NCBI RefSeq assembly: GCF_030163795.1
Contig: NZ_JASJOF010000015.1
Span: 1-52,202 of the forward strand
Direction of reading: 5' to 3'
Origin: Roseicyclus marinus
Lineage (GTDB): Bacteria > Pseudomonadota > Alphaproteobacteria > Rhodobacterales > Rhodobacteraceae
Length of the DNA stretch: 52,202 bases
Under the pieces are notes generated by a model that ran no database searches, was not told the DNA's origin, and worked only from the letters and a program-made list of their open reading frames with translations. The position numbers and the translations under genes are program-made. Of the stretch, positions 1-52,202 are shown piece after piece. Each line of letters begins with the position of its first letter. Positions within the stretch are counted from its first letter, which is position 1.

Positions 1-237
1 GTGCCGCCGCAACGCTGTCGGCGCGCCTGCCGCTTTCAGGTGTCCCCCGGCGGATGCCACACGCCGCCCCTGGCCCGCGCAAGACCGCCATCGCCAGGAT
101 CATCACCGCGCGCAGCAGCGCCACCGCCCGGCGGCCGCATCCGGCCGATCCCACGGGCCGCGCCCGCGCCGGTATCCGTCCGTCTGCCCAAGCCCAAGTC
201 CAAACCAAAACCCGCACCATCCTCAAGGGCCCCCGCC
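1..237. other. Window edge, no firm gene
   Basis: An open frame runs through this stretch into the amidohydrolase that follows, but its product here is only Arg/Pro/Ala-rich and has no domain, so I treat it as untranslated leader. On the minus strand a frame starting with GTG at 124 is open to the window edge and begins with a hydrophobic stretch resembling a signal peptide. It could be the start of a divergent gene cut by the window, but this cannot be settled from 41 codons. Confidence 0.3.
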
Positions 238-1581
238 ATGCCTGAGCTTCTCCTGCGCAACGCCCATACCCTTGTCACCATGGATGATGCGGGAACCGAG
301 TTGCAGGGCGCCGACATCCTGATCCGCGACGGGGTGATCACCGCGCTGGGCCATGGGCTGACCACGCAGGGCACGACGCTCGACTGTGCGGGCTGCATCG
401 TCACGCCGGGTCTCGTGAACACCCACCACCATCTCTACCAGAGCCTCACCCGCGCCGTTCCGGGCGCGCAGGATGCTGCGCTTTTCGGTTGGCTCACCAC
501 GCTCTACCCGATCTGGGCGCGCTTCACCCCCGACCACATGCGCGTCTCCGCCCTGACGGGTCTGGCGGAGCTGGCGCTGTCGGGCTGCACCACCTCCTCC
601 GATCACCTCTATCTCTATCCCAACGGCTCCCGGCTCGACGACACGATCGAGGCGGCGGGCATGATCGGCCTGCGCCTGCATGCGACGCGTGGGGCCATGT
701 CCATCGGCCAAAGCGCGGGCGGATTGCCCCCCGACAGCCTCGTCGAAAACGAGGCGGCGATCCTGAACGACTGCCTGCGCGTCATCGATGCCTTTCACGA
801 TACGACCCCCGGCGCGCTGATCCGCATTGGCGTGGCTCCTTGTTCACCCTTTTCCGTCAGCCGCGAATTGATGCGCGACGCAGCCCTCCTCGCCCGGGAC
901 AAGGGCGTGATGCTGCACACACATCTGGCCGAAAATGATGAAGATTTTGCTTACAGCCTCGAGAAATTCGGCTGCCGCCCCGGCGAATATGCCGAAAGCC
1001 TCGGCTGGACGGGTCCGGATGTCTGGCACGCGCATTGCGTGAAACTCGATGCCGCCGAGATCGACCTTTTCGCCCGCACCGGCACGGGCGTCGCGCATTG
1101 CCCCTGTTCCAATTGCCGCCTCGCCTCGGGTATCGCGCCCGTGCGCGCCATGCGCGACGCGGGCGTCAAGGTGGGCTTGGGCGTCGATGGCTCCGCCTCG
1201 AATGACGCGGGCAATCTGGTGGCCGAGGCGCGCATGGCCATGCTCCTGCAACGCGTCGCCTCCGGCCCCGGCGCCATGTCCCCGCGCGAGGCGCTGCGCA
1301 TCGCGACCCGCGGCGGGGCCGAGGTTCTGGGCCGGGGCGACCACCTCGGCCAGATCGCGCCGGGTTTCCGCGCCGATCTGGCGGTCTGGGATGTGTCGGG
1401 CGTCGAGGCGGCGGGCTCATGGGATCCCGCCGCCCCCCTTCTCGCCGGTCCCACGCGGGTCCGCGACCTCCTCGTCGAAGGCCGCCACGTCGTGGCCGAG
1501 GGCCAGCTCGCGACCCTCGATCTGCCCCGCATCCTCGAGGATCAGCGGCGTCTTGCCGAGGCTCTGGCGCGGGGCGAGTAA
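238..1581 (+). CDS. 8-oxoguanine deaminase-like amidohydrolase
   Basis: A 447-residue metal-dependent amidohydrolase of the AtzB/TrzN/8-oxoguanine deaminase group, expected to deaminate a purine-like ring in the cytosol. A composite N-terminal beta domain (1-58) is followed by the metal motif NTHHH (61-65) with the downstream LYQSLTR signature of this subgroup. A second His cluster, LHTHLAEND, lies near 225-233, and the late metal Asp is in GVDGSASND near 316-324. The ATG at 238 was chosen because the protein then begins with the typical beta strand of the family; the frame is open further upstream but that part is low-complexity. The sequence suits 8-oxoguanine deaminase better than atrazine or guanine enzymes, but substrate is an inference. 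Confidence 0.85.
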   Translation: MPELLLRNAHTLVTMDDAGTELQGADILIRDGVITALGHGLTTQGTTLDCAGCIVTPGLVNTHHHLYQSLTRAVPGAQDAALFGWLTTLYPIWARFTPDHMRVSALTGLAELALSGCTTSSDHLYLYPNGSRLDDTIEAAGMIGLRLHATRGAMSIGQSAGGLPPDSLVENEAAILNDCLRVIDAFHDTTPGALIRIGVAPCSPFSVSRELMRDAALLARDKGVMLHTHLAENDEDFAYSLEKFGCRPGEYAESLGWTGPDVWHAHCVKLDAAEIDLFARTGTGVAHCPCSNCRLASGIAPVRAMRDAGVKVGLGVDGSASNDAGNLVAEARMAMLLQRVASGPGAMSPREALRIATRGGAEVLGRGDHLGQIAPGFRADLAVWDVSGVEAAGSWDPAAPLLAGPTRVRDLLVEGRHVVAEGQLATLDLPRILEDQRRLAEALARGE

Positions 1582-1772
1582 CGCTTTTTCAATGTTTTTC
1601 TGAATACTGCATGCGAATCCCACAGAAATTTAACACTTTCGCAATCTATCCCCGATTTCATTCACATATCGGAAAGGACTGGCGGGGCATCGCCACAGCC
1701 CTCTCTTGCCTTGTGCGCGCCGCGGCCTCATTCTTTATCAAAACCTCCAAGAACGCAGACCCGAGGCTCCCC

Positions 1773-2243
1773 ATGATCCCCCGTAAACCCCTGCTTTCGC
1801 TTGTCTTCATCGCATCTCTTGCCGCCTGCGCGCCGCAATCTGGCACCGAACGCCTCTCCGCCGGGGCCACGGTCGACATCGCCTCCGCCGGTACGCAACT
1901 GTCCTTCCAGCGCGCGGGCGGCGGCATCATCCGCCCCCTCAGCCATTCCCCCCAGTTGCAAGCCGCAGCCGAAGAGCAGGCACAAAATCTGAATGTTTCC
2001 AATAGTATGGGCCGCATTGGCGCAGGTGGCTCACCTCTCTCCGACCGCCTCCGCCGCGCTGGTTATACCGCTTGCGCCTCTGCCGAAAACACCGCGACGG
2101 GCACTGCGGACATCCGCTCGACCATCGCCAACTGGATGGCGAACCCCGATCAGCGCGCCAACATTCTCAATCCACAAGTAACCCAGTTCGGCTTCGCCGG
2201 AACCGGCGAAACCTGGGTCCTTGTCCTCGCGCGACCCTGTTGA
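1773..2243 (+). CDS. CAP (SCP/PR1) domain lipoprotein
   Basis: A 156-residue exported protein. The first 19 residues form a lipoprotein signal ending in the lipobox SLAAC with Cys19 as lipidation site. The rest is a short CAP-like domain: an N-terminal helix of the LQAAAEEQAQNL type, a GAGGSPLSDRLRRAGY segment, the SAENTATG core, and a C-terminal IANWMANPDQRANIL and FGFAGTG part. This matches the compact bacterial CAP proteins found in alphaproteobacteria, whose function is not established. The ATG at 1773 is chosen from the signal peptide although the frame is open from 1419. It is convergent with ilvC, whose terminator lies between them. Confidence 0.75.
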   Translation: MIPRKPLLSLVFIASLAACAPQSGTERLSAGATVDIASAGTQLSFQRAGGGIIRPLSHSPQLQAAAEEQAQNLNVSNSMGRIGAGGSPLSDRLRRAGYTACASAENTATGTADIRSTIANWMANPDQRANILNPQVTQFGFAGTGETWVLVLARPC

Positions 2244-2251
2244 ACCAAAAA

Positions 2252-2286
2252 GAAAAACGGCCCCGGGATCCTCCCCCCGGGGCCGT
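2252..2286 (-). terminator. Rho-independent terminator of ilvC
   Basis: A perfect 11-bp GC-rich inverted repeat (2257-2267 with 2276-2286, 8-base loop). On the minus strand it is followed directly by a run of five T, the classic intrinsic form. It sits just past the ilvC stop codon. On the plus strand no T-run follows, so it serves ilvC rather than the CAP gene. Confidence 0.85.
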
Positions 2287-2322
2287 CCGGCCATCACCTC
2301 GGCGACAGCGTAGGCTTTTGGC

Positions 2323-3435
<1,113 letters not shown>

Positions 3436-3485
3436 CTAATTATATTACAAAATCATGCGCAAATAGATCGATAAGGTGAAAGTAC

Positions 3486-3941
3486 ATGCTCGACGACAGC
3501 GACCGCCGTCTCCTGCGCCAGTTGCAGGCCGATCCGACGCAGCCCGTGACCGACCTTGCTCAGGCCGCGGGCCTGCCGCTGGCCACGACCTACAAACGCC
3601 TCGAACGGCTTGAGGCGCAGGGCATCTTGCGCGGTCAGCGCGCCACGATCCACTGGCCCGCGCTGGGCTATGCGGTCGAGGTCAGCCTGCGCATCACGCT
3701 CGACAAGACCAATCCGCGCGCCTTCGACGAATTCCTCGCTGCAGCCCGCGAGGTGCCCGAAGTGGTCGAGATCCAGACCTTCCTTGGCCGGGTCGATGCA
3801 CGCCTCGCCGTCATCGCCCGATCCATGTCGCATTACCAAGAAATCTACCGAGACCGGATCCTGTCTCTCCCGCATATCGCCGATATCGAGGCGCTGATGC
3901 ATGTCGCTACCGTCAAGAACCAACAGACGCTGCCCCTATGA
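3486..3941 (+). CDS. Lrp/AsnC family regulator (first of pair)
   Basis: A 151-residue transcription factor with an N-terminal winged helix (DDSDRRLLRQLQADPTQPVTDLAQAAGL, helix-turn-helix in roughly 1-55) and a C-terminal RAM ligand-binding/oligomerisation domain (about 70-145) with the VVEIQTFLGRVDARLAV strand typical of the family. Such proteins sense amino acids and bind as octamers. It is divergent from ilvC, so regulation of ilvC is plausible. Its stop codon overlaps the start of the next Lrp gene by 4 bases (ATGA), implying translational coupling. Confidence 0.9.
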   Translation: MLDDSDRRLLRQLQADPTQPVTDLAQAAGLPLATTYKRLERLEAQGILRGQRATIHWPALGYAVEVSLRITLDKTNPRAFDEFLAAAREVPEVVEIQTFLGRVDARLAVIARSMSHYQEIYRDRILSLPHIADIEALMHVATVKNQQTLPL

Positions 3942-4396
3942 TCGACCTAGACGCCACCGACCGCGCCCTCCTGCGCGCCCTGCAACAGGATGCGTCGCTT
4001 GCCGCCTCCGAGCTTGGGCGGCGGGTCGGCCTGTCGCAACCGGCCGCATGGCGTCGGATCAAGCGCCTGACCGAGGCCGGGGTGATCGGCCCGCGCCGCC
4101 TCGATCTGGATCTCGAGGCGCTGGGCTTTGGCGTCACCGTCTTTCTGGGCGTGAAACTCGCGCTCAAGGGTCGCGTCAGTCTGCAGGATTTCGAACGCGC
4201 CGTCTCGGCGATCCCCGAGGTCCAGACGGTTGAACATGTTCTGGGTCTCTATGATTTCCGCCTGCGCGTCGTGGCCCGCGACCTGCCTGATTTCGAGCGT
4301 GTGCTGCGCCGTCGGATCATGACCCTGCCCGGCGTCGGCCAGGTGGAGGCCAATGTCCTCCTCTCCGAGGAACGCCGCCACGGCCCCTTGGGCTAA
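3938..4396 (+). CDS. Lrp/AsnC family regulator (second of pair)
   Basis: A 152-residue Lrp/AsnC regulator with an N-terminal helix-turn-helix (LDATDRALLRALQQDASLAASELGRRVGLSQ start, roughly 1-60) and C-terminal RAM domain including VQTVEHVLGLYDFRLRV. Starts inside the stop of the preceding Lrp gene. The two proteins share fold but not close sequence, so they may act as a mixed complex or on different ligands; that is inference. Convergent with the UbiH-type gene that follows. Confidence 0.9.
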   Translation: MIDLDATDRALLRALQQDASLAASELGRRVGLSQPAAWRRIKRLTEAGVIGPRRLDLDLEALGFGVTVFLGVKLALKGRVSLQDFERAVSAIPEVQTVEHVLGLYDFRLRVVARDLPDFERVLRRRIMTLPGVGQVEANVLLSEERRHGPLG

Positions 4397-4453
4397 GCCC
4401 GTTTCATCTTGGCAGGAAAACTCCGGGGGAGACGCGGCCCGGAGGGGCGCGGC

Positions 4454-4468
4454 GGGGGCGGAGCCCCC
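4454..4468. terminator. GC hairpin between convergent genes
   Basis: A 6-bp G/C stem (4454-4459 with 4463-4468) and 3-base loop lies between the convergent Lrp and UbiH-type genes. There is no T-run, so termination by this hairpin is only possible. Confidence 0.3.
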
Positions 4469-4469
4469 C

Positions 4470-5675
4470 TTACCCGGTTGCCCCAAGCCCCGCGCGCATC
4501 ATGACGCGCCGCACCGGGGTCACCGAATAGATCGCGTTCAGCGCCCGCATCCGCATGTCGCGCAGGCCCTGCGCCTCGGCCATGGAGGCGCGGTTGAGCG
4601 CATCCACGCCTGTCACCCGCGCCAGAACCTCGGCATGGCGCGCGCGATGATAGCGCCGCAGCAGGTCGCGCGCGCCGGGATCGTCTGGTTGGGCTTCGAC
4701 CAGATCCAGCAGGACGCGCAGGTCCTTGAGGCTCATGTTCAACCCCTGCGCCCCGATAGGTGGCATGACATGCGCGGCCTCGGCCACAAGCGCGATCCGT
4801 TCCGCCTCCATCCGCTCGGCGATCTGGCTGATGATCGGCCAAGTCGTGCGCCGCGTGGCCAGTGTCAGCGGACCAAACAGATGGGCGGATCGTTCCGTCA
4901 TCTCGGCATTGAAGGCGTCTTCCGGCAGGGCGGCCAGACGCTCGGCCTCAGGGCCTCGCTCCATCCAGACCACGGCGGAACAGGGTCTGCCGTCATGGTC
5001 GGGCAGGGGTACCAGCGTGAAGGGCCCGCCCGAGCGGTGAATTTCGGTCGAGACATTTTCATGCGGGATCGGATGGGTCACGGCAAAAGCCAGCGCCTTT
5101 TGCCCGTAGCGCAGCGTGGTGACACCGATATCTGCCGCCTCGCGCACGGGGCTGGTTCGGCCATCGGCCCCGATCACCAGTTTCGCGCTGATCCGTGCGC
5201 CATCGCTCAAGGTCACGCGCGCCTCGGCTTCGCGGGTCAGCACCTGCGCGGTGCCGGTGCCGGGCCGGAAATCGACGTTGGGCAGATCGGCCAGATGCGC
5301 TGCCATTTCGCGCCGCAACAGCCAGTTGGGCAGGTTCCAGCCAAAGGGCAGGTCTGAGATGTCGGAGGCGTTGAAATCATGGGCCACGCGCGGTTCCGCG
5401 ATCTCGCCGCCCGCATCGACGATCCGCATCACCTGTAGCGGCATCGCATGGGGTGCAAGCCTGTCCCACAGCCCTGCTCGGTCGAGAAACTGGCGCGAGG
5501 GTTGGAGGAAGGCCGTGGTCCGCAGGTCGGAGCCTTCGGCCGCGGCCTCGGTCACGGGCGGGGCGGGATCGGCGCAGATGACGGAAAACCCCGCCTTGCC
5601 AAAAGCCGCCGCAGCCGTCAGGCCGGCGATGCCGCCGCCCGAGATGAAGATGTCGATATGTTCGATCTTGCTCAT
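4470..5675 (-). CDS. UbiH/COQ6-family FAD hydroxylase
   Basis: A 401-residue FAD-dependent aromatic-ring hydroxylase of the UbiH/UbiF/VisC/COQ6 family, which adds hydroxyls to the ring of ubiquinone precursors at the membrane. The dinucleotide fold is at the N-terminus (ISGGGIAGLTAAAAFGKAGF, about 10-30). The mid motif VIGADGRTSPVR is near 165-176. The C-terminal flavin motif AHVMPPIGAQGLNMSLKD is intact. Which ring position it modifies cannot be told from sequence. Transcribed divergently from nothing close; the HAD gene lies upstream on the same strand with a 111-base gap. Confidence 0.88.
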   Translation of the reverse strand: MSKIEHIDIFISGGGIAGLTAAAAFGKAGFSVICADPAPPVTEAAAEGSDLRTTAFLQPSRQFLDRAGLWDRLAPHAMPLQVMRIVDAGGEIAEPRVAHDFNASDISDLPFGWNLPNWLLRREMAAHLADLPNVDFRPGTGTAQVLTREAEARVTLSDGARISAKLVIGADGRTSPVREAADIGVTTLRYGQKALAFAVTHPIPHENVSTEIHRSGGPFTLVPLPDHDGRPCSAVVWMERGPEAERLAALPEDAFNAEMTERSAHLFGPLTLATRRTTWPIISQIAERMEAERIALVAEAAHVMPPIGAQGLNMSLKDLRVLLDLVEAQPDDPGARDLLRRYHRARHAEVLARVTGVDALNRASMAEAQGLRDMRMRALNAIYSVTPVRRVMMRAGLGATG

Positions 5676-5786
5676 AATCCAGAGCTAGGGCGATCTTGTG
5701 CCCGGGACGACGCGACAGGCTGTCCCAAGGCGGATTTTCATCCGAAAAATCGGCCGGTCAGGCAAACTAAGCGATTTTTTGGATCA

Positions 5787-6455
5787 TCACCGAAGCCGCG
5801 ACAGGAACCCGGCCAGATCGTCGGTATGATGCTCGATGAAATCTGCGGGTTGCGCTTGGGGGGCCACATGGATCGTGCGTAGCCCCATCGCATGGGGCAC
5901 GGCCAGGTTGCGGGGGTCGTCCTCGAACATCGCGGCGCGCGTGGTGGTCAGACCGTCCGCACCAAAGACGGTCTCGTAAGCCGCGCGTTCGGGCTTGGGG
6001 ATCAGGCCGGCATGTTCGACGCCGTAAATCGCGTCGAACAGCCCGTCGAGCCCACGATGCGCGATGACCCGCTCGGCATAGGGTCTTGTGCCGTTCGTAT
6101 AGACGATCTTGCGCCCGGGCAGCGCCGCGATGGCCGTCGCAAGAGCCGGATCGGGCGAGAGGACAGAGAAATCGATCTCGTGCACCTCTTCGAGATAGGG
6201 GCCGGGATCGACAGCGTGATGGCGCATCAAGCCTGCCAGCGTCGTGCCATGATCGCGCCAATAAAGGTGTCGCAGGCGATCGGCCTCGTCCCGCTCCACG
6301 CTCAGGACGCGCATCACCCAATCGGTCATGCGGATGTTGATCTGGTCGAACAGCGCCATCTCGGGCGGATACAGCGTGTTGTCGAGATCGAAGACCCATG
6401 TATCGACATGGTCGAAGCCGGGCAGGACGGCGGGGGCGTGGTGTGTCTGGCGCAT
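5787..6455 (-). CDS. HAD pyrimidine 5'-nucleotidase-like
   Basis: A 222-residue haloacid dehalogenase superfamily hydrolase resembling the Sdt1/pyrimidine 5'-nucleotidase group. Motif I is FDLDNTLYP (about 22-30), motif II the YTNGTRPYAERV segment (about 118-129), motif III Lys in LIPKPERAAYE, and motif IV FEDDPRNL. The helical cap (about 35-105) includes a WRDHGTTLAGLM stretch usual for this group. Probable reaction is dephosphorylation of nucleoside monophosphates in the cytosol; the exact substrate is not fixed by sequence. Confidence 0.85.
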   Translation of the reverse strand: MRQTHHAPAVLPGFDHVDTWVFDLDNTLYPPEMALFDQINIRMTDWVMRVLSVERDEADRLRHLYWRDHGTTLAGLMRHHAVDPGPYLEEVHEIDFSVLSPDPALATAIAALPGRKIVYTNGTRPYAERVIAHRGLDGLFDAIYGVEHAGLIPKPERAAYETVFGADGLTTTRAAMFEDDPRNLAVPHAMGLRTIHVAPQAQPADFIEHHTDDLAGFLSRLR

Positions 6456-6552
6456 GCGTCATGGCCTAGGGCCGCGCGGCGTCTGCCGCAAGTCTGGACA
6501 GGGGCAAGATCAGCCCCTAGCGTCCTGCCGCATGCGAAAGGATACCGCACAC

Positions 6553-7206
6553 ATGGCCACGCGACCCGCCCCCGATCCTCAGAAAGACGCCTACGCCCTG
6601 ATTCTCGACGCGATCGACCAGGGCATCTATCGACCGGGCGACCGGCTGGTGGAATCGGAACTGGCCGATCGGTTCGGGGTTAGCCGCACGCCGATCCGCG
6701 AGGCGCTGCAGCGGCTGGAGACCCAAAGCCTGCTGACGCGCGACGGCCGGTCCTTGATCGTGGCCTCGCTTGATCATGCGCAGATGGCCGAGCTTTACGC
6801 CGTCCGGCAGGAATTGGAGGGGCTGGCCGCACGTCTTGCCGCCCAGCATGCCGCCGTCGAAGAGGTCGAGGTCCTGCGCGGCATGGTGGAGGCGGACCAT
6901 GCCCTGTTGGGCGACCCGCAGGCGCTGGCACGTGCGAACCGGCGGTTCCATCACCAGATCCACCTCGCAAGTCACAACCGGTTCCTCGTCCAGCAGCTCG
7001 ACCTTGTTTATCGCTCCATGGCACTGATGGCGCGCACCTCGTTGGCGGCACAGGGACGGGGAGAAAAGGCGCTGGCCGAACACGCCGAGATCGTCGAGGC
7101 CATTGCAGCACGCGATGGCGCGCGCGCGGCACAGGCGCTCAAGGATCACCTGTCCATCGCTTTCGTCGTGCGCCTGAAGGAAGAGGCCCAGAAGGTCGAG
7201 GGCTGA
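6553..7206 (+). CDS. GntR-family regulator with FCD domain
   Basis: A 217-residue regulator. The winged helix covers about 10-75, with LVESELADRFGVSRTPIREALQ as the canonical GntR recognition motif. An all-helical FCD effector domain (about 85-210) follows, with the R..HH metal/ligand-type residues in NRRFHHQIHLASHNR. Starts at 6532 and 6553 are both in frame; 6553 gives the commoner short N-terminus. Divergent from the HAD gene with only 97 bases between. Its last 68 bases overlap the 3' end of the opposite-strand glycosyltransferase gene. Effector unknown. Confidence 0.88.
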   Translation: MATRPAPDPQKDAYALILDAIDQGIYRPGDRLVESELADRFGVSRTPIREALQRLETQSLLTRDGRSLIVASLDHAQMAELYAVRQELEGLAARLAAQHAAVEEVEVLRGMVEADHALLGDPQALARANRRFHHQIHLASHNRFLVQQLDLVYRSMALMARTSLAAQGRGEKALAEHAEIVEAIAARDGARAAQALKDHLSIAFVVRLKEEAQKVEG

Positions 7207-9178
7207 GATCGGCATTGGCGCTTGTGCCGCCGAAATTGCCGTGTGCCGTCTTGTCCCACTGAAAGGGCTGCCACAGCATGTCCACCACAGCCTTCCAGGC
7301 TGACAGGGTGGCAAGGAGGAAATACACCTCGGCCACAAGGATCCAGGGACGCAGGTGCCGCAGGTGGCGCGCCTGTGTCGCCTGCACCGCCACCGCGATC
7401 GACAGAACCGAACTGGCGACAAAGGCCGTTGCGAGCACTCCGTAGCCGGTGGGGCTGACAAGCGCATCCAGCGGATGGGCGTGGCCAAAGGGTTTTACCA
7501 TCAGTGACCAGACCAGCGGCGCGGCCAGAAAGCCCGCGACCGCCCCCAAAAGCTGCACCTGCAGGGCGAAAAACCGCATCGGTCCCAGATCCCGCCATAA
7601 GGATCGGGGCGCGCGCATCGCCATCGCCCAGGTCATCAAGTAGCCTTTCTGCCACCGCGCGCGCTGCCGGATCCACGGCAGGACGGCGGCATTCGCCTCT
7701 TCATAGGTCGTGGAGTCGAGGATTTCGGTGCGGTACCCACGGCGCACAAGGCGCAGGCCCAGTTCGGCATCCTCAGTCACGTTATGCGCGTCCCAACCGC
7801 CGACCTCTACCAAGACGTCGCGGCGGAGGAATTGCGTGGTGCCACCCAAGGGCACGACAAGGCCAAGATGCTGGACGCCGGGCAGCATGACGCGGAACCA
7901 GCCGGCATATTCGAGGGCAAAGAGGCGCGACATAAGATTGTGGCGCGCGTTGAAGTAATCGAGCCGGCCCTGAAGGCAGGCCACCTCCGGCGGAGACTCG
8001 GCAAATCGGCGGGCGATCTTGGTGATCTGGTCCGGTTCGGGTCGATCCTCGGCATCGTAGACCCCGACGATTTCGCCGCGAGCGAAGGAGAGAGCGAAAT
8101 TCAACGCGCGCGGCTTGGTCCGGGGACTGCCCGGGGGCACGGTCAGGACCCGCCACGCCGGGGGTAGATGCGCCGCGTTCAACGCCCGGTGCGTGGTCGC
8201 GTCATCCGCCTCCGTGATCAAGAGCACGTCGAGCCGTTCGGGCGGGTAGTCGAGACGCGACAGGTGCGTCACCAGCGTCGCGGCTATGTCCTGCTCGCGA
8301 TAGAGCGGCACGAGTAGGGAAACAACCGGTTGGCGCAGCAGCGGCGCCGTGGATTCGGGACGCAGCGCCATGGCTATGGCGCCGCGCCGTGCTGCGGCGA
8401 AGGCCGCGATTTTGAGTGCAATGTTCCCGCTGAATATCAGCAGGGCGAGGCCGCAGAGGAAGGCCGTCACGAAAACCGGTGCAAACCTGGCCGAAAGTGC
8501 GAAGCACGCCGCGATCAGCAGAAGCCAGCGCAAGGCCGTCGCGCTGCGCCAGTTCCGGCAAGAGCAGCTTTGTGGGGCCTGTCTCTCGGCCAGCCGTGCA
8601 AGGCCCTCACCGTAGATCGCGATCTGCGCTGCCGTGATCCGGTCGCGCGGGGCCAGCGTGACGATCGCGCGTAATCCGTGCGGCAGGGCGGCCCGGATCG
8701 CTGCGATATTGGCCGGCCTTGAGGTGGCGAGGATGACGAGATCGCCCATCTGTTCGGTCGGCACCGCTTCGAGCGCGAGGGAGAGCCGCGCGGGCAGGCA
8801 AGCGCCAAGCCCTGTGGCCAGCGGGCGCTGCCCCAGATCCGACAGGCCAAGCCCGTGGCAATCGGCAAGGGCAGCGAGCAGGTCAAGCTCGGGCAGCAGC
8901 CCTCGAGCGAGAAGAACATCGGCAAGATCCGAATCGTTGCGACGCTGTGCGATCTGCGCCTGAGCGAGATCCGTGGCGCTGATCGCGCCCCGCGCCAGAA
9001 GGATCGCGCCCAGCATCTCGGGCCCCGGTGGCTTTCGCGCCAGCCGATGCGCCAGCCGCGCCCGCGCCGTTGCGTCCATGTCCCGTGCGAAATGCCTGTC
9101 GTTCTTAGGGAATACGTGCGGCGGCTGTCCCCTGTGGCGAGGGTTCGACGCAGGATCGTTGACCCAGTCCTGATCCAT
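7139..9178 (-). CDS. Membrane GT2 glycosyltransferase with MshEN-like N-terminus
   Basis: A 679-residue protein. Residues about 50-195 resemble the N-terminal domain of type II secretion ATPases (MshEN/GSPII_E_N), with the LGAILLARGAIS, LADVLLARGLL and LGACLPARLSLALEAVP pattern. Two membrane helices follow (about 215-265). A family 2 glycosyltransferase domain follows at about 285-500: VPLYRE, the YDAEDRPEPDQ metal site, TEDAELGLRL, and QRARWQKGY, the (Q/R)xxRW motif of processive polysaccharide synthases. C-terminal helices (about 525-650) complete a BcsA-like layout. Probably makes or exports a surface polysaccharide, perhaps gated by a ligand on the N-terminal domain, which in related proteins binds c-di-GMP (inference). 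An internal Met at 34 (9079) is an alternative start. Confidence 0.85.
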   Translation of the reverse strand: MDQDWVNDPASNPRHRGQPPHVFPKNDRHFARDMDATARARLAHRLARKPPGPEMLGAILLARGAISATDLAQAQIAQRRNDSDLADVLLARGLLPELDLLAALADCHGLGLSDLGQRPLATGLGACLPARLSLALEAVPTEQMGDLVILATSRPANIAAIRAALPHGLRAIVTLAPRDRITAAQIAIYGEGLARLAERQAPQSCSCRNWRSATALRWLLLIAACFALSARFAPVFVTAFLCGLALLIFSGNIALKIAAFAAARRGAIAMALRPESTAPLLRQPVVSLLVPLYREQDIAATLVTHLSRLDYPPERLDVLLITEADDATTHRALNAAHLPPAWRVLTVPPGSPRTKPRALNFALSFARGEIVGVYDAEDRPEPDQITKIARRFAESPPEVACLQGRLDYFNARHNLMSRLFALEYAGWFRVMLPGVQHLGLVVPLGGTTQFLRRDVLVEVGGWDAHNVTEDAELGLRLVRRGYRTEILDSTTYEEANAAVLPWIRQRARWQKGYLMTWAMAMRAPRSLWRDLGPMRFFALQVQLLGAVAGFLAAPLVWSLMVKPFGHAHPLDALVSPTGYGVLATAFVASSVLSIAVAVQATQARHLRHLRPWILVAEVYFLLATLSAWKAVVDMLWQPFQWDKTAHGNFGGTSANADLSPRPSGPLPSGARRKRWTGDP

Positions 9179-9308
9179 GATCCCCTCGACCTCGCAGAGC
9201 GGTCACAGCCGCATTTTGACCCTCGGCATGGCTTTCGAGTCATACCTTCAGGCTGCGAGGATGGGGGGCGAGCCTTAACGGCCGGTTAATGCCGTCGGGG
9301 GCGCGGCG

Positions 9309-10457
9309 TCAGGTCAAGCTGCGCGCCCGGATCGCTTCGGCAAAGCGCTCGAACAGGTAGAAGCTGTCTTGCGGGCCGGGGCTGGCCTCCGGGTGGTATT
9401 GCACGGAATAGACAGGGCGGTCGGCCATGCGGATCCCGCAATTGGAGCCGTCGAAAAGGCTGACATGGGTTTCGATCACGCCCTTGGGCAGGGTCTGGCT
9501 GTCGACGGTGAAGCCGTGGTTCATCGAGGTGATCTCGACCTTGCCGGTTTCCAGATCCTTGACCGGGTGGTTCGCGCCGTGGTGACCGTGGTTCATCTTG
9601 ACCGTCTTGGCCCCCAGCGCCAACGCCAGCATCTGGTGACCGAGGCAGATGCCGAAGATCGGCAGATCCGCCTCGAGCACGCCTTGGATCATCGGCACGG
9701 CATAGGTCCCGGTCGCGGCCGGATCGCCCGGCCCGTTGGACAGGAACACGCCATCAGGGTTCTGCGCCAGAACCTCTTCGGCCGTGGTTGTGGCGGGCAT
9801 GACGGTCACATCACAGCCGACGCTGGCAAGGCAGCGCAGGATGTTGCGCTTGGCGCCGTAATCCAGGGCCACGACCTTGGGCGCGGGGCCTTCACGCTTG
9901 GTGTAGCCCTCGGGCCATGCCCAACGTTTTTCATCCCAGCGATAGGATTGGGCGCAGGTGACGCCCTTGGCCAGATCGAGGCCAACCAGCCCGGGGAACC
10001 CGCGCGCGGCCTTGACCAGCGCCTCGATATCGAAATTGCCATCCGGATCATGGGCCAGCGCCACATGGGGCGCGCCCTGCTGGCGGATCGCGCGGGTCAG
10101 GCGGCGGGTATCGACACCGCCCATGCCGATCCGGCCGGTCTTTTCCAGCCATGACACCAGATCGCCCGTCGCGCGCCAGTTGGACGGTTCGGTCGGATCC
10201 CATTTTACGATCATGCCCTCGGCCACGGGATCGCCGGTTTCGTCATCCTCGGGCGTGACCCCGGTGTTGCCGATATGGGGGAAGGTGAAGGTCACGATCT
10301 GCCCGGCATAGGACGGGTCGGTCATGATTTCCTGATACCCGGTCATCGCCGTGTTGAAGCAAAGCTCTGCGACGCGCATTCCCTTGGCCCCGAAGCCGCG
10401 TCCGAAAAACAGGGTTCCATCGGCAAGCGCGAGACAGGCAGTGGGTTTTGCGGGCAT
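9309..10457 (-). CDS. carA: Carbamoyl-phosphate synthase small subunit
   Basis: A 382-residue glutamine amidotransferase subunit that supplies ammonia to CarB for carbamoyl phosphate, used for pyrimidines and arginine. The N-terminal CPSase_sm domain (about 6-140) includes FNTAMTGYQEIMTDPSY. The class I GATase domain (about 190-370) has the nucleophile in FGICLGHQ and the His/Glu pair in YHPEASPGP. All catalytic residues are intact. carB is not in the window. Divergent from the YqeY-type gene. Confidence 0.97.
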   Translation of the reverse strand: MPAKPTACLALADGTLFFGRGFGAKGMRVAELCFNTAMTGYQEIMTDPSYAGQIVTFTFPHIGNTGVTPEDDETGDPVAEGMIVKWDPTEPSNWRATGDLVSWLEKTGRIGMGGVDTRRLTRAIRQQGAPHVALAHDPDGNFDIEALVKAARGFPGLVGLDLAKGVTCAQSYRWDEKRWAWPEGYTKREGPAPKVVALDYGAKRNILRCLASVGCDVTVMPATTTAEEVLAQNPDGVFLSNGPGDPAATGTYAVPMIQGVLEADLPIFGICLGHQMLALALGAKTVKMNHGHHGANHPVKDLETGKVEITSMNHGFTVDSQTLPKGVIETHVSLFDGSNCGIRMADRPVYSVQYHPEASPGPQDSFYLFERFAEAIRARSLT

Positions 10458-10599
10458 GGCGGCAGCTCCGTTCGGGGTCCGGGCAAATTGGGCGTGGTCT
10501 ACGGGGGGCGTGGGGTCGGGTCAAGGCGGTGCGAGGAGGTGTTGTTGCCGCGCCGCGTCTGCCCTATCTAGCGCGCTTGGACACATCATGGGGGATGCC

Positions 10600-11064
10600 A
10601 TGGGTATGGATCTGAGGGAACGGATCGGGGCGGGCCTCAAGACCGCGATGCGCGACAAGGATGCCGCGCGGCTCAGCACGCTGCGCCTGATCAATGCCGC
10701 CATCAAGGATCAGGACATCGCGTTGCGCGGTGAAGGCCGCGCCGATGGCGTGGACGAGGCGGGTGTGCTCGCGATCCTGGGCAAGATGGTCAAGCAGCGT
10801 CAGGAAAGCGCGCGCGCCTATGAAGAGGGCGGGCGGCTGGAACTGGCGGAAAAGGAACGCGCCGAAATCGCCGTGATCGAGGAATACCTGCCGCGCCAGT
10901 TGTCCGGCGAGGAGGTCGAGGCCGCGGTTGCCCGTGCCATCGCTGATACGGGTGCCGCTGGCCTGCGTGATATGGGGCGCGTGATGGCGGCGCTCAAGGA
11001 AAAATACACCGGCCAGATGGATTTCGGCGCCGTCGGTCCGATGGTGAAGGGGCGTCTGAGCTGA
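10600..11064 (+). CDS. YqeY/GatB-like protein
   Basis: A 154-residue YqeY family protein, related to the C-terminal tRNA-binding part of GatB. The helical N-terminus (MDLRERIGAGLKTAMRDKD, then LSTLRLINAAIKDQDI) and C-terminal GatB tail (LPRQLSGEEVEAAV, DMGRVMAALKEKYTGQMDFG) are typical. Starts at 10588, 10600 and 10606 are in frame; 10600 is preceded by a G-rich ribosome site at a good distance. Proposed role in tRNA-dependent amidation or tRNA quality is weakly established for the family. In many alphaproteobacteria it lies next to carA, as here. Confidence 0.9.
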   Translation: MGMDLRERIGAGLKTAMRDKDAARLSTLRLINAAIKDQDIALRGEGRADGVDEAGVLAILGKMVKQRQESARAYEEGGRLELAEKERAEIAVIEEYLPRQLSGEEVEAAVARAIADTGAAGLRDMGRVMAALKEKYTGQMDFGAVGPMVKGRLS

Positions 11065-11087
11065 CGCCCCCGACCGGGCAGCGCGCG

Positions 11088-11252
11088 TCAGCCGCGCGTG
11101 TCACGTGTGACCGGCGGCGCGGGCTGGCAGAGCGTGAAGATCCCGCAGAACGTGCCGGGTTCGGGAAAATCCGACGGTACGCTCGGAACGGACTGCGATA
11201 AGGCGGGCAGGGCAAAAAGGCTCAGCACAGCGGCCAGGATAAGACGACGCAT
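11088..11252 (-). CDS. Small exported peptide, 54 residues
   Basis: A frame of 54 codons starting with ATG at 11252 and preceded by a clear GGAGAA ribosome site. Residues 1-20 read as a classical signal peptide: MRR, then a leucine/alanine-rich core, then ALSQ at the cleavage site. The mature part is short, Pro-rich, and has two cysteines in CGIFTLC. No homologue is recognised. The gene is convergent with the YqeY gene and leads into a 79-base gap before the AraC gene. The signal peptide plus ribosome site make it likely to be expressed. Confidence 0.6.
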   Translation of the reverse strand: MRRLILAAVLSLFALPALSQSVPSVPSDFPEPGTFCGIFTLCQPAPPVTRDTRG

Positions 11253-11331
11253 GGGCGTTCTCCGGTGGACGGGTTTCGATATCCACCATCGATGGCGTCG
11301 TCCCGCCTAGCATGCCCGCCGATTTCCGAAA

Positions 11332-12414
11332 TCAGTGCAGGTTCGCGGAGATCGGTGCCGGATTGCGGATTTCGGCCCGCGCCCCCGTCACCGCCTCCAG
11401 TGCGGAGCGGCGATATTCGGTCGGGCTTTTCCCGGTTTCGGCGCGGAAGGCGCGGTTGAACGGGCCGAGGGAGGAGAAACCTGCCTCATAGGCAATTTCC
11501 AGAACCGTACGGCCCATCTGGTCGGGATCTGACAGGGTGTTTCTTGCGGCCTCGATCCGCGCGCGATTGATGAAGGTCGAAAAGTTGCGATGCCCCAGCC
11601 CGACGTTGATCGCGCGGCGTACGCGATGCTCGGGGACGCCCAGACGGGACGCGAGGGCACCGATGGTCAGACCCTCTTCGCGCCAAATGCCCGCGTCCAT
11701 CGCCGCGGTGATACGGGCGATCAGCGCTGCATCCTCACCCGTGGGAGCCTGGGTAAGAGCGGTGACCGGCGCGTCCACCGCCGCGCTCGGGCCGGGCCAG
11801 CGCGCCGCATCGGGGCTCAGGATCCAGATTGCGAAAATTAGCGCCAGCACCAGCGTGCCGCCGGATTGCACCATCGCGAACCATGGCGTTGCAGCGTCCA
11901 CGCCGCCCAGCACTTGCAGCGCAGTGGACAGCAATCCGTATCCGGCTATGGCCGCCGCGAATCCGGGTCGCGCCTTGCACCGGCAGTCGACCAGATCCTC
12001 CCGGGAGGACCAGAGCGCCAGCACCAAGAGACCCGCAAACAGGATCATCGACAAGAAGCCGCAATAGATTTGAGACGCGCCCGTCAGGGTGGTCACCTGC
12101 AGCGATGCCGCGACGATGGCCGCGGCCGTGAGCCAGGGCCAACGCGCCATCGGCGGATCGAGGAAAATCGACAGCAACAGCCATGTCACCGCGAGGGGCA
12201 TGGCGCTTGCCAGCAGCGACAGTTGCGCCGCGAGCGCCACGGGCAAGACATCGGCTTGCGGGCCATGGGCAAGCAGGAAGGCCGATTCCGTGACCGCGAC
12301 AGCGACAACCGACAGGCGGCTGTCCCGCGCGATCGGCGCGCGCCACATCAACGCCGCCAGCAAGAACAGGAGGGCCACCGCTCCCCCGCGCAACGCGATG
12401 TCGATCAGTTCCAT
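11332..12414 (-). CDS. Membrane-anchored AraC-family regulator
   Basis: A 360-residue protein. The first about 220 residues hold six to seven hydrophobic helices with no known sensor domain. The C-terminal about 110 residues form an AraC-type double helix-turn-helix: GLTIGALASRLGVPEHRVRRAI and TVLEIAYEAGFSSLGPFNRAFRAETGKSPTEYRR. The ATG at 12414 starts directly before the first membrane helix; a longer open frame begins at 12450. The form is common in marine alphaproteobacteria, where the target genes are usually unknown. Confidence 0.87.
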   Translation of the reverse strand: MELIDIALRGGAVALLFLLAALMWRAPIARDSRLSVVAVAVTESAFLLAHGPQADVLPVALAAQLSLLASAMPLAVTWLLLSIFLDPPMARWPWLTAAAIVAASLQVTTLTGASQIYCGFLSMILFAGLLVLALWSSREDLVDCRCKARPGFAAAIAGYGLLSTALQVLGGVDAATPWFAMVQSGGTLVLALIFAIWILSPDAARWPGPSAAVDAPVTALTQAPTGEDAALIARITAAMDAGIWREEGLTIGALASRLGVPEHRVRRAINVGLGHRNFSTFINRARIEAARNTLSDPDQMGRTVLEIAYEAGFSSLGPFNRAFRAETGKSPTEYRRSALEAVTGARAEIRNPAPISANLH

Positions 12415-12557
12415 CCCTAGCCTCTCGCTGTTTGTGCCGACCCTCGGCACGCAGACCTAGCCGCCTGCGCCCAATTTTTCTTGCCGATTTCGGAAAAAAG
12501 GCGCGCCGATATCTTGAAATCGGATCTGTCGGGTGGGCCAGGATCGCTTTCCGGTGC

Positions 12558-12582
12558 CGAACGGGCCCGCCGGGCCCGTTCG
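12558..12582 (-). terminator. Perfect stem-loop after DUF2244 gene
   Basis: An 11-bp perfect inverted repeat (12558-12568 with 12572-12582) with a 3-base loop, directly after the stop of the DUF2244 gene on the minus strand. No T-run follows, so it is a likely transcript end or mRNA-stabilising structure rather than a textbook terminator. Confidence 0.55.
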
Positions 12583-12589
12583 ATGCCGT

Positions 12590-13117
12590 TCACGCTGCGC
12601 GCAAGGCACGCTCGAGCGTTTCCTTGAGGCCGATCCGCTCGGGCGGCGTCAGGAAGGCGCCCAGCTCCACCTCGCGGTCGCCGCCCTGAAGCGTCAGGTA
12701 TTGCGGCACCGGCCCGCCGCGGGCGTGCAGCACGACGCGGACCCAGTAGGGATTTGCCTCCCAATCGCGGGGCGGGCGGCGCGGTTCGTGCCGTTCCAGC
12801 CGGATCAGGTCATCCCAGACCAGAAGCTCCTCGTAGATGTCATGGTCGCGCCAGTTGCGCTTGAGCGCGGCCCAGATGCCCCAGACCGCCGCGCCCAGAA
12901 AGGGCAGGAGCGCCCAGAACACGGCGGTGCCGAGAATGGCGAAGAGCGGCACCGAGATCAGCGCCGCCGTCAGCCCGATGAACCAGACGAATCCCTCGGG
13001 CGTCAGCGATTTGTGCGGCCTGAGCGTCAGGCGCAGTCGGGGTGTTCCGTGCCCCTCACGGAAAAGGGCCCCGGTTTTGTCCGGGGCCCCGTTCAGGTTT
13101 TCGATCTGTACCGGCAT
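12590..13117 (-). CDS. DUF2244 membrane protein
   Basis: A 175-residue protein with two close membrane helices (about 38-80: GFVWFIGLTAALISVPLFAILGTAVFW style) and a soluble C-terminal domain with DIYEELLVWDDLIRLERHEP, the hallmark of DUF2244. The ATG at 13117 lies 7 bases downstream of ctaD. DUF2244 genes often sit by cytochrome oxidase genes in alphaproteobacteria, so a role in oxidase assembly or membrane integration is plausible but not shown. Confidence 0.85.
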   Translation of the reverse strand: MPVQIENLNGAPDKTGALFREGHGTPRLRLTLRPHKSLTPEGFVWFIGLTAALISVPLFAILGTAVFWALLPFLGAAVWGIWAALKRNWRDHDIYEELLVWDDLIRLERHEPRRPPRDWEANPYWVRVVLHARGGPVPQYLTLQGGDREVELGAFLTPPERIGLKETLERALRAA

Positions 13118-13124
13118 GGCCCTG

Positions 13125-14789
13125 TCAGTGATGCGGCTGACGGTCCCACATCTCGCGCGTCGGAAGCTCTTCGAACGTGTGCTCCGGCGGCGGGTTGGGC
13201 AGGGTCCATTCCAGCGTGTCGGCATGTTCGCCCCAATAGGCGTTTTCCTCGATCTTCTTGCCCGCGCGCAGCGTGTAGAAGACGATGCCGATGAACAGCA
13301 GGAACGAGGCGAAGGAGATGAACGCGCCGATCGAGCTGACATAGTTCCAGAGCGCGAAGGCATCCGGGTAGTCGATGTAACGGCGCGGCATGCCCTGGCG
13401 ACCCAGGAAGTGCTGCGGGAAGAACGTGAGGTTGGTGCCGATGAAGAACATCCAGAAGTGCACCTTGCCCATCAGTTCGGGGTACTGCCGGCCCGACATC
13501 TTGCCGATCCAGTAGTAGATCCCGGCAAAGATCCCGAAGACGGCACCGAGGCTCATCACGTAGTGGAAGTGGGCCACGACGTAATAGGTGTCGTGATAGG
13601 CCCGGTCCACGCCGGCTTGGCTCAGGATGATGCCGGTCACACCACCCAGCGTGAACAGGAAGATGAAGCCCACGGCGAAGAGCATCGGAGTCTTGAAGCT
13701 GATCGAACCCTGCCACATGGTGGCGATCCAGCTGAAGATCTTGATGCCCGTGGGCACCGCGATCACCATGGTCGCGACCATGAAATAGGCCTGCTGGGTC
13801 AGGGTCATGCCGACCGTGTACATGTGGTGCGCCCACACGACGAAGCCCAAGCCGCCGATGGCGACCAGCGCGTAGACCATCGGCAGGTAGCCGAAGATCG
13901 GCTTTTTCGAGAAGGTCGACACGATGTGGCTGATCACGCCGAAGGCCGGCAGGATCACGATGTAGACCTCGGGGTGCCCGAAGAACCAGAAGATGTGCTG
14001 GAACAGGACCGGGTCACCGCCGCCCGACACGTCGAAGAAGGCCGTGCCGAAGTTGCGGTCGGTCAGAAGCATGGTGATCGCGCCAGCCAGAACCGGCAGC
14101 GACAGAAGCAGCAGCCAAGCGGTGACGAAGATCGACCAGGCAAACAGCGGCACCTTGTGCAGCGTCATGCCCGGTGCGCGCATGTTCAGGAAGGTCGTGA
14201 TGATGTTGATCGAGCCGAGGATCGAGGAAGCCCCCGACACGTGCACGGCGAAGATCGCGAAATCGACCGCGCGGCTGGTCGGCGCATCCTGCCACGACAG
14301 CGGCGGGTAGAAGGTCCAGCCGGGGCCTGCGCCGCCATCGATGAACACCGCGCAGAAAGCCAGCGCCGTGCCCGCGACATACAGCCAGTAGGACAGGTTG
14401 TTCAGACGCGGAAACGCCATGTCCGGCGCGCCGATCATCAGCGGCATGAAATAGTTGCCGAAGCCGCCGAACAGCGCGGGAATCACCACGAAGAACATCA
14501 TCAGAACGCCGTGGCCCGTGATCATCACGTTCCACAGGTGGCCATCGGGGGTGCATTCGCCCTCGGCCGCGGCCGAGAGGACGCGCGCGCCCTCGGCGCA
14601 CATGTACTGGACGCCCGGTTCCATCAGCTCCATCCGCATGTAGACGGTGAAGATGACCGAGATCAGCCCCACGACACCTGCGGTGAACAGGTAGAGGATG
14701 CCGATGTCCTTGTGGTTGGTGGACATGAACCACCGGGTAAAGAAACCCGGTCGGTCGTGGTCATGTCCCGTATGGGTGGCGTCTGCCAT
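13125..14789 (-). CDS. ctaD: Cytochrome c oxidase subunit I (aa3 type)
   Basis: A 554-residue subunit I with 12 membrane helices, holding heme a and the heme a3-CuB centre of the proton-pumping terminal oxidase. The heme a ligand lies in [12 protein letters not shown]. The CuB/Tyr cross-link region is [13 protein letters not shown]. The paired histidines are in WAHHMYTVG, and heme a3/a ligands lie in [16 protein letters not shown]. The start at 14789 is preceded by AGGAG; the open frame runs slightly further. Subunit II is not adjacent here. Confidence 0.97.
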
Positions 14790-14963
14790 GTGTAGCTCCT
14801 GTCTGTCGCGCATCAGGGAAGCTCGCGCGCGAACCCCCTTGTCATTGTGTCCTTCTACGGACCTGACACCACCGGTTCAATCCGCTAGCGGCAATCCGCC
14901 GCGACCGGGGGGTGAGGAAAATTGTCCCATATCAAGGCGTGGTTGCGAGCCCTCTGGCCGGCG

Positions 14964-15596
14964 TCAGCCAAGAAGACCTGTCAGGACCCAGACCGCCCCA
15001 CCCAGTGGCACAAGGGCCAGTGCCGCCCAGAGGCCGTCGCGCGTCAGAAGCGAGAAGCCGAGGCAGGTCACAGCCATGGCCAGAAACGAGGAACTGAAGG
15101 GCAGAAGTTCGAGAAAGGGCATCATGAGACCGGCCAGCGCGCAGACGAGCAGAACCGCCTGCGAGACGGGGGGTGTCGTCAGCAACCAAAGCCGTCGCCG
15201 GCAATGACGGTCGAGAAACCCGGCCGTGGGGCGCAACCGCTCCAGCGCTGCAAGCAGGCGGGGGCGGGGGATGGACCTTCGGCTGAGCCATCCCGGCAGC
15301 CAGAGCCGCCGCCGCCCCAAGGCCAGTTGCAGCGCAATGGCCGCGATCGTCAGCCCGCCGAAGCTCGACAAGAGCGGGATGCCCGAAAGCGGGGACACGA
15401 TCACAAGCGCGACAAAGATCATCAGGGGCAGGGCGCCCCTTGGGCCGAAGGCGATCACGACGCTGTCGAGCGAGGGGTTTTCCTCGCGTTCGGCAATGGC
15501 CGCGACCTGGTCGAGAAGACCGCCGAGCGAATCCTCGGCCGTGCATTGCGACCCGCCCAAGGGAGTCTCCCCGCCTGTCCTGTCCGATCCCCGCAT
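14964..15596 (-). CDS. ExoD-family membrane protein
   Basis: A 210-residue protein of the ExoD exopolysaccharide synthesis family. The N-terminal TAEDSLGGLLDQVAAIAEREE is followed by SVVIAFGPRGALPLMIFVALVIVSPLSGIP and LTIAAIALQLALGRRRLWLPGWL, which are highly typical. Several hydrophobic segments follow, ending in VLTGLLG. ExoD was linked to exopolysaccharide production and alkali tolerance in rhizobia; the mechanism is unknown. The ribosome site is weak, so a start further in cannot be excluded. Confidence 0.85.
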   Translation of the reverse strand: MRGSDRTGGETPLGGSQCTAEDSLGGLLDQVAAIAEREENPSLDSVVIAFGPRGALPLMIFVALVIVSPLSGIPLLSSFGGLTIAAIALQLALGRRRLWLPGWLSRRSIPRPRLLAALERLRPTAGFLDRHCRRRLWLLTTPPVSQAVLLVCALAGLMMPFLELLPFSSSFLAMAVTCLGFSLLTRDGLWAALALVPLGGAVWVLTGLLG

Positions 15597-15699
15597 CTGT
15601 CACCGGCCGTTTCTGGAATGCTGATCGCTTGCAGATAGGGACAGGTTTATTCGCGTGGAAGATACGCATCCGGACATGCGGCGGTTAACTGCCCGGCTC

Positions 15700-16365
15700 C
15701 TAGCGCGGATCGGCACGATCGTGGAACACCGCGGCAAAGCTGGCCCGCAGCGCAAGGTCAAGATCGTCCATCGTGACCGGCAGGCCCAGATCGACAAGGC
15801 TGGTCACGCCATGGCCGGTGATGCCGCAGGGCACGATGCCGTCGAAATGCGTGAGGTCTGGTTCGAGGTTGATCGACAGGCCGTGAAAGCTGATCCATTT
15901 GCGCAGCCGCACGCCGATGGCCGCGATCTTGTCCTCGCGCGGGGTGCCGTCGGGCAGGGACGGTTTGTCGGGGCGCGCGACCCAGACACCGACGCGGCCC
16001 GCCCGCACCTCGCCCGTGACGTTGAATGTGGCGAGTGTGGCGATCACCCAAGCTTCGAGCTGCGAGACGAAGGCGCGCACGTCTCGCCCGCGCTTGTTCA
16101 GGTCCAGCATGGTATAGACCACGCGTTGTCCCGGCCCGTGATAGGTGTATTGCCCGCCGCGCCGGGTCTCGAAAACGGGGAATCGGTCTGGGTCGCGCAG
16201 ATCCTCGGGCCGGGCCGAGGTTCCGGCGGTGTAAAGCGGGGGGTGTTCCAGCAACCAGATCGCCTCGGACGCTTCGCCACGCGCGATGGCATCGGCGCGC
16301 GCCTCCATCCAGGCGACGGCCTCCTCATAGGCGACCGGGCTGTCCGAGATGATCCATTCGATCAT
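15700..16365 (-). CDS. lipB: Octanoyltransferase
   Basis: A 221-residue enzyme that moves octanoyl groups from acyl carrier protein to lipoyl domains, the first step of lipoate attachment. The family motif [21 protein letters not shown] lies near 67-88. The catalytic Cys is in [12 protein letters not shown] near 179-190, and the [26 protein letters not shown] segment is intact. Length and motifs are normal. LipA is not in the window. Confidence 0.96.
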
Positions 16366-16378
16366 GTGGTACCTGTTC

Positions 16379-17155
16379 TCAGCGGGGCAGAAGGCCTGCG
16401 TTCCTCAAAGCCGTCATATGCGAGCGCGAGGCGGGAATGTCACGTCCGGTCGTCATCGTGAGAATGGCGCGATCCCCTTCGCGGCGCACGGTGCAGACCG
16501 CATCGATGGCTATCCAATGCGAGCGGTGAACCTGCAGGCCGGGCGTGGGCGCCGTCTCGCGGATCGCATCGGCAAGGCGCATCAGGAGCATCGTTTCGCC
16601 ACGCGTGGTGCGGATGCGGACGTAATGATCCTCGACCGACAGCGCGACCAAGGGCCCGCGTTTGTCGAGCGGCAGCCGGTCCAGGAGGTCGGGCTGGCTT
16701 TCGACAGGCGCGGCAGGTGCTGTCGCTTGTCCCTGCAGTTGCAAGAGAAAGCTGGCGATGGCTGCCACAAGAAAGATGGATGCGATGATCGCGATCGCGC
16801 CGTCATCTTGTGGCCAGAAGCCAAGAAGCAGACCGTTCAGTGCGGTCACCAGAGCCGTGACGGCAAAAGCCGTCGCCAGTGCCACGCCCCCAAGGCGGGT
16901 CGCCCGACCCCGCCCCGCAAGACGCGGCCGCAGCACGATGTCGATTGCGGTTCCCGTCGCATAGGTGCTGACCACCACGATCCCCCAATAGCCTGTGCGC
17001 GCGGCAAGGGTCAGGCTTTCAAGCGTGCCGAAGGGACCGGCCAGCACCAGAAGTGCAACGGCCCCGGCCAGACCCGACAGGGTCATGGCGCGCCCAAGAT
17101 GGGCCCGCAACTCACGAAGCGCGGATGACGGCGGGCGGTCAATCACGAAGTCCAT
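16379..17155 (-). CDS. Membrane LytTR-family regulator
   Basis: A 258-residue protein with four hydrophobic helices (about 25-145) and a C-terminal LytTR DNA-binding domain (about 165-255: [50 protein letters not shown]). The helices replace the usual receiver domain, a form seen in many alphaproteobacteria. ATG at 17155 has AAGGAA just upstream. Sits 13 bases from lipB on the same strand and is divergent from the DUF2306 gene, which could be its target. Signal unknown. Confidence 0.85.
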
Positions 17156-17265
17156 CCGTTCCTTGCGAAGGCGCGCTGGCAAGACGCCGCGCAGTCAGGA
17201 CAGGAGGGTGCCAAAGCCATGCCGCGCTCACAAGCCGTTGCGCACCTGACAAAAGGAAAGACCCG

Positions 17266-17763
17266 ATGACCGCCACTGATCTCGCCGCTCTGCCGCTTGC
17301 CGTGCATCTGCATCTGTGGCCTGCCCTCTGCGCGCTGGTGCTTGGCCCGTTTGCCCTGTACCGGCGTCGCCGCGACATATGGCACAAGGCGTCGGGATAT
17401 ATCTGGGTCGGGCTGATGGCCCTGACCGCTGCAAGCGCGTTTTGGATCGAGGCGGCCATTCTACCCATCGTCCTTGGATTTGGTCTCATTCACGCGCTGT
17501 CGGGGTTGGTGCTTTACGGTCTGTGGCGGGGCGTTTCTGCGGCACGCGCGGGGGATGTCGCTGCCCATTCCGGCTGGATGCGCGCGCTCTACTGGCAGGC
17601 GCTGATCGTCGCTGGCAGTTTCACGCTTTTGCCGGGACGGACGCTCAACGCGCTGCTCTTTCCGGACCGCCCCATCCTTGGGGTGATTGCGATTCTGGGC
17701 ATCGGTTCTGTTCTCGTGTTGCGCTTTTTTCGCCTGCGGTCCGTGCGGCGCGCGGCAGGGTGA
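17266..17763 (+). CDS. DUF2306 membrane protein
   Basis: A 165-residue integral membrane protein with four predicted helices. The HLHLWPALCALVLGPFALYRRR start, IWHKASGYIWVGLM, and HSGWMRALYWQALIVAGSFTLLPGRTLN segments with conserved His/Arg are typical of DUF2306. Function unknown; heme or quinone contact has been suggested for some relatives because of the conserved His, but nothing here proves it. Shares a 110-base divergent region with the LytTR regulator. Confidence 0.75.
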   Translation: MTATDLAALPLAVHLHLWPALCALVLGPFALYRRRRDIWHKASGYIWVGLMALTAASAFWIEAAILPIVLGFGLIHALSGLVLYGLWRGVSAARAGDVAAHSGWMRALYWQALIVAGSFTLLPGRTLNALLFPDRPILGVIAILGIGSVLVLRFFRLRSVRRAAG

Positions 17764-17922
17764 TTTTCTCGACCTTGGGCAGGGCGGCTGCGTGTCCGGT
17801 CAGGTTTTCCTGACCCTGCGGCATTTTCGGCTCAGGTTTCGGACGAGCTGTGCTAGTTTCGGACGCGATAAAGGCCCCCGCTGCCGCAGTCCGGGCCTGT
17901 ACCGTGACCTGGAGGGATACCC

Positions 17923-19254
17923 ATGTTTGCAAGACTCATGACATCGGCCAGCCTGATTGCCGCGCTAGCCCTCGCGCCTGCCGAGCGCGCCGAAGCGGAT
18001 GCCGCCGAATTCATCGGCGGCGCCATCATCGGCGGCGTGATCGGCCATGCTCTGTCGCAGGGTAATCGCAACACCACACGGGGCACGACCACGACCCGCG
18101 TCGTGCGGCCGGGCATCCCGGCGACGCAACAGGGACGGGAAACGCAGCTTGCGCTGAATTACTTCGGCTTCGAGGCCGGGACGGTGGATGGCCAGATCGG
18201 CAACGGCACCCGCGCCGCGATCGAACGCTATCAGCGTGCGATGGGCTATCCGGTGAACGGGCGCGAGTTCGCGGGGTACCAGTTCGATTACCTCATGGAT
18301 GCCTATTACTGGGGCCAGAACGGCGGGGCGCAGCAGAGCGGATTGGCTGGGCAGCCACTGCTCTTTGCCTACCGCGACAGCCGCGAAGGACGCACCTTGC
18401 CTGCGGGCGCGCCGCAGCCCGCCCTGCCGCAGGCGCCCGCCACCACCGTCATCGTCAATCCGCAGCCCACGGCACCGGCGCCTGGCGTTCTGGCCGCGGC
18501 CCCTGCGCAGGCGGCGCCGAACCTGTTTGCCAATGCCGCACCCACGGCGTCGCTTGCCAATACGTGCAACGGCATCATGCTTCAGACCTCGACCAATGGC
18601 GGCTATGTCACGCTGGCCTCGCTGGATGATCCCGATGTCGCATTGAGCGAACAATTCTGCGTCGCGCGGACCTATGCCATGGCGCAGGGAGAACAGCTGA
18701 TGCGGGCCATCGCCGGGTTGACGCAGGCGCAGATCGGCCAGCAATGCGGGCAATTCGCTCAGCTTTTCACGGCGCAGATCGACCAAGTCTCGTTGATGGG
18801 GCCGGCGCAATTGCTGCCGCAGGTGACCTCCGTGGCGCTGGGAACAGGCATTCCGCCCGCTGACCTTGTGTCGACCGCACGGGTCTGCCTGTCGGTCGGC
18901 TATGCGCAGGACGATATGCGCATGGCGGTCGGGTCGGTTCTCGCACTGGCCGCGATGGGCGAAGCGGCGCAGGGCGAATTGCTGGGCCATCACCTGCGTG
19001 AGGGTTTCGGGACGACCACGCGCCCCGACCTCGCGCTGCAATGGTATGATGCCAGCCTGAGCGCGGTAGAGCAGGGCGCGCCGGCGGCCTTCATGCCGGG
19101 ACAGCCCGAGCGGACGCAGCTGGTCAGGGCGGCGGTCACGCGGATGCAGGGCGGCGCGGCGTTGCCCACGCCCGTTCCCGCGTCCCAACCGATGCCCACG
19201 CCTATGCCTGCCCCGGTGCCGGTTCCGGTGCCTGCGCAGTCAAACAAGCTTTGA
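17923..19254 (+). CDS. Peptidoglycan-binding domain protein, exported
   Basis: A 443-residue exported protein. The signal peptide (about 1-26) is followed by a short glycine-zipper segment (EFIGGAIIGGVIGHAL, about 29-44). A PG_binding_1 domain lies at about 65-125 (QLALNYFGFEAGTVDGQIGNGTRAAIERYQRAMG). A Pro/Ala linker follows at about 165-205. Then comes a region of about 220 residues with a few Cys but no domain I recognise, and a Pro-rich tail of repeated PxP units. GGAGGG precedes the ATG. Probable cell-envelope role; no catalytic domain is visible. Confidence 0.8.
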   Translation: MFARLMTSASLIAALALAPAERAEADAAEFIGGAIIGGVIGHALSQGNRNTTRGTTTTRVVRPGIPATQQGRETQLALNYFGFEAGTVDGQIGNGTRAAIERYQRAMGYPVNGREFAGYQFDYLMDAYYWGQNGGAQQSGLAGQPLLFAYRDSREGRTLPAGAPQPALPQAPATTVIVNPQPTAPAPGVLAAAPAQAAPNLFANAAPTASLANTCNGIMLQTSTNGGYVTLASLDDPDVALSEQFCVARTYAMAQGEQLMRAIAGLTQAQIGQQCGQFAQLFTAQIDQVSLMGPAQLLPQVTSVALGTGIPPADLVSTARVCLSVGYAQDDMRMAVGSVLALAAMGEAAQGELLGHHLREGFGTTTRPDLALQWYDASLSAVEQGAPAAFMPGQPERTQLVRAAVTRMQGGAALPTPVPASQPMPTPMPAPVPVPVPAQSNKL

Positions 19255-19270
19255 CGCGCCGGGAAACCGG

Positions 19271-19302
19271 CCGGTCCGGGCCTCTTCCTGGGTCCGGACC
19301 GG
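19271..19302 (+). terminator. Strong stem-loop after PG-binding gene
   Basis: A 12-bp inverted repeat with one G-U pair (19271-19282 with 19291-19302) and 8-base loop, 16 bases after the stop. No T-run. Likely end of the transcript before tRNA-Leu. Confidence 0.5.
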
Positions 19303-19393
19303 GTCGGTCGCGAGGCGGCTGCGAAAAATCGCGTTACACCCTCTTCACAAGCCCGCAACCCTCGGCTAAACGCCTGCCACTACCTGATCACGT

Positions 19394-19480
19394 GCGGTCG
19401 TGGCGGAATTGGTAGACGCGCAGCGTTGAGGTCGCTGTGGGGTAACTCCCGTGGAAGTTCGAGTCTTCTCGACCGCACCA
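19394..19480 (+). tRNA. tRNA-Leu (GAG)
   Basis: 87 bases including an encoded CCA (19478-19480). The acceptor pair is 7 bp (GCGGTCG with CGACCGC). The D-arm is TGGCGGAATTGGTAGACGC, the anticodon stem CAGCG/CGCTG with loop TTGAGGT giving anticodon GAG. There is a long variable arm as required for a type II leucine tRNA, then a T-arm with GTTCGAGTC. Confidence 0.95.
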
Positions 19481-19637
19481 ATCAGGCCTTCGGGCCGGGC
19501 CCGATGGGCCGAACCCGTCTCCCATTTCCATCGTCCGACCTGACTGCCCCTGACACTCTTGGGCATGGCACGATGTCCGTGACACGGTCGCCGGGCTGTG
19601 CTTAGTCGCCCCGACCAATCAGCGGAGGGAGGCTGTC

Positions 19638-20483
19638 ATGCGGTTTATGCGGATCGGTGAGGTGGGCGCGGAACGGCCCGCGATCGTGGATGAGGCGGGC
19701 GTCGCGCGCGACCTTTCCGCCATCGTGCCCGATATCGGACCTGACACCATTGCGGGATTGGGCGACAGGCTGGCGGGCGTTGATCCCAAGGACCTGCCGA
19801 TCCTGCCGACCGAAGGCCAGCGCATCGGCGCGCCCATCGCGCGACCCCGCAACATCTGGTGCATCGGCCTGAATTATTCAGATCATGCCGCCGAGTCGGG
19901 AATGCCCGTCCCCTCGGAGCCGATCGTCTTCAGCAAGCCGGGCAGCGCGCTCTGCGGGCCGAATGACCCGATCCTGACCTCGCCCGGGATGACAAAGATC
20001 GACTGGGAGGTCGAGTTGGGCATCGTGATCGGCGCGCCCGCGCTCGACCTCGCGCCGGGCACGGCGATGGATCACGTCTTTGGCTATGTCGCCGCGAATG
20101 ACGTGTCCGAGCGCGCGTGGCAGATGGAGCGCGGCGGGCAGTGGATGAAGGGCAAGAGCTATCCCAATTTCTGCCCGTGCGGACCATGGCTGGTGACCCG
20201 GGACGATATTCCCGATCCGCAGACCCTCGGGATGGAATTGTCGGTGAACGGCGCGGTGATGCAGAAGGGCACGACCGCGACCATGATCTTCGGCGTCGCG
20301 CACATCGTGGAATACCTGAGCCAGTTCGCCCTGTTGGAACCGGGCGACCTGATCGTCACCGGCACGCCGCCGGGCGTTGGCATGGGGCAAAAGCCGCCGC
20401 GTTATCTGGCGCATGGCGATGTGGTGGAGTTGTCCATCGACGGTCTCGGTGCGCAGCGCAGCGAGGTTCGCCCGCGCGTCTGA
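19638..20483 (+). CDS. Fumarylacetoacetate hydrolase-family protein
   Basis: A 281-residue protein. Residues about 70-280 form the FAH catalytic fold, with IWCIGLNYSDHAAE, DWEVELGIVIG (metal-binding Glu residues), GYVAANDVSERAWQ and GDLIVTGTPPGVGMG. The N-terminal about 65 residues are the usual small beta domain. Family members hydrolyse or hydrate acyl-pyruvate-like compounds with a divalent metal. This subgroup is often called ureidoglycolate lyase or 2-keto-4-pentenoate hydratase-like, but the substrate cannot be assigned. Confidence 0.88.
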   Translation: MRFMRIGEVGAERPAIVDEAGVARDLSAIVPDIGPDTIAGLGDRLAGVDPKDLPILPTEGQRIGAPIARPRNIWCIGLNYSDHAAESGMPVPSEPIVFSKPGSALCGPNDPILTSPGMTKIDWEVELGIVIGAPALDLAPGTAMDHVFGYVAANDVSERAWQMERGGQWMKGKSYPNFCPCGPWLVTRDDIPDPQTLGMELSVNGAVMQKGTTATMIFGVAHIVEYLSQFALLEPGDLIVTGTPPGVGMGQKPPRYLAHGDVVELSIDGLGAQRSEVRPRV

Positions 20484-20511
20484 GCGTTGCGGTGTCGGCC
20501 GGCGGTGGTGA

Positions 20512-22209
20512 TCAGAGCGCTGTCGCCACCCCGGCCGCCTGCAACTCGTGCAACCGCGCATATGCCCCGTTCGCGGCCATCAGGTCGGCATGGCGGCCTT
20601 CCTCGATCACCTGTCCCCGGTCGAGGACAAGGATTTTGTCCGCGTCCCGGATCGTCGACAGGCGGTGTGCGATCACCAGCGTCGTGCGACCTTCCGCGAG
20701 GCGGGCCAAAGCCTCTTGCACCAGCTGTTCGGAGCGCGCGTCGAGCGCAGAGGTCGGTTCGTCGAGCAGCAGGATCGGCGCGGCCTTGAGCATGGCGCGC
20801 GCGATCGCCACGCGCTGACGCTGACCACCCGACAGGGCCGAGCCGCGCGGCCCGACGGACGCATCGAGCCCCTGCGGCAGGGCGTCGGCGAATTCGAGGA
20901 CCGAAGCGGCCTCGGCCGCTGCGCGCACTTCGGCGTCGGTGGCGTCGAGTCGTCCAAGGCGGATGTTCTGGGCGATGCTGGCGTCGAAAAGCGCCGTTTC
21001 CTGACCCACCACGGCAATGGCATCGCGCAATCCGTCGAGGCCGAGGTCGCGCAGATCCGTGCCACCGATCGTGATTGCGCCCCCGTCGGGGTCGATCAGT
21101 CGTGTCAGCAGGCCGAAAACCGTCGTCTTGCCGGCCCCCGATGGCCCGACCAGCGCGGTGGTCTGACCTGCGATCGCAGTCAGGCTCAGCCCCTGCAGAA
21201 CCGGCAATCCGTCATAGCCGAAGCGCACGCCGTCGAACCGGATATCGCCGCGCGGCACGGGTTTGGGATCACGGGGGGGGAGGATGGTCGGGCGCTCTTC
21301 GAGCACGGCATAAAGCCGGTCGAGCGAGGCGATGCCAGCCTGAATCTGGCCTGCGATGTTGGACAATCGCCGGAGCGGGTCGAACAAAAGCGCCAGCGCG
21401 GTGAAGAAGGACATGAATTCGCCGATGGTCTTTTCGCCCTCCACGATCTGGCCGCCGCCGAAATAGAGGACCGCGACAAAACCCGCGGCCGAGATGACGT
21501 CGATCATCGCCGGGTTGGCGGCAAGCCCGCGCTGCGACCGGATCGCTTGGCGCAGGAAGGCTTTGACCTCTTCGCCGAACCGCCCCGTCTCATGCGCCTC
21601 CAGGCGGTTGAGCTTGATCGACTGGATGCCGTGGAACATTTCGTCGAGCTGGGTGGAAAGCCGCGCCGCGGCCTCCCTGCTCGCGGTGGCTGTCTTCCGG
21701 ATATAGCCTTGTACGGCCATGATCGGCAGGATCAGAAGCGGCAGGCCGATGAGCGCCAAAAGCGTCCAGACCCAGTCATTGGTCAGCATCACGGTCAGGA
21801 GCGACGCCAGCGTGATCGTGTCCCGCCCCAGCGACATCACGGTGGAGGAGGCCAGTCCCTGCAAGGCCAGCGTGTCGCCCCGCACCCGTTCGATCAGCGA
21901 TCCGGGGGGATTGTCGCGGAAATACCTGATGTCGAGCGCCAGAAGATGGCTGACAAGCCGCGCCTGCAACGCGGTCGTCACCTTGAGGCCGATGGTCACG
22001 ATGATAAGGCGCTGCGCGAAGCCCGCGATGGCGCGCGCCACGAAGATCAACGCGATGGCCAGCGCGATCCAGCCCACGCCCTCCATGCTGCCCGCGCCGA
22101 ACATGTCGTCGAACAGGGGCTGGACCATGTAGGCCAGAACGCCCAGCGTCGCGCCCTCGATGGTCATCAGGACCGCGGCCACCAGCAACCGCGACAGGTG
22201 CATGCGCAC
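20512..22209 (-). CDS. ABC exporter (fused permease-ATPase), MsbA-like
   Basis: A 565-residue half-transporter that works as a dimer. Six membrane helices with ABC_membrane fold (about 1-290) are followed by the ATPase domain (about 320-560): Walker A GPSGAGKTT, Q-loop region VGQETALF, signature LSGGQRQR, Walker B ILLLDEPTSALD and the switch His in VIAHRLST. The frame has no ATG near the expected start. GTG at 22209 is the first standard start but has no ribosome site and cuts the usual N-terminal RLWHDHV helix, which continues in frame upstream to 22329 without any ATG, GTG or TTG. Substrate unknown; lipid or drug are typical. Confidence 0.9.
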   Translation of the reverse strand: MRMHLSRLLVAAVLMTIEGATLGVLAYMVQPLFDDMFGAGSMEGVGWIALAIALIFVARAIAGFAQRLIIVTIGLKVTTALQARLVSHLLALDIRYFRDNPPGSLIERVRGDTLALQGLASSTVMSLGRDTITLASLLTVMLTNDWVWTLLALIGLPLLILPIMAVQGYIRKTATASREAAARLSTQLDEMFHGIQSIKLNRLEAHETGRFGEEVKAFLRQAIRSQRGLAANPAMIDVISAAGFVAVLYFGGGQIVEGEKTIGEFMSFFTALALLFDPLRRLSNIAGQIQAGIASLDRLYAVLEERPTILPPRDPKPVPRGDIRFDGVRFGYDGLPVLQGLSLTAIAGQTTALVGPSGAGKTTVFGLLTRLIDPDGGAITIGGTDLRDLGLDGLRDAIAVVGQETALFDASIAQNIRLGRLDATDAEVRAAAEAASVLEFADALPQGLDASVGPRGSALSGGQRQRVAIARAMLKAAPILLLDEPTSALDARSEQLVQEALARLAEGRTTLVIAHRLSTIRDADKILVLDRGQVIEEGRHADLMAANGAYARLHELQAAGVATAL

Positions 22210-22410
22210 ATGATCGTGCCACAGCCGTCCCAGCAGATGGCGGGCCTTGGCCTCGGGCCTGAGTGAGGGGGCGAGGTCGGTGGGCAGGACAGCGGCTCCG
22301 GAGCGTGTGCGAGGTATCGGAGCCGTGGCTTACGCGATGGATGCGGGGCAGACAAGCGGCGGCGGCCGCGCTATGAGCGGCCTGAAGGTGCAATGCGGAG
22401 GACAGACACC

Positions 22411-22698
22411 ATGCCCAAGGGCTATATCATCGGCCATATCACCGTGAACGATCCCGAAGCCTACAAGGAATATGTCGAGCGCGACACGCCGATCCTGCTG
22501 GGTCTGGGCGGGCGTTTCATCGTTCGCGGGGGGCAGTCGCAGGTGATGGAGGGCGAAACCCTCATGCGGCATGTCGTGATCGAATTCCCGAGCTACGAGG
22601 CCGCGCTGACGGCCTACAACGACCCCGCCTACCAAGAGGTTGCCGATATCCGCCGTCGCACCGCCGACAGTGTGATCCTGGTGGTCGAAGGCGTCTGA
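22411..22698 (+). CDS. DUF1330 protein
   Basis: A 95-residue ferredoxin-fold (dimeric alpha-beta barrel) protein with the DUF1330 signature: YIIGHITVNDPEAYKEYVE, GGRFIVRGG, VVIEFPSYEAALTAYNDPAYQ. GGAGG precedes the ATG at 22411. Function unknown in the family. Confidence 0.9.
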   Translation: MPKGYIIGHITVNDPEAYKEYVERDTPILLGLGGRFIVRGGQSQVMEGETLMRHVVIEFPSYEAALTAYNDPAYQEVADIRRRTADSVILVVEGV

Positions 22699-22840
22699 GA
22701 AAACACAAGGCCGCCCCTGTGTCAAAATTGGGGCAGGGCGCGGCGCTTGTCCCCGAATTGCCTCATTCGATCCATATTCCGGCCCGAGACCACGACCAAG
22801 CTACAGGCAATGGTGTGGTAACTGGTGTGCGAGGCCTGCG

Positions 22841-23500
22841 ATGTCTGTCCCGATGCGGCACGAGAGTTTTGGATTTCCGGCATCCCTCGCCGGCGATGAC
22901 ACCGGCCTGTCGGGTCGGGCCAAGGCGGAGGGGATCGGGCTGGTGGCGGGAACGCGGGTGGCGACACCCGGCGGCTATGTCGCCGTGGAACGCCTCGCGG
23001 TCGGAGACCGGGTGCTGACGCAGGATGGTCACCAAGCGAGCCTTGTCTGGGTCGGACTGAGCTGTATGCCGGGAAAGGGTGCCTTCGCGCCCGTTCGCAT
23101 CGAAACCGGGGCCATGGACAACATGCGGCCCGTGCGTCTCGGGCAGGGGCATCTGCTCCGCGTGGCGGGATGGCAGGCTGAGCTTCTGTTCGAGGCGGAG
23201 GCTGTTTTTGCAACCGCGAGGAGCCTTGTGGATGGCGCGCGTGTCACCATCGACGACAGCGCGGAATCCGTCATCTATATCCATCTGATGCTCGAGCATC
23301 ACGGCATCATCTTGGCCGAGAATCTGGCCTGCGAAACGCTGCGGCCCGGACCGGACGCGGCCCTGATGCTGGCAGCTCTGGCGGCGGAGGCGGAGTATTT
23401 CGAGCATGCCCCGTTGCCGATCTCCGGGCAGATCGAGGGTTGCATGTCCGCCCTTCCGGTTCTGTCCGGCGACGAGGCGCGTGTGTTGAAAGTCGCCTGA
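22841..23500 (+). CDS. Hint (Hedgehog/intein)-domain protein
   Basis: A 219-residue protein whose core (about 32-170) is a Hint_2 domain: GLVAGTRVATPGGYVAVERLAVGDRVLTQDG, then VRLGQGHLLRVAGWQAELLFEAEAVFATARSLVDG. Many Rhodobacteraceae carry such short Hint proteins; their self-splicing or cleavage is unproven. The usual nucleophilic Cys/Ser at the start of Hint is replaced by a Gly-Thr-Arg context here, so autoprocessing is doubtful. A second in-frame ATG is at 22853. Confidence 0.75.
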   Translation: MSVPMRHESFGFPASLAGDDTGLSGRAKAEGIGLVAGTRVATPGGYVAVERLAVGDRVLTQDGHQASLVWVGLSCMPGKGAFAPVRIETGAMDNMRPVRLGQGHLLRVAGWQAELLFEAEAVFATARSLVDGARVTIDDSAESVIYIHLMLEHHGIILAENLACETLRPGPDAALMLAALAAEAEYFEHAPLPISGQIEGCMSALPVLSGDEARVLKVA

Positions 23501-23516
23501 GCGGTCTTCGCCCGCC

Positions 23517-24446
23517 TCAGCCCAGAAGCCAGATCCACGCGGAGGCGGTGAAAACCGTAAGGGCCGTCCCGATCAGGATGGAGGAGGCCACAACGCGCCG
23601 CGCCGCGCCGTACATGTCAGCAAAAATATAGGTGTTCACGCCGGGCGCCATGGCTGCCGTCACAACCGCAGCGCGCAGCTGACCTTGCGAGAGATTGCCG
23701 AGCGTGCTGCCCAGTGTCCAAGCAATCGCAGGGTGCAGCAGGAGCGAGATGCCGCAGATCATGACGATCACCCCCATGTCGCCCTCGGGCTTGTAGCGAT
23801 AGAGAACGCCGCCCAGCCCGAACAGCGCGGCGGGCAGGGCCGCGCGGATCATCAACGCCAGCGCGTCATCGACCACGTCGGGAATGGGCAGGCCCGAGAG
23901 GTTCACCACAAAGCCGAGCCCGATCCCGATCATCAGCGCGTTGCTGAAGATCGCGCGCACCACCGTTCTGGCCAGTTTCATCCCGCCCGCCTCGGCGCGG
24001 ACGATTTCCATGGTCACGATCCCGAGCAGGTAGCAAAACGGCGCATGGAGCGCGATGATCGCGTAATTCGGCCCAAGGCTGTCAACGCCATAGGCGCGTT
24101 CCCCGATGGCGAGCCCCAGAAGCACGGAATTGGCGAAGAGGCAGCAAAAGCCGATCACGACGCTGTCGACCATGGGCCTGCCAAAGAACAGCCGCGCGCC
24201 AAACATGCCGGCAAAGAAGCTGACTGTGGAGCCGGTGTAATAGCTGACAAGCAGCGACAGATCGAAATCCGCGCCCAGATCCAGCGTCGCGATGGCCGAG
24301 AAAAGCAGGCAGGGAATGGCGAATTTCTGGGTGAAGACCATCAGCCCGTCGACGGCGCTGTCGGCGAAAAGCTTGCGCCAGACCGCCAAATAGCCAGCGC
24401 CCACGACCAGAAAGACGGGCAAGACGATGGCGAGGATGTCGAGCAA
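23517..24446 (-). CDS. AEC-family permease
   Basis: A 309-residue membrane protein of the auxin efflux carrier family, with about ten helices in two halves. It begins MLDILAIVLPVFLVVGAGYLAVW and has the FCCLFANSVLLGLAIGERAYG and AMAPGVNTYIFADMYG segments typical of the malonate/AEC group. Substrate unknown; small organic acids are common. Last gene of the long minus-strand operon, 4 bases after the MBL gene. Confidence 0.88.
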   Translation of the reverse strand: MLDILAIVLPVFLVVGAGYLAVWRKLFADSAVDGLMVFTQKFAIPCLLFSAIATLDLGADFDLSLLVSYYTGSTVSFFAGMFGARLFFGRPMVDSVVIGFCCLFANSVLLGLAIGERAYGVDSLGPNYAIIALHAPFCYLLGIVTMEIVRAEAGGMKLARTVVRAIFSNALMIGIGLGFVVNLSGLPIPDVVDDALALMIRAALPAALFGLGGVLYRYKPEGDMGVIVMICGISLLLHPAIAWTLGSTLGNLSQGQLRAAVVTAAMAPGVNTYIFADMYGAARRVVASSILIGTALTVFTASAWIWLLG

Positions 24447-24450
24447 TCTC

Positions 24451-25248
24451 TCAGACCTCGTAGGTGATGGTCAGCCCGTCATGGGCGGGCGTGACATTCT
24501 CGGGCGTTTCGGCGGCGACAGTCGCGTAATCCAGGTCGATATGCATGTTGGTCAGCACTGCGCGGCGGGGTCGGGCGCGCGCGATCCATTCGAGCGATCG
24601 GTCCAGATGCGCATGGCTGGGATGCGGTGTCCGGCGCAGCGCGTCGAGGATCCAGCAATCCAATCCGTCCAGAACGCGCCAAGCCGGGTCGGGGATGTCG
24701 GAGACATCGGGTAGATAGGCCAGATCCCCGACCCGGAAGCCGAGCGCGTCGATATTGCCGTGGGTCACCTCAAAGGGGGTGAGCGTGATCGCGCCGCCCG
24801 GCCCTTCGATCGTCACATCGCCCTCGATGCTGTTGAGGTCGAGGATCGGGGGATAGGCGGAATTGGGCGGCTGAACGAAAGCATAGCCGAACCGGTTCAG
24901 GAGGTCGTTTTGCGTTGGTCCATCGGCCCAAACGGGAAGGCGCTGGCGCATGTTGAAGACGATCATGCGCAGATCGTCGATCCCGTGGACGTGATCGGCA
25001 TGGGCATGGGTGAAGACCACGCCATCCAGTCGCCCGATCCCCGCATCGAGGAGTTGCGACCGCAAATCTGGGGAGGCGTCGATCAGCACGGCGGTTTCGC
25101 CCGCAGCCTCGCGACGCCGGATCAGGAGCGAACAGCGCCGCCGCGCGTTCTTGGGGTTCGTCGGGTCGCAATCGCCCCAATGCCCACCCAGTCGCGGCAC
25201 GCCGCCCGAGGATCCGCAGCCAAGGATGGTGAAGCTGAGTTCGGCCAT
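24451..25248 (-). CDS. PhnP-like metallo-beta-lactamase-fold hydrolase
   Basis: A 265-residue MBL-fold hydrolase. The N-terminus LGCGSSGGVPRLGGHWGDCDP with NPKNARRRCSLLI is the signature of the PhnP/RNase Z-like phosphodiesterase group. The metal motif is FTHAHADHVHGIDDLR (near 80-95), and a later His is in VTHGNIDALGF and LTNMHIDLDY. Probably a cytosolic phosphodiesterase of unknown substrate. Its start lies 3 bases from the tatD stop, in an operon with holB and tmk. Confidence 0.88.
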   Translation of the reverse strand: MAELSFTILGCGSSGGVPRLGGHWGDCDPTNPKNARRRCSLLIRRREAAGETAVLIDASPDLRSQLLDAGIGRLDGVVFTHAHADHVHGIDDLRMIVFNMRQRLPVWADGPTQNDLLNRFGYAFVQPPNSAYPPILDLNSIEGDVTIEGPGGAITLTPFEVTHGNIDALGFRVGDLAYLPDVSDIPDPAWRVLDGLDCWILDALRRTPHPSHAHLDRSLEWIARARPRRAVLTNMHIDLDYATVAAETPENVTPAHDGLTITYEV

Positions 25249-25251
25249 GGG

Positions 25252-26061
25252 TCAGGCGGCCTTTGCCCAAGCGGCGGCTTTCCAGAACAGCCGGTCGAAA
25301 TTAGCCGACGTGGCCGCCGCGAAATCCGCGTAATCGAGGCCGAAGACCTCGGCGCCGACGCGCGCGGTATGAGCGGTATAGGCCGGTTCGTTGCGCTTGC
25401 CGCGATGGGGCGGGGGCGCGAGATAGGGGCTGTCGGTTTCCAGCAGGATCCTGTCCAGCGGGGCGGCTGCAAAGATCGCGCGCAATTCCGCGCTTTTGGG
25501 AAAGGCGGCGATGCCTGACATCGACAGGTAGAAGCCGAGGTCGAGGGCTGCCTGCGCCAAGGCCGCGCCGGACGAAAAGCAATGCATCACACAGGAATAG
25601 GGACCGGAGCGATATTCTTCGGTGAGGATGCGGGCGATGTCGTCGTCGGCGTCGCGGGCATGGATGATGAGCGGCAGGCGGGTCCGGCGCGCGGCCTCGA
25701 TATGAAGGCGCAGGCTGTCTTGCTGCATGGCCTTTGTTTCGGCGGTGTAGTGGTAATCGAGCCCGGTTTCGCCGATGCCGACGAATTTTGGATGTCGGGC
25801 GAGCGTTTCCAGTTCCTCCAACGTCGCCATGGGTTCGTCGGCCACGCTCATCGGATGGGTGCCTGCGGCCCAGAAGACGCTGGCCTGCGCCTCGGCGATG
25901 GCGCGGACACGAGGGGCGTTGCGCAGCCGGGTGCAGATCGTGACCATGCGCGTGACGCCCGCCGCCGTGGCGCGCGCGATCACATCGGGCAGGTCGGCGG
26001 CAAGATCGTCGAAATCCAGATGGCAATGGCTGTCGACGATTTCGGGCGGGATGTCGGGCAT
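25252..26061 (-). CDS. TatD-family nuclease
   Basis: A 269-residue TIM-barrel metal-dependent DNase of the TatD family. Metal ligands: VDSHCHLDFDD (near 9-19), GIGETGLDYHY, LPLIIHARDADDD, CVMHCFSSG and LLETDSPYLAPPPHRGKRNEP. All family motifs are intact. TatD/YcfH proteins degrade DNA 3' ends and are linked to repair. Neighbour holB and tmk genes are the usual partners in bacteria. Confidence 0.93.
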   Translation of the reverse strand: MPDIPPEIVDSHCHLDFDDLAADLPDVIARATAAGVTRMVTICTRLRNAPRVRAIAEAQASVFWAAGTHPMSVADEPMATLEELETLARHPKFVGIGETGLDYHYTAETKAMQQDSLRLHIEAARRTRLPLIIHARDADDDIARILTEEYRSGPYSCVMHCFSSGAALAQAALDLGFYLSMSGIAAFPKSAELRAIFAAAPLDRILLETDSPYLAPPPHRGKRNEPAYTAHTARVGAEVFGLDYADFAAATSANFDRLFWKAAAWAKAA

Positions 26062-26079
26062 GGCGGGCTTTCGCGGGGG

Positions 26080-27210
26080 TCAGGCCGCGCGAAGCTGTGC
26101 GGCGGTCCGGTCGAGGTCGAGGAACATATCGAACGTGAGCGCGGCAGGGTCAAGGTTGACCGCCCGCCCGCGCCGCGCCCGCGCGGTGAGCGTCGCGGCA
26201 AGATCGGCCCAGAGCCGCGCGGCCATGGGATCGGGGGCAAGGCGGGCCAGGGTTTTCGCCTCGCCCGGCACAATCTCGGGCAGGGAGTGGCCAGTTGCGC
26301 CCTGACGGGCGAGACGCGACAGCGCGCGGTCGAGCAGCGAAAGGGTCATGTCGAAGGCAACTTCGCCGCCCTTGCCGGATGTCGCTTCCGACAGGCGCAG
26401 GGCGAGCGGGCGGTCAAGGCGCGGCAGGCCGTCGAGCAACAGGATCAGGTCGCGGTAAAGGACAAGACCGCCATGGGACGACAGGCGCAGCGCCTCACCG
26501 ACGGATCCGCCCGCCAGCTCGGCAAGCGCCGAGGCGTTCTCGGGCGGGCTTTGCCCGGCCTGCGTAAAGGCCTTGTTGAGATCCTCGGGGCCAAGCGGGC
26601 CAAAGCGCAGCGTGCGGCACCGCGAGCGGATCGTGGGCAAAAGACCCGAGGGGCGGTGCGAGATGAGGAAAAGCACGGCGTCCTTGGGGGGTTCCTCCAA
26701 CTCCTTCAACAGCGCATTTGCGGCTGAGGCGTTCATCTCGTCGGCGTTGTCCACGATGACCACGCGGCGGCCGCCGCCACCTGCCGACATGTGGAAGAAG
26801 GATTTGACACGGCGCACCTCGTCGACCGTGAGCTGCGTCTTCAATTTCTTCGTTTTTTCGTCCCAAGGGCGGCGGATCAGGCAAAGACCCGGTTCGGACA
26901 AGGCGCGCAACCGCGCGGCGACCGGGTGGTCGTCATCTATGTCAAGACTGTCGGGGGGCGGGGGCGCGCCGAAAAGGCTGTCGCCGGTATCGGGGGGTGT
27001 GGCGAGCAAAAATCGCGCGGCGCGCCACGCGAAGGTGGCCTTGCCCACGCCCTCCGGCCCGGTGAGCAGCCAGCCATGGGGCAGGCGGCCCGAAGTAACA
27101 GCTGCGAGGAATGTCGCCTCCGCCTCGTGTTGGCCGAACAGCCGCGCGGTTTCGCGCGGATGCGGCGCACCGTCGAGGCGGTCGGGTTCTGGCAGCGCGT
27201 CCTCGGTCAT
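26080..27210 (-). CDS. holB: DNA polymerase III subunit delta'
   Basis: A 376-residue AAA+ clamp-loader subunit. Walker A-like GPEGVGKATFAWR is near 50. The SRC motif is seen as PTIRSRCRTLRFGPL. The sensor region is VVIVDNADEMNASAANALLKELEEPP. The C-terminal about 120 residues are the helical collar. Walker A ends in Ala rather than Thr after Lys, which is usual in delta' subunits that do not hydrolyse ATP. Placed between tmk and tatD as in most bacteria. Confidence 0.93.
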   Translation of the reverse strand: MTEDALPEPDRLDGAPHPRETARLFGQHEAEATFLAAVTSGRLPHGWLLTGPEGVGKATFAWRAARFLLATPPDTGDSLFGAPPPPDSLDIDDDHPVAARLRALSEPGLCLIRRPWDEKTKKLKTQLTVDEVRRVKSFFHMSAGGGGRRVVIVDNADEMNASAANALLKELEEPPKDAVLFLISHRPSGLLPTIRSRCRTLRFGPLGPEDLNKAFTQAGQSPPENASALAELAGGSVGEALRLSSHGGLVLYRDLILLLDGLPRLDRPLALRLSEATSGKGGEVAFDMTLSLLDRALSRLARQGATGHSLPEIVPGEAKTLARLAPDPMAARLWADLAATLTARARRGRAVNLDPAALTFDMFLDLDRTAAQLRAA

Positions 27211-27239
27211 GGGTTGGTCGTAGCACGGGGGGAGGGGCC

Positions 27240-27257
27240 GGAAAACTCGAGTTTTCC
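27240..27257. terminator. 18-bp palindrome between tmk and holB
   Basis: A perfect 18-bp palindrome with T4 in its 3' arm, located in the 50-base gap between the tmk stop and the holB start. It could fold as a short hairpin that partly ends tmk transcripts or stabilises the processed mRNA. Confidence 0.35.
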
Positions 27258-27260
27258 GCC

Positions 27261-27902
27261 TCAGGCGAGACGCTGCGCGACAAGGGCGGCGATGTCTGTG
27301 GCGATGGCGTCGGGGTTCCGGCCCGCATCGATCAGGACGCAGCGGCGGGGATATTCGGCGGCAAGCGCCCGGAAGCCGTCGCGCAGGCGGTGCTGGAAGG
27401 CGAGGCCGAAATCCTCGAACCGGTCCTCGCCCGAGCGTCGGGCAAGGCCGCGCGTCAAAGCCACCTCGGGATCCATGTCGAGGATCAGCGTCAGGTCCGG
27501 GTCGATGCCGATGACGCGATCGTGGATATCGTCGACAAGCCCGCGCAGATCGCCTCGCGTCGCCCCTTGATATACACGGGTCGAATCCGCGAAGCGGTCG
27601 GTGATCACATCGCGTCCCGCAGACAGCGCGGGACGTATCGTACGTTCCAAGTGGTCGCGGCGGGCGGCCATGAACAGCAAGATCTCTGTCTCGGGAGACC
27701 AGCGGTCGGGGTCGCCTTCGACGAGCAGTCGGCGGATATCCTCGGCCCCCGGCGCGCCGCCGGGTTCACGGGTCAGGACCGGATCGCGGCCCGTGGCGCG
27801 CAGGGTCTCTGCCAGCCGCCGGGCCTGAGTGGATTTGCCCGATCCGTCGATCCCTTCGAGGCTGATGAACAGCGCGCCCCTCTCGGGCCCTGTGCCGGAC
27901 AT
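27261..27902 (-). CDS. tmk: Thymidylate kinase
   Basis: A 213-residue dTMP kinase giving dTDP for DNA synthesis. The P-loop is EGIDGSGKSTQARRL (near 16-30), the DR-type motif DVITDRFADSTRVYQG, and the LID region ALTRGLARRSGEDRFED. ATG at 27902 overlaps the stop of the carboxypeptidase gene by one base (TGATG), so the two are translationally coupled. A longer in-frame opening reads through the carboxypeptidase in another frame and is not used. Confidence 0.95.
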   Translation of the reverse strand: MSGTGPERGALFISLEGIDGSGKSTQARRLAETLRATGRDPVLTREPGGAPGAEDIRRLLVEGDPDRWSPETEILLFMAARRDHLERTIRPALSAGRDVITDRFADSTRVYQGATRGDLRGLVDDIHDRVIGIDPDLTLILDMDPEVALTRGLARRSGEDRFEDFGLAFQHRLRDGFRALAAEYPRRCVLIDAGRNPDAIATDIAALVAQRLA

Positions 27903-29110
27903 CAACCGCCCACGAGGGTCGGAGGCGGACCGATCAGCCGATGCAACACGTCGCGCGTCGCGGTGCCAAGGCGCGTGCCGATACCGCCCTGTGCCACATC
28001 CTCGGTCGCAAGCAGCGGGATGCGGTGTTCGATCGCATTCTCGCCCTCGCCCATGCGCACCACCATTTCGCCCAGTTGGTCGCCTGCGGCTATCGGTGCG
28101 GCAAAAGGAGCGGAATAGGTGATTTCCGCAGCCACATCCGCCGTGCCGCTGGCCGGCAACAGCAACGTGAGATCCGTGGCCGGTGCCATGCCGACATCGG
28201 ACGCAGCCCCCATGAAGACGGGCGCGCGAGCCAGTTCCGTTCCGCCGCTCACCACCTGCCGCTCCACGAACTGGCGCAGGGCCCACGTGGTGATGCGTTC
28301 GGCCTCGCGCGCGCGGGCCTCGGCGCTGGGCAGGCCAGTGATGACGAAGGTGACGCGGCGGCTGCCCTGTACCGCCGAACCCACGAGACCATAGCCAGCC
28401 TCGGACGTGTGGCCGGTCTTGAGCCCGTCCGCCCCGATGCCCAACGACAAAAGCGGGTTTCGGTTGAACCGGTTGGCGGGCGAGCGGTTTTCGTAGTCGA
28501 ATTCGGTTTCCGCGAAATAGCGGTAGTACTGTGGATGTTCGGTGATGATCTCTTCGGCCAGAATGCCGAGGTCGCGCATGCTCATCACATGGCCTACGGC
28601 TGGCCAGCCCGAGGCATTCATCAACGTGGTCTGGTCCATCCCCAGTTCCCGCGCGCGGTCGGTGGCAACCCGCGCCCAACCGCCCTCGGTTCCATCGGGG
28701 CTGAGCGCCTCGGCAAGAACGACCGAGGCGTCATTGCCCGAAACGATGATCACGCCGCGGATCAGATCCTCGACCGTTGGACGGTCTGCGGTGTTGAGAA
28801 ACATGGTCGATCCGCCGAAGCTCATGGCATGGGCGCTGACCGGAAGGCGGGTGTCGAGCGCAAGGCGCCCTTCGTCCAGCGCCTCGAAGGTGGTCAAAAG
28901 CACCATGAGTTTGGACATCGAGGCGGGCGGCAGCGGCACCTCGGCATTGTGCGAGAACAGCACCTGCCCGGTTCCATGGTCGATCACATAGGCCGCGGTC
29001 GCCTCTGTCTGGTAGGCTTGCGACAGGGCCGGCCCGGTCGCCAGCACAAAGGACAGCGCCGCCACGAATGCGGCGGCGCGGTGGGTCAGTCGGGTCAGGG
29101 CAGCGTACAT
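27902..29110 (-). CDS. D-alanyl-D-alanine carboxypeptidase
   Basis: A 402-residue penicillin-binding protein of the DacA/DacC/DacF type. The signal peptide is about 1-31. The serine motif SMSK is near 64-67, the SGN motif (VSGNDAS) near 123-125, and KTG (GLKTGHTSEAGYG) near 224-226. The C-terminal domain of about 110 residues (PBP5_C-like) ends without a clear amphipathic anchor. It trims the peptide stems of peptidoglycan in the periplasm. Lies between the SPOR lipoprotein and tmk. Confidence 0.93.
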   Translation of the reverse strand: MYAALTRLTHRAAAFVAALSFVLATGPALSQAYQTEATAAYVIDHGTGQVLFSHNAEVPLPPASMSKLMVLLTTFEALDEGRLALDTRLPVSAHAMSFGGSTMFLNTADRPTVEDLIRGVIIVSGNDASVVLAEALSPDGTEGGWARVATDRARELGMDQTTLMNASGWPAVGHVMSMRDLGILAEEIITEHPQYYRYFAETEFDYENRSPANRFNRNPLLSLGIGADGLKTGHTSEAGYGLVGSAVQGSRRVTFVITGLPSAEARAREAERITTWALRQFVERQVVSGGTELARAPVFMGAASDVGMAPATDLTLLLPASGTADVAAEITYSAPFAAPIAAGDQLGEMVVRMGEGENAIEHRIPLLATEDVAQGGIGTRLGTATRDVLHRLIGPPPTLVGG

Positions 29111-29132
29111 TCCATGTCCTGTGTCTTTGGTT

Positions 29133-30041
29133 TCACCTCGTCACGGGGTAGGCGTCGGCGAACCCCAGATCCCGGACGGTGCGCAGGATCGACGCGCGAT
29201 CCTCTGCCGACTGGGCCGGGCCCACCACAACCCGCCAGAACCGGCGACCGTTGGTGCTTTGGTCGTAGATTGTCGGCACCAAGCCCGCGTTGCGCAAGGC
29301 CTGCCCGGTGTTGTTGGCGTTTTCTTGCACAGAGAAGATGCCGATCTGGACAAAAGCCCGCTCGACCGCCGTGTCGGAGGGCGCCGCGCTTGCGACCGCA
29401 AGGGGCGCGGCCTGCGGAGCAGGAGCGGGGCTTTGCGCCTGTTCTGCCTGCGAAATGGCGGCCGCGGCGGCTGCGATCGGATCACCGATCGGGGTCGCGG
29501 TGATCGCGGGCGTGGCAATGGCGGTGCCTTCGGCGGCGGCCGGCGTCGGTTCGGCCCCCGGGGCTGGCGTGACGACCGGATCCGCGACTTCCTCGCGCCG
29601 CAGGGCGGTGACCTGGATTCGGGTGGGGTCGCCCGCGAGAATGTTGAGAGCGGCCGCCGCATCCGAGGAAATCATCAGATCCGGGCCGGGGCCGTCGATT
29701 TCGCGGCGGAACAGGGCCCCGATGACGAACCGACCATTTTCCTCGTTGCGAATGATGACGCGTTCCGGGTCATCGGCCGAGGGATGCGCAACCCAGACGC
29801 CACCAAGAGACGGGCGACCGTCCCACAGGCCTTCTTCGGTGACTTGGAACACGTCGGGGGCTTCGACGTCGCGTTCGACCAACCGCGTCGCACCGATCGG
29901 TGCCGGCCCGTCGCCCGTGGCGTTGCGGGTGCCGATGTTGGAAAACGGCTGAAAGTCTTCGCCGCAGCCAGTGAGGGCTGCAAGGGCGCATGCGGCAAGT
30001 CCAAGCCGGGCACGCGACGGAATCCTAGGCAATCGGGTCAT
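29133..30041 (-). CDS. SPOR-domain lipoprotein
   Basis: A 302-residue lipoprotein. The lipobox is ALTGC with Cys26. Residues about 30-130 form a small domain with GVWVAHPSADDPERVIIRNEENGRFVIGALFRRE, as in RlpA-type or related envelope proteins. A long Ala/Pro linker follows at about 150-215. The C-terminal SPOR domain, about 225-300, has VQIGIFSVQENANNTGQALRNAGLVP and WRVVVGPAQS, and binds denuded glycan at the division septum. It starts the operon that includes the D,D-carboxypeptidase, consistent with a septal peptidoglycan role. No strong ribosome site precedes the ATG. Confidence 0.85.
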   Translation of the reverse strand: MTRLPRIPSRARLGLAACALAALTGCGEDFQPFSNIGTRNATGDGPAPIGATRLVERDVEAPDVFQVTEEGLWDGRPSLGGVWVAHPSADDPERVIIRNEENGRFVIGALFRREIDGPGPDLMISSDAAAALNILAGDPTRIQVTALRREEVADPVVTPAPGAEPTPAAAEGTAIATPAITATPIGDPIAAAAAAISQAEQAQSPAPAPQAAPLAVASAAPSDTAVERAFVQIGIFSVQENANNTGQALRNAGLVPTIYDQSTNGRRFWRVVVGPAQSAEDRASILRTVRDLGFADAYPVTR

Positions 30042-30261
30042 TTGCTACTCTGTCCGCACTCAATGGGCGCAACGCGCGCCTCAGGTTATTTGGTCCGATG
30101 CCGTCTGCCGGGCACGGTTCCGTTTTGATTGATTGGCACGATACCTTGTTTGAGGCGGTCTGAAAACCCGTTTGCCTCGAGCCGCGCGCCTGTTTGCTGA
30201 CCTGTTGCAGCCGGGCGCATCTTTCAGAATCACGCGCGCCCCCTTACGAGACACGAAGGCC

Positions 30262-30351
30262 GGAGGAGTGGCCGAGCGGTCGAAGGCACCGGTCTTGAAA
30301 ACCGGCGTGCGTGTGAGCGTACCGTGGGTTCGAATCCCACCTCCTCCGCCA
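30262..30351 (+). tRNA. tRNA-Ser (UGA)
   Basis: 90 bases with encoded CCA (30349-30351). The acceptor pair is GGAGGAG with CTCCTCC. The anticodon stem CCGGT/ACCGG has loop CTTGAAA giving anticodon TGA. There is a long variable arm (type II) and a T-arm GTGGGTTCGAATCCCAC. The gene content changes from core to accessory directly downstream, which fits its use as an integration site. Confidence 0.95.
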
Positions 30352-30509
30352 CTACCCTTCCGGCAATGCTTTGATATCTATTTAGTTTCTGTGTCCGCAC
30401 AGGGTACGGGGTATCACGCGGGGTATCATTTGGCTCTGCGGGTAGTCAGGAAGCCGCTCTGATGCATGATCCCGCACGGAAAATAGTGCATGACTTTACC
30501 GGGGGCGAG
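30352..30509. other. Short gap at island edge
   Basis: 158 bases between tRNA-Ser and the FtsH-like gene. Two copies of GGGGTATCA(C/T) lie 14 bases apart near 30409-30430. No integrase gene or full repeat of the tRNA end was found here. Confidence 0.4.
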
Positions 30510-33122
30510 TCACGGCGAAATCGCACTGTTGGGATCGCTTGGGCAGACAGATACTGTTGCTCTCCGGACGCACGTCGTTCCCTCCGATGAGAGCAGATCC
30601 CGAAGCCTGTCACCATCCAGCATCCCGTCTCCGGCAAGTTCCCTTGCCAGCCTCTCGAGCCCCTCTTTCCTGCTGTCCAGCAGGGTCATTGCCCGCTGTT
30701 CCGCGTCCTTTAGCCGACTCTCGACCCGGGTGCGAAGGTCAGCATCAGCGCGCAGCACCCTGTCCACGTCCTTGGGCGCAGCGCGCCAGATCAGCTGTTC
30801 GGTAAGTCCGAAGGTGATTTCCATGGCCGTGGCCAAGTCGGTTGCCTTGGCGAGATCGCTGTCCTCTGCCCCTCCGGCCCCGGCGGAGACCTCGCCAAGG
30901 AATAGCCGTTCTGCGGCGCGGCCGGACATGAGCGTGATGAGCGCTGCGTCCATTTCGGCCTTCGTAGGCGATGTCGAAATGTTCGGGGTTTCCACATAAC
31001 CGCCTGCGGCGTGGATGGCGATCCGCTGCGGCGTTCCAAGGCCGGTGGCGTGGGACGCGATGGCATGTCCGGCTTCATGCACGGCGACCCGCCAGTGGAG
31101 CGCGTCGTCGAGAGGCGGCCTGGTCTCGGCGAGGCTGGCCTCGAGATGGCGCAGCGCGAGGGGTTCGCGCTGCCGCCGGGCCAGTGCGCGGGCACCGCGG
31201 ACGAGGCGGGCGATGTCGGCGCCGGACATGCCGATGCAGAGGCGCGCGAGCGGCGTGAGGTCGGCGTCCGGAAGATCGCGCCCGAGGTGCCACCTGATCG
31301 CGGCAGGCAGCTGGTCGGGGTCGGGATGGCCGAGCGTCAGGAGCTGGTCGAAGCGTCCGGGCCTGCGCAGCGCCGCGTCGATCTTGTGCGGGTAATTCGT
31401 GGCCGCGATGGTCAACACACCTTCCATGCTGTCGAAGCCGTCGAGACACTCCAAAAGGCCTCCGACGACCATGTCGGTCCAGCTGCTATTGTGGTCGTGA
31501 GCGCGGGCGCGGTCGCCCCAGGCGTCAAGTTCATCGAGGAAGATGATGGACGGCGCGGTCTTTGCCGCCTCGGCGAACAGGGCGCGGAGCTCGCGGATGA
31601 CCTCTGACCCACGGGAGCCGCTGGCCTGCAGCTTTGCCAGCGAACTTGCATGGAAGCTGACGCCGGCGTCCTGCTCGATGAGGCGCGCCAGCTCGGTCTT
31701 GCCGCTGCCCGGGGGCCCGTAGAGCAGGAAGCCCCGCGTCACATCTTCCCACGGCAGGCGACCCTGCTGCCAATCCTCGAGATCCGCGCGCAGTTGATCG
31801 ACGGCGTCCCGGACCGGTTGAGGCAGGGGGAAGTCGTGCAGACCCGGGCCGGGCTTGGGGCCGGCGGGCGAGGTCTTCAGCGCCTGCGCGAGGCGGCGCG
31901 CGAGGCTCGGCCCGTCAGGCGACCGGAAGGCGAGAGCGAGCGATGCGAGGGGCAATTCGGCCAAGGCGGCATCCTCCGGCAGGTCATCGGGTCCGAGCTC
32001 CGGGATGTCCGGGCGGATCAGACGGAGGGCGTGGAGCAGGATCTGCCTGTCAAGCGGCGCGAGCGGAATGATCTCGGGCGCCAGCCCTGCAACGGGCTTG
32101 GGCAAGTCGAGCGCCTCGGCGGCGACGAGCGCCACGCTGCGCCCGCGCAAGAGCGCCGTTTGGAGCGGCTCGCGCAGGCCCGGAAAGCTGCCCTTCTGTG
32201 AGGACCCATGTTCCAGCACATCCGCCATCATGTCGATGAAGAGCGCGGGTGCGGACCGCGGCCGATCCGACAGGATGGCCGAGACCACGCCTTCGATGGT
32301 CCTGTCGAGTGCGGCCTCGCCGGTGGCGATCACGGTGATCGCGCCGCGCGCGAGGAGCCGGTCACGGAGGCTTTCCAGCGATCCGAAGGTCTTGGCAAGG
32401 CGGAGCACGGAGAGCGCCGGAAGCATGCGCGGGATCAAGCCCTCCCGCGGGTTGCAGCGCGGGGGGATCGGCAACGTGGACAGGCCCGGGATCTGTTCGG
32501 GGTCGAGCCAGTCGAGGGGGTCCTCGGGCGCGCTCGTGTTCTCGGGGTGATCCCAATCTGGCTCGTCGTCAGAGGACTCCGCAGGCGTGTTCGTGGCGCC
32601 ATCCTCCGGTCTGGCCTGTTCAAGACCGGTTGTCGCCCTCTCGGGCGCACCGGCGGGACGGTCCAGCGGGCGGCCAGCGGCCCCGCCGTCGCCGTCCTGG
32701 CTGTCATGAGTGTCGCCCGCATCTCCCTCCTTCTCTCGATCCGGCAGGTCGTCTGCTGCAGGATCATCCTGCTCATCGTCCATATCGTCGTTGTCCTCTT
32801 CATCTTCCGGCGCGTTTTGGGCCTCATCGAAGGCCCAGAACGCGTGTGTTGGCTCTGCCAACCTGTCGAAGATCTGCTCCGCGTACGCCTGCCAGCCCGC
32901 TGTCGCGGTGGCAGGATCGGGAGCAGAGGAAAGAGACCGCGCAGGCGCGGCATCGGACATGGGCCGCGCAAGCGCGGTGGGGTTTTGGGCCTGCGGCCCA
33001 TGGCTTGGATCAGAAGCAAGGGGTTCGGGGGGCGTGCCCTGCGCCGCAGCGCTCGGACCCGGGGCAGAGGCAGGGACAGGGCTAGTGGCAGGGACAGTGG
33101 CGAGAAGCGGGCGGTGGGTCAT
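30510..33122 (-). CDS. Soluble FtsH-like AAA+ ATPase with M41 peptidase domain
   Basis: An 870-residue protein. The N-terminal about 200 residues are disordered, Pro/Ala-rich then strongly acidic (about 100-125, run of D/E). A region of about 200-400 with VIATGEAALDRTIEGVVSAI follows. The AAA+ domain has Walker A GPPGSGKT (469-476), Walker B IIFLDELDAWG (about 525), and the second-region-of-homology Arg residues in ATNYPHKIDAALRRPGRFDQ. The peptidase domain has the zinc motif HEAGH (682-686) and the third-ligand segment AEDSDLAKATDLA. This is the FtsH order, but with no membrane helix. GGAGG lies 8 bases before the ATG at 33122. The last about 20 residues are divergent. Likely an ATP-driven protease; target unknown. 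Confidence 0.85.
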   Translation of the reverse strand: MTHRPLLATVPATSPVPASAPGPSAAAQGTPPEPLASDPSHGPQAQNPTALARPMSDAAPARSLSSAPDPATATAGWQAYAEQIFDRLAEPTHAFWAFDEAQNAPEDEEDNDDMDDEQDDPAADDLPDREKEGDAGDTHDSQDGDGGAAGRPLDRPAGAPERATTGLEQARPEDGATNTPAESSDDEPDWDHPENTSAPEDPLDWLDPEQIPGLSTLPIPPRCNPREGLIPRMLPALSVLRLAKTFGSLESLRDRLLARGAITVIATGEAALDRTIEGVVSAILSDRPRSAPALFIDMMADVLEHGSSQKGSFPGLREPLQTALLRGRSVALVAAEALDLPKPVAGLAPEIIPLAPLDRQILLHALRLIRPDIPELGPDDLPEDAALAELPLASLALAFRSPDGPSLARRLAQALKTSPAGPKPGPGLHDFPLPQPVRDAVDQLRADLEDWQQGRLPWEDVTRGFLLYGPPGSGKTELARLIEQDAGVSFHASSLAKLQASGSRGSEVIRELRALFAEAAKTAPSIIFLDELDAWGDRARAHDHNSSWTDMVVGGLLECLDGFDSMEGVLTIAATNYPHKIDAALRRPGRFDQLLTLGHPDPDQLPAAIRWHLGRDLPDADLTPLARLCIGMSGADIARLVRGARALARRQREPLALRHLEASLAETRPPLDDALHWRVAVHEAGHAIASHATGLGTPQRIAIHAAGGYVETPNISTSPTKAEMDAALITLMSGRAAERLFLGEVSAGAGGAEDSDLAKATDLATAMEITFGLTEQLIWRAAPKDVDRVLRADADLRTRVESRLKDAEQRAMTLLDSRKEGLERLARELAGDGMLDGDRLRDLLSSEGTTCVRRATVSVCPSDPNSAISP

Positions 33123-33333
33123 GGGCGGAACCTCCGGGGAAAGGGCCAAGGGGCAGGAAGAAAGCAAGGACGGGCGCGAGAGCCCGGCGCGACGGGAGGG
33201 CTCTGGCAGGAGCCCAAGGGAGTCTGGTGAAGGTCTCGGATCAGGCCGCAACATTCGGGATCGGCCGCCTGAACCGAGGGCTTCAGCCGCGACGATCCAG
33301 GATCAGATCGAAAGGCGGATGCCTGATCCGGGA
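33123..33333. other. 211-bp gap, GATC-dense leader
   Basis: No gene seen. The stretch holds the ribosome site of the FtsH-like gene and several short inverted GATC-containing palindromes. Confidence 0.3.
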
Positions 33334-34509
33334 TCATGGCGGGAGCGTGCCGTTACCCGACAGGCTAGCTGGGCCTCCACCGAAGCCCTCATCGGGGTCA
33401 TCTTCATCGTCCTCTCCCCCATCCGGCGCGTCCGATCCCGGATCGGCGGAGGGCTTGCGCCCCGACCGGTTCATGCGCGCTTCGATGCCGTCGAGCACCT
33501 TGTGCAGAACCGGGAGGAGCGTCGGGCAGTAGATCTCGGAGACGACATTGATCTCTCCGACATATGCATCGACCGGGATCACGGCATCCGGGTATCGCTT
33601 CGCGAGCCGCGCGTTGGCTCGACGTTCCTCGGCGCAGGCGGCATGGCCCGTGGGCATGGGCAGAAGGCGCAACAACTCGACCTTAGTTGCGCGCGGCAGC
33701 CCGAGCTGATAGCGGAACCGATGCTCCGGATTGGAACTGTAGCCGAGCTTCAAGACCCTGAGCCCGCTGTCCGGCAGATCAATCTGCGCGAGATAGATGC
33801 AGCTCGGCTTCGACGCCCAGCTCTCGCCACAGCCGCCGCAATCGAGACGCCCGGTCTGCATGTTGGCCCGCGCGATGCGCTGTTCCTGCCCGCAGCCGTG
33901 GCGGTAGATCCGGTAGTTCCGATCGCCGGACGGATCGGGACCGATGAGCCTCCAGCCCTGTGCCTCGGCCTCTTCCGCCTCCCGCGCTGCATGACAGGTC
34001 TCGCAGCGCAACCCGCAGGCACCCGCGGCTGCCCGCTCGATCAGCTCGAACTGCCGGCGCAGGTCATGGCCACAGGGGGCGCGGAACCAGCCATAGACGT
34101 GATCTTCGGGATCACGGGCCAAGAACGCCACCCCCGCAGCCTTGGCCAGATCCCGGATCCGGCGCTCGGCGCAGGCCCCGCAGCGGGGCTCTGCCGTCAT
34201 CAGGGTGTAGACCTTGCTGGCGGTCTGCCCGCCGCAGCTATGGCAGGTCAGCGCCACGTGATACCGATCCCGGATGCGGCGATCGATCCGGAAGCCCTTC
34301 GACGCAGCCACCTGGGCCCAGCGATCCGGGATCGGCGCCGGAAATCCGCGCCAGTCGGCAGCGGCGACATCGCGCGACCGGTGCGGGATATGCAGCGGCA
34401 CGGGGTGATCGGGCGGCTGCACGGAGGAGCCATGCATCAAGGCCGCAGGCGCGGTCAGGGATCCGTGGGATCCGGGATCGGGACTGTTGGGGGGCTTGAA
34501 CTCGGTCAT
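33334..34509 (-). CDS. Zinc-knuckle / GIY-YIG nuclease-family protein
   Basis: A 391-residue protein. Residues about 55-235 contain repeated Cys motifs: CHSCGG...CGACAE, APCGHDL...CETC, HGCGQE...CGGCGE, each spaced about 55-60 residues, which looks like three related treble-clef or zinc-ribbon units. Residues about 237-330 form a GIY-YIG fold of the T5orf172/MUG113 kind: the CIYLAQ strand at 237, KLGYS at 254-258, an R in EHRFRYQL, and a Glu in AEERRANARL. The C-terminal tail is acidic. AGGAGG lies 6 bases upstream of ATG 34509. Metal-dependent DNA cleavage or DNA binding is likely; no homing context is seen. Same strand as the FtsH-like gene, 211 bases upstream of it. Confidence 0.75.
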   Translation of the reverse strand: MTEFKPPNSPDPGSHGSLTAPAALMHGSSVQPPDHPVPLHIPHRSRDVAAADWRGFPAPIPDRWAQVAASKGFRIDRRIRDRYHVALTCHSCGGQTASKVYTLMTAEPRCGACAERRIRDLAKAAGVAFLARDPEDHVYGWFRAPCGHDLRRQFELIERAAAGACGLRCETCHAAREAEEAEAQGWRLIGPDPSGDRNYRIYRHGCGQEQRIARANMQTGRLDCGGCGESWASKPSCIYLAQIDLPDSGLRVLKLGYSSNPEHRFRYQLGLPRATKVELLRLLPMPTGHAACAEERRANARLAKRYPDAVIPVDAYVGEINVVSEIYCPTLLPVLHKVLDGIEARMNRSGRKPSADPGSDAPDGGEDDEDDPDEGFGGGPASLSGNGTLPP

Positions 34510-34628
34510 GGGAAGACCTCCTTGGGGTGTGATCAGGCAAAGGAAGACACGGCCCCGCATCGGCATGCGGCGGGGCAAAACGGGTGAGCAGGCTTGGGGA
34601 AGAGAAACGGGGGCGCTGAGCCGAGCGC
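34510..34628. other. Gap in island operon
   Basis: 119 bases between the helical protein's stop and the GIY-YIG start; carries the strong ribosome site of the latter. No other feature seen. Confidence 0.3.
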
Positions 34629-35186
34629 TCAGAAGGTGGGACCGGTCAGATCAGACGGCGCGGGCGCGTCATGCCCGGGATCTGGGACCTGTGACATGTC
34701 TTCGACCGCGAGATAGGCTTCGAACCGGGAGAGGCCCTGCAGGATCAGCCGGTTCACCACGGGATCGAGACCGGGCAGATCGAGCGCGAGATAGCACATC
34801 GGGGTCTCGATCACGCGCCGCCGCAACCGCGCGACCAGATCGGGATCGGAGGACCGGATCACCTTCCGGATCAGCCGCGCCACCCGGATCAGGGCGATGT
34901 CGCCGGGTGCGCGGGGCGACTTGGCCAACAGCGCCTCGAGAGCGGACAAGGTGTGCGCCAACGCCCGCTCTGCATCCCGGAACCAGGCATCAAGCGCGGG
35001 GTCCGCGCCCGAGAAGCCGATCATGTCCCGATCAGCCGCGATCAGGACATCCATGGCGGTCAGAAGATGGGCGAACCGAAGCGCGATCCGCGAGGGACGG
35101 GTGCGCAGGTTGGCAAGGAGCGGGGCATCGAGGGCCCCCAGGATCGGGAAGCGAATTGCGGGCGGGGTCAGGGTGTGGGTCTGCAT
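34629..35186 (-). CDS. Unrecognised all-helical protein
   Basis: A 185-residue protein I do not recognise. Sequence such as RIALRFAHLLTAMDVLIAADRDMIGF, DAWFRDAERALAHTLSALEALLAK and DIALIRVARLIRKVIRSSDPDLVARLRRRVIE suggests long amphipathic helices and a positive middle. There is no signal peptide and no membrane helix. ATG 35186 has GGAG 7 bases upstream; a longer frame begins at 35252. First gene of the group that continues into the GIY-YIG and FtsH-like genes, so it may be a regulator or partner of them (inference). Confidence 0.65.
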   Translation of the reverse strand: MQTHTLTPPAIRFPILGALDAPLLANLRTRPSRIALRFAHLLTAMDVLIAADRDMIGFSGADPALDAWFRDAERALAHTLSALEALLAKSPRAPGDIALIRVARLIRKVIRSSDPDLVARLRRRVIETPMCYLALDLPGLDPVVNRLILQGLSRFEAYLAVEDMSQVPDPGHDAPAPSDLTGPTF

Positions 35187-35489
35187 GGGTGTCTCCAAGA
35201 AAGCGTGACGACTAGGTAGATTACAGATAGGGGCGATGAACCTAGGCGTCAAGACAAACCGAAGAAAATAATCGGGGTGCTCTGGGAAGGGGCCTTTAAG
35301 GGGGACTCTGTAAAAAGGACGTCGACTTCGGATCAGGTGGGGCAGGGGGATCTTCGGCCGGAAGCGACTGGTTGAGGCCGCCCAGCCGGCGCTTAGGTCT
35401 CAGGTATCCTGCAGGAAGGGCTCGGAGCGCGCTCTGGAACCCCTCTATGTCAGGCTCGGCGGCTACAAAAACCCCTTGGAGCATAAGGA
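35187..35489. other. Gap before repeat zone
   Basis: 303 bases. A minus-strand frame of 91 codons at 35296-35571 extends into the first repeat unit; its composition is Pro/Leu-rich and I do not regard it as a proven gene. Confidence 0.3.
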
Positions 35490-36000
35490 TTAGCCAGCTA
35501 GCAAACGTTTTTGGGCTATCTCGGAGGCCTCCTCCCGCGTTCGGGACCCTGTAAAATGGCGCCTCCGACAAGAGACCGGCTCCTTTAAGGCATCAAGACC
35601 TCCGCCCCAACAAAAGGCTAGCTGACTAGCAAGCGGTTCTCCGCCGGTAAATGGGTGCTCATGATGGTTTGGGAAGCCGCAAGCAGGGCCCTGTTACCAA
35701 CAAACGTCTGATCAAAGGCGAGTAGAACCCAGTCAGAACATAACCTAGTCAGCTAGCAAACGCTTTGGGGCTGTCTCGGAAATCCCCCTTGTGTGCGCGG
35801 GGCGTCGCAAAATTTGGCCTTCGATAAGAGGGCAGGTCGACGAAGGCGGCCGGAACCCCTCTTCGGAAAAATACGTAGTTGACTAGATAACGTGATTGGA
35901 CCCAGAAAGGAGCTCTCCAGCGTGCTCTCCATGTCTCAGAGACCATCCAAGGCCCGAAAACCTGTTGCAATGTGTCGAGCGGGCTAGCATCTGCTGAAGG
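35490..36000. repeat. Four degenerate units, about 128 bp period
   Basis: An 18-bp motif of the form cTAGYYRRCTAGCAAACG occurs at 35490, 35618, 35744 and 35874, i.e. at spacings of 128, 126 and 130 bases. The first and third units are alike over about 90 bases (GGGCTATCTCGGA against GGGCTGTCTCGGA, then a shared GTAAAATGG-like segment); the second and fourth resemble each other more weakly. A short minus-strand frame at 35296-35571 and the tail of another at 35749 both read a RDSPK(T/A)FAS peptide across the units, so the repeat may be a decayed coding piece or an iteron-like array. Confidence 0.6.
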
Positions 36001-36052
36001 GATCAAGCCGGGCTCTTCAACCTGGCAGGCACCATGAAACGGGGGCAGGGCG

Positions 36053-36484
36053 ATGAGTGACGATATCAAGCAGCAGGAAACCCTCGATCTTCTGACCCTG
36101 GTCTCTCGCGCCAGCGCGCGCGAGGCCGCGGAGGCGCTCCGCGCGAGCGGCCTAACACTGGCCCAGTTCTCGCTCCTGGATCTGATCGAAAAGGAGGGGA
36201 TCCGCTTCCCCACAGCGCTGGCTCGGAAACTCGACATCGAGAGCAGCACGATGGCGGCCATCCTCAAGCGGGCGGAGCGTGACGGCCTCGTTCTGCGAAG
36301 CCCGGATCCCAAGGACGCGCGCGGCATCGTGGTGGAGGTGACTGAACAGGGCAGGGGGCTTCTACCGGAGGCCCGCCGTGCGCTAGCCGCGGTTGAACAG
36401 AAGTTGACGAAAGACATCGACGCTCAAGATCTCGAGTCGGCCAGAACGGCCATGCAGGCGATGTTGCTCAACCTCAGAAAGTGA
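36053..36484 (+). CDS. MarR-family regulator
   Basis: A 143-residue winged-helix protein with the MarR layout: long helices at both ends for dimer contact, LTLAQFSLLDLIEKEG, FPTALARKLDIESSTMAAILKRAERDGLVLRSPDPKDARGIVVEVTEQG (recognition helix and wing). Such proteins usually respond to phenolic ligands or oxidants and repress neighbours. Its nearest upstream neighbour is the repeat zone, and its downstream gap lacks a gene; no obvious target. Confidence 0.9.
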   Translation: MSDDIKQQETLDLLTLVSRASAREAAEALRASGLTLAQFSLLDLIEKEGIRFPTALARKLDIESSTMAAILKRAERDGLVLRSPDPKDARGIVVEVTEQGRGLLPEARRALAAVEQKLTKDIDAQDLESARTAMQAMLLNLRK

Positions 36485-36812
36485 GAGGCGACGCGAACGG
36501 CCCGAAGAAGACTTTCACCTCCTTGCCAGACGCCGCAGTGCGGCGTCAGCGAAGCGGCCATGCGTACATCGCGCGACATTTTTTGTGGGTGAATGTCGCC
36601 AGTGCAGACTCCTCGGACATGCGCCCAAATCAACACGACCGTCGCCAGCGATGGCACTATCAATGCGATGATCGTTTTAGGAATGAACGTCGGCGATCGT
36701 GGGTGTCTCAGCCGGAATACCGGTCTTGGTGGGTCTGTTATCCACCTAGTAGCAAGCTTCCGAAGCCCCGATCTCCTTTGCGGGTCAAGCCCCACTATCC
36801 TTCTCTCCACGC
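36485..36812. other. 328-bp gap, no firm gene
   Basis: Between the MarR stop and the mdeB-like stop. A minus-strand frame includes one hydrophobic stretch (KTIIALIVPSLATVVLIW) that could be a membrane helix of a small protein, but with no ribosome site or family it is not called. Confidence 0.3.
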
Positions 36813-39179
36813 TCATCCGCACCGCGCACCACTGGTTAATCCGTTCACAGAGGCCACCAGCGCATCGCGGTCGATACGGAAATGCCGATAAAGATCGCCA
36901 ATGGTGCCGGTCTGCCCGAAATGCTCCACGCCGTGCGGGATCGTCCGGTGCCCGGCCACCGAGCCGAGCCATCCGAGCGTCGCCGGGTGGCCATCGAGAA
37001 CGGTGACGAGGCTGCAATGACGTGGCAGAGGTGCGAGCAGGCGCTCGACATGGCTGAGCGCCGCGGGATTTCCGCGCGCCCGCTCACGCTGCGCCGCGGT
37101 CCAGCCGGCGTTCAGGCGATCGGCCGAGGTCACGGCTAGCACGCCGACATCGCGTCGCATCCCGCCGATCATGCCCGCCGCGGCGATAGCCTCATCGGCG
37201 ACGGCGCCCTGGTAGGCGATCACCACCTCGCAGTTCGGCCCCGGCGGGCGCAGCCAGTAGGCGCCGTCGATGGCGCCCTGGCGGAAGGCGTCGTCGTGCC
37301 GCTTGCCCGGCTGCTCCGAAGGCTTCGTGGTGAGCCGCAGGTAGACCGAGCCGCCGGTTTCGTCCCGCAGCCAGGTGCGCTCGTCAGGGTCGCCCTCGCC
37401 GTCGCGCTGCAGGTAGTCGAACGCCCATTCAAGGATCACGGCCAGTTCATCCGCAAAGGCCGGCTCGAAGCTTGCCAACCCATCTTGCGCCATTCCGGTG
37501 AGCGGGGTGCCGATGGATTGATGCGCGCCGCCTTCGGGGGCCAGAGTGACGCCAGAGGGCGTGCCCACGATGATGAACCGCGCATCTTGGTAGCAGGCAT
37601 AGTTCAGCGCATCGAGGCCGCGATGCACGAATGGGTCATAGACCGTTCCGATGGGGATGAGACGCTTGCCGAACAGGCTGTGCGCCAAGCCTGCGGCACC
37701 CAGAAGCAGGAACAGGTTCATCTCGGCAATGCCCAGCTCGATATGCTGGCCCTGCGGCGTGAATTCCCATTTCGCGGTCGAGGGGATGCGGTGCTCGATG
37801 AAGGCATCCTCGCGGGCGGTGCGGGCGAAGAGCTTGCGCCGGTTCACCCAGGGCCCGAGCGAAGTAGTGCCGGTCACGTCGGGCGAGGTCGTCACGATCC
37901 GCTCGGCAAGCGCGCTGTCGCCCTTGGAGAGGTCGTCGAGGATCTTGCCGAAGGCGGCCTGGGTGGAAACCTCCCGGTCGGTCGAGATCGCGAAGGCGGG
38001 CGCGGGCAGCTTGGCGTCGGTGAAGCGCCGCGGCCCCTTGGCGAAGAACGGCACCCGGCCGAGGAAGTCCTGCAGAGCTGCCACGTCGGCCACGCCTGCG
38101 AAGGGCTCCCACTCCTGCCCCTCGGGGACACCCATGTGGCTCTGCCAGTCGGCCATCTGCGCCTTGGTCATCAGCCCGCCGTGGTTGTCCTTGTGCCCCG
38201 CAATGGGCGTGCCCCAGCCCTTGATGGTGTAGGCGAGGAAACAGGTCGGGCGGTCGTGGTCGACGGCGGCGAAGGTCTCGGCCATGGTCTGCACGCAGTT
38301 GCCGCCGAGGTTTTCCATCAGCGCGGCCAGCTCCTCGTCCGACCGCCGGTCGATGAGCGCAGTCACGTCGCCCTGGTCGCCGAGGTCGTCCATCAGCCGT
38401 TTCCGCCAGACCGCCCCGCCCATGTAGGTCAGTGCGGAATACTCCGCGTTGGAGCAGCGGTCGATCCAGTCTCGCAGCGCGGAGCCGCCCGGTTCCTCGA
38501 AAGCGGCTCGCTGCAGCACACCGTATTTGACCCGCACCACGTCCCAGCCGAAGGCGTCGAAGATCTTTTCGACCCGTTCGAATAGCCCCTCGCGCACGAT
38601 GCCATCCAGCGAGTGGCGGTTGTAGTCGATGATCCACCAGCAGTTCCGGAGATCATTCTTCCAGCCCTCCTGAAGCGCCTCGTAGACATTGCCCTCGTCG
38701 AGTTCCGCATCGCCCACCAGCGCAACCATGCGCCCAAGCGGCAGGCCCGCGCCCCAGTCCTTGGCGGCGACGTAATCCTGCACTATCGAGGCGAAGGCAG
38801 TGATCGCCACCCCGAGCCCGACCGACCCGGTCGAGAAATCCACATCGTCCACGTCCTTGGTGCGGCTGGGATAGCTCTGCACACCGCCGAGGCCGCGAAA
38901 CGCCTCCATCCGGGCGCGATCCTGGTTGCCCATCAGGTACTGGATCGCGTGAAACACCGGCGAGGCGTGCGGCTTGACCGCCACCCGGTCTTCGGGCCGC
39001 AGCGCAGAGAAATACAGCGCTGTCATGATCGACACCATCGAGGCCGACGACGCCTGATGCCCTCCCACCTTTATCCCGTCCACCTTGGGACGGATGTGGT
39101 TGGCGTTGTGGATCATCCAGTGCGACAGCCACAGCAGCCGCTGCTCGATCGCCTTCAGATGGTGTGTATCGGGGGTCAT
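36813..39179 (-). CDS. mdeB: 2-oxo-acid dehydrogenase E1 (mdeB-like)
   Basis: A 788-residue homodimeric-type E1 component with thiamine diphosphate, related to AceE. The diphosphate/Mg site is GDAELDEGNVYEALQEG ... WIIDYNRHSLDG (about 155-190). The early HASPVFHAIQYLMGNQ and IELGIAEMNL region with GAAGLAHSLFG are typical of the E1 alpha and beta halves. Its position 14 bases after the methionine gamma-lyase gene, with a divergent Lrp regulator, matches the mdeRAB locus known from Pseudomonas putida, where the E1 is thought to handle 2-oxobutyrate from methionine. Assignment to mdeB rests on this context. It is shorter than AceE (about 890 residues). Confidence 0.85.
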   Translation of the reverse strand: MTPDTHHLKAIEQRLLWLSHWMIHNANHIRPKVDGIKVGGHQASSASMVSIMTALYFSALRPEDRVAVKPHASPVFHAIQYLMGNQDRARMEAFRGLGGVQSYPSRTKDVDDVDFSTGSVGLGVAITAFASIVQDYVAAKDWGAGLPLGRMVALVGDAELDEGNVYEALQEGWKNDLRNCWWIIDYNRHSLDGIVREGLFERVEKIFDAFGWDVVRVKYGVLQRAAFEEPGGSALRDWIDRCSNAEYSALTYMGGAVWRKRLMDDLGDQGDVTALIDRRSDEELAALMENLGGNCVQTMAETFAAVDHDRPTCFLAYTIKGWGTPIAGHKDNHGGLMTKAQMADWQSHMGVPEGQEWEPFAGVADVAALQDFLGRVPFFAKGPRRFTDAKLPAPAFAISTDREVSTQAAFGKILDDLSKGDSALAERIVTTSPDVTGTTSLGPWVNRRKLFARTAREDAFIEHRIPSTAKWEFTPQGQHIELGIAEMNLFLLLGAAGLAHSLFGKRLIPIGTVYDPFVHRGLDALNYACYQDARFIIVGTPSGVTLAPEGGAHQSIGTPLTGMAQDGLASFEPAFADELAVILEWAFDYLQRDGEGDPDERTWLRDETGGSVYLRLTTKPSEQPGKRHDDAFRQGAIDGAYWLRPPGPNCEVVIAYQGAVADEAIAAAGMIGGMRRDVGVLAVTSADRLNAGWTAAQRERARGNPAALSHVERLLAPLPRHCSLVTVLDGHPATLGWLGSVAGHRTIPHGVEHFGQTGTIGDLYRHFRIDRDALVASVNGLTSGARCG

Positions 39180-39193
39180 GGGCCGCTCCAGAT

Positions 39194-40396
39194 TCAGGCG
39201 CTGCGCAGGGCGCGGATGGGCGCCAGCGCACCATCCAGATCGTCGAGGATATCGGCCACGTCCTCGAGCCCCACCGACAGCCGGATCAGCCCGTCGGTGA
39301 TGCCATGCGCGGCCCGTTCCTCGGGCGTGTATGTGGAATGGGTCATGGATGCGGGGTGCTGGATCAGTGTTTCCGCGTCACCCAGAGAGACCGCCCGCGC
39401 GATCATCCTCAGCCCGTTCATCATACGCCGCCCGGCCTCTAGCCCCCCTTTCAGCTCAAAGGCGATCATGGCCCCTGGCTGCGCCATCTGGCGGCTGGCG
39501 AGCGCGTGCTGGCTGAAGCTTTTCAGCCCGGGATAATGCACTACGGCGACCTCGGGATGATGCTCCAGCCATTTCGCCACCGTCTGCGCGCTGGCGCAGT
39601 GCCGGTCCATCCTGAGCGCGAGTGTCTTGAGGCCACGCAGGATCAGCATGGCATTGAAGGGCGCCATCACAGCCCCGGTCATGTCCTTCATGCCGACAAG
39701 ACGGATTTCGGTGACCGCCTCGGCGCGGCCGACCACAACGCCCGCGACCAAGTCGCCGTGGCCACCAAGATACTTGGTGGCCGAATGCACCACCAGGTCG
39801 GCGCCAAGTGCGATGGGCCGGGTCAGGTAGGGGGTAGCATAGGTGTTGTCGACGATCACCTGCGCACCGCCGGCATGGGCGATTTCCGCGACGGCTTCGA
39901 TGTCGACCAGCCGCATGTTCGGGTTGGCCGGCGTCTCGAAATACACCACGCGGGTGCGGTCGCTCATGGCCGCGGTCAGGTTCAACGGGTCGGTCAGGTC
40001 GACATGGGTGATGGTGATCCCGAACTTCCTCAGCCCGTGATGCATGAACGCGAAGGTGCAACCATAGAGCGTCTTGTCGACGATCACCTCGTCGCCCGGC
40101 GAGAGCAGCGTCCAGAGGACTGCGGTGATCGCCCCCATGCCGGATGCCAGCGCAATCCCCGCCTCGGCCCCCTCGAGATCGGCCACGCGGGCCTCGAGCA
40201 GGTCGAGCGTCGGGTTGGAGATGCGCGAATAGATGTGACCCGGGCGCTCGCCGGCGAAGATCTCGCCCCCCGCCTCGGCGGTCTCGAAGGCGAAGGTCGA
40301 GGTCAGGTGCAGCGGCGGTGTGAGTGCGCCCTGATGGTCCATCGGATCGTAGCCGAGGTGAATGGCGCGGGTGGCGAAGCCTTTGGATTGGGTCAT
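39194..40396 (-). CDS. mdeA: Methionine gamma-lyase
   Basis: A 400-residue pyridoxal phosphate enzyme that cleaves methionine to methanethiol, ammonia and 2-oxobutyrate. The PLP lysine is K208 in SATKYLGGHGD. Cys113 in DKTLYGCTFAF matches the special active-site Cys of Pseudomonas methionine gamma-lyase (C116), which cystathionine gamma-lyases lack. Further segments VDNTYATPYL, DMTGAV and QHPASMTHSTYTPEERA are nearly those of that enzyme. The 400-residue length is typical. AGGAG lies 7 bases upstream, within a hairpin. Expressed with the mdeB-like E1 gene. Confidence 0.93.
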   Translation of the reverse strand: MTQSKGFATRAIHLGYDPMDHQGALTPPLHLTSTFAFETAEAGGEIFAGERPGHIYSRISNPTLDLLEARVADLEGAEAGIALASGMGAITAVLWTLLSPGDEVIVDKTLYGCTFAFMHHGLRKFGITITHVDLTDPLNLTAAMSDRTRVVYFETPANPNMRLVDIEAVAEIAHAGGAQVIVDNTYATPYLTRPIALGADLVVHSATKYLGGHGDLVAGVVVGRAEAVTEIRLVGMKDMTGAVMAPFNAMLILRGLKTLALRMDRHCASAQTVAKWLEHHPEVAVVHYPGLKSFSQHALASRQMAQPGAMIAFELKGGLEAGRRMMNGLRMIARAVSLGDAETLIQHPASMTHSTYTPEERAAHGITDGLIRLSVGLEDVADILDDLDGALAPIRALRSA

Positions 40397-40403
40397 GAGC
40401 GGT

Positions 40404-40421
40404 CTCCTGTTTGAGACAGGA
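40404..40421 (-). promoter_or_regulatory. Hairpin covering mdeA ribosome site
   Basis: A 6-bp inverted repeat (40405-40410 with 40416-40421, 5-base loop) lies just before mdeA. Its arm contains most of the AGGAG ribosome site (40404-40408 on the plus strand). As DNA it could be an operator for the divergent Lrp protein; as RNA it would hide the ribosome site. Confidence 0.4.
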
Positions 40422-40507
40422 TATCGCGTTCTTGGATCAAATGGATTGCGTTTTCAACCCTAAAATGGCACTATATTAGCAGAATCTGCCAATCGGAGGC
40501 CCAAAAG

Positions 40508-40963
40508 ATGGATGGGAAGGATCGTCAGATCATCCGCGTCCTGCAGCGTGACGGGCGCATGTCGAACCAGGATCTGGCCGAAGCGGTCAATCTCTCGCCC
40601 TCACCCTGCCTGCGCCGCCTGCGTAACCTCGAGAAGGACGGCGTCATCCTCGGCTACGCAGCACGCGTGGACGCCCGCGCCTACGGCTTGCCGATCACCG
40701 CCTTCGTCCGCATCCGGCTGGAGCGCCACGACGAAGCCACCGTGCAGACATTCGAACGCGAGGTCGGGCGGATGGACGAGGTGCTGGAATGCCACGTGAT
40801 GACCGGCCAGACCGACTATCAGCTGCGCGTCGTGGTCGAGTCGCTCGATGACTACGAACGCTTCATCCGCGCGCGCCTGCATCGCGTCGGCGGTATCGGG
40901 TCGATCGACACGAGCTTTGCCTATGGTACCGTGAAGGACAGCATGGTGTTCCCGATGCGGTAA
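40508..40963 (+). CDS. mdeR: Lrp/AsnC regulator, mdeR-like
   Basis: A 151-residue Lrp-type regulator. The helix-turn-helix (about 1-60: MDGKDRQIIRVLQRDGRMSNQDLAEAVNLSPSPCLRRLRNLEKDGVI) is followed by the RAM domain (about 65-145) with MDEVLECHVMTGQTDYQLRVVV, a near copy of the amino acid-sensing segment of Lrp relatives. Divergent from mdeA with a 111-base gap; a TATATT box lies about 30 bases before its start. Probable activator of mdeAB in response to methionine, by analogy with P. putida. Confidence 0.88.
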   Translation: MDGKDRQIIRVLQRDGRMSNQDLAEAVNLSPSPCLRRLRNLEKDGVILGYAARVDARAYGLPITAFVRIRLERHDEATVQTFEREVGRMDEVLECHVMTGQTDYQLRVVVESLDDYERFIRARLHRVGGIGSIDTSFAYGTVKDSMVFPMR

Positions 40964-41063
40964 AGGTCGAGGCAGACCAGATTTCCCGCTTGACCTGTCT
41001 ACAGCTTCACACCTTAGAAGGATCCCGACAGTCGAGAATCGGTGTGAGTGGACAAGGCGGCGG

Positions 41064-41558
41064 ATGTATCAGATCTCGGAATTGGCGGAGAGCGTAGGGC
41101 TCTCTCGCGCGACGCTGCTCTACTACGAGAAGCTCGGGCTGCTGAAGGGCAAGCGCCAGGCGAACGGCTATCGCGTCTATTCCGACGGCGACCGGCAGCG
41201 GCTACGGCTTATGCAGCAGCTTCAGGCGGGCGGCCTCAGCCTGCAGGAATGCCAAGCCTGCCTCGATGGCAAGCTCGACCGCGAGATGCTGGGCCAGCGG
41301 CTGGAGACATTGGAGCGCGAGATCGCCGAGAAGACGCGGTCGCGCGACCTTCTGGCGGCCCTCCTCGGACGCTCGAGTCTAAAGGACTGGCACGAAGAGG
41401 TCGAGCGCGTCGCGCCTGATCTGCACCGCGCCTGGCTGATGTCACAGGGGTTTTCCAGCGCGGAGGCGGGGCTGGTCGCGCTGGTGTCCAAAGACATGAA
41501 TGCCCACGCCGCCTACATGGCCAGGTTCATGGAGGTTTTCGCCGACCTCGACTGGTAG
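41064..41558 (+). CDS. MerR-family regulator
   Basis: A 164-residue MerR-type regulator. The DNA-binding part is MYQISELAESVGLSRATLLYYEKLGLL and GYRVYSDGDRQRLRLMQQLQAGGLSLQECQACL, then a dimer coil (about 75-105) and a C-terminal helical effector part with KDWHEEVERVAPDLHRAWL that resembles the stress or drug-sensing subgroup. No Cys cluster for metals is seen. Followed by a methyltransferase and an acetyltransferase, which could be its targets. Confidence 0.88.
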   Translation: MYQISELAESVGLSRATLLYYEKLGLLKGKRQANGYRVYSDGDRQRLRLMQQLQAGGLSLQECQACLDGKLDREMLGQRLETLEREIAEKTRSRDLLAALLGRSSLKDWHEEVERVAPDLHRAWLMSQGFSSAEAGLVALVSKDMNAHAAYMARFMEVFADLDW

Positions 41559-41597
41559 GGCCCGGGAACGCCCGAAGCGACAAGGAGGGCGCTGATA

Positions 41598-42233
41598 ATG
41601 GTGCCGTTCGAGCCCGAGACGATCCTTGAGATCGGCTGCGGCCCCGGCATGGCGACAATGACGCTGGCCGATGCGACGCCGGCGCGGATCACAGCCACCG
41701 ACACGGCCGAGGCCGCACTGGAAAAGCTGCGCACGCGGATCGCGGCGGGCGGCCTCAATGACCGGATCGAGGTGCAGAGCGTCGACATGGCTGCAATTCC
41801 GATGCCCAAGCGCCCCTGGGACGTGATCTGGTCCGAGGGCAGCGCCTACATCCTCGGCGTGGAAAAGGCGCTTGCGGACTGGCGGGTGCTCCTGCGCCCC
41901 GGCGGCGTTCTCGTGTTCTCCGACATGGTCTGGCGGACGGACACACCCGACGACGATGTCCGCGCCTTCTGGGCCGCGGAATACCCCGCGATGGTGACGC
42001 CCGCGACCCGCGCAGCACAAGCGAGGCGCGCGGGCTACCGCGTGCTCGGCCATTTCGACATCGGGCCGGAGGGGATGGAGACCTACTACCGCCCGCTCGC
42101 CGCGCGGCTCGACGCGCTCGAGCAGCGTCTTGCGGGAAGCCGGGTGTTGCAAGACCTGCGCCGCGAGATCGCCGTGCTGGAGGCCGGACGCGGGCAGTTC
42201 GGCTACGAGATGTTCGTGCTGGAGCGGGTCTGA
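41598..42233 (+). CDS. Class I SAM-dependent methyltransferase
   Basis: A 211-residue methyltransferase with a very short N-terminus before motif I (ILEIGCGPGMATMTLAD, residues about 9-25). The acidic loop is TATDTAEAALEKL, motif II NDRIEVQSVDMAAIPM, and WDVIWSEGSAYILG follows. AAGGAGG lies just upstream of ATG 41598, supporting this start. Substrate unknown. Sits between MerR and GNAT genes. Confidence 0.8.
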   Translation: MVPFEPETILEIGCGPGMATMTLADATPARITATDTAEAALEKLRTRIAAGGLNDRIEVQSVDMAAIPMPKRPWDVIWSEGSAYILGVEKALADWRVLLRPGGVLVFSDMVWRTDTPDDDVRAFWAAEYPAMVTPATRAAQARRAGYRVLGHFDIGPEGMETYYRPLAARLDALEQRLAGSRVLQDLRREIAVLEAGRGQFGYEMFVLERV

Positions 42234-42262
42234 GCCCGACTGGCGCCAGAGAGGATCGAATC

Positions 42263-42802
42263 ATGGACTATTCAACGGATTACACAACCCATGCCGAGGC
42301 GATTGCGGAGCTTTTCGCCGCCACCTTCACAGCCTCGGAGGGCGCGGAGGAAGGCGCGCTGATCGGCGCCCTTGCGCGCCGTCTGATCGCGGAGACGACC
42401 GCCGAGGATCTGCGCGTGTTCACCGCCTGGGAGGGCGGCACGCTTGTCGGCGGCATCTTTTTCACCCGCTTCACCTACGAGAACGATCCGCGCATGGTCT
42501 TCATGATGGCCCCCGTGGCGGTGGCCACCAAGCATCAAGGCAAGGGGATTGGGCAGCGGCTGATCGCCCACGGTCTCGACGCGCTTCGGCGGGAGGGCGT
42601 GGATATCGCCGTGACCTATGGCGACCCGGCCTTCTATGGCCGTGTGGGGTTCGAGCCCGTCTCGGAGGCCGACCTTCCCGCGCCGCAACCGCTGAACCAG
42701 CCGCAGGGCTGGATCGCGCAATCCCTGACCGAGGCGCCGCTGACGCCGCTACGCGGCCCCGCCCGCTGTGTCGCCGCCTTCGACGACCCCGCGCTCTGGT
42801 AG
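42263..42802 (+). CDS. GNAT N-acetyltransferase
   Basis: A 179-residue GCN5-type acetyltransferase. The acetyl-CoA loop is VAVATKHQGKGIGQRLIAHGLDALRREG (Q/RxxGxG/A motif), followed by VTYGDPAFYGRVGFEPV as in the YhbS-type subgroup. Starts after a GAGAGGATC ribosome site. Substrate unknown, commonly small amines or antibiotics. Confidence 0.87.
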   Translation: MDYSTDYTTHAEAIAELFAATFTASEGAEEGALIGALARRLIAETTAEDLRVFTAWEGGTLVGGIFFTRFTYENDPRMVFMMAPVAVATKHQGKGIGQRLIAHGLDALRREGVDIAVTYGDPAFYGRVGFEPVSEADLPAPQPLNQPQGWIAQSLTEAPLTPLRGPARCVAAFDDPALW

Positions 42803-42806
42803 GCTC

Positions 42807-43883
42807 ATGGTCCGCGACTACTCCGCCTTCCTGCCAGGTGGCACTCCGGCGCGCCGCGAGCCCAGGGCGCTTGAACGCCTCGGTTGGGGCCCGGCCTTCG
42901 CGCAACAGATCGACGCCGATGCGCTGACCGCGACGCCCCCAGTACGCGTTGTCGCCGTGCATCGCAGCGGGTTGCAGGTTGCGGGAGACGGGATTGACGA
43001 GACCATCCCGCCTGGGCCGGAGGCAACCGTGGGCGACTGGCTGCTTTACAACTGCGCGCGCCCGCGCTCGAGCCGCGTACTGGACCGAAAAAGCCTGATC
43101 AAACGCCGCGCGCCGGGCACGAGCCGAGAAGTGCAGCTGATCGCGGCGAATATCGACACCGTATTCGTCGTCACCTCCTGCAACCAGGATTTAAACGTGG
43201 CGCGGCTGGAGCGCTACGTCGCGCTGGCGTTTGATGCCGGGATCGAGCCGGTGATCGTGCTGAGCAAGGCGGACCTTGCCGAAGATCCCGCGCCCTATGT
43301 CGAAGAGGCGCGGAAGGTATCGGACCGCGTGCCCGTGGTGGCGCTGGACGCCCGCGGTGACGAGCCGGCGGCGGCGCTGGCCGACTGGTGCAGGCCTGGC
43401 CGGACGGTCGCCTTCCTCGGCTCCTCCGGCGTCGGCAAGTCCACCCTGACGAACGCCCTGCTCGGCGCGCAGGCCATCGCGACCCAGGGCATCCGCGAGG
43501 ACGACGCCAAGGGCCGGCACACCACGACCCGGCGCGAGCTGCACGCGACCCCCGGCGGCTGTCTCGTGCTCGACACGCCCGGCATTCGCGAGTTGCAGCT
43601 GACCGACGCCGCCGCGGGCATCGCCGATGTCTTCGAGGATATCGAGGCGCTTGCCGCAACCTGCCGCTTCACCGACTGCCAACACGAGACCGAGCCGGGC
43701 TGCGCCATCCTGGCCGCGATCGACGACGGCAGCCTCGACTCCGCGCTGCTCGCCCGCTGGCGCAAGCTGCAGGCCGAGGACGCCTTCAACTCCGCCAGCC
43801 TCGCGGAACGCCGCGAGAAGGACCGCGCCTTCGGCAAGCTCGTCCGCAGCGCAGTGACGGCGAAATCCCGGTCGAAAGAGTGA
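42807..43883 (+). CDS. rsgA: Ribosome small subunit GTPase RsgA
   Basis: A 358-residue circularly permuted GTPase that helps mature the 30S ribosome. An N-terminal OB fold (about 35-100) is followed by the G motifs in permuted order: VLSKAD (G4), then SGVGKSTL (G1) and a HTTTRRE switch, then LDTPGIREL (G3). The C-terminal zinc module reads CRFTDCQHETEPGC. ATG 42807 starts 4 bases after the GNAT stop. Whether it is the only RsgA copy in the genome cannot be told here. Confidence 0.93.
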   Translation: MVRDYSAFLPGGTPARREPRALERLGWGPAFAQQIDADALTATPPVRVVAVHRSGLQVAGDGIDETIPPGPEATVGDWLLYNCARPRSSRVLDRKSLIKRRAPGTSREVQLIAANIDTVFVVTSCNQDLNVARLERYVALAFDAGIEPVIVLSKADLAEDPAPYVEEARKVSDRVPVVALDARGDEPAAALADWCRPGRTVAFLGSSGVGKSTLTNALLGAQAIATQGIREDDAKGRHTTTRRELHATPGGCLVLDTPGIRELQLTDAAAGIADVFEDIEALAATCRFTDCQHETEPGCAILAAIDDGSLDSALLARWRKLQAEDAFNSASLAERREKDRAFGKLVRSAVTAKSRSKE

Positions 43884-43935
43884 TCTCACGCGGCAAACGC
43901 ACGATCCGCTATGCACTGGTCTGTTCGACTGGGCC

Positions 43936-44772
43936 TCAGTGAAAGCTCGCCTGAAAGGTCGTCGCAGTCAGCGAGACATGCGCTTCCAGAGGCGGGCGCA
44001 GCTCGAAAGCCTTCGGCTCGCGCGCGAAGTGCCATAGGCGGAACAGGGACCATTCCGAGTGCCGCTCCTGGGAAACAGCCAGCTCGTTTCGGCTGATGTC
44101 GAAGGGAGTGCGCTCCCAGCCGTTTGTCGTCTTGACCTCGATAAGGCGCGGACGGCCGTCCGGCGCGAAGCTGGCGATATCGTAGCCGGCACCATCACCA
44201 TCTTCCTCTGACACCCAGCGCACCTTACGCGCCAGATCGTCCCGTCCTGCCGAGCGAAGAGAAGCCCGTTCATGCGTCAGCACACGTTCCTCGCCCGCGC
44301 GGCCGAGGGCCCGGTTGCGCTCGTCCCGGCCCGCCACGTCGAACTTGCGCGCGATGTGTAGCATCTGTTCCAACTCCTGCGGCTGCGGCTGGTTCGACAG
44401 CGTCGGCGGCGACCCGATCCAGATCTGCGCCGCCTCGTGCAGGCCAGCGGCGGATTGCAGCCCCGATTGGCGCCCAAGCCAGGCCGGGTTCAGCGCCAGC
44501 CACCGCGCCACGGCATCCACCAAGGTCATCTGGAAATTGAACGCGGGCTTGTAGCCGGGGATCCAGTCTTCACCCAGCCCCTTCAGCACGGCGCTGATGT
44601 TCTGGTGTTTGAACTCGATTGATCCTTCGGAGCGATCGTTCAACAACGGCAGAAGCCCGCGCCGGTGCTCGGCCTTGTTGCACGAGCGACCAGAGACGTC
44701 ATCGGCCAGCATCGCGAAGTAATCCGCGACGATCAGGTCGTTCTCTTGATCTGACCAGGCCCCTTTTGACAT
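43936..44772 (-). CDS. DUF3883 nuclease-like protein
   Basis: A 278-residue protein. The N-terminal about 140 residues are unknown helical sequence (FKHQNISAVLKGLGEDWIPGYKPAFNFQ). Residues about 160-260 form a DUF3883 (NOV C-terminal) domain: GRAGEERVLTHERASL, KVRWVSEEDGDGAGYDIASFAPDGRPRLIEVKTTNG, which has the D...E-x-K layout of PD-(D/E)XK nucleases. Such domains occur in restriction or defence proteins and as orphans. Convergent with rsgA; the next feature is a broken recombinase. Confidence 0.8.
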   Translation of the reverse strand: MSKGAWSDQENDLIVADYFAMLADDVSGRSCNKAEHRRGLLPLLNDRSEGSIEFKHQNISAVLKGLGEDWIPGYKPAFNFQMTLVDAVARWLALNPAWLGRQSGLQSAAGLHEAAQIWIGSPPTLSNQPQPQELEQMLHIARKFDVAGRDERNRALGRAGEERVLTHERASLRSAGRDDLARKVRWVSEEDGDGAGYDIASFAPDGRPRLIEVKTTNGWERTPFDISRNELAVSQERHSEWSLFRLWHFAREPKAFELRPPLEAHVSLTATTFQASFH

Positions 44773-44932
44773 TGTGCCAGGTTAGGGGCGGAAACTGCGT
44801 TTGTCACCAAAGGCTCCGCGCAACCCTACGAATTAAAGCGCAACAGAACGCCGCCTTCGGATGTCTCTGTTCGCGCCGAGAGCAGATGAACCCGCTTCAA
44901 ATGCGGCGCAGTTCGATTTCCGTTCTGGTTTG

Positions 44933-45205
44933 GACGCTATCGGCCGGGCACAGGGTTGGCGGCGGCGCATGGAGGCCGGTGGGTTCGCCACCATTTAGGA
45001 ACTGACCCAGGCCGTTGGACTGGCGGAACGGCATGTCAGCCGACAGCTGCGGCTGGCCTATCTGGCGCCGGAGGTGCTGAAGCGGTTGACCTGCGGGCGG
45101 GAGGCGTCGGCGTTCAGCCTGTACGAGCTGTGCTTTCTGGCTGGTGAGGCTTGGGGGGAGCAAGTGGAGCACTCCGTCGGCAACGCATCGGCTAAAACGA
45201 CGTGA
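44933..45205 (+). pseudogene. Eroded recombinase-like C-terminus
   Basis: A frame that reads as the last part of an alphaproteobacterial serine recombinase: AIGRAQGWRRRMEAGGFATI, then an in-frame TAG (44996-44998), then ELTQAVGLAERHVSRQLRLAYLAPEVLKRL and a Trp-Gly-Glu-Gln tail ending at TGA 45203-45205. The helix-turn-helix-like LAPE segment is the recognisable piece. The catalytic N-terminus is absent, so it is a relic. Resemblance is by eye, and a ParB-like origin is less likely. Confidence 0.5.
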
Positions 45206-45711
45206 TCGGCCCAAAGCGGACATTCGGACCTTGTCTAACTCTTTTGCGACATGACGCTAGAGCGTACGTGGCCTCGTCGTTCATATCGCCAAAAGAAATC
45301 CAGCAGCGTTGTTTCTTGACTGCGAGGAGAGCACCTCCCAACAAGATGATCCTTTCTACAAAGTCATCAGAGTGTAACCCTGTACCCCCCAGCATTGCAC
45401 CGCGACAAACTCTAGCGCCATCTGAACCACTGAACCGCCGAGAATGCAGGGGCAACCAGACGAGCGCGCCAGATTAGTTGACATCGCCAAAAGCCGTCGT
45501 ATTCTGAACTGATCGATGAATCTAGATAGGCGTCGCCTAGGTACTAGTTACGCACGTCAGTTATCTTATTATAGCGATTGCTGCTTGTATGCGGGCGGAA
45601 CAAACACCGGTAGATGTTTAGCGCGCAGGCGACAAGTTTTAATAATATGCTGCCCATTCGCGAATTTATGTCAAGAGGGCGTCTGATATCGTACTGAATG
45701 TTGCAAAAGCA
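45206..45711. other. 506-bp gap, change to A+T-rich DNA
   Basis: No gene I can support. Overlapping frames on both strands around 45192-45477 have no ribosome site or family. A T-rich composition begins near 45.2 kb and continues through the GGDEF genes. Confidence 0.35.
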
Positions 45712-47073
45712 TTGAATGCTAGAAGTTTCTTGCTCCGTCACTTTGCAAGATCCTCTCTAGCGTGCGGTATTTTTCTAGTTGTTTTAATTTTTTATTCCTC
45801 AACCGGGCATAATCACGCAGCATTCAGTATTCAGTCAAAAATTCTGCTCTGCCTGCTATTTGTATTTGTGTGTTTTGCGCCAATATATCGAAGTGGCCGT
45901 TCGTGGCGCGCTGCCGGAGCGGCGCTATTAGTATATTTGTTAATATCATTCATGTCGCTTCCCAGTTCCAACATGAGCGTTGCGCTATTTGTCGACGTTC
46001 ATATTTTTCACGAGGCGACAGCGCGATCTGGCACCGGTACTCGTCTACTTATCCTTGCTCTTTTTCTCCCCCTGTTCCTCCATTTGAATGCTGGCGCGCA
46101 GATTCTGAGACATAAGCCGATAACGCTCCTTCAGAGAAATGTTACGTCTCCTCTCGTGATAGCGATATCTACTGCAAACCTTCTTTCTTACTCAACGTTT
46201 GGAGGGATAATTGACGTCAATTTAAGCCCGCCCACTGCCATGTCACTTCTTTTCATCTCCGCAGCGGCCGCTGTGCGAAGTTCATTTTATCGGCCCTATC
46301 GTTATATATACTTCTATAGAGAATTCGCGCTTTTCGATATTATTTCTTTAATAATGATCTTTGCGCTTCCATCGGTTCTGTACTACGCATCGCTCTTGTT
46401 TTTTCGTGCAAGTTTTCTTTTCAGCTTTTTCCCCACAATCATACTAAGCGCCTACATTTTCTATCTTTTGGGGTCAAATTATACTACCTTTTTAGCTGGA
46501 TTGCGCAGGCGCAGTTCAAAACAAAATCGATTGGCTGAATGGGCGTCGAAACACGACTTGAGAACAGGATTGTTTAACAGAAGCGCTTTTGACGAAATAT
46601 CGGCCTCTCACAAAAGCAATTCAATATCAGCCATCCTAATGGTCGACATTGATCGTTTCAAGGCTGTGAATGATAACTACGGTCACTTCGTTGGCGATGC
46701 CGTGATCGAAAATGTTTCGCGTATAATTCAGCGCAGCGTGCGTTCGAGTGATATTTGTGTGCGTTGGGGTGGAGAAGAGTATTTGGTGCTTCTTGATAAT
46801 TGCACACGCGAAAATGCTCAGGTTGTCGCGGAGAAAATTAGGTCCTCTGTTGAAGCCTCGAATACAAGAGAGCTGCCAGCGGTTACGGTGAGTATTGGGG
46901 GAGCAATGCGACACAACATGGACCTCAATTTTGATGAAGTGGCGCGGGAGGCGGATAGAAACCTTTACATCGCGAAGCGCGCTGGAAGAAACAGGGTTTC
47001 TTTCGGCGGGGCTGAACTAGCTCCTACACGGTCTGACGTGTTAGATCATGGGAACAACGCTCGGTACCACTAG
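45712..47073 (+). CDS. Membrane diguanylate cyclase (GGDEF)
   Basis: A 453-residue protein. The first about 270 residues contain seven to eight hydrophobic helices. The GGDEF domain covers about 285-435, with NRSAFDEI, VDIDRFKAVNDNYGH, the active site GGEEY (353-357) and an inhibitory site RSSD at 344-347, correctly five residues before it. It should make cyclic di-GMP with product inhibition. Only a TTG at 45712 is available as start; no ribosome site is obvious. Codon use and low GC differ from the core genes, suggesting transfer. Confidence 0.85.
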   Translation: MNARSFLLRHFARSSLACGIFLVVLIFYSSTGHNHAAFSIQSKILLCLLFVFVCFAPIYRSGRSWRAAGAALLVYLLISFMSLPSSNMSVALFVDVHIFHEATARSGTGTRLLILALFLPLFLHLNAGAQILRHKPITLLQRNVTSPLVIAISTANLLSYSTFGGIIDVNLSPPTAMSLLFISAAAAVRSSFYRPYRYIYFYREFALFDIISLIMIFALPSVLYYASLLFFRASFLFSFFPTIILSAYIFYLLGSNYTTFLAGLRRRSSKQNRLAEWASKHDLRTGLFNRSAFDEISASHKSNSISAILMVDIDRFKAVNDNYGHFVGDAVIENVSRIIQRSVRSSDICVRWGGEEYLVLLDNCTRENAQVVAEKIRSSVEASNTRELPAVTVSIGGAMRHNMDLNFDEVAREADRNLYIAKRAGRNRVSFGGAELAPTRSDVLDHGNNARYH

Positions 47074-47088
47074 GTATCGTGCAATATC

Positions 47089-47823
47089 CTAAGCTGTGGG
47101 CGGCATCTCTTGCACTTCAAGACGGGCCTTTCCGCTTCGTTTTGCCTTATACAGGGCTGAGTCTGCAGAACGAAACGCAACAGCAAGATCGCCTCCTTTT
47201 GGAATTTCACAGGCGCCGATGGAAACAGTCACTGATAGGTTTTGTGGTCCTATTTCAGATTTAAATGGGAATGGGCGCAGTAGGGCAGTTTTAATATAGC
47301 CTATATTAGATATTCTGGTGTTTCTGAGCAGAATGCCAAACTCTTCGCCGCCAAGTCGCCCCACAAGATCGTCCACGCGCAGGGTCCGAGCAAGAATATA
47401 GCCAACGCTACGGAGGCATTCATCGCCAACTTCATGACCCCATGTATCGTTGATGGCCTTGAAATTATCTATATCGAGAACGAGCAAGACCGCGTATGCA
47501 TCCTTTTCCACGATTTCGGCGCAACTTTTCATAAAAAATCGTCTATTGGGAAGATTGGTTAAATGGTCAAATCGCGAAAGTCTGACGAGCGACTTCTGAA
47601 GACCAGCCTGTTTGATAAGGATTAGAAAGAACGAAGCAACAAACGGCCCACCAACGATCAATCCATTCAGAATAAGATACTGAAGTGATAATTTGGGCCC
47701 CATATTAGAGATGCGGTTAAAGGCAACATTGAAAATTATAATGAGGCCCAAAAATATCATAACCTTAAATACAAGATCTACTCGGCTTCTTGGAGATATC
47801 CACTTGTAAAATTTATGCCACAT
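47089..47823 (-). CDS. Short membrane diguanylate cyclase (GGDEF)
   Basis: A 244-residue protein with two N-terminal membrane helices (about 20-75) and a GGDEF domain (about 85-240): FDHLTNLPNRRFF, VLDIDNFKAINDTWGHEVGDE, the active site GGEEF (158-162) and an inhibitory RVDD at 149-152. Predicted active cyclase. Convergent with the GGDEF gene before it, 15 bases between stops. Confidence 0.88.
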   Translation of the reverse strand: MWHKFYKWISPRSRVDLVFKVMIFLGLIIIFNVAFNRISNMGPKLSLQYLILNGLIVGGPFVASFFLILIKQAGLQKSLVRLSRFDHLTNLPNRRFFMKSCAEIVEKDAYAVLLVLDIDNFKAINDTWGHEVGDECLRSVGYILARTLRVDDLVGRLGGEEFGILLRNTRISNIGYIKTALLRPFPFKSEIGPQNLSVTVSIGACEIPKGGDLAVAFRSADSALYKAKRSGKARLEVQEMPPTA

Positions 47824-48147
47824 GTCTTCCTGAGTTACGCGATTGAGTCAGGATCGTGTCGGGTATCTTATCCTGAGCGCCGAATTCGATTAATGCTAAT
47901 GGTTGAGTTTGCTCGTCAATCGGTTTGGGTCAAGCATATTTGCTCTTACTTGCTTCAGTTTTTTCGGATGCCGCCGTCGGCGCGTCGTTTCGCACCTGGA
48001 AAAATGTTCGTCATTGACGCTGGGTTGCTTGAGCCATTCCCTTGATCTCTAATAATTATCAATATGTTGGCATCCAATCTCGGCTCTCAACTACAACTTG
48101 CCGCATGTTCATATTGCAGATAGCCTCTCGCGAACGAGGGTCAGACC
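47824..48147. other. Divergent promoter gap, about 324 bp
   Basis: Holds the promoters for the short GGDEF gene (minus) and the composite GGDEF-EAL gene (plus). A short plus frame at 47815-48045 has no recognisable product. Confidence 0.35.
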
Positions 48148-50730
48148 ATGATGAATAGCTTAAGAGCTGCCGCTTTTCTCAGCTTGGTGGTGGGCAGCAT
48201 TTCGGGCCTCGCCGTCGGGATTTACCAATTCCAGCGGATATTCGCAGCCAACGTCGCGGAAGTGCGGCGCGACGCCCTGCTTGCTGTCGATACCGTCGAG
48301 CTGTTGGTCCAGAATATGCGCCTTGCGGCTACGACCGTTGCAGCAAATATTGATCCTGATGATCTCGCCGGCAGCGCAGAAGTGTTCTGGCAGTCTGTGA
48401 AGCAGGAGTGGCCTAGTCTTAGGACGATGCTCGTCATCGACCCATCCGGTGTGATCGTTGCAGATCTTGGCCGGGACGGCGCGGCGGTAGGAACGGATGT
48501 TTCGTTTCGGGACTATTTCTTGGAAGTGATCTCGGGGCGCGAAGCCGTTTACTATGTGGATGCGCCGATCATCTCGACTTTCGACGACCGATGGGTTCTG
48601 CCGGTCAGCGCCCCCGTATTGGATGAAAACCTCGGTGTACAAGGCGTCGTAACCGCGAGCGTTGCGGAAAGTTATTTCGATCCTACCGGGTGGCAAAGCC
48701 TCGGACAGGGTAGCCAAGTTTATCTGGTGTCAATGGAGACGGGTGGTGTAGCCGCCCTCCAGCCTGATATGCCCTTGCTCCCGTCTGGCGAGAGCGCTGA
48801 CGCCGCAGTTTTGGAGGCAATGAGGGGATCGGGGGGGCGATTGGCTATCCCGGGTCAGACAGCCTTCGGAAGCGTCACTAGCTTCGGCAGTCTTGGCGTC
48901 ATTGTTTCGCGGCCATCCATGGCCATTAGGCACTTAGCGATCAGATCCGGAGCGATCAGCGGACTTCTTGTTGCAGCCGCCGCCGCCTTTTTGGCGATAG
49001 CTATTCTCCGCGGAAAGATGGTTCTGGATCGAGTGCGGCGCGATGCTGCGAGACTGACCGAGTTGCAGCAGCACCAGCGCCTTGCAACAGCTGCTGGTGG
49101 TGTTGGGATTTGGGTTGTCGATGTCCGAAAGGGAACCGTGGTCTGGGATGACCTGATGTTCCAGCAATTCGGCGTCGATCGCGCGAACTTCGGCGGCACA
49201 CTTCAGGATGTGAGTGCATGGCTGCACCCTGACGATGTCGAAGCGGTGATGTCCAAGTTCGAGGCTGCGTTGAAGACAGGCACGGACTTCGAAAACCAAT
49301 ATCGTATCGTAACACCAGCTGGTGAAGAACGCATGATGCGGTCACGGGCGACCATAACGATTGGCCAGGACGGTAAGCCGGAAAGAGCCATCGGCGTCAA
49401 TGTCGACGTAACGCAAGAGGTTTCCAACGAGCGGTCCCTTAGAACAGCGTTGGAGCGGATTGAGTGGGATGCTTCCCATGATCAGCTCACTGGTGTCGGA
49501 AACAGACGTGGATTTGCTAAACATGTGGAGGAGCTGGCTCGAAGCCAGGTCGCCGAAGCTGAGATGGCGGTCGTGTTGCTCGACATCGATCAATTCAAAC
49601 TGATCAACGACGTATACGGCCATGTGGGAGGAGATCATCTTCTTTCGGCGGTTGCCGCAAATATCAGGTCGATCTTGCTGCCAGAAGACTTTTTGGGACG
49701 CCTTGGAGGAGACGAATTTGTTGTTATCCTTTACGGGCCACAGATCCGAGAGCGTGCTATAGAGCTCAGCGACCGTATTTTGGAAGTATCCAGGCAATCT
49801 GTATTTTTTGGCGACAAAGTCATTCGATACACTTCTAGCGTTGGGATTTCTGTTGGACCCTTGTCAGCAGCCAATAGGATTCTCGAGGATGCCGATATCG
49901 CCCTGTACGAGGCGAAGACTGCCGGGCGAAATCAGGCGCAAATCTTTAACAAGGAAATGCGCCTCAGAACGGAAAACAAGAAGCGTCTTGCCGACGATCT
50001 CTCCGTTGCCGTTGAGAATGGGCAGATCGGTATCCGGCTGCAACCACAGATTTGCGCTCACACTGGCGCTCTGGCAGGTGTAGAGGCCCTTGTGCGTTGG
50101 TGGCATCCAGTTCGGGGCGAACTTTCCCCGATCGAATTCCTACCTCTCGCGAGCGAAATCGGCGTGATGGCAGATATCGATGCGGTTGTCATGGCTGAGG
50201 CCTTAAAGGCGGCAACAAGTCTTGCAGATCGCGGTATCGTCTTCCCAAGGCTTTCGCTGAACGTGAGTTTGGAGCGCCTTATAGCCCCCAGCCTTGTCTC
50301 TGATGTTGAAGCGATCTCAAGCTTTGATGGACGTATCATATTCGAGCTTCTGGAGGTCACGGACTTTAGCGTAGCAAATAGCGACGTATTCGACCGGATT
50401 AATCGCTTGCGTGACTTGGGCGTTCAGTTTGCTGTTGATGACTTTGGATCTGGACACGCATCACTTACGACGCTCTTAGCGCTGGAGCCGGACTACGTGA
50501 AAATCGACAAACGGCTTGTGATTGAAGGTATCCGCGACGGCCAAAAGCCCTCGCCATACCTGACAACCATCATCGAGCTATGCCAACGCATGAAGATATC
50601 GATAGTCGCCGAAGGCGTGGAGACCCAGGAAAGTGCCAACGCTCTGACGATGTTGGGCGTGGAGTTTTTGCAGGGCTACCATTTCGGTCATCCGCTCACC
50701 TTGGATGAGTTTTACGCATGGAAGCAGTAG
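48148..50730 (+). CDS. Cache-PAS-GGDEF-EAL c-di-GMP protein
   Basis: An 860-residue sensor. Membrane helix 1 (about 5-25), a periplasmic Cache domain (about 35-265), helix 2 (about 270-295), a PAS domain (about 320-430), GGDEF (about 450-605) with VLLDIDQFKLINDVYGH and GGDEF at 520-524, and EAL (about 620-855) with EAL at 646-648, FELLEVTD, AVDDFGSG, YVKIDKRLV, VAEGVET and LQGYHF. The phosphodiesterase residues are complete. The site five residues before GGDEF is LPED rather than RxxD, so cyclase product inhibition is unlikely. GAGGG lies 8 bases before the ATG. The balance of synthesis and breakdown cannot be read from sequence. Confidence 0.93.
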   Translation: MMNSLRAAAFLSLVVGSISGLAVGIYQFQRIFAANVAEVRRDALLAVDTVELLVQNMRLAATTVAANIDPDDLAGSAEVFWQSVKQEWPSLRTMLVIDPSGVIVADLGRDGAAVGTDVSFRDYFLEVISGREAVYYVDAPIISTFDDRWVLPVSAPVLDENLGVQGVVTASVAESYFDPTGWQSLGQGSQVYLVSMETGGVAALQPDMPLLPSGESADAAVLEAMRGSGGRLAIPGQTAFGSVTSFGSLGVIVSRPSMAIRHLAIRSGAISGLLVAAAAAFLAIAILRGKMVLDRVRRDAARLTELQQHQRLATAAGGVGIWVVDVRKGTVVWDDLMFQQFGVDRANFGGTLQDVSAWLHPDDVEAVMSKFEAALKTGTDFENQYRIVTPAGEERMMRSRATITIGQDGKPERAIGVNVDVTQEVSNERSLRTALERIEWDASHDQLTGVGNRRGFAKHVEELARSQVAEAEMAVVLLDIDQFKLINDVYGHVGGDHLLSAVAANIRSILLPEDFLGRLGGDEFVVILYGPQIRERAIELSDRILEVSRQSVFFGDKVIRYTSSVGISVGPLSAANRILEDADIALYEAKTAGRNQAQIFNKEMRLRTENKKRLADDLSVAVENGQIGIRLQPQICAHTGALAGVEALVRWWHPVRGELSPIEFLPLASEIGVMADIDAVVMAEALKAATSLADRGIVFPRLSLNVSLERLIAPSLVSDVEAISSFDGRIIFELLEVTDFSVANSDVFDRINRLRDLGVQFAVDDFGSGHASLTTLLALEPDYVKIDKRLVIEGIRDGQKPSPYLTTIIELCQRMKISIVAEGVETQESANALTMLGVEFLQGYHFGHPLTLDEFYAWKQ

Positions 50731-50809
50731 GCTGAAGTTAGGGTCAGGCCCCATAAACTGGCTTGAGGCTCCACGGGCTGTATGACTCAAGCTCCCAAAG
50801 AGAGGGGGC

Positions 50810-51063
50810 ATGATCATCGGGTATTTCTGGTTGACCGACGCGCAGATGGACCGGCTGCGGCCGTTCTTTCCGAAGTCCAGAGGCATGCCGCGGGTGGATG
50901 ACCGGCGGGAACTAAGCGGGATACTCTACATTCAGGAGAACGGGTTGCAGTAGAAGGACGCGCCGGCCGGTTATGGGCCGCCGAAGACGCTCTGCAACCG
51001 GTTCGTGCGCTGGTCGCGCATAGGCGTGTTCGCCAGGATCTTTGCCGTGACGATGTGCCCCCA
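50810..51063 (+). pseudogene. Broken IS5-family transposase
   Basis: An IS5/IS427-type transposase start: YFWLTDAQMDRLRPFFPKS, MPRVDDRRELSGILYI, then an in-frame TAG at 50951-50953 where such proteins have Trp in GLRWxDAP, followed by KDAPAGYGPPKTLCNRFVRWSRIGVFARIF. Homology stops near 51060 and the rest of the gene is missing. A terminal-repeat-like AGGGTCAGGCCCCATAAA lies at about 50741, directly after the stop of the preceding gene. Confidence 0.75.
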
Positions 51064-51399
51064 ACTTCTCTTTCTTCGGCACCGTCATCGACCGTTTAAC
51101 TCATCCAGAAATCGACGCCACAGACGCAGAGTAGGCCTATACAGCATTAGCTGGTCCTCCCTTGAGTGATATGTAGCGCATCTTTTCGCCCCGAGTTTCC
51201 GAAGTGAAGACACCGGCGAAGAGTGGCAAAAAGGATGAAAATATAGGTCTAACGCTCCTGAAGTATACTTTGCAGCAACGCTTAAGAAGCCATTTTTTTG
51301 TGTTGACGCCTGTTGCGTCATCAATGCAAGAGACTATTGGATTTTTCTTAAAATAAGCTTAAAGATCCATTCATAAATTAGCATCAGAGGAGAGAGTAA
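51064..51399. other. A+T-rich gap upstream of H-NS gene
   Basis: No gene I can support; a 79-codon minus-strand frame (51085-51324) has no known domain. The last about 60 bases are strongly A+T-rich and likely hold the promoter of the H-NS-type gene. Confidence 0.35.
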
Positions 51400-51732
51400 T
51401 TGTCTCAGCCCAATCTTGATACTATGTCGCTTGCCGAACTCCAAGATCTTCAGAAGAAGATCGCTGTCGCAATTCATACCTTTGAACAGCGTAGAATTGC
51501 TGAGGCTCGTGCCAAGCTTGAAGCAACGGCTCGCGAGCTTGGTGTAAGCTTAGAAGACATCATGGGCGGCAGTGCTAAAGGCAAGACCAAGGGTAGGTCT
51601 GGCCCAACAGGAGCCCCGAAATTCCGTCATCCGGAAAATCCGGCATTGACTTGGACGGGCCGTGGCCGTCGTCCTACGTGGTTCATAGAGGTCGTAGAGG
51701 CGGGCATCAGTGAAGAGTCGATGAAAGTTTGA
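51400..51732 (+). CDS. H-NS/HvrA-type nucleoid protein
   Basis: A 110-residue H-NS family protein. The N-terminal coiled coil (about 9-55) mediates oligomerisation. A linker of about 58-72 is Gly/Lys-rich. The C-terminal DNA-binding motif RHPENPALTWTGRGRRPTWF (about 80-99) is the signature of the family and of HvrA in Rhodobacter. The start is TTG, with AGGAGAG 7 bases upstream; the next ATG (51424) would cut part of the coil. Such proteins silence A+T-rich foreign DNA, and it lies beside such a block. Confidence 0.88.
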   Translation: MSQPNLDTMSLAELQDLQKKIAVAIHTFEQRRIAEARAKLEATARELGVSLEDIMGGSAKGKTKGRSGPTGAPKFRHPENPALTWTGRGRRPTWFIEVVEAGISEESMKV

Positions 51733-51832
51733 TTGCTGCTGGAATTTGTGCGCCACTCCCCAACCCGTGGACAGACTTCCGTGTAATTTAAGCTACTGAC
51801 TGCACCTGCTAATCGGTTCCAATGCGTTTACC
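51733..51832. other. Short gap after H-NS gene
   Basis: 100 bases with no terminator of the T-run type and no gene seen. Confidence 0.25.
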
Positions 51833-51868
51833 GTTGGCCACGGCGGGCGGATGTCCGCCATGGCCAAC
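51833..51868. repeat. 14-bp inverted repeat, 8-base loop
   Basis: Left arm 51833-51846 and right arm 51855-51868 pair over 14 bp with one G-U or mismatch position. No T-run. It could be an element end, a terminator, or a recombination site; its origin is not clear. Confidence 0.55.
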
Positions 51869-51955
51869 GCAGGGACAACGCCCCCTGAGTCGTGATAACC
51901 TGCCCCCGTCGGCAAGACCGAAGAAGGGTGGGCACGGTGGACAGGAGGTAGTCCC

Positions 51956-52135
51956 ATGTCCGCCGAACTTCTTCCCGTCCTCCGTCCGACCCGAGTTCCC
52001 TGGAACAAGGTAACCGCCCGGTTGGCACCGCCTGCCGGATTTCAGCGTGAGGCTCTAAGACACGTGCATAACGATGTCGTTTGCGACGTCTCTTATGTGC
52101 GGAGGGGCTATGCGGGGCGAGGTTCTGGGTGTTGA
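51956..52135 (+). CDS. Possible small ORF before IS66
   Basis: A 59-codon frame with a good AGGAGG ribosome site 7 bases ahead of its ATG (ACAGGAGGTAGTCCC). The product (MSAELLPVLRPTRVPW start, then mixed residues) shows no domain I know, and it overlaps the first codons of the transposase gene in another frame. May be a relic of a mobile element. Confidence 0.3.
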   Translation: MSAELLPVLRPTRVPWNKVTARLAPPAGFQREALRHVHNDVVCDVSYVRRGYAGRGSGC

Positions 52136-52202
52136 GCGCCGCCGGCGTTGGGACGACGAGGCAAAGCTGGCGATCGTGAGCGCGGTTGGGATCGGCGGCG
52201 CG
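52110..52202 (+). CDS. IS66-type transposase subunit TnpA, partial
   Basis: The first 31 codons of a gene cut by the window edge: MRGEVLGVERRRRWDDEAK, then LAIVSAVGIGGA. This matches the start of the small IS66-family protein (TnpA/IS66 Orf1), which is a helix-turn-helix protein made together with TnpB and TnpC. GGAGGGG directly precedes the ATG. Rest of the element lies outside the window. Confidence 0.75.
   Translation, partial: MRGEVLGVERRRRWDDEAKLAIVSAVGIGGA

Follow-up and report, generated by a model that had tools for sequence, protein, structure and literature searches.

Three open reading frames lie in a row on the minus strand at positions 30510-35186 of the window, by which we mean the whole 52,202-nucleotide stretch of Roseicyclus marinus DNA analysed here. 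As an earlier note on this DNA had described, the row reads, in 5' to 3' order, helical protein, nuclease-like protein, AAA+/M41 protease (Table 1), each gene with a ribosome site; these sites are of the GGAG(G) type and are located a few bases 5' of the likely starts. The intergenic gaps are 119 bp (helical/nuclease) and 211 bp (nuclease/protease). Upstream of gene 3, two direct repeats are possible candidate operators; the block that holds them is conserved in another Roseicyclus locus, and it is uncertain whether the MarR-family regulator of this block is part of the module.

Table 1. Features of the locus, in positions of the window.
Feature	Position	Strand	Remark
Gene 3, helical protein	35186-34629	-	185 aa; ORF and ribosome site
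Gene 2, nuclease-like protein (nuclease slot)	34509-33334	-	391 aa; 25-sequence alignment, Pfam over relatives
Three zinc-binding units of gene 2	33829-34245	-	Invariant CxxC pairs
GIY-YIG-like (T5orf172/MUG113-type) domain of gene 2	33529-33801	-	Alignment and Pfam over relatives
Gene 1, protease (degenerate AAA+, active AAA+, M41)	33122-30510	-	870 aa
Degenerate AAA+ domain of gene 1	31815-32447	-	No Walker A seen; AlphaFold2, Foldseek
Active AAA+ domain of gene 1	31335-31727	-	Pfam AAA, residues 510-640 of the long ORF
M41 peptidase domain of gene 1	30597-31091	-	Pfam Peptidase_M41, residues 722-886 of the long ORF
tRNA-Ser(TGA)	30262-30351	+	Junction variable among congeners
Two direct repeats, 5' of gene 3	35491-35525 and 35746-35780		89% identity
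MarR-family regulator	36053-36484	+	Within block common to window and Roseicyclus L069

The 3' ends of the operon and of the tRNA-Ser gene face each other, 158 bp apart. The left flank DacA-SPOR-tRNA-Ser is kept in eight of nine same-genus loci; beyond the tRNA, six of these eight differ from the window (three of the six with serine recombinase genes), in one the match to the window runs on into the protease gene, and one ends at the tRNA. No second copy of the tRNA-Ser 3' end (attL/attR) was found in the window with up to three mismatches allowed, and integration at tRNA-Ser is therefore not proven. Proximity to a tRNA, pointed out in the earlier note, is a feature of this site and may not be general.

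Conserved features of the three proteins

The earlier note had read the gene 2 product as three zinc-knuckle units joined to a GIY-YIG fold, and the alignment of 25 sequences agrees with three zinc units and a GIY-YIG-like domain. The zinc ligands C112xxC115..C133xxC136, C169/H171..C192xxC195 and C229..C247xxC250 are invariant, as are Y262, K277, G279, R287 and E318. A conserved Tyr, Arg and Glu are the core residues of the GIY-YIG superfamily, and they are present here as Y262, R287 and E318. The window's own protein has no match to the GIY-YIG families in Pfam and matches weakly a PHROG called endonuclease (9.3e-4). Among the 25 relatives, T5orf172 is matched by eight (E <= 0.1, best 1.6e-4) and MUG113 by four (E <= 0.1), and several plasmid relatives carry the annotation 'GIY-YIG nuclease family protein'.

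In the protease, Pfam identifies AAA (1.4e-27) and Peptidase_M41 (2e-17). The HExGH, distal Asp, Walker A/B and RxGR residues are kept in all 28 aligned proteases, the window's included; by simple patterns in a larger set of 66, HExGH occurs in 61, and the Walker A and Walker B motifs are found in 63 and 65, respectively. The model of the degenerate AAA+ domain (mcdf056a8f470) has a mean pLDDT of 78, and its Foldseek matches reach a best probability of 0.92 with low TM-scores, none at E <= 0.001 among the matches listed; the best 50 of these are presumably all AAA+ proteins. The highest 19-residue hydropathy is 1.27 and no membrane segment was found, which applies to the window's protein only, since in 26 of 66 proteases the value exceeds 1.6 over some 19-residue stretch.

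The AlphaFold2 model of the helical protein consists of helices only (mean pLDDT 83, with low confidence at both ends), and no fold relative was found in the PDB at E <= 0.001. Of 65 helical proteins, 54 end in a nonpolar residue, the figures at the same loci being 19 of 65 for the nucleases and 23 of 53 for the proteases; note that the 65-member tail set includes positional ORFs and related sequences. The tail is acidic (D/E 0.21, K/R 0.05). By analogy, we infer that the nonpolar C-terminus resembles the degrons of such proteases and that gene 3 encodes a degradable partner or inhibitor. Known antitoxin families in Pfam and NCBIfam are not matched. Identity with DUF6634 was considered and rejected, there being no profile relation (probability 0.1 with three DUF6634 sequences) and no Pfam match.

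Recurrence of the gene row and exchange of the nuclease

Among non-redundant GIY-YIG loci with room for the neighbour, the protease gene is directly downstream at 53 of 63, or 54 of 63 if L091 is included, where the protease ORF overlaps the nuclease ORF and was missed by the caller. A helical gene detected by profile is directly upstream at 50 of 66. If any upstream ORF of 130-260 aa is counted, the numbers become 61 of 66 GIY-YIG loci and 13 of 14 loci of the PD-(D/E)XK type described below, and such an ORF, missed by the caller, is also present at L104 and L105; since these ORFs are weak evidence in GC-rich DNA, the helical counts are otherwise given as profile-detected. It should be noted that the intact-gene label in the locus counts reflects a length limit only (L058, a GIY-YIG locus, is disrupted in its last part), and that the locus set leaves out six weak, short matches (E 2.5e-9 to 3.9e-7). 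The helical profile was derived iteratively from these same loci. When it (profile A4) was run on 295 genomes, in a search not confined to the loci fetched and with genomes overlapping those of the earlier search, it was found at 24 places, 20 of which adjoin a slot gene and/or the protease gene; of the others, three are at contig ends and one is beside a relaxase-like gene.

The nuclease slot is not always occupied by a GIY-YIG gene. A PD-(D/E)XK-type protein fills it at 14 loci, one of them in the window's own genome (G000:C18:47636-48178), with the protease gene downstream at 13 and a profile-detected helical gene upstream at 12. The motif D...QxK (D71, Q84, K86) is invariant in seven sequences. 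PF11645 matches the slot protein of L180 at 29 bits (cut-off 26.1), and it is weak in three and absent in two of the other slot proteins scanned; three of the eight plasmid records, all those of this type being included, are annotated 'group I intron-associated PD-(D/E)XK endonuclease'. The helical gene of the second, same-genome copy has a weak profile match (E 5e-4), was missed in the larger profile search and shows no BLAST similarity. A third occupant, a CoiA-like gene, is located beside the helical gene and/or the protease at one place. On the protease tree, a quick build under LG+G4 with SH-aLRT support, the slot exchange takes five changes, of which at least four are forced. At the level of predicted genes, the gene set and order of the three-gene unit are thus established, as is the replacement of the nuclease by an unrelated one with both neighbours staying. 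The exchangeable nuclease, the extra degenerate AAA+ domain and the degron-like helical tail were absent from the earlier note.

Could the row be a chance neighbourhood of unrelated accessory genes, which the earlier note had set against a conserved unit? The parts are found apart: protease relatives occur without either nuclease type at seven of 32 places (one with a CoiA-like gene, one at a contig edge). However, homologues co-occur in the same order across dozens of divergent loci, and the co-occurrence counts contradict this explanation, which we consider extremely improbable.

Over 39 loci, distances co-vary with partial r of 0.57 (protease-helical, 5-95% over subsamples 0.47-0.66), 0.41 (nuclease-helical, 0.27-0.55) and 0.30 (protease-nuclease, 0.13-0.43), the two weaker intervals overlapping. 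Co-variation of the helical protein with both partners would be expected of an adaptor. The protease, dedicated and within the same gene row, might then be the restraint, degrading the nuclease until an invader inhibits it and so triggers the nuclease. However, the nuclease gene occurs without the protease gene at nine of 63 GIY-YIG loci (one disrupted; four with a profile-detected helical gene, four with only a positional ORF), so that restraint by the protease is not obligatory, and nuclease C-termini lack the nonpolar bias reported above. We regard this arrangement as unlikely. Nuclease genes without a detectable helical gene also exist (L074, L079, L095 and L180), which are awkward for a strict toxin-inhibitor pair. 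Outside the family, neither nuclease type was detected by profile at five further protease loci (L181-L185), L180 aside.

Mobility and genomic neighbours

The module appears to be mobile, being carried on plasmids as well as on chromosomes and islands, mostly in Rhodobacterales. The GIY-YIG protein is matched in 17 plasmid records, from 12 of which neighbourhoods were taken (those without H1, H5, H6, H15 and H17); together with the variable flank beyond tRNA-Ser in same-genus loci, this agrees with the accessory nature proposed earlier. A phage origin was rejected, with no match in phages and none in viral contigs (single-protein query).

The plasmid location would suit a pure addiction device of the toxin-antitoxin kind, in which gene loss would cut off the supply of an unstable helical protein and leave the nuclease to kill the cell. 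Seven of 17 annotated plasmid loci with a slot nuclease have a divergent CopG-type regulator annotated next to them, and AbrB/PIN or RelB genes are near two, which also favours addiction. Known addiction pairs, however, depend on the host proteases Lon or ClpP, and a dedicated protease of 870 aa comes at a cost. In addition, some nucleases have no detectable helical partner, and repeated nuclease swapping suits defence at least equally; this possibility seems to us rather unlikely.

Alternatively, the genes may serve the carrier element in homing, integration or transfer, with the AAA+ protease remodelling a nuclease-DNA complex. Relaxase or serine recombinase genes are near several loci, in L202 and L204 a related protease gene comes directly after one for a tyrosine integrase, and selfish endonucleases include proteins with T5orf172-like and group-I-intron-type PD-(D/E)XK domains. 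However, these partners are inconstant while the three genes are mostly constant, and no integrase or recombinase was seen by eye among the window's ORFs from tRNA-Ser to 36.5 kb. We therefore hold a carrier-element role to be improbable.

In PADLOC, 60 families were matched by 88 neighbours, the 25 listed including type II restriction-modification, DSR1 and SoFic, and seven by 58 controls, including single phospholipase, HTH_VI and PD-T4-2_B matches, in a comparison of small, unmatched sets. The neighbours were hand-picked from the annotated genes of 15 plasmid loci, with transposases, the majority of short genes and some further genes excluded; the controls came from three of these 15 plasmids, leaving out transposases, a CcdAB pair, peptide synthetases and others. 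We read the control matches as mostly ABC-ATPase cross-hits.

A possible mechanism and related systems

The three-gene recurrence and the nuclease swap, as sequence comparisons, suggest a so far undescribed module, for defence or addiction, under the control of a protease. Tentatively, we favour the reading, which may quite possibly be correct, that the locus is a mobile module of a helical partner, an exchangeable nuclease and a dedicated AAA+/M41 protease gating nuclease release. The helical protein would bind and restrain the nuclease, and its nonpolar C-terminal tail would serve the cognate protease as a degron. When triggered, be it by a phage, by incoming DNA or by the element being lost, the protease would degrade the helical protein and so release the nuclease, which would cut nucleic acid and harm invader or cell. 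It is possible, if doubtful, that this represents a new immune or addiction class, in which a soluble FtsH-related protease gates a GIY-YIG, PD-(D/E)XK or CoiA-like nuclease by way of a helical-inhibitor degron and a degenerate AAA+ sensor ring.

As a rule, modules for defence or addiction make use of the housekeeping proteases of the cell. If this one does bring its own M41 protease together with an exchangeable nuclease, FtsH-type machines would have been recruited as switches, and the module would offer a testable system of three parts, for which a single genome supplies both nuclease types. In the literature, with most subscription journals outside the scope, we found no mention of DUF6634 and, on FtsH-like or M41 proteins in anti-phage or toxin-antitoxin contexts, nothing recognised as the module.

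The closest likeness in domain order is to FtsH, where an AAA domain is followed by an M41 zinc peptidase with HExGH and a distal Asp. The protease was earlier described as a soluble FtsH-like ATPase with an M41 domain, which holds for its motifs and the missing membrane segment. It is not FtsH itself, because the window's copy lacks both an FtsH_ext match in Pfam and a membrane segment and has the extra degenerate AAA+ domain; in addition, it scores 181.9 bits on TIGR01241 (cut-off 600) and adjoins a nuclease gene. The FtsH pore motif is MFVGVG, whereas that of the protease family is WQxxGHLGDM; the presumed pore loop has W or C in 26 of 28 sequences, the window's protease having neither.

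The IetAS anti-phage system consists of an AAA+ ATPase and an S8 protease. An AAA+ motor is coupled to a protease in both systems, and the PADLOC IetA model matches the window's AAA domain (8.8e-22). However, the protease here is M41 and fused rather than a separate S8 protein, the module further comprises a nuclease and a helical protein, and no S8 subtilisin-like partner was matched in the three proteins by Pfam or PADLOC. In CalpL-CalpT-CalpS, a Lon-SAVED protease reportedly cleaves an anti-sigma factor. By analogy, our model would likewise have a protease free an effector by destroying its inhibitor, whereas protease, effector and sensor all differ, and no cyclic-nucleotide domain was found in the three proteins.

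Type II and tripartite toxin-antitoxin systems resemble the module in the small partner encoded upstream of an enzyme that can be exchanged, in the plasmid setting and, putatively, in the degron-like tail of the partner. The module differs by its own dedicated protease and by matching no known antitoxin family. Finally, in the DUF6634/metallophosphoesterase/AAA-M41 neighbourhoods of alphaproteobacterial plasmids, DUF6634 has no profile relation to the helical protein, and a related AAA-M41 protein is located beside variable enzymes.

Gene content of the module

A GGAG(G)-type ribosome site precedes each of the three consecutive minus-strand genes, and both AAA and Peptidase_M41 were matched in Pfam by the 870-aa protein, as the earlier note had read from the sequence (coordinates are tabulated below; L-numbers denote the comparison loci fetched). 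In Pfam and other family searches, no confident match was obtained for the helical protein or the zinc/GIY-YIG protein. The AlphaFold2 model of the helical protein shows no secondary structure other than helices; its mean pLDDT is 83, confidence is low at the ends, and no significant relative was found in the PDB.

Coordinates of the module genes and of the features discussed with them
Feature	Location	Positions	Strand	Basis
tRNA-Ser(TGA)	window	30262-30351		
AAA+/M41 protein, 870 aa	window	30510-33122	minus	Pfam AAA, Peptidase_M41; GGAG(G)-type ribosome site
Three zinc units + GIY-YIG-like domain, 391 aa	window	33334-34509	minus	ORF; GGAG(G)-type ribosome site
Helical protein, 185 aa	window	34629-35186	minus	ORF; GGAG(G)-type ribosome site
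Direct repeats	window	35260-36040		
NOV_C-domain protein	window	43936-44772	minus	Pfam 9e-22
Three c-di-GMP-type proteins (GGDEF, GGDEF, PAS-GGDEF-EAL)	window	45712-50730		
PD-(D/E)XK, second copy	L179 (G000:C18)	7637-8179		
Protease, second copy	L179 (G000:C18)	8236-10515		
~460-aa protein	L212	2553-3956		
~460-aa protein	L029	6549-7925		
~460-aa protein	L032	6059-7465		

Identity of the protease with FtsH was rejected at 181.9 bits on the FtsH model against a cut-off of 600. Unlike FtsH, the window's protease has no match to FtsH_ext, and hydropathy revealed no strongly hydrophobic stretch in it. In 28/28 aligned proteases, the residues of the HExGH, Walker and RxGR motifs and the distal Asp are kept. 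The presumed pore loop, with the family motif WQxxGHLGDM, deviates in the window's copy (KLQASGSRG). The stretch that precedes the active AAA domain shows no Walker A and has a predicted structure with a mean pLDDT of 78; its Foldseek search gave a best probability of 0.92 and a best E of 2.7e-3 with low TM-scores, and the best 50 rows are what we take to be AAA+ proteins, TRIP13, Lon and clamp loaders among them. We read this stretch as a degenerate AAA+ domain.

AAA-M41 relatives were also found on other alphaproteobacterial plasmids (L031, L066, L067 and L068), near annotated DUF6634, metallophosphoesterase or 3'-5' exonuclease genes; these loci may be variations on the principle seen here. 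A tyrosine integrase gene directly precedes the AAA-M41 gene in L202 (6937-9869, by Pfam) and L204 (6746-9682, by annotation only), and the three-profile scan of their ORFs found no slot nuclease and no helical gene.

Conservation and exchange of the nuclease slot

Zinc/GIY-YIG relatives occur at 26 places (two of them weak) in 21/295 genomes of the family and in 17 plasmid records, 12 of which were fetched for comparison. Another 43 loci came from genome_contigs, presumably nearly all Rhodobacterales, the exceptions by name being Maritalea (L070) and a MAG called Oceanospirillaceae (L108). In the phylum scan, 6/378 genomes contained a relative, all of the same family and the window's own among them. 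Every ORF in 117 loci was then searched with the three protein profiles, and near-duplicates and fragments were removed. The protease gene lies immediately downstream of the GIY-YIG gene in 53 of the 63 loci with room (54 including L091), and a profile-detected helical gene immediately upstream in 50/66; the genes are conserved together in other genomes, a point that the earlier note had proposed to check. The helical profile found 24 places in 16 of the 295 genomes, of which, by manual count, 20 adjoin the slot and/or protease gene, three are at contig ends and one is by a relaxase-like gene.

With the protease N-terminal region as query, 32 places were found in 26 of the 295 genomes; counted manually, the neighbour is a GIY-YIG gene at 20, another gene of ~180-220 aa at five, a CoiA-like gene at one (L189; DUF7830 2.8e-4, CoiA_nuc 0.13) and neither at six, one of which (G258) starts at a contig edge. 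The class-level search matched the protease in 12/385 genomes; of the fetched loci that lie beyond the family, L180 carries a PD-(D/E)XK type in the slot, and L181-L185 matched neither nuclease type by profile. In an alignment of seven 180-220-aa slot proteins, D71, Q84 and K86 are invariant. The PD-(D/E)XK family PF11645 was matched by L180 at 29 bits (cut-off 26.1), weakly by L190, L179 and L032, and not by L186 or L188; three of eight plasmid relatives are annotated as 'group I intron-associated PD-(D/E)XK endonuclease'. Of the 14 PD-(D/E)XK loci, 13 have the protease gene next, and in 12 the helical gene, as detected by profile, comes before. One such locus is the second copy in the window's own genome (L179), whose protease shares 44.6% identity over 543 columns with the window's. 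In a tree of 72 proteases it falls inside a seven-row starred clade with the window's copy, and the PD-(D/E)XK label requires five changes, at least four forced by starred branches. The nuclease slot is exchanged between GIY-YIG and PD-(D/E)XK types. In L186, L187 and L188, the PD-(D/E)XK version is followed by a 120-145-aa ORF and then a long ORF, which encodes a serine recombinase in the two loci scanned, L186 and L188.

Genomic setting

Roseicyclus sp. Amp-Y-6 (L069) has window 30838-36511 in common at 88%; the sequences part beyond 30838, and its contig ends 121 bases past the shared block on the other side, so that flank offers no comparison. The DacA-SPOR-tRNA-Ser flank is kept in 8/9 same-genus loci. 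On the other side of tRNA-Ser, six of these differ, three with serine recombinase genes on that side (L246, L247 and L251); L249 ends at the tRNA, and L254 (G677) matches window 30217-30655, into the protease gene end, at 83.9%. Elsewhere the module is on plasmids, and relaxase, recombinase, restriction-modification, methylase, SIR2 or Fic genes are near some copies. A SAVED/nucleotidyltransferase pair is near L204, where the protease gene is present and the slot nuclease absent. In a small and unmatched PADLOC comparison, 88 hand-picked neighbours matched 60 families (restriction-modification, DSR1 and SoFic among the 25 listed) and 58 control proteins matched seven, which we read as mostly ABC-ATPase cross-matches plus a single phospholipase, HTH_VI and PD-T4-2_B.

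Direct repeats separate the module from a divergent MarR gene; among the loci compared up to that point, this block was found outside the window only in L069. A copy of the NOV_C gene, 88% identical, directly follows tRNA-Ser in same-genus L247, near a serine recombinase gene. The three c-di-GMP-type proteins are encoded close by each other. Proteins of ~460 aa upstream of several module copies (L212, L029 and L032) had no Pfam match at E <= 0.01.

A possible mechanism

The last residue is nonpolar in 54/65 helical proteins, compared with 19/65 nucleases and 23/53 proteases of the same loci, in a set that takes in positional ORFs and related sequences, and in the helical proteins an acidic stretch precedes it. 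This tail resembles those of ssrA and LpxC, which are substrates of AAA+ proteases including FtsH. Across 39 GIY-YIG loci, the distance-matrix partial correlations are 0.57 (helical-protease), 0.41 (helical-nuclease) and 0.30 (protease-nuclease), the subsample intervals of the latter two overlapping, which suggests that the helical protein may be the hub of the three-part module.

Most likely, the module is a protease-gated nuclease. The genes present, their order, the slot exchange and the biased tails were observed; binding, cleavage, toxicity, a trigger and a purpose are inferences: the helical protein would restrain the nuclease and, on the trigger, the cognate protease would remove it. 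Against this reading, slot nucleases occur without a detectable helical gene in L074, L079, L095 and L180, and the helical gene of the second copy is very divergent. Alternatively, the protease itself could be the restraint on the nuclease, but its gene is absent in 9/63 GIY-YIG loci (one of them, L058, disrupted).

No published description of the module was recognised among the open-access papers searched. The module is called here a variant among the effector modules having an AAA+ partner; the chance that it forms a class of its own is fair.
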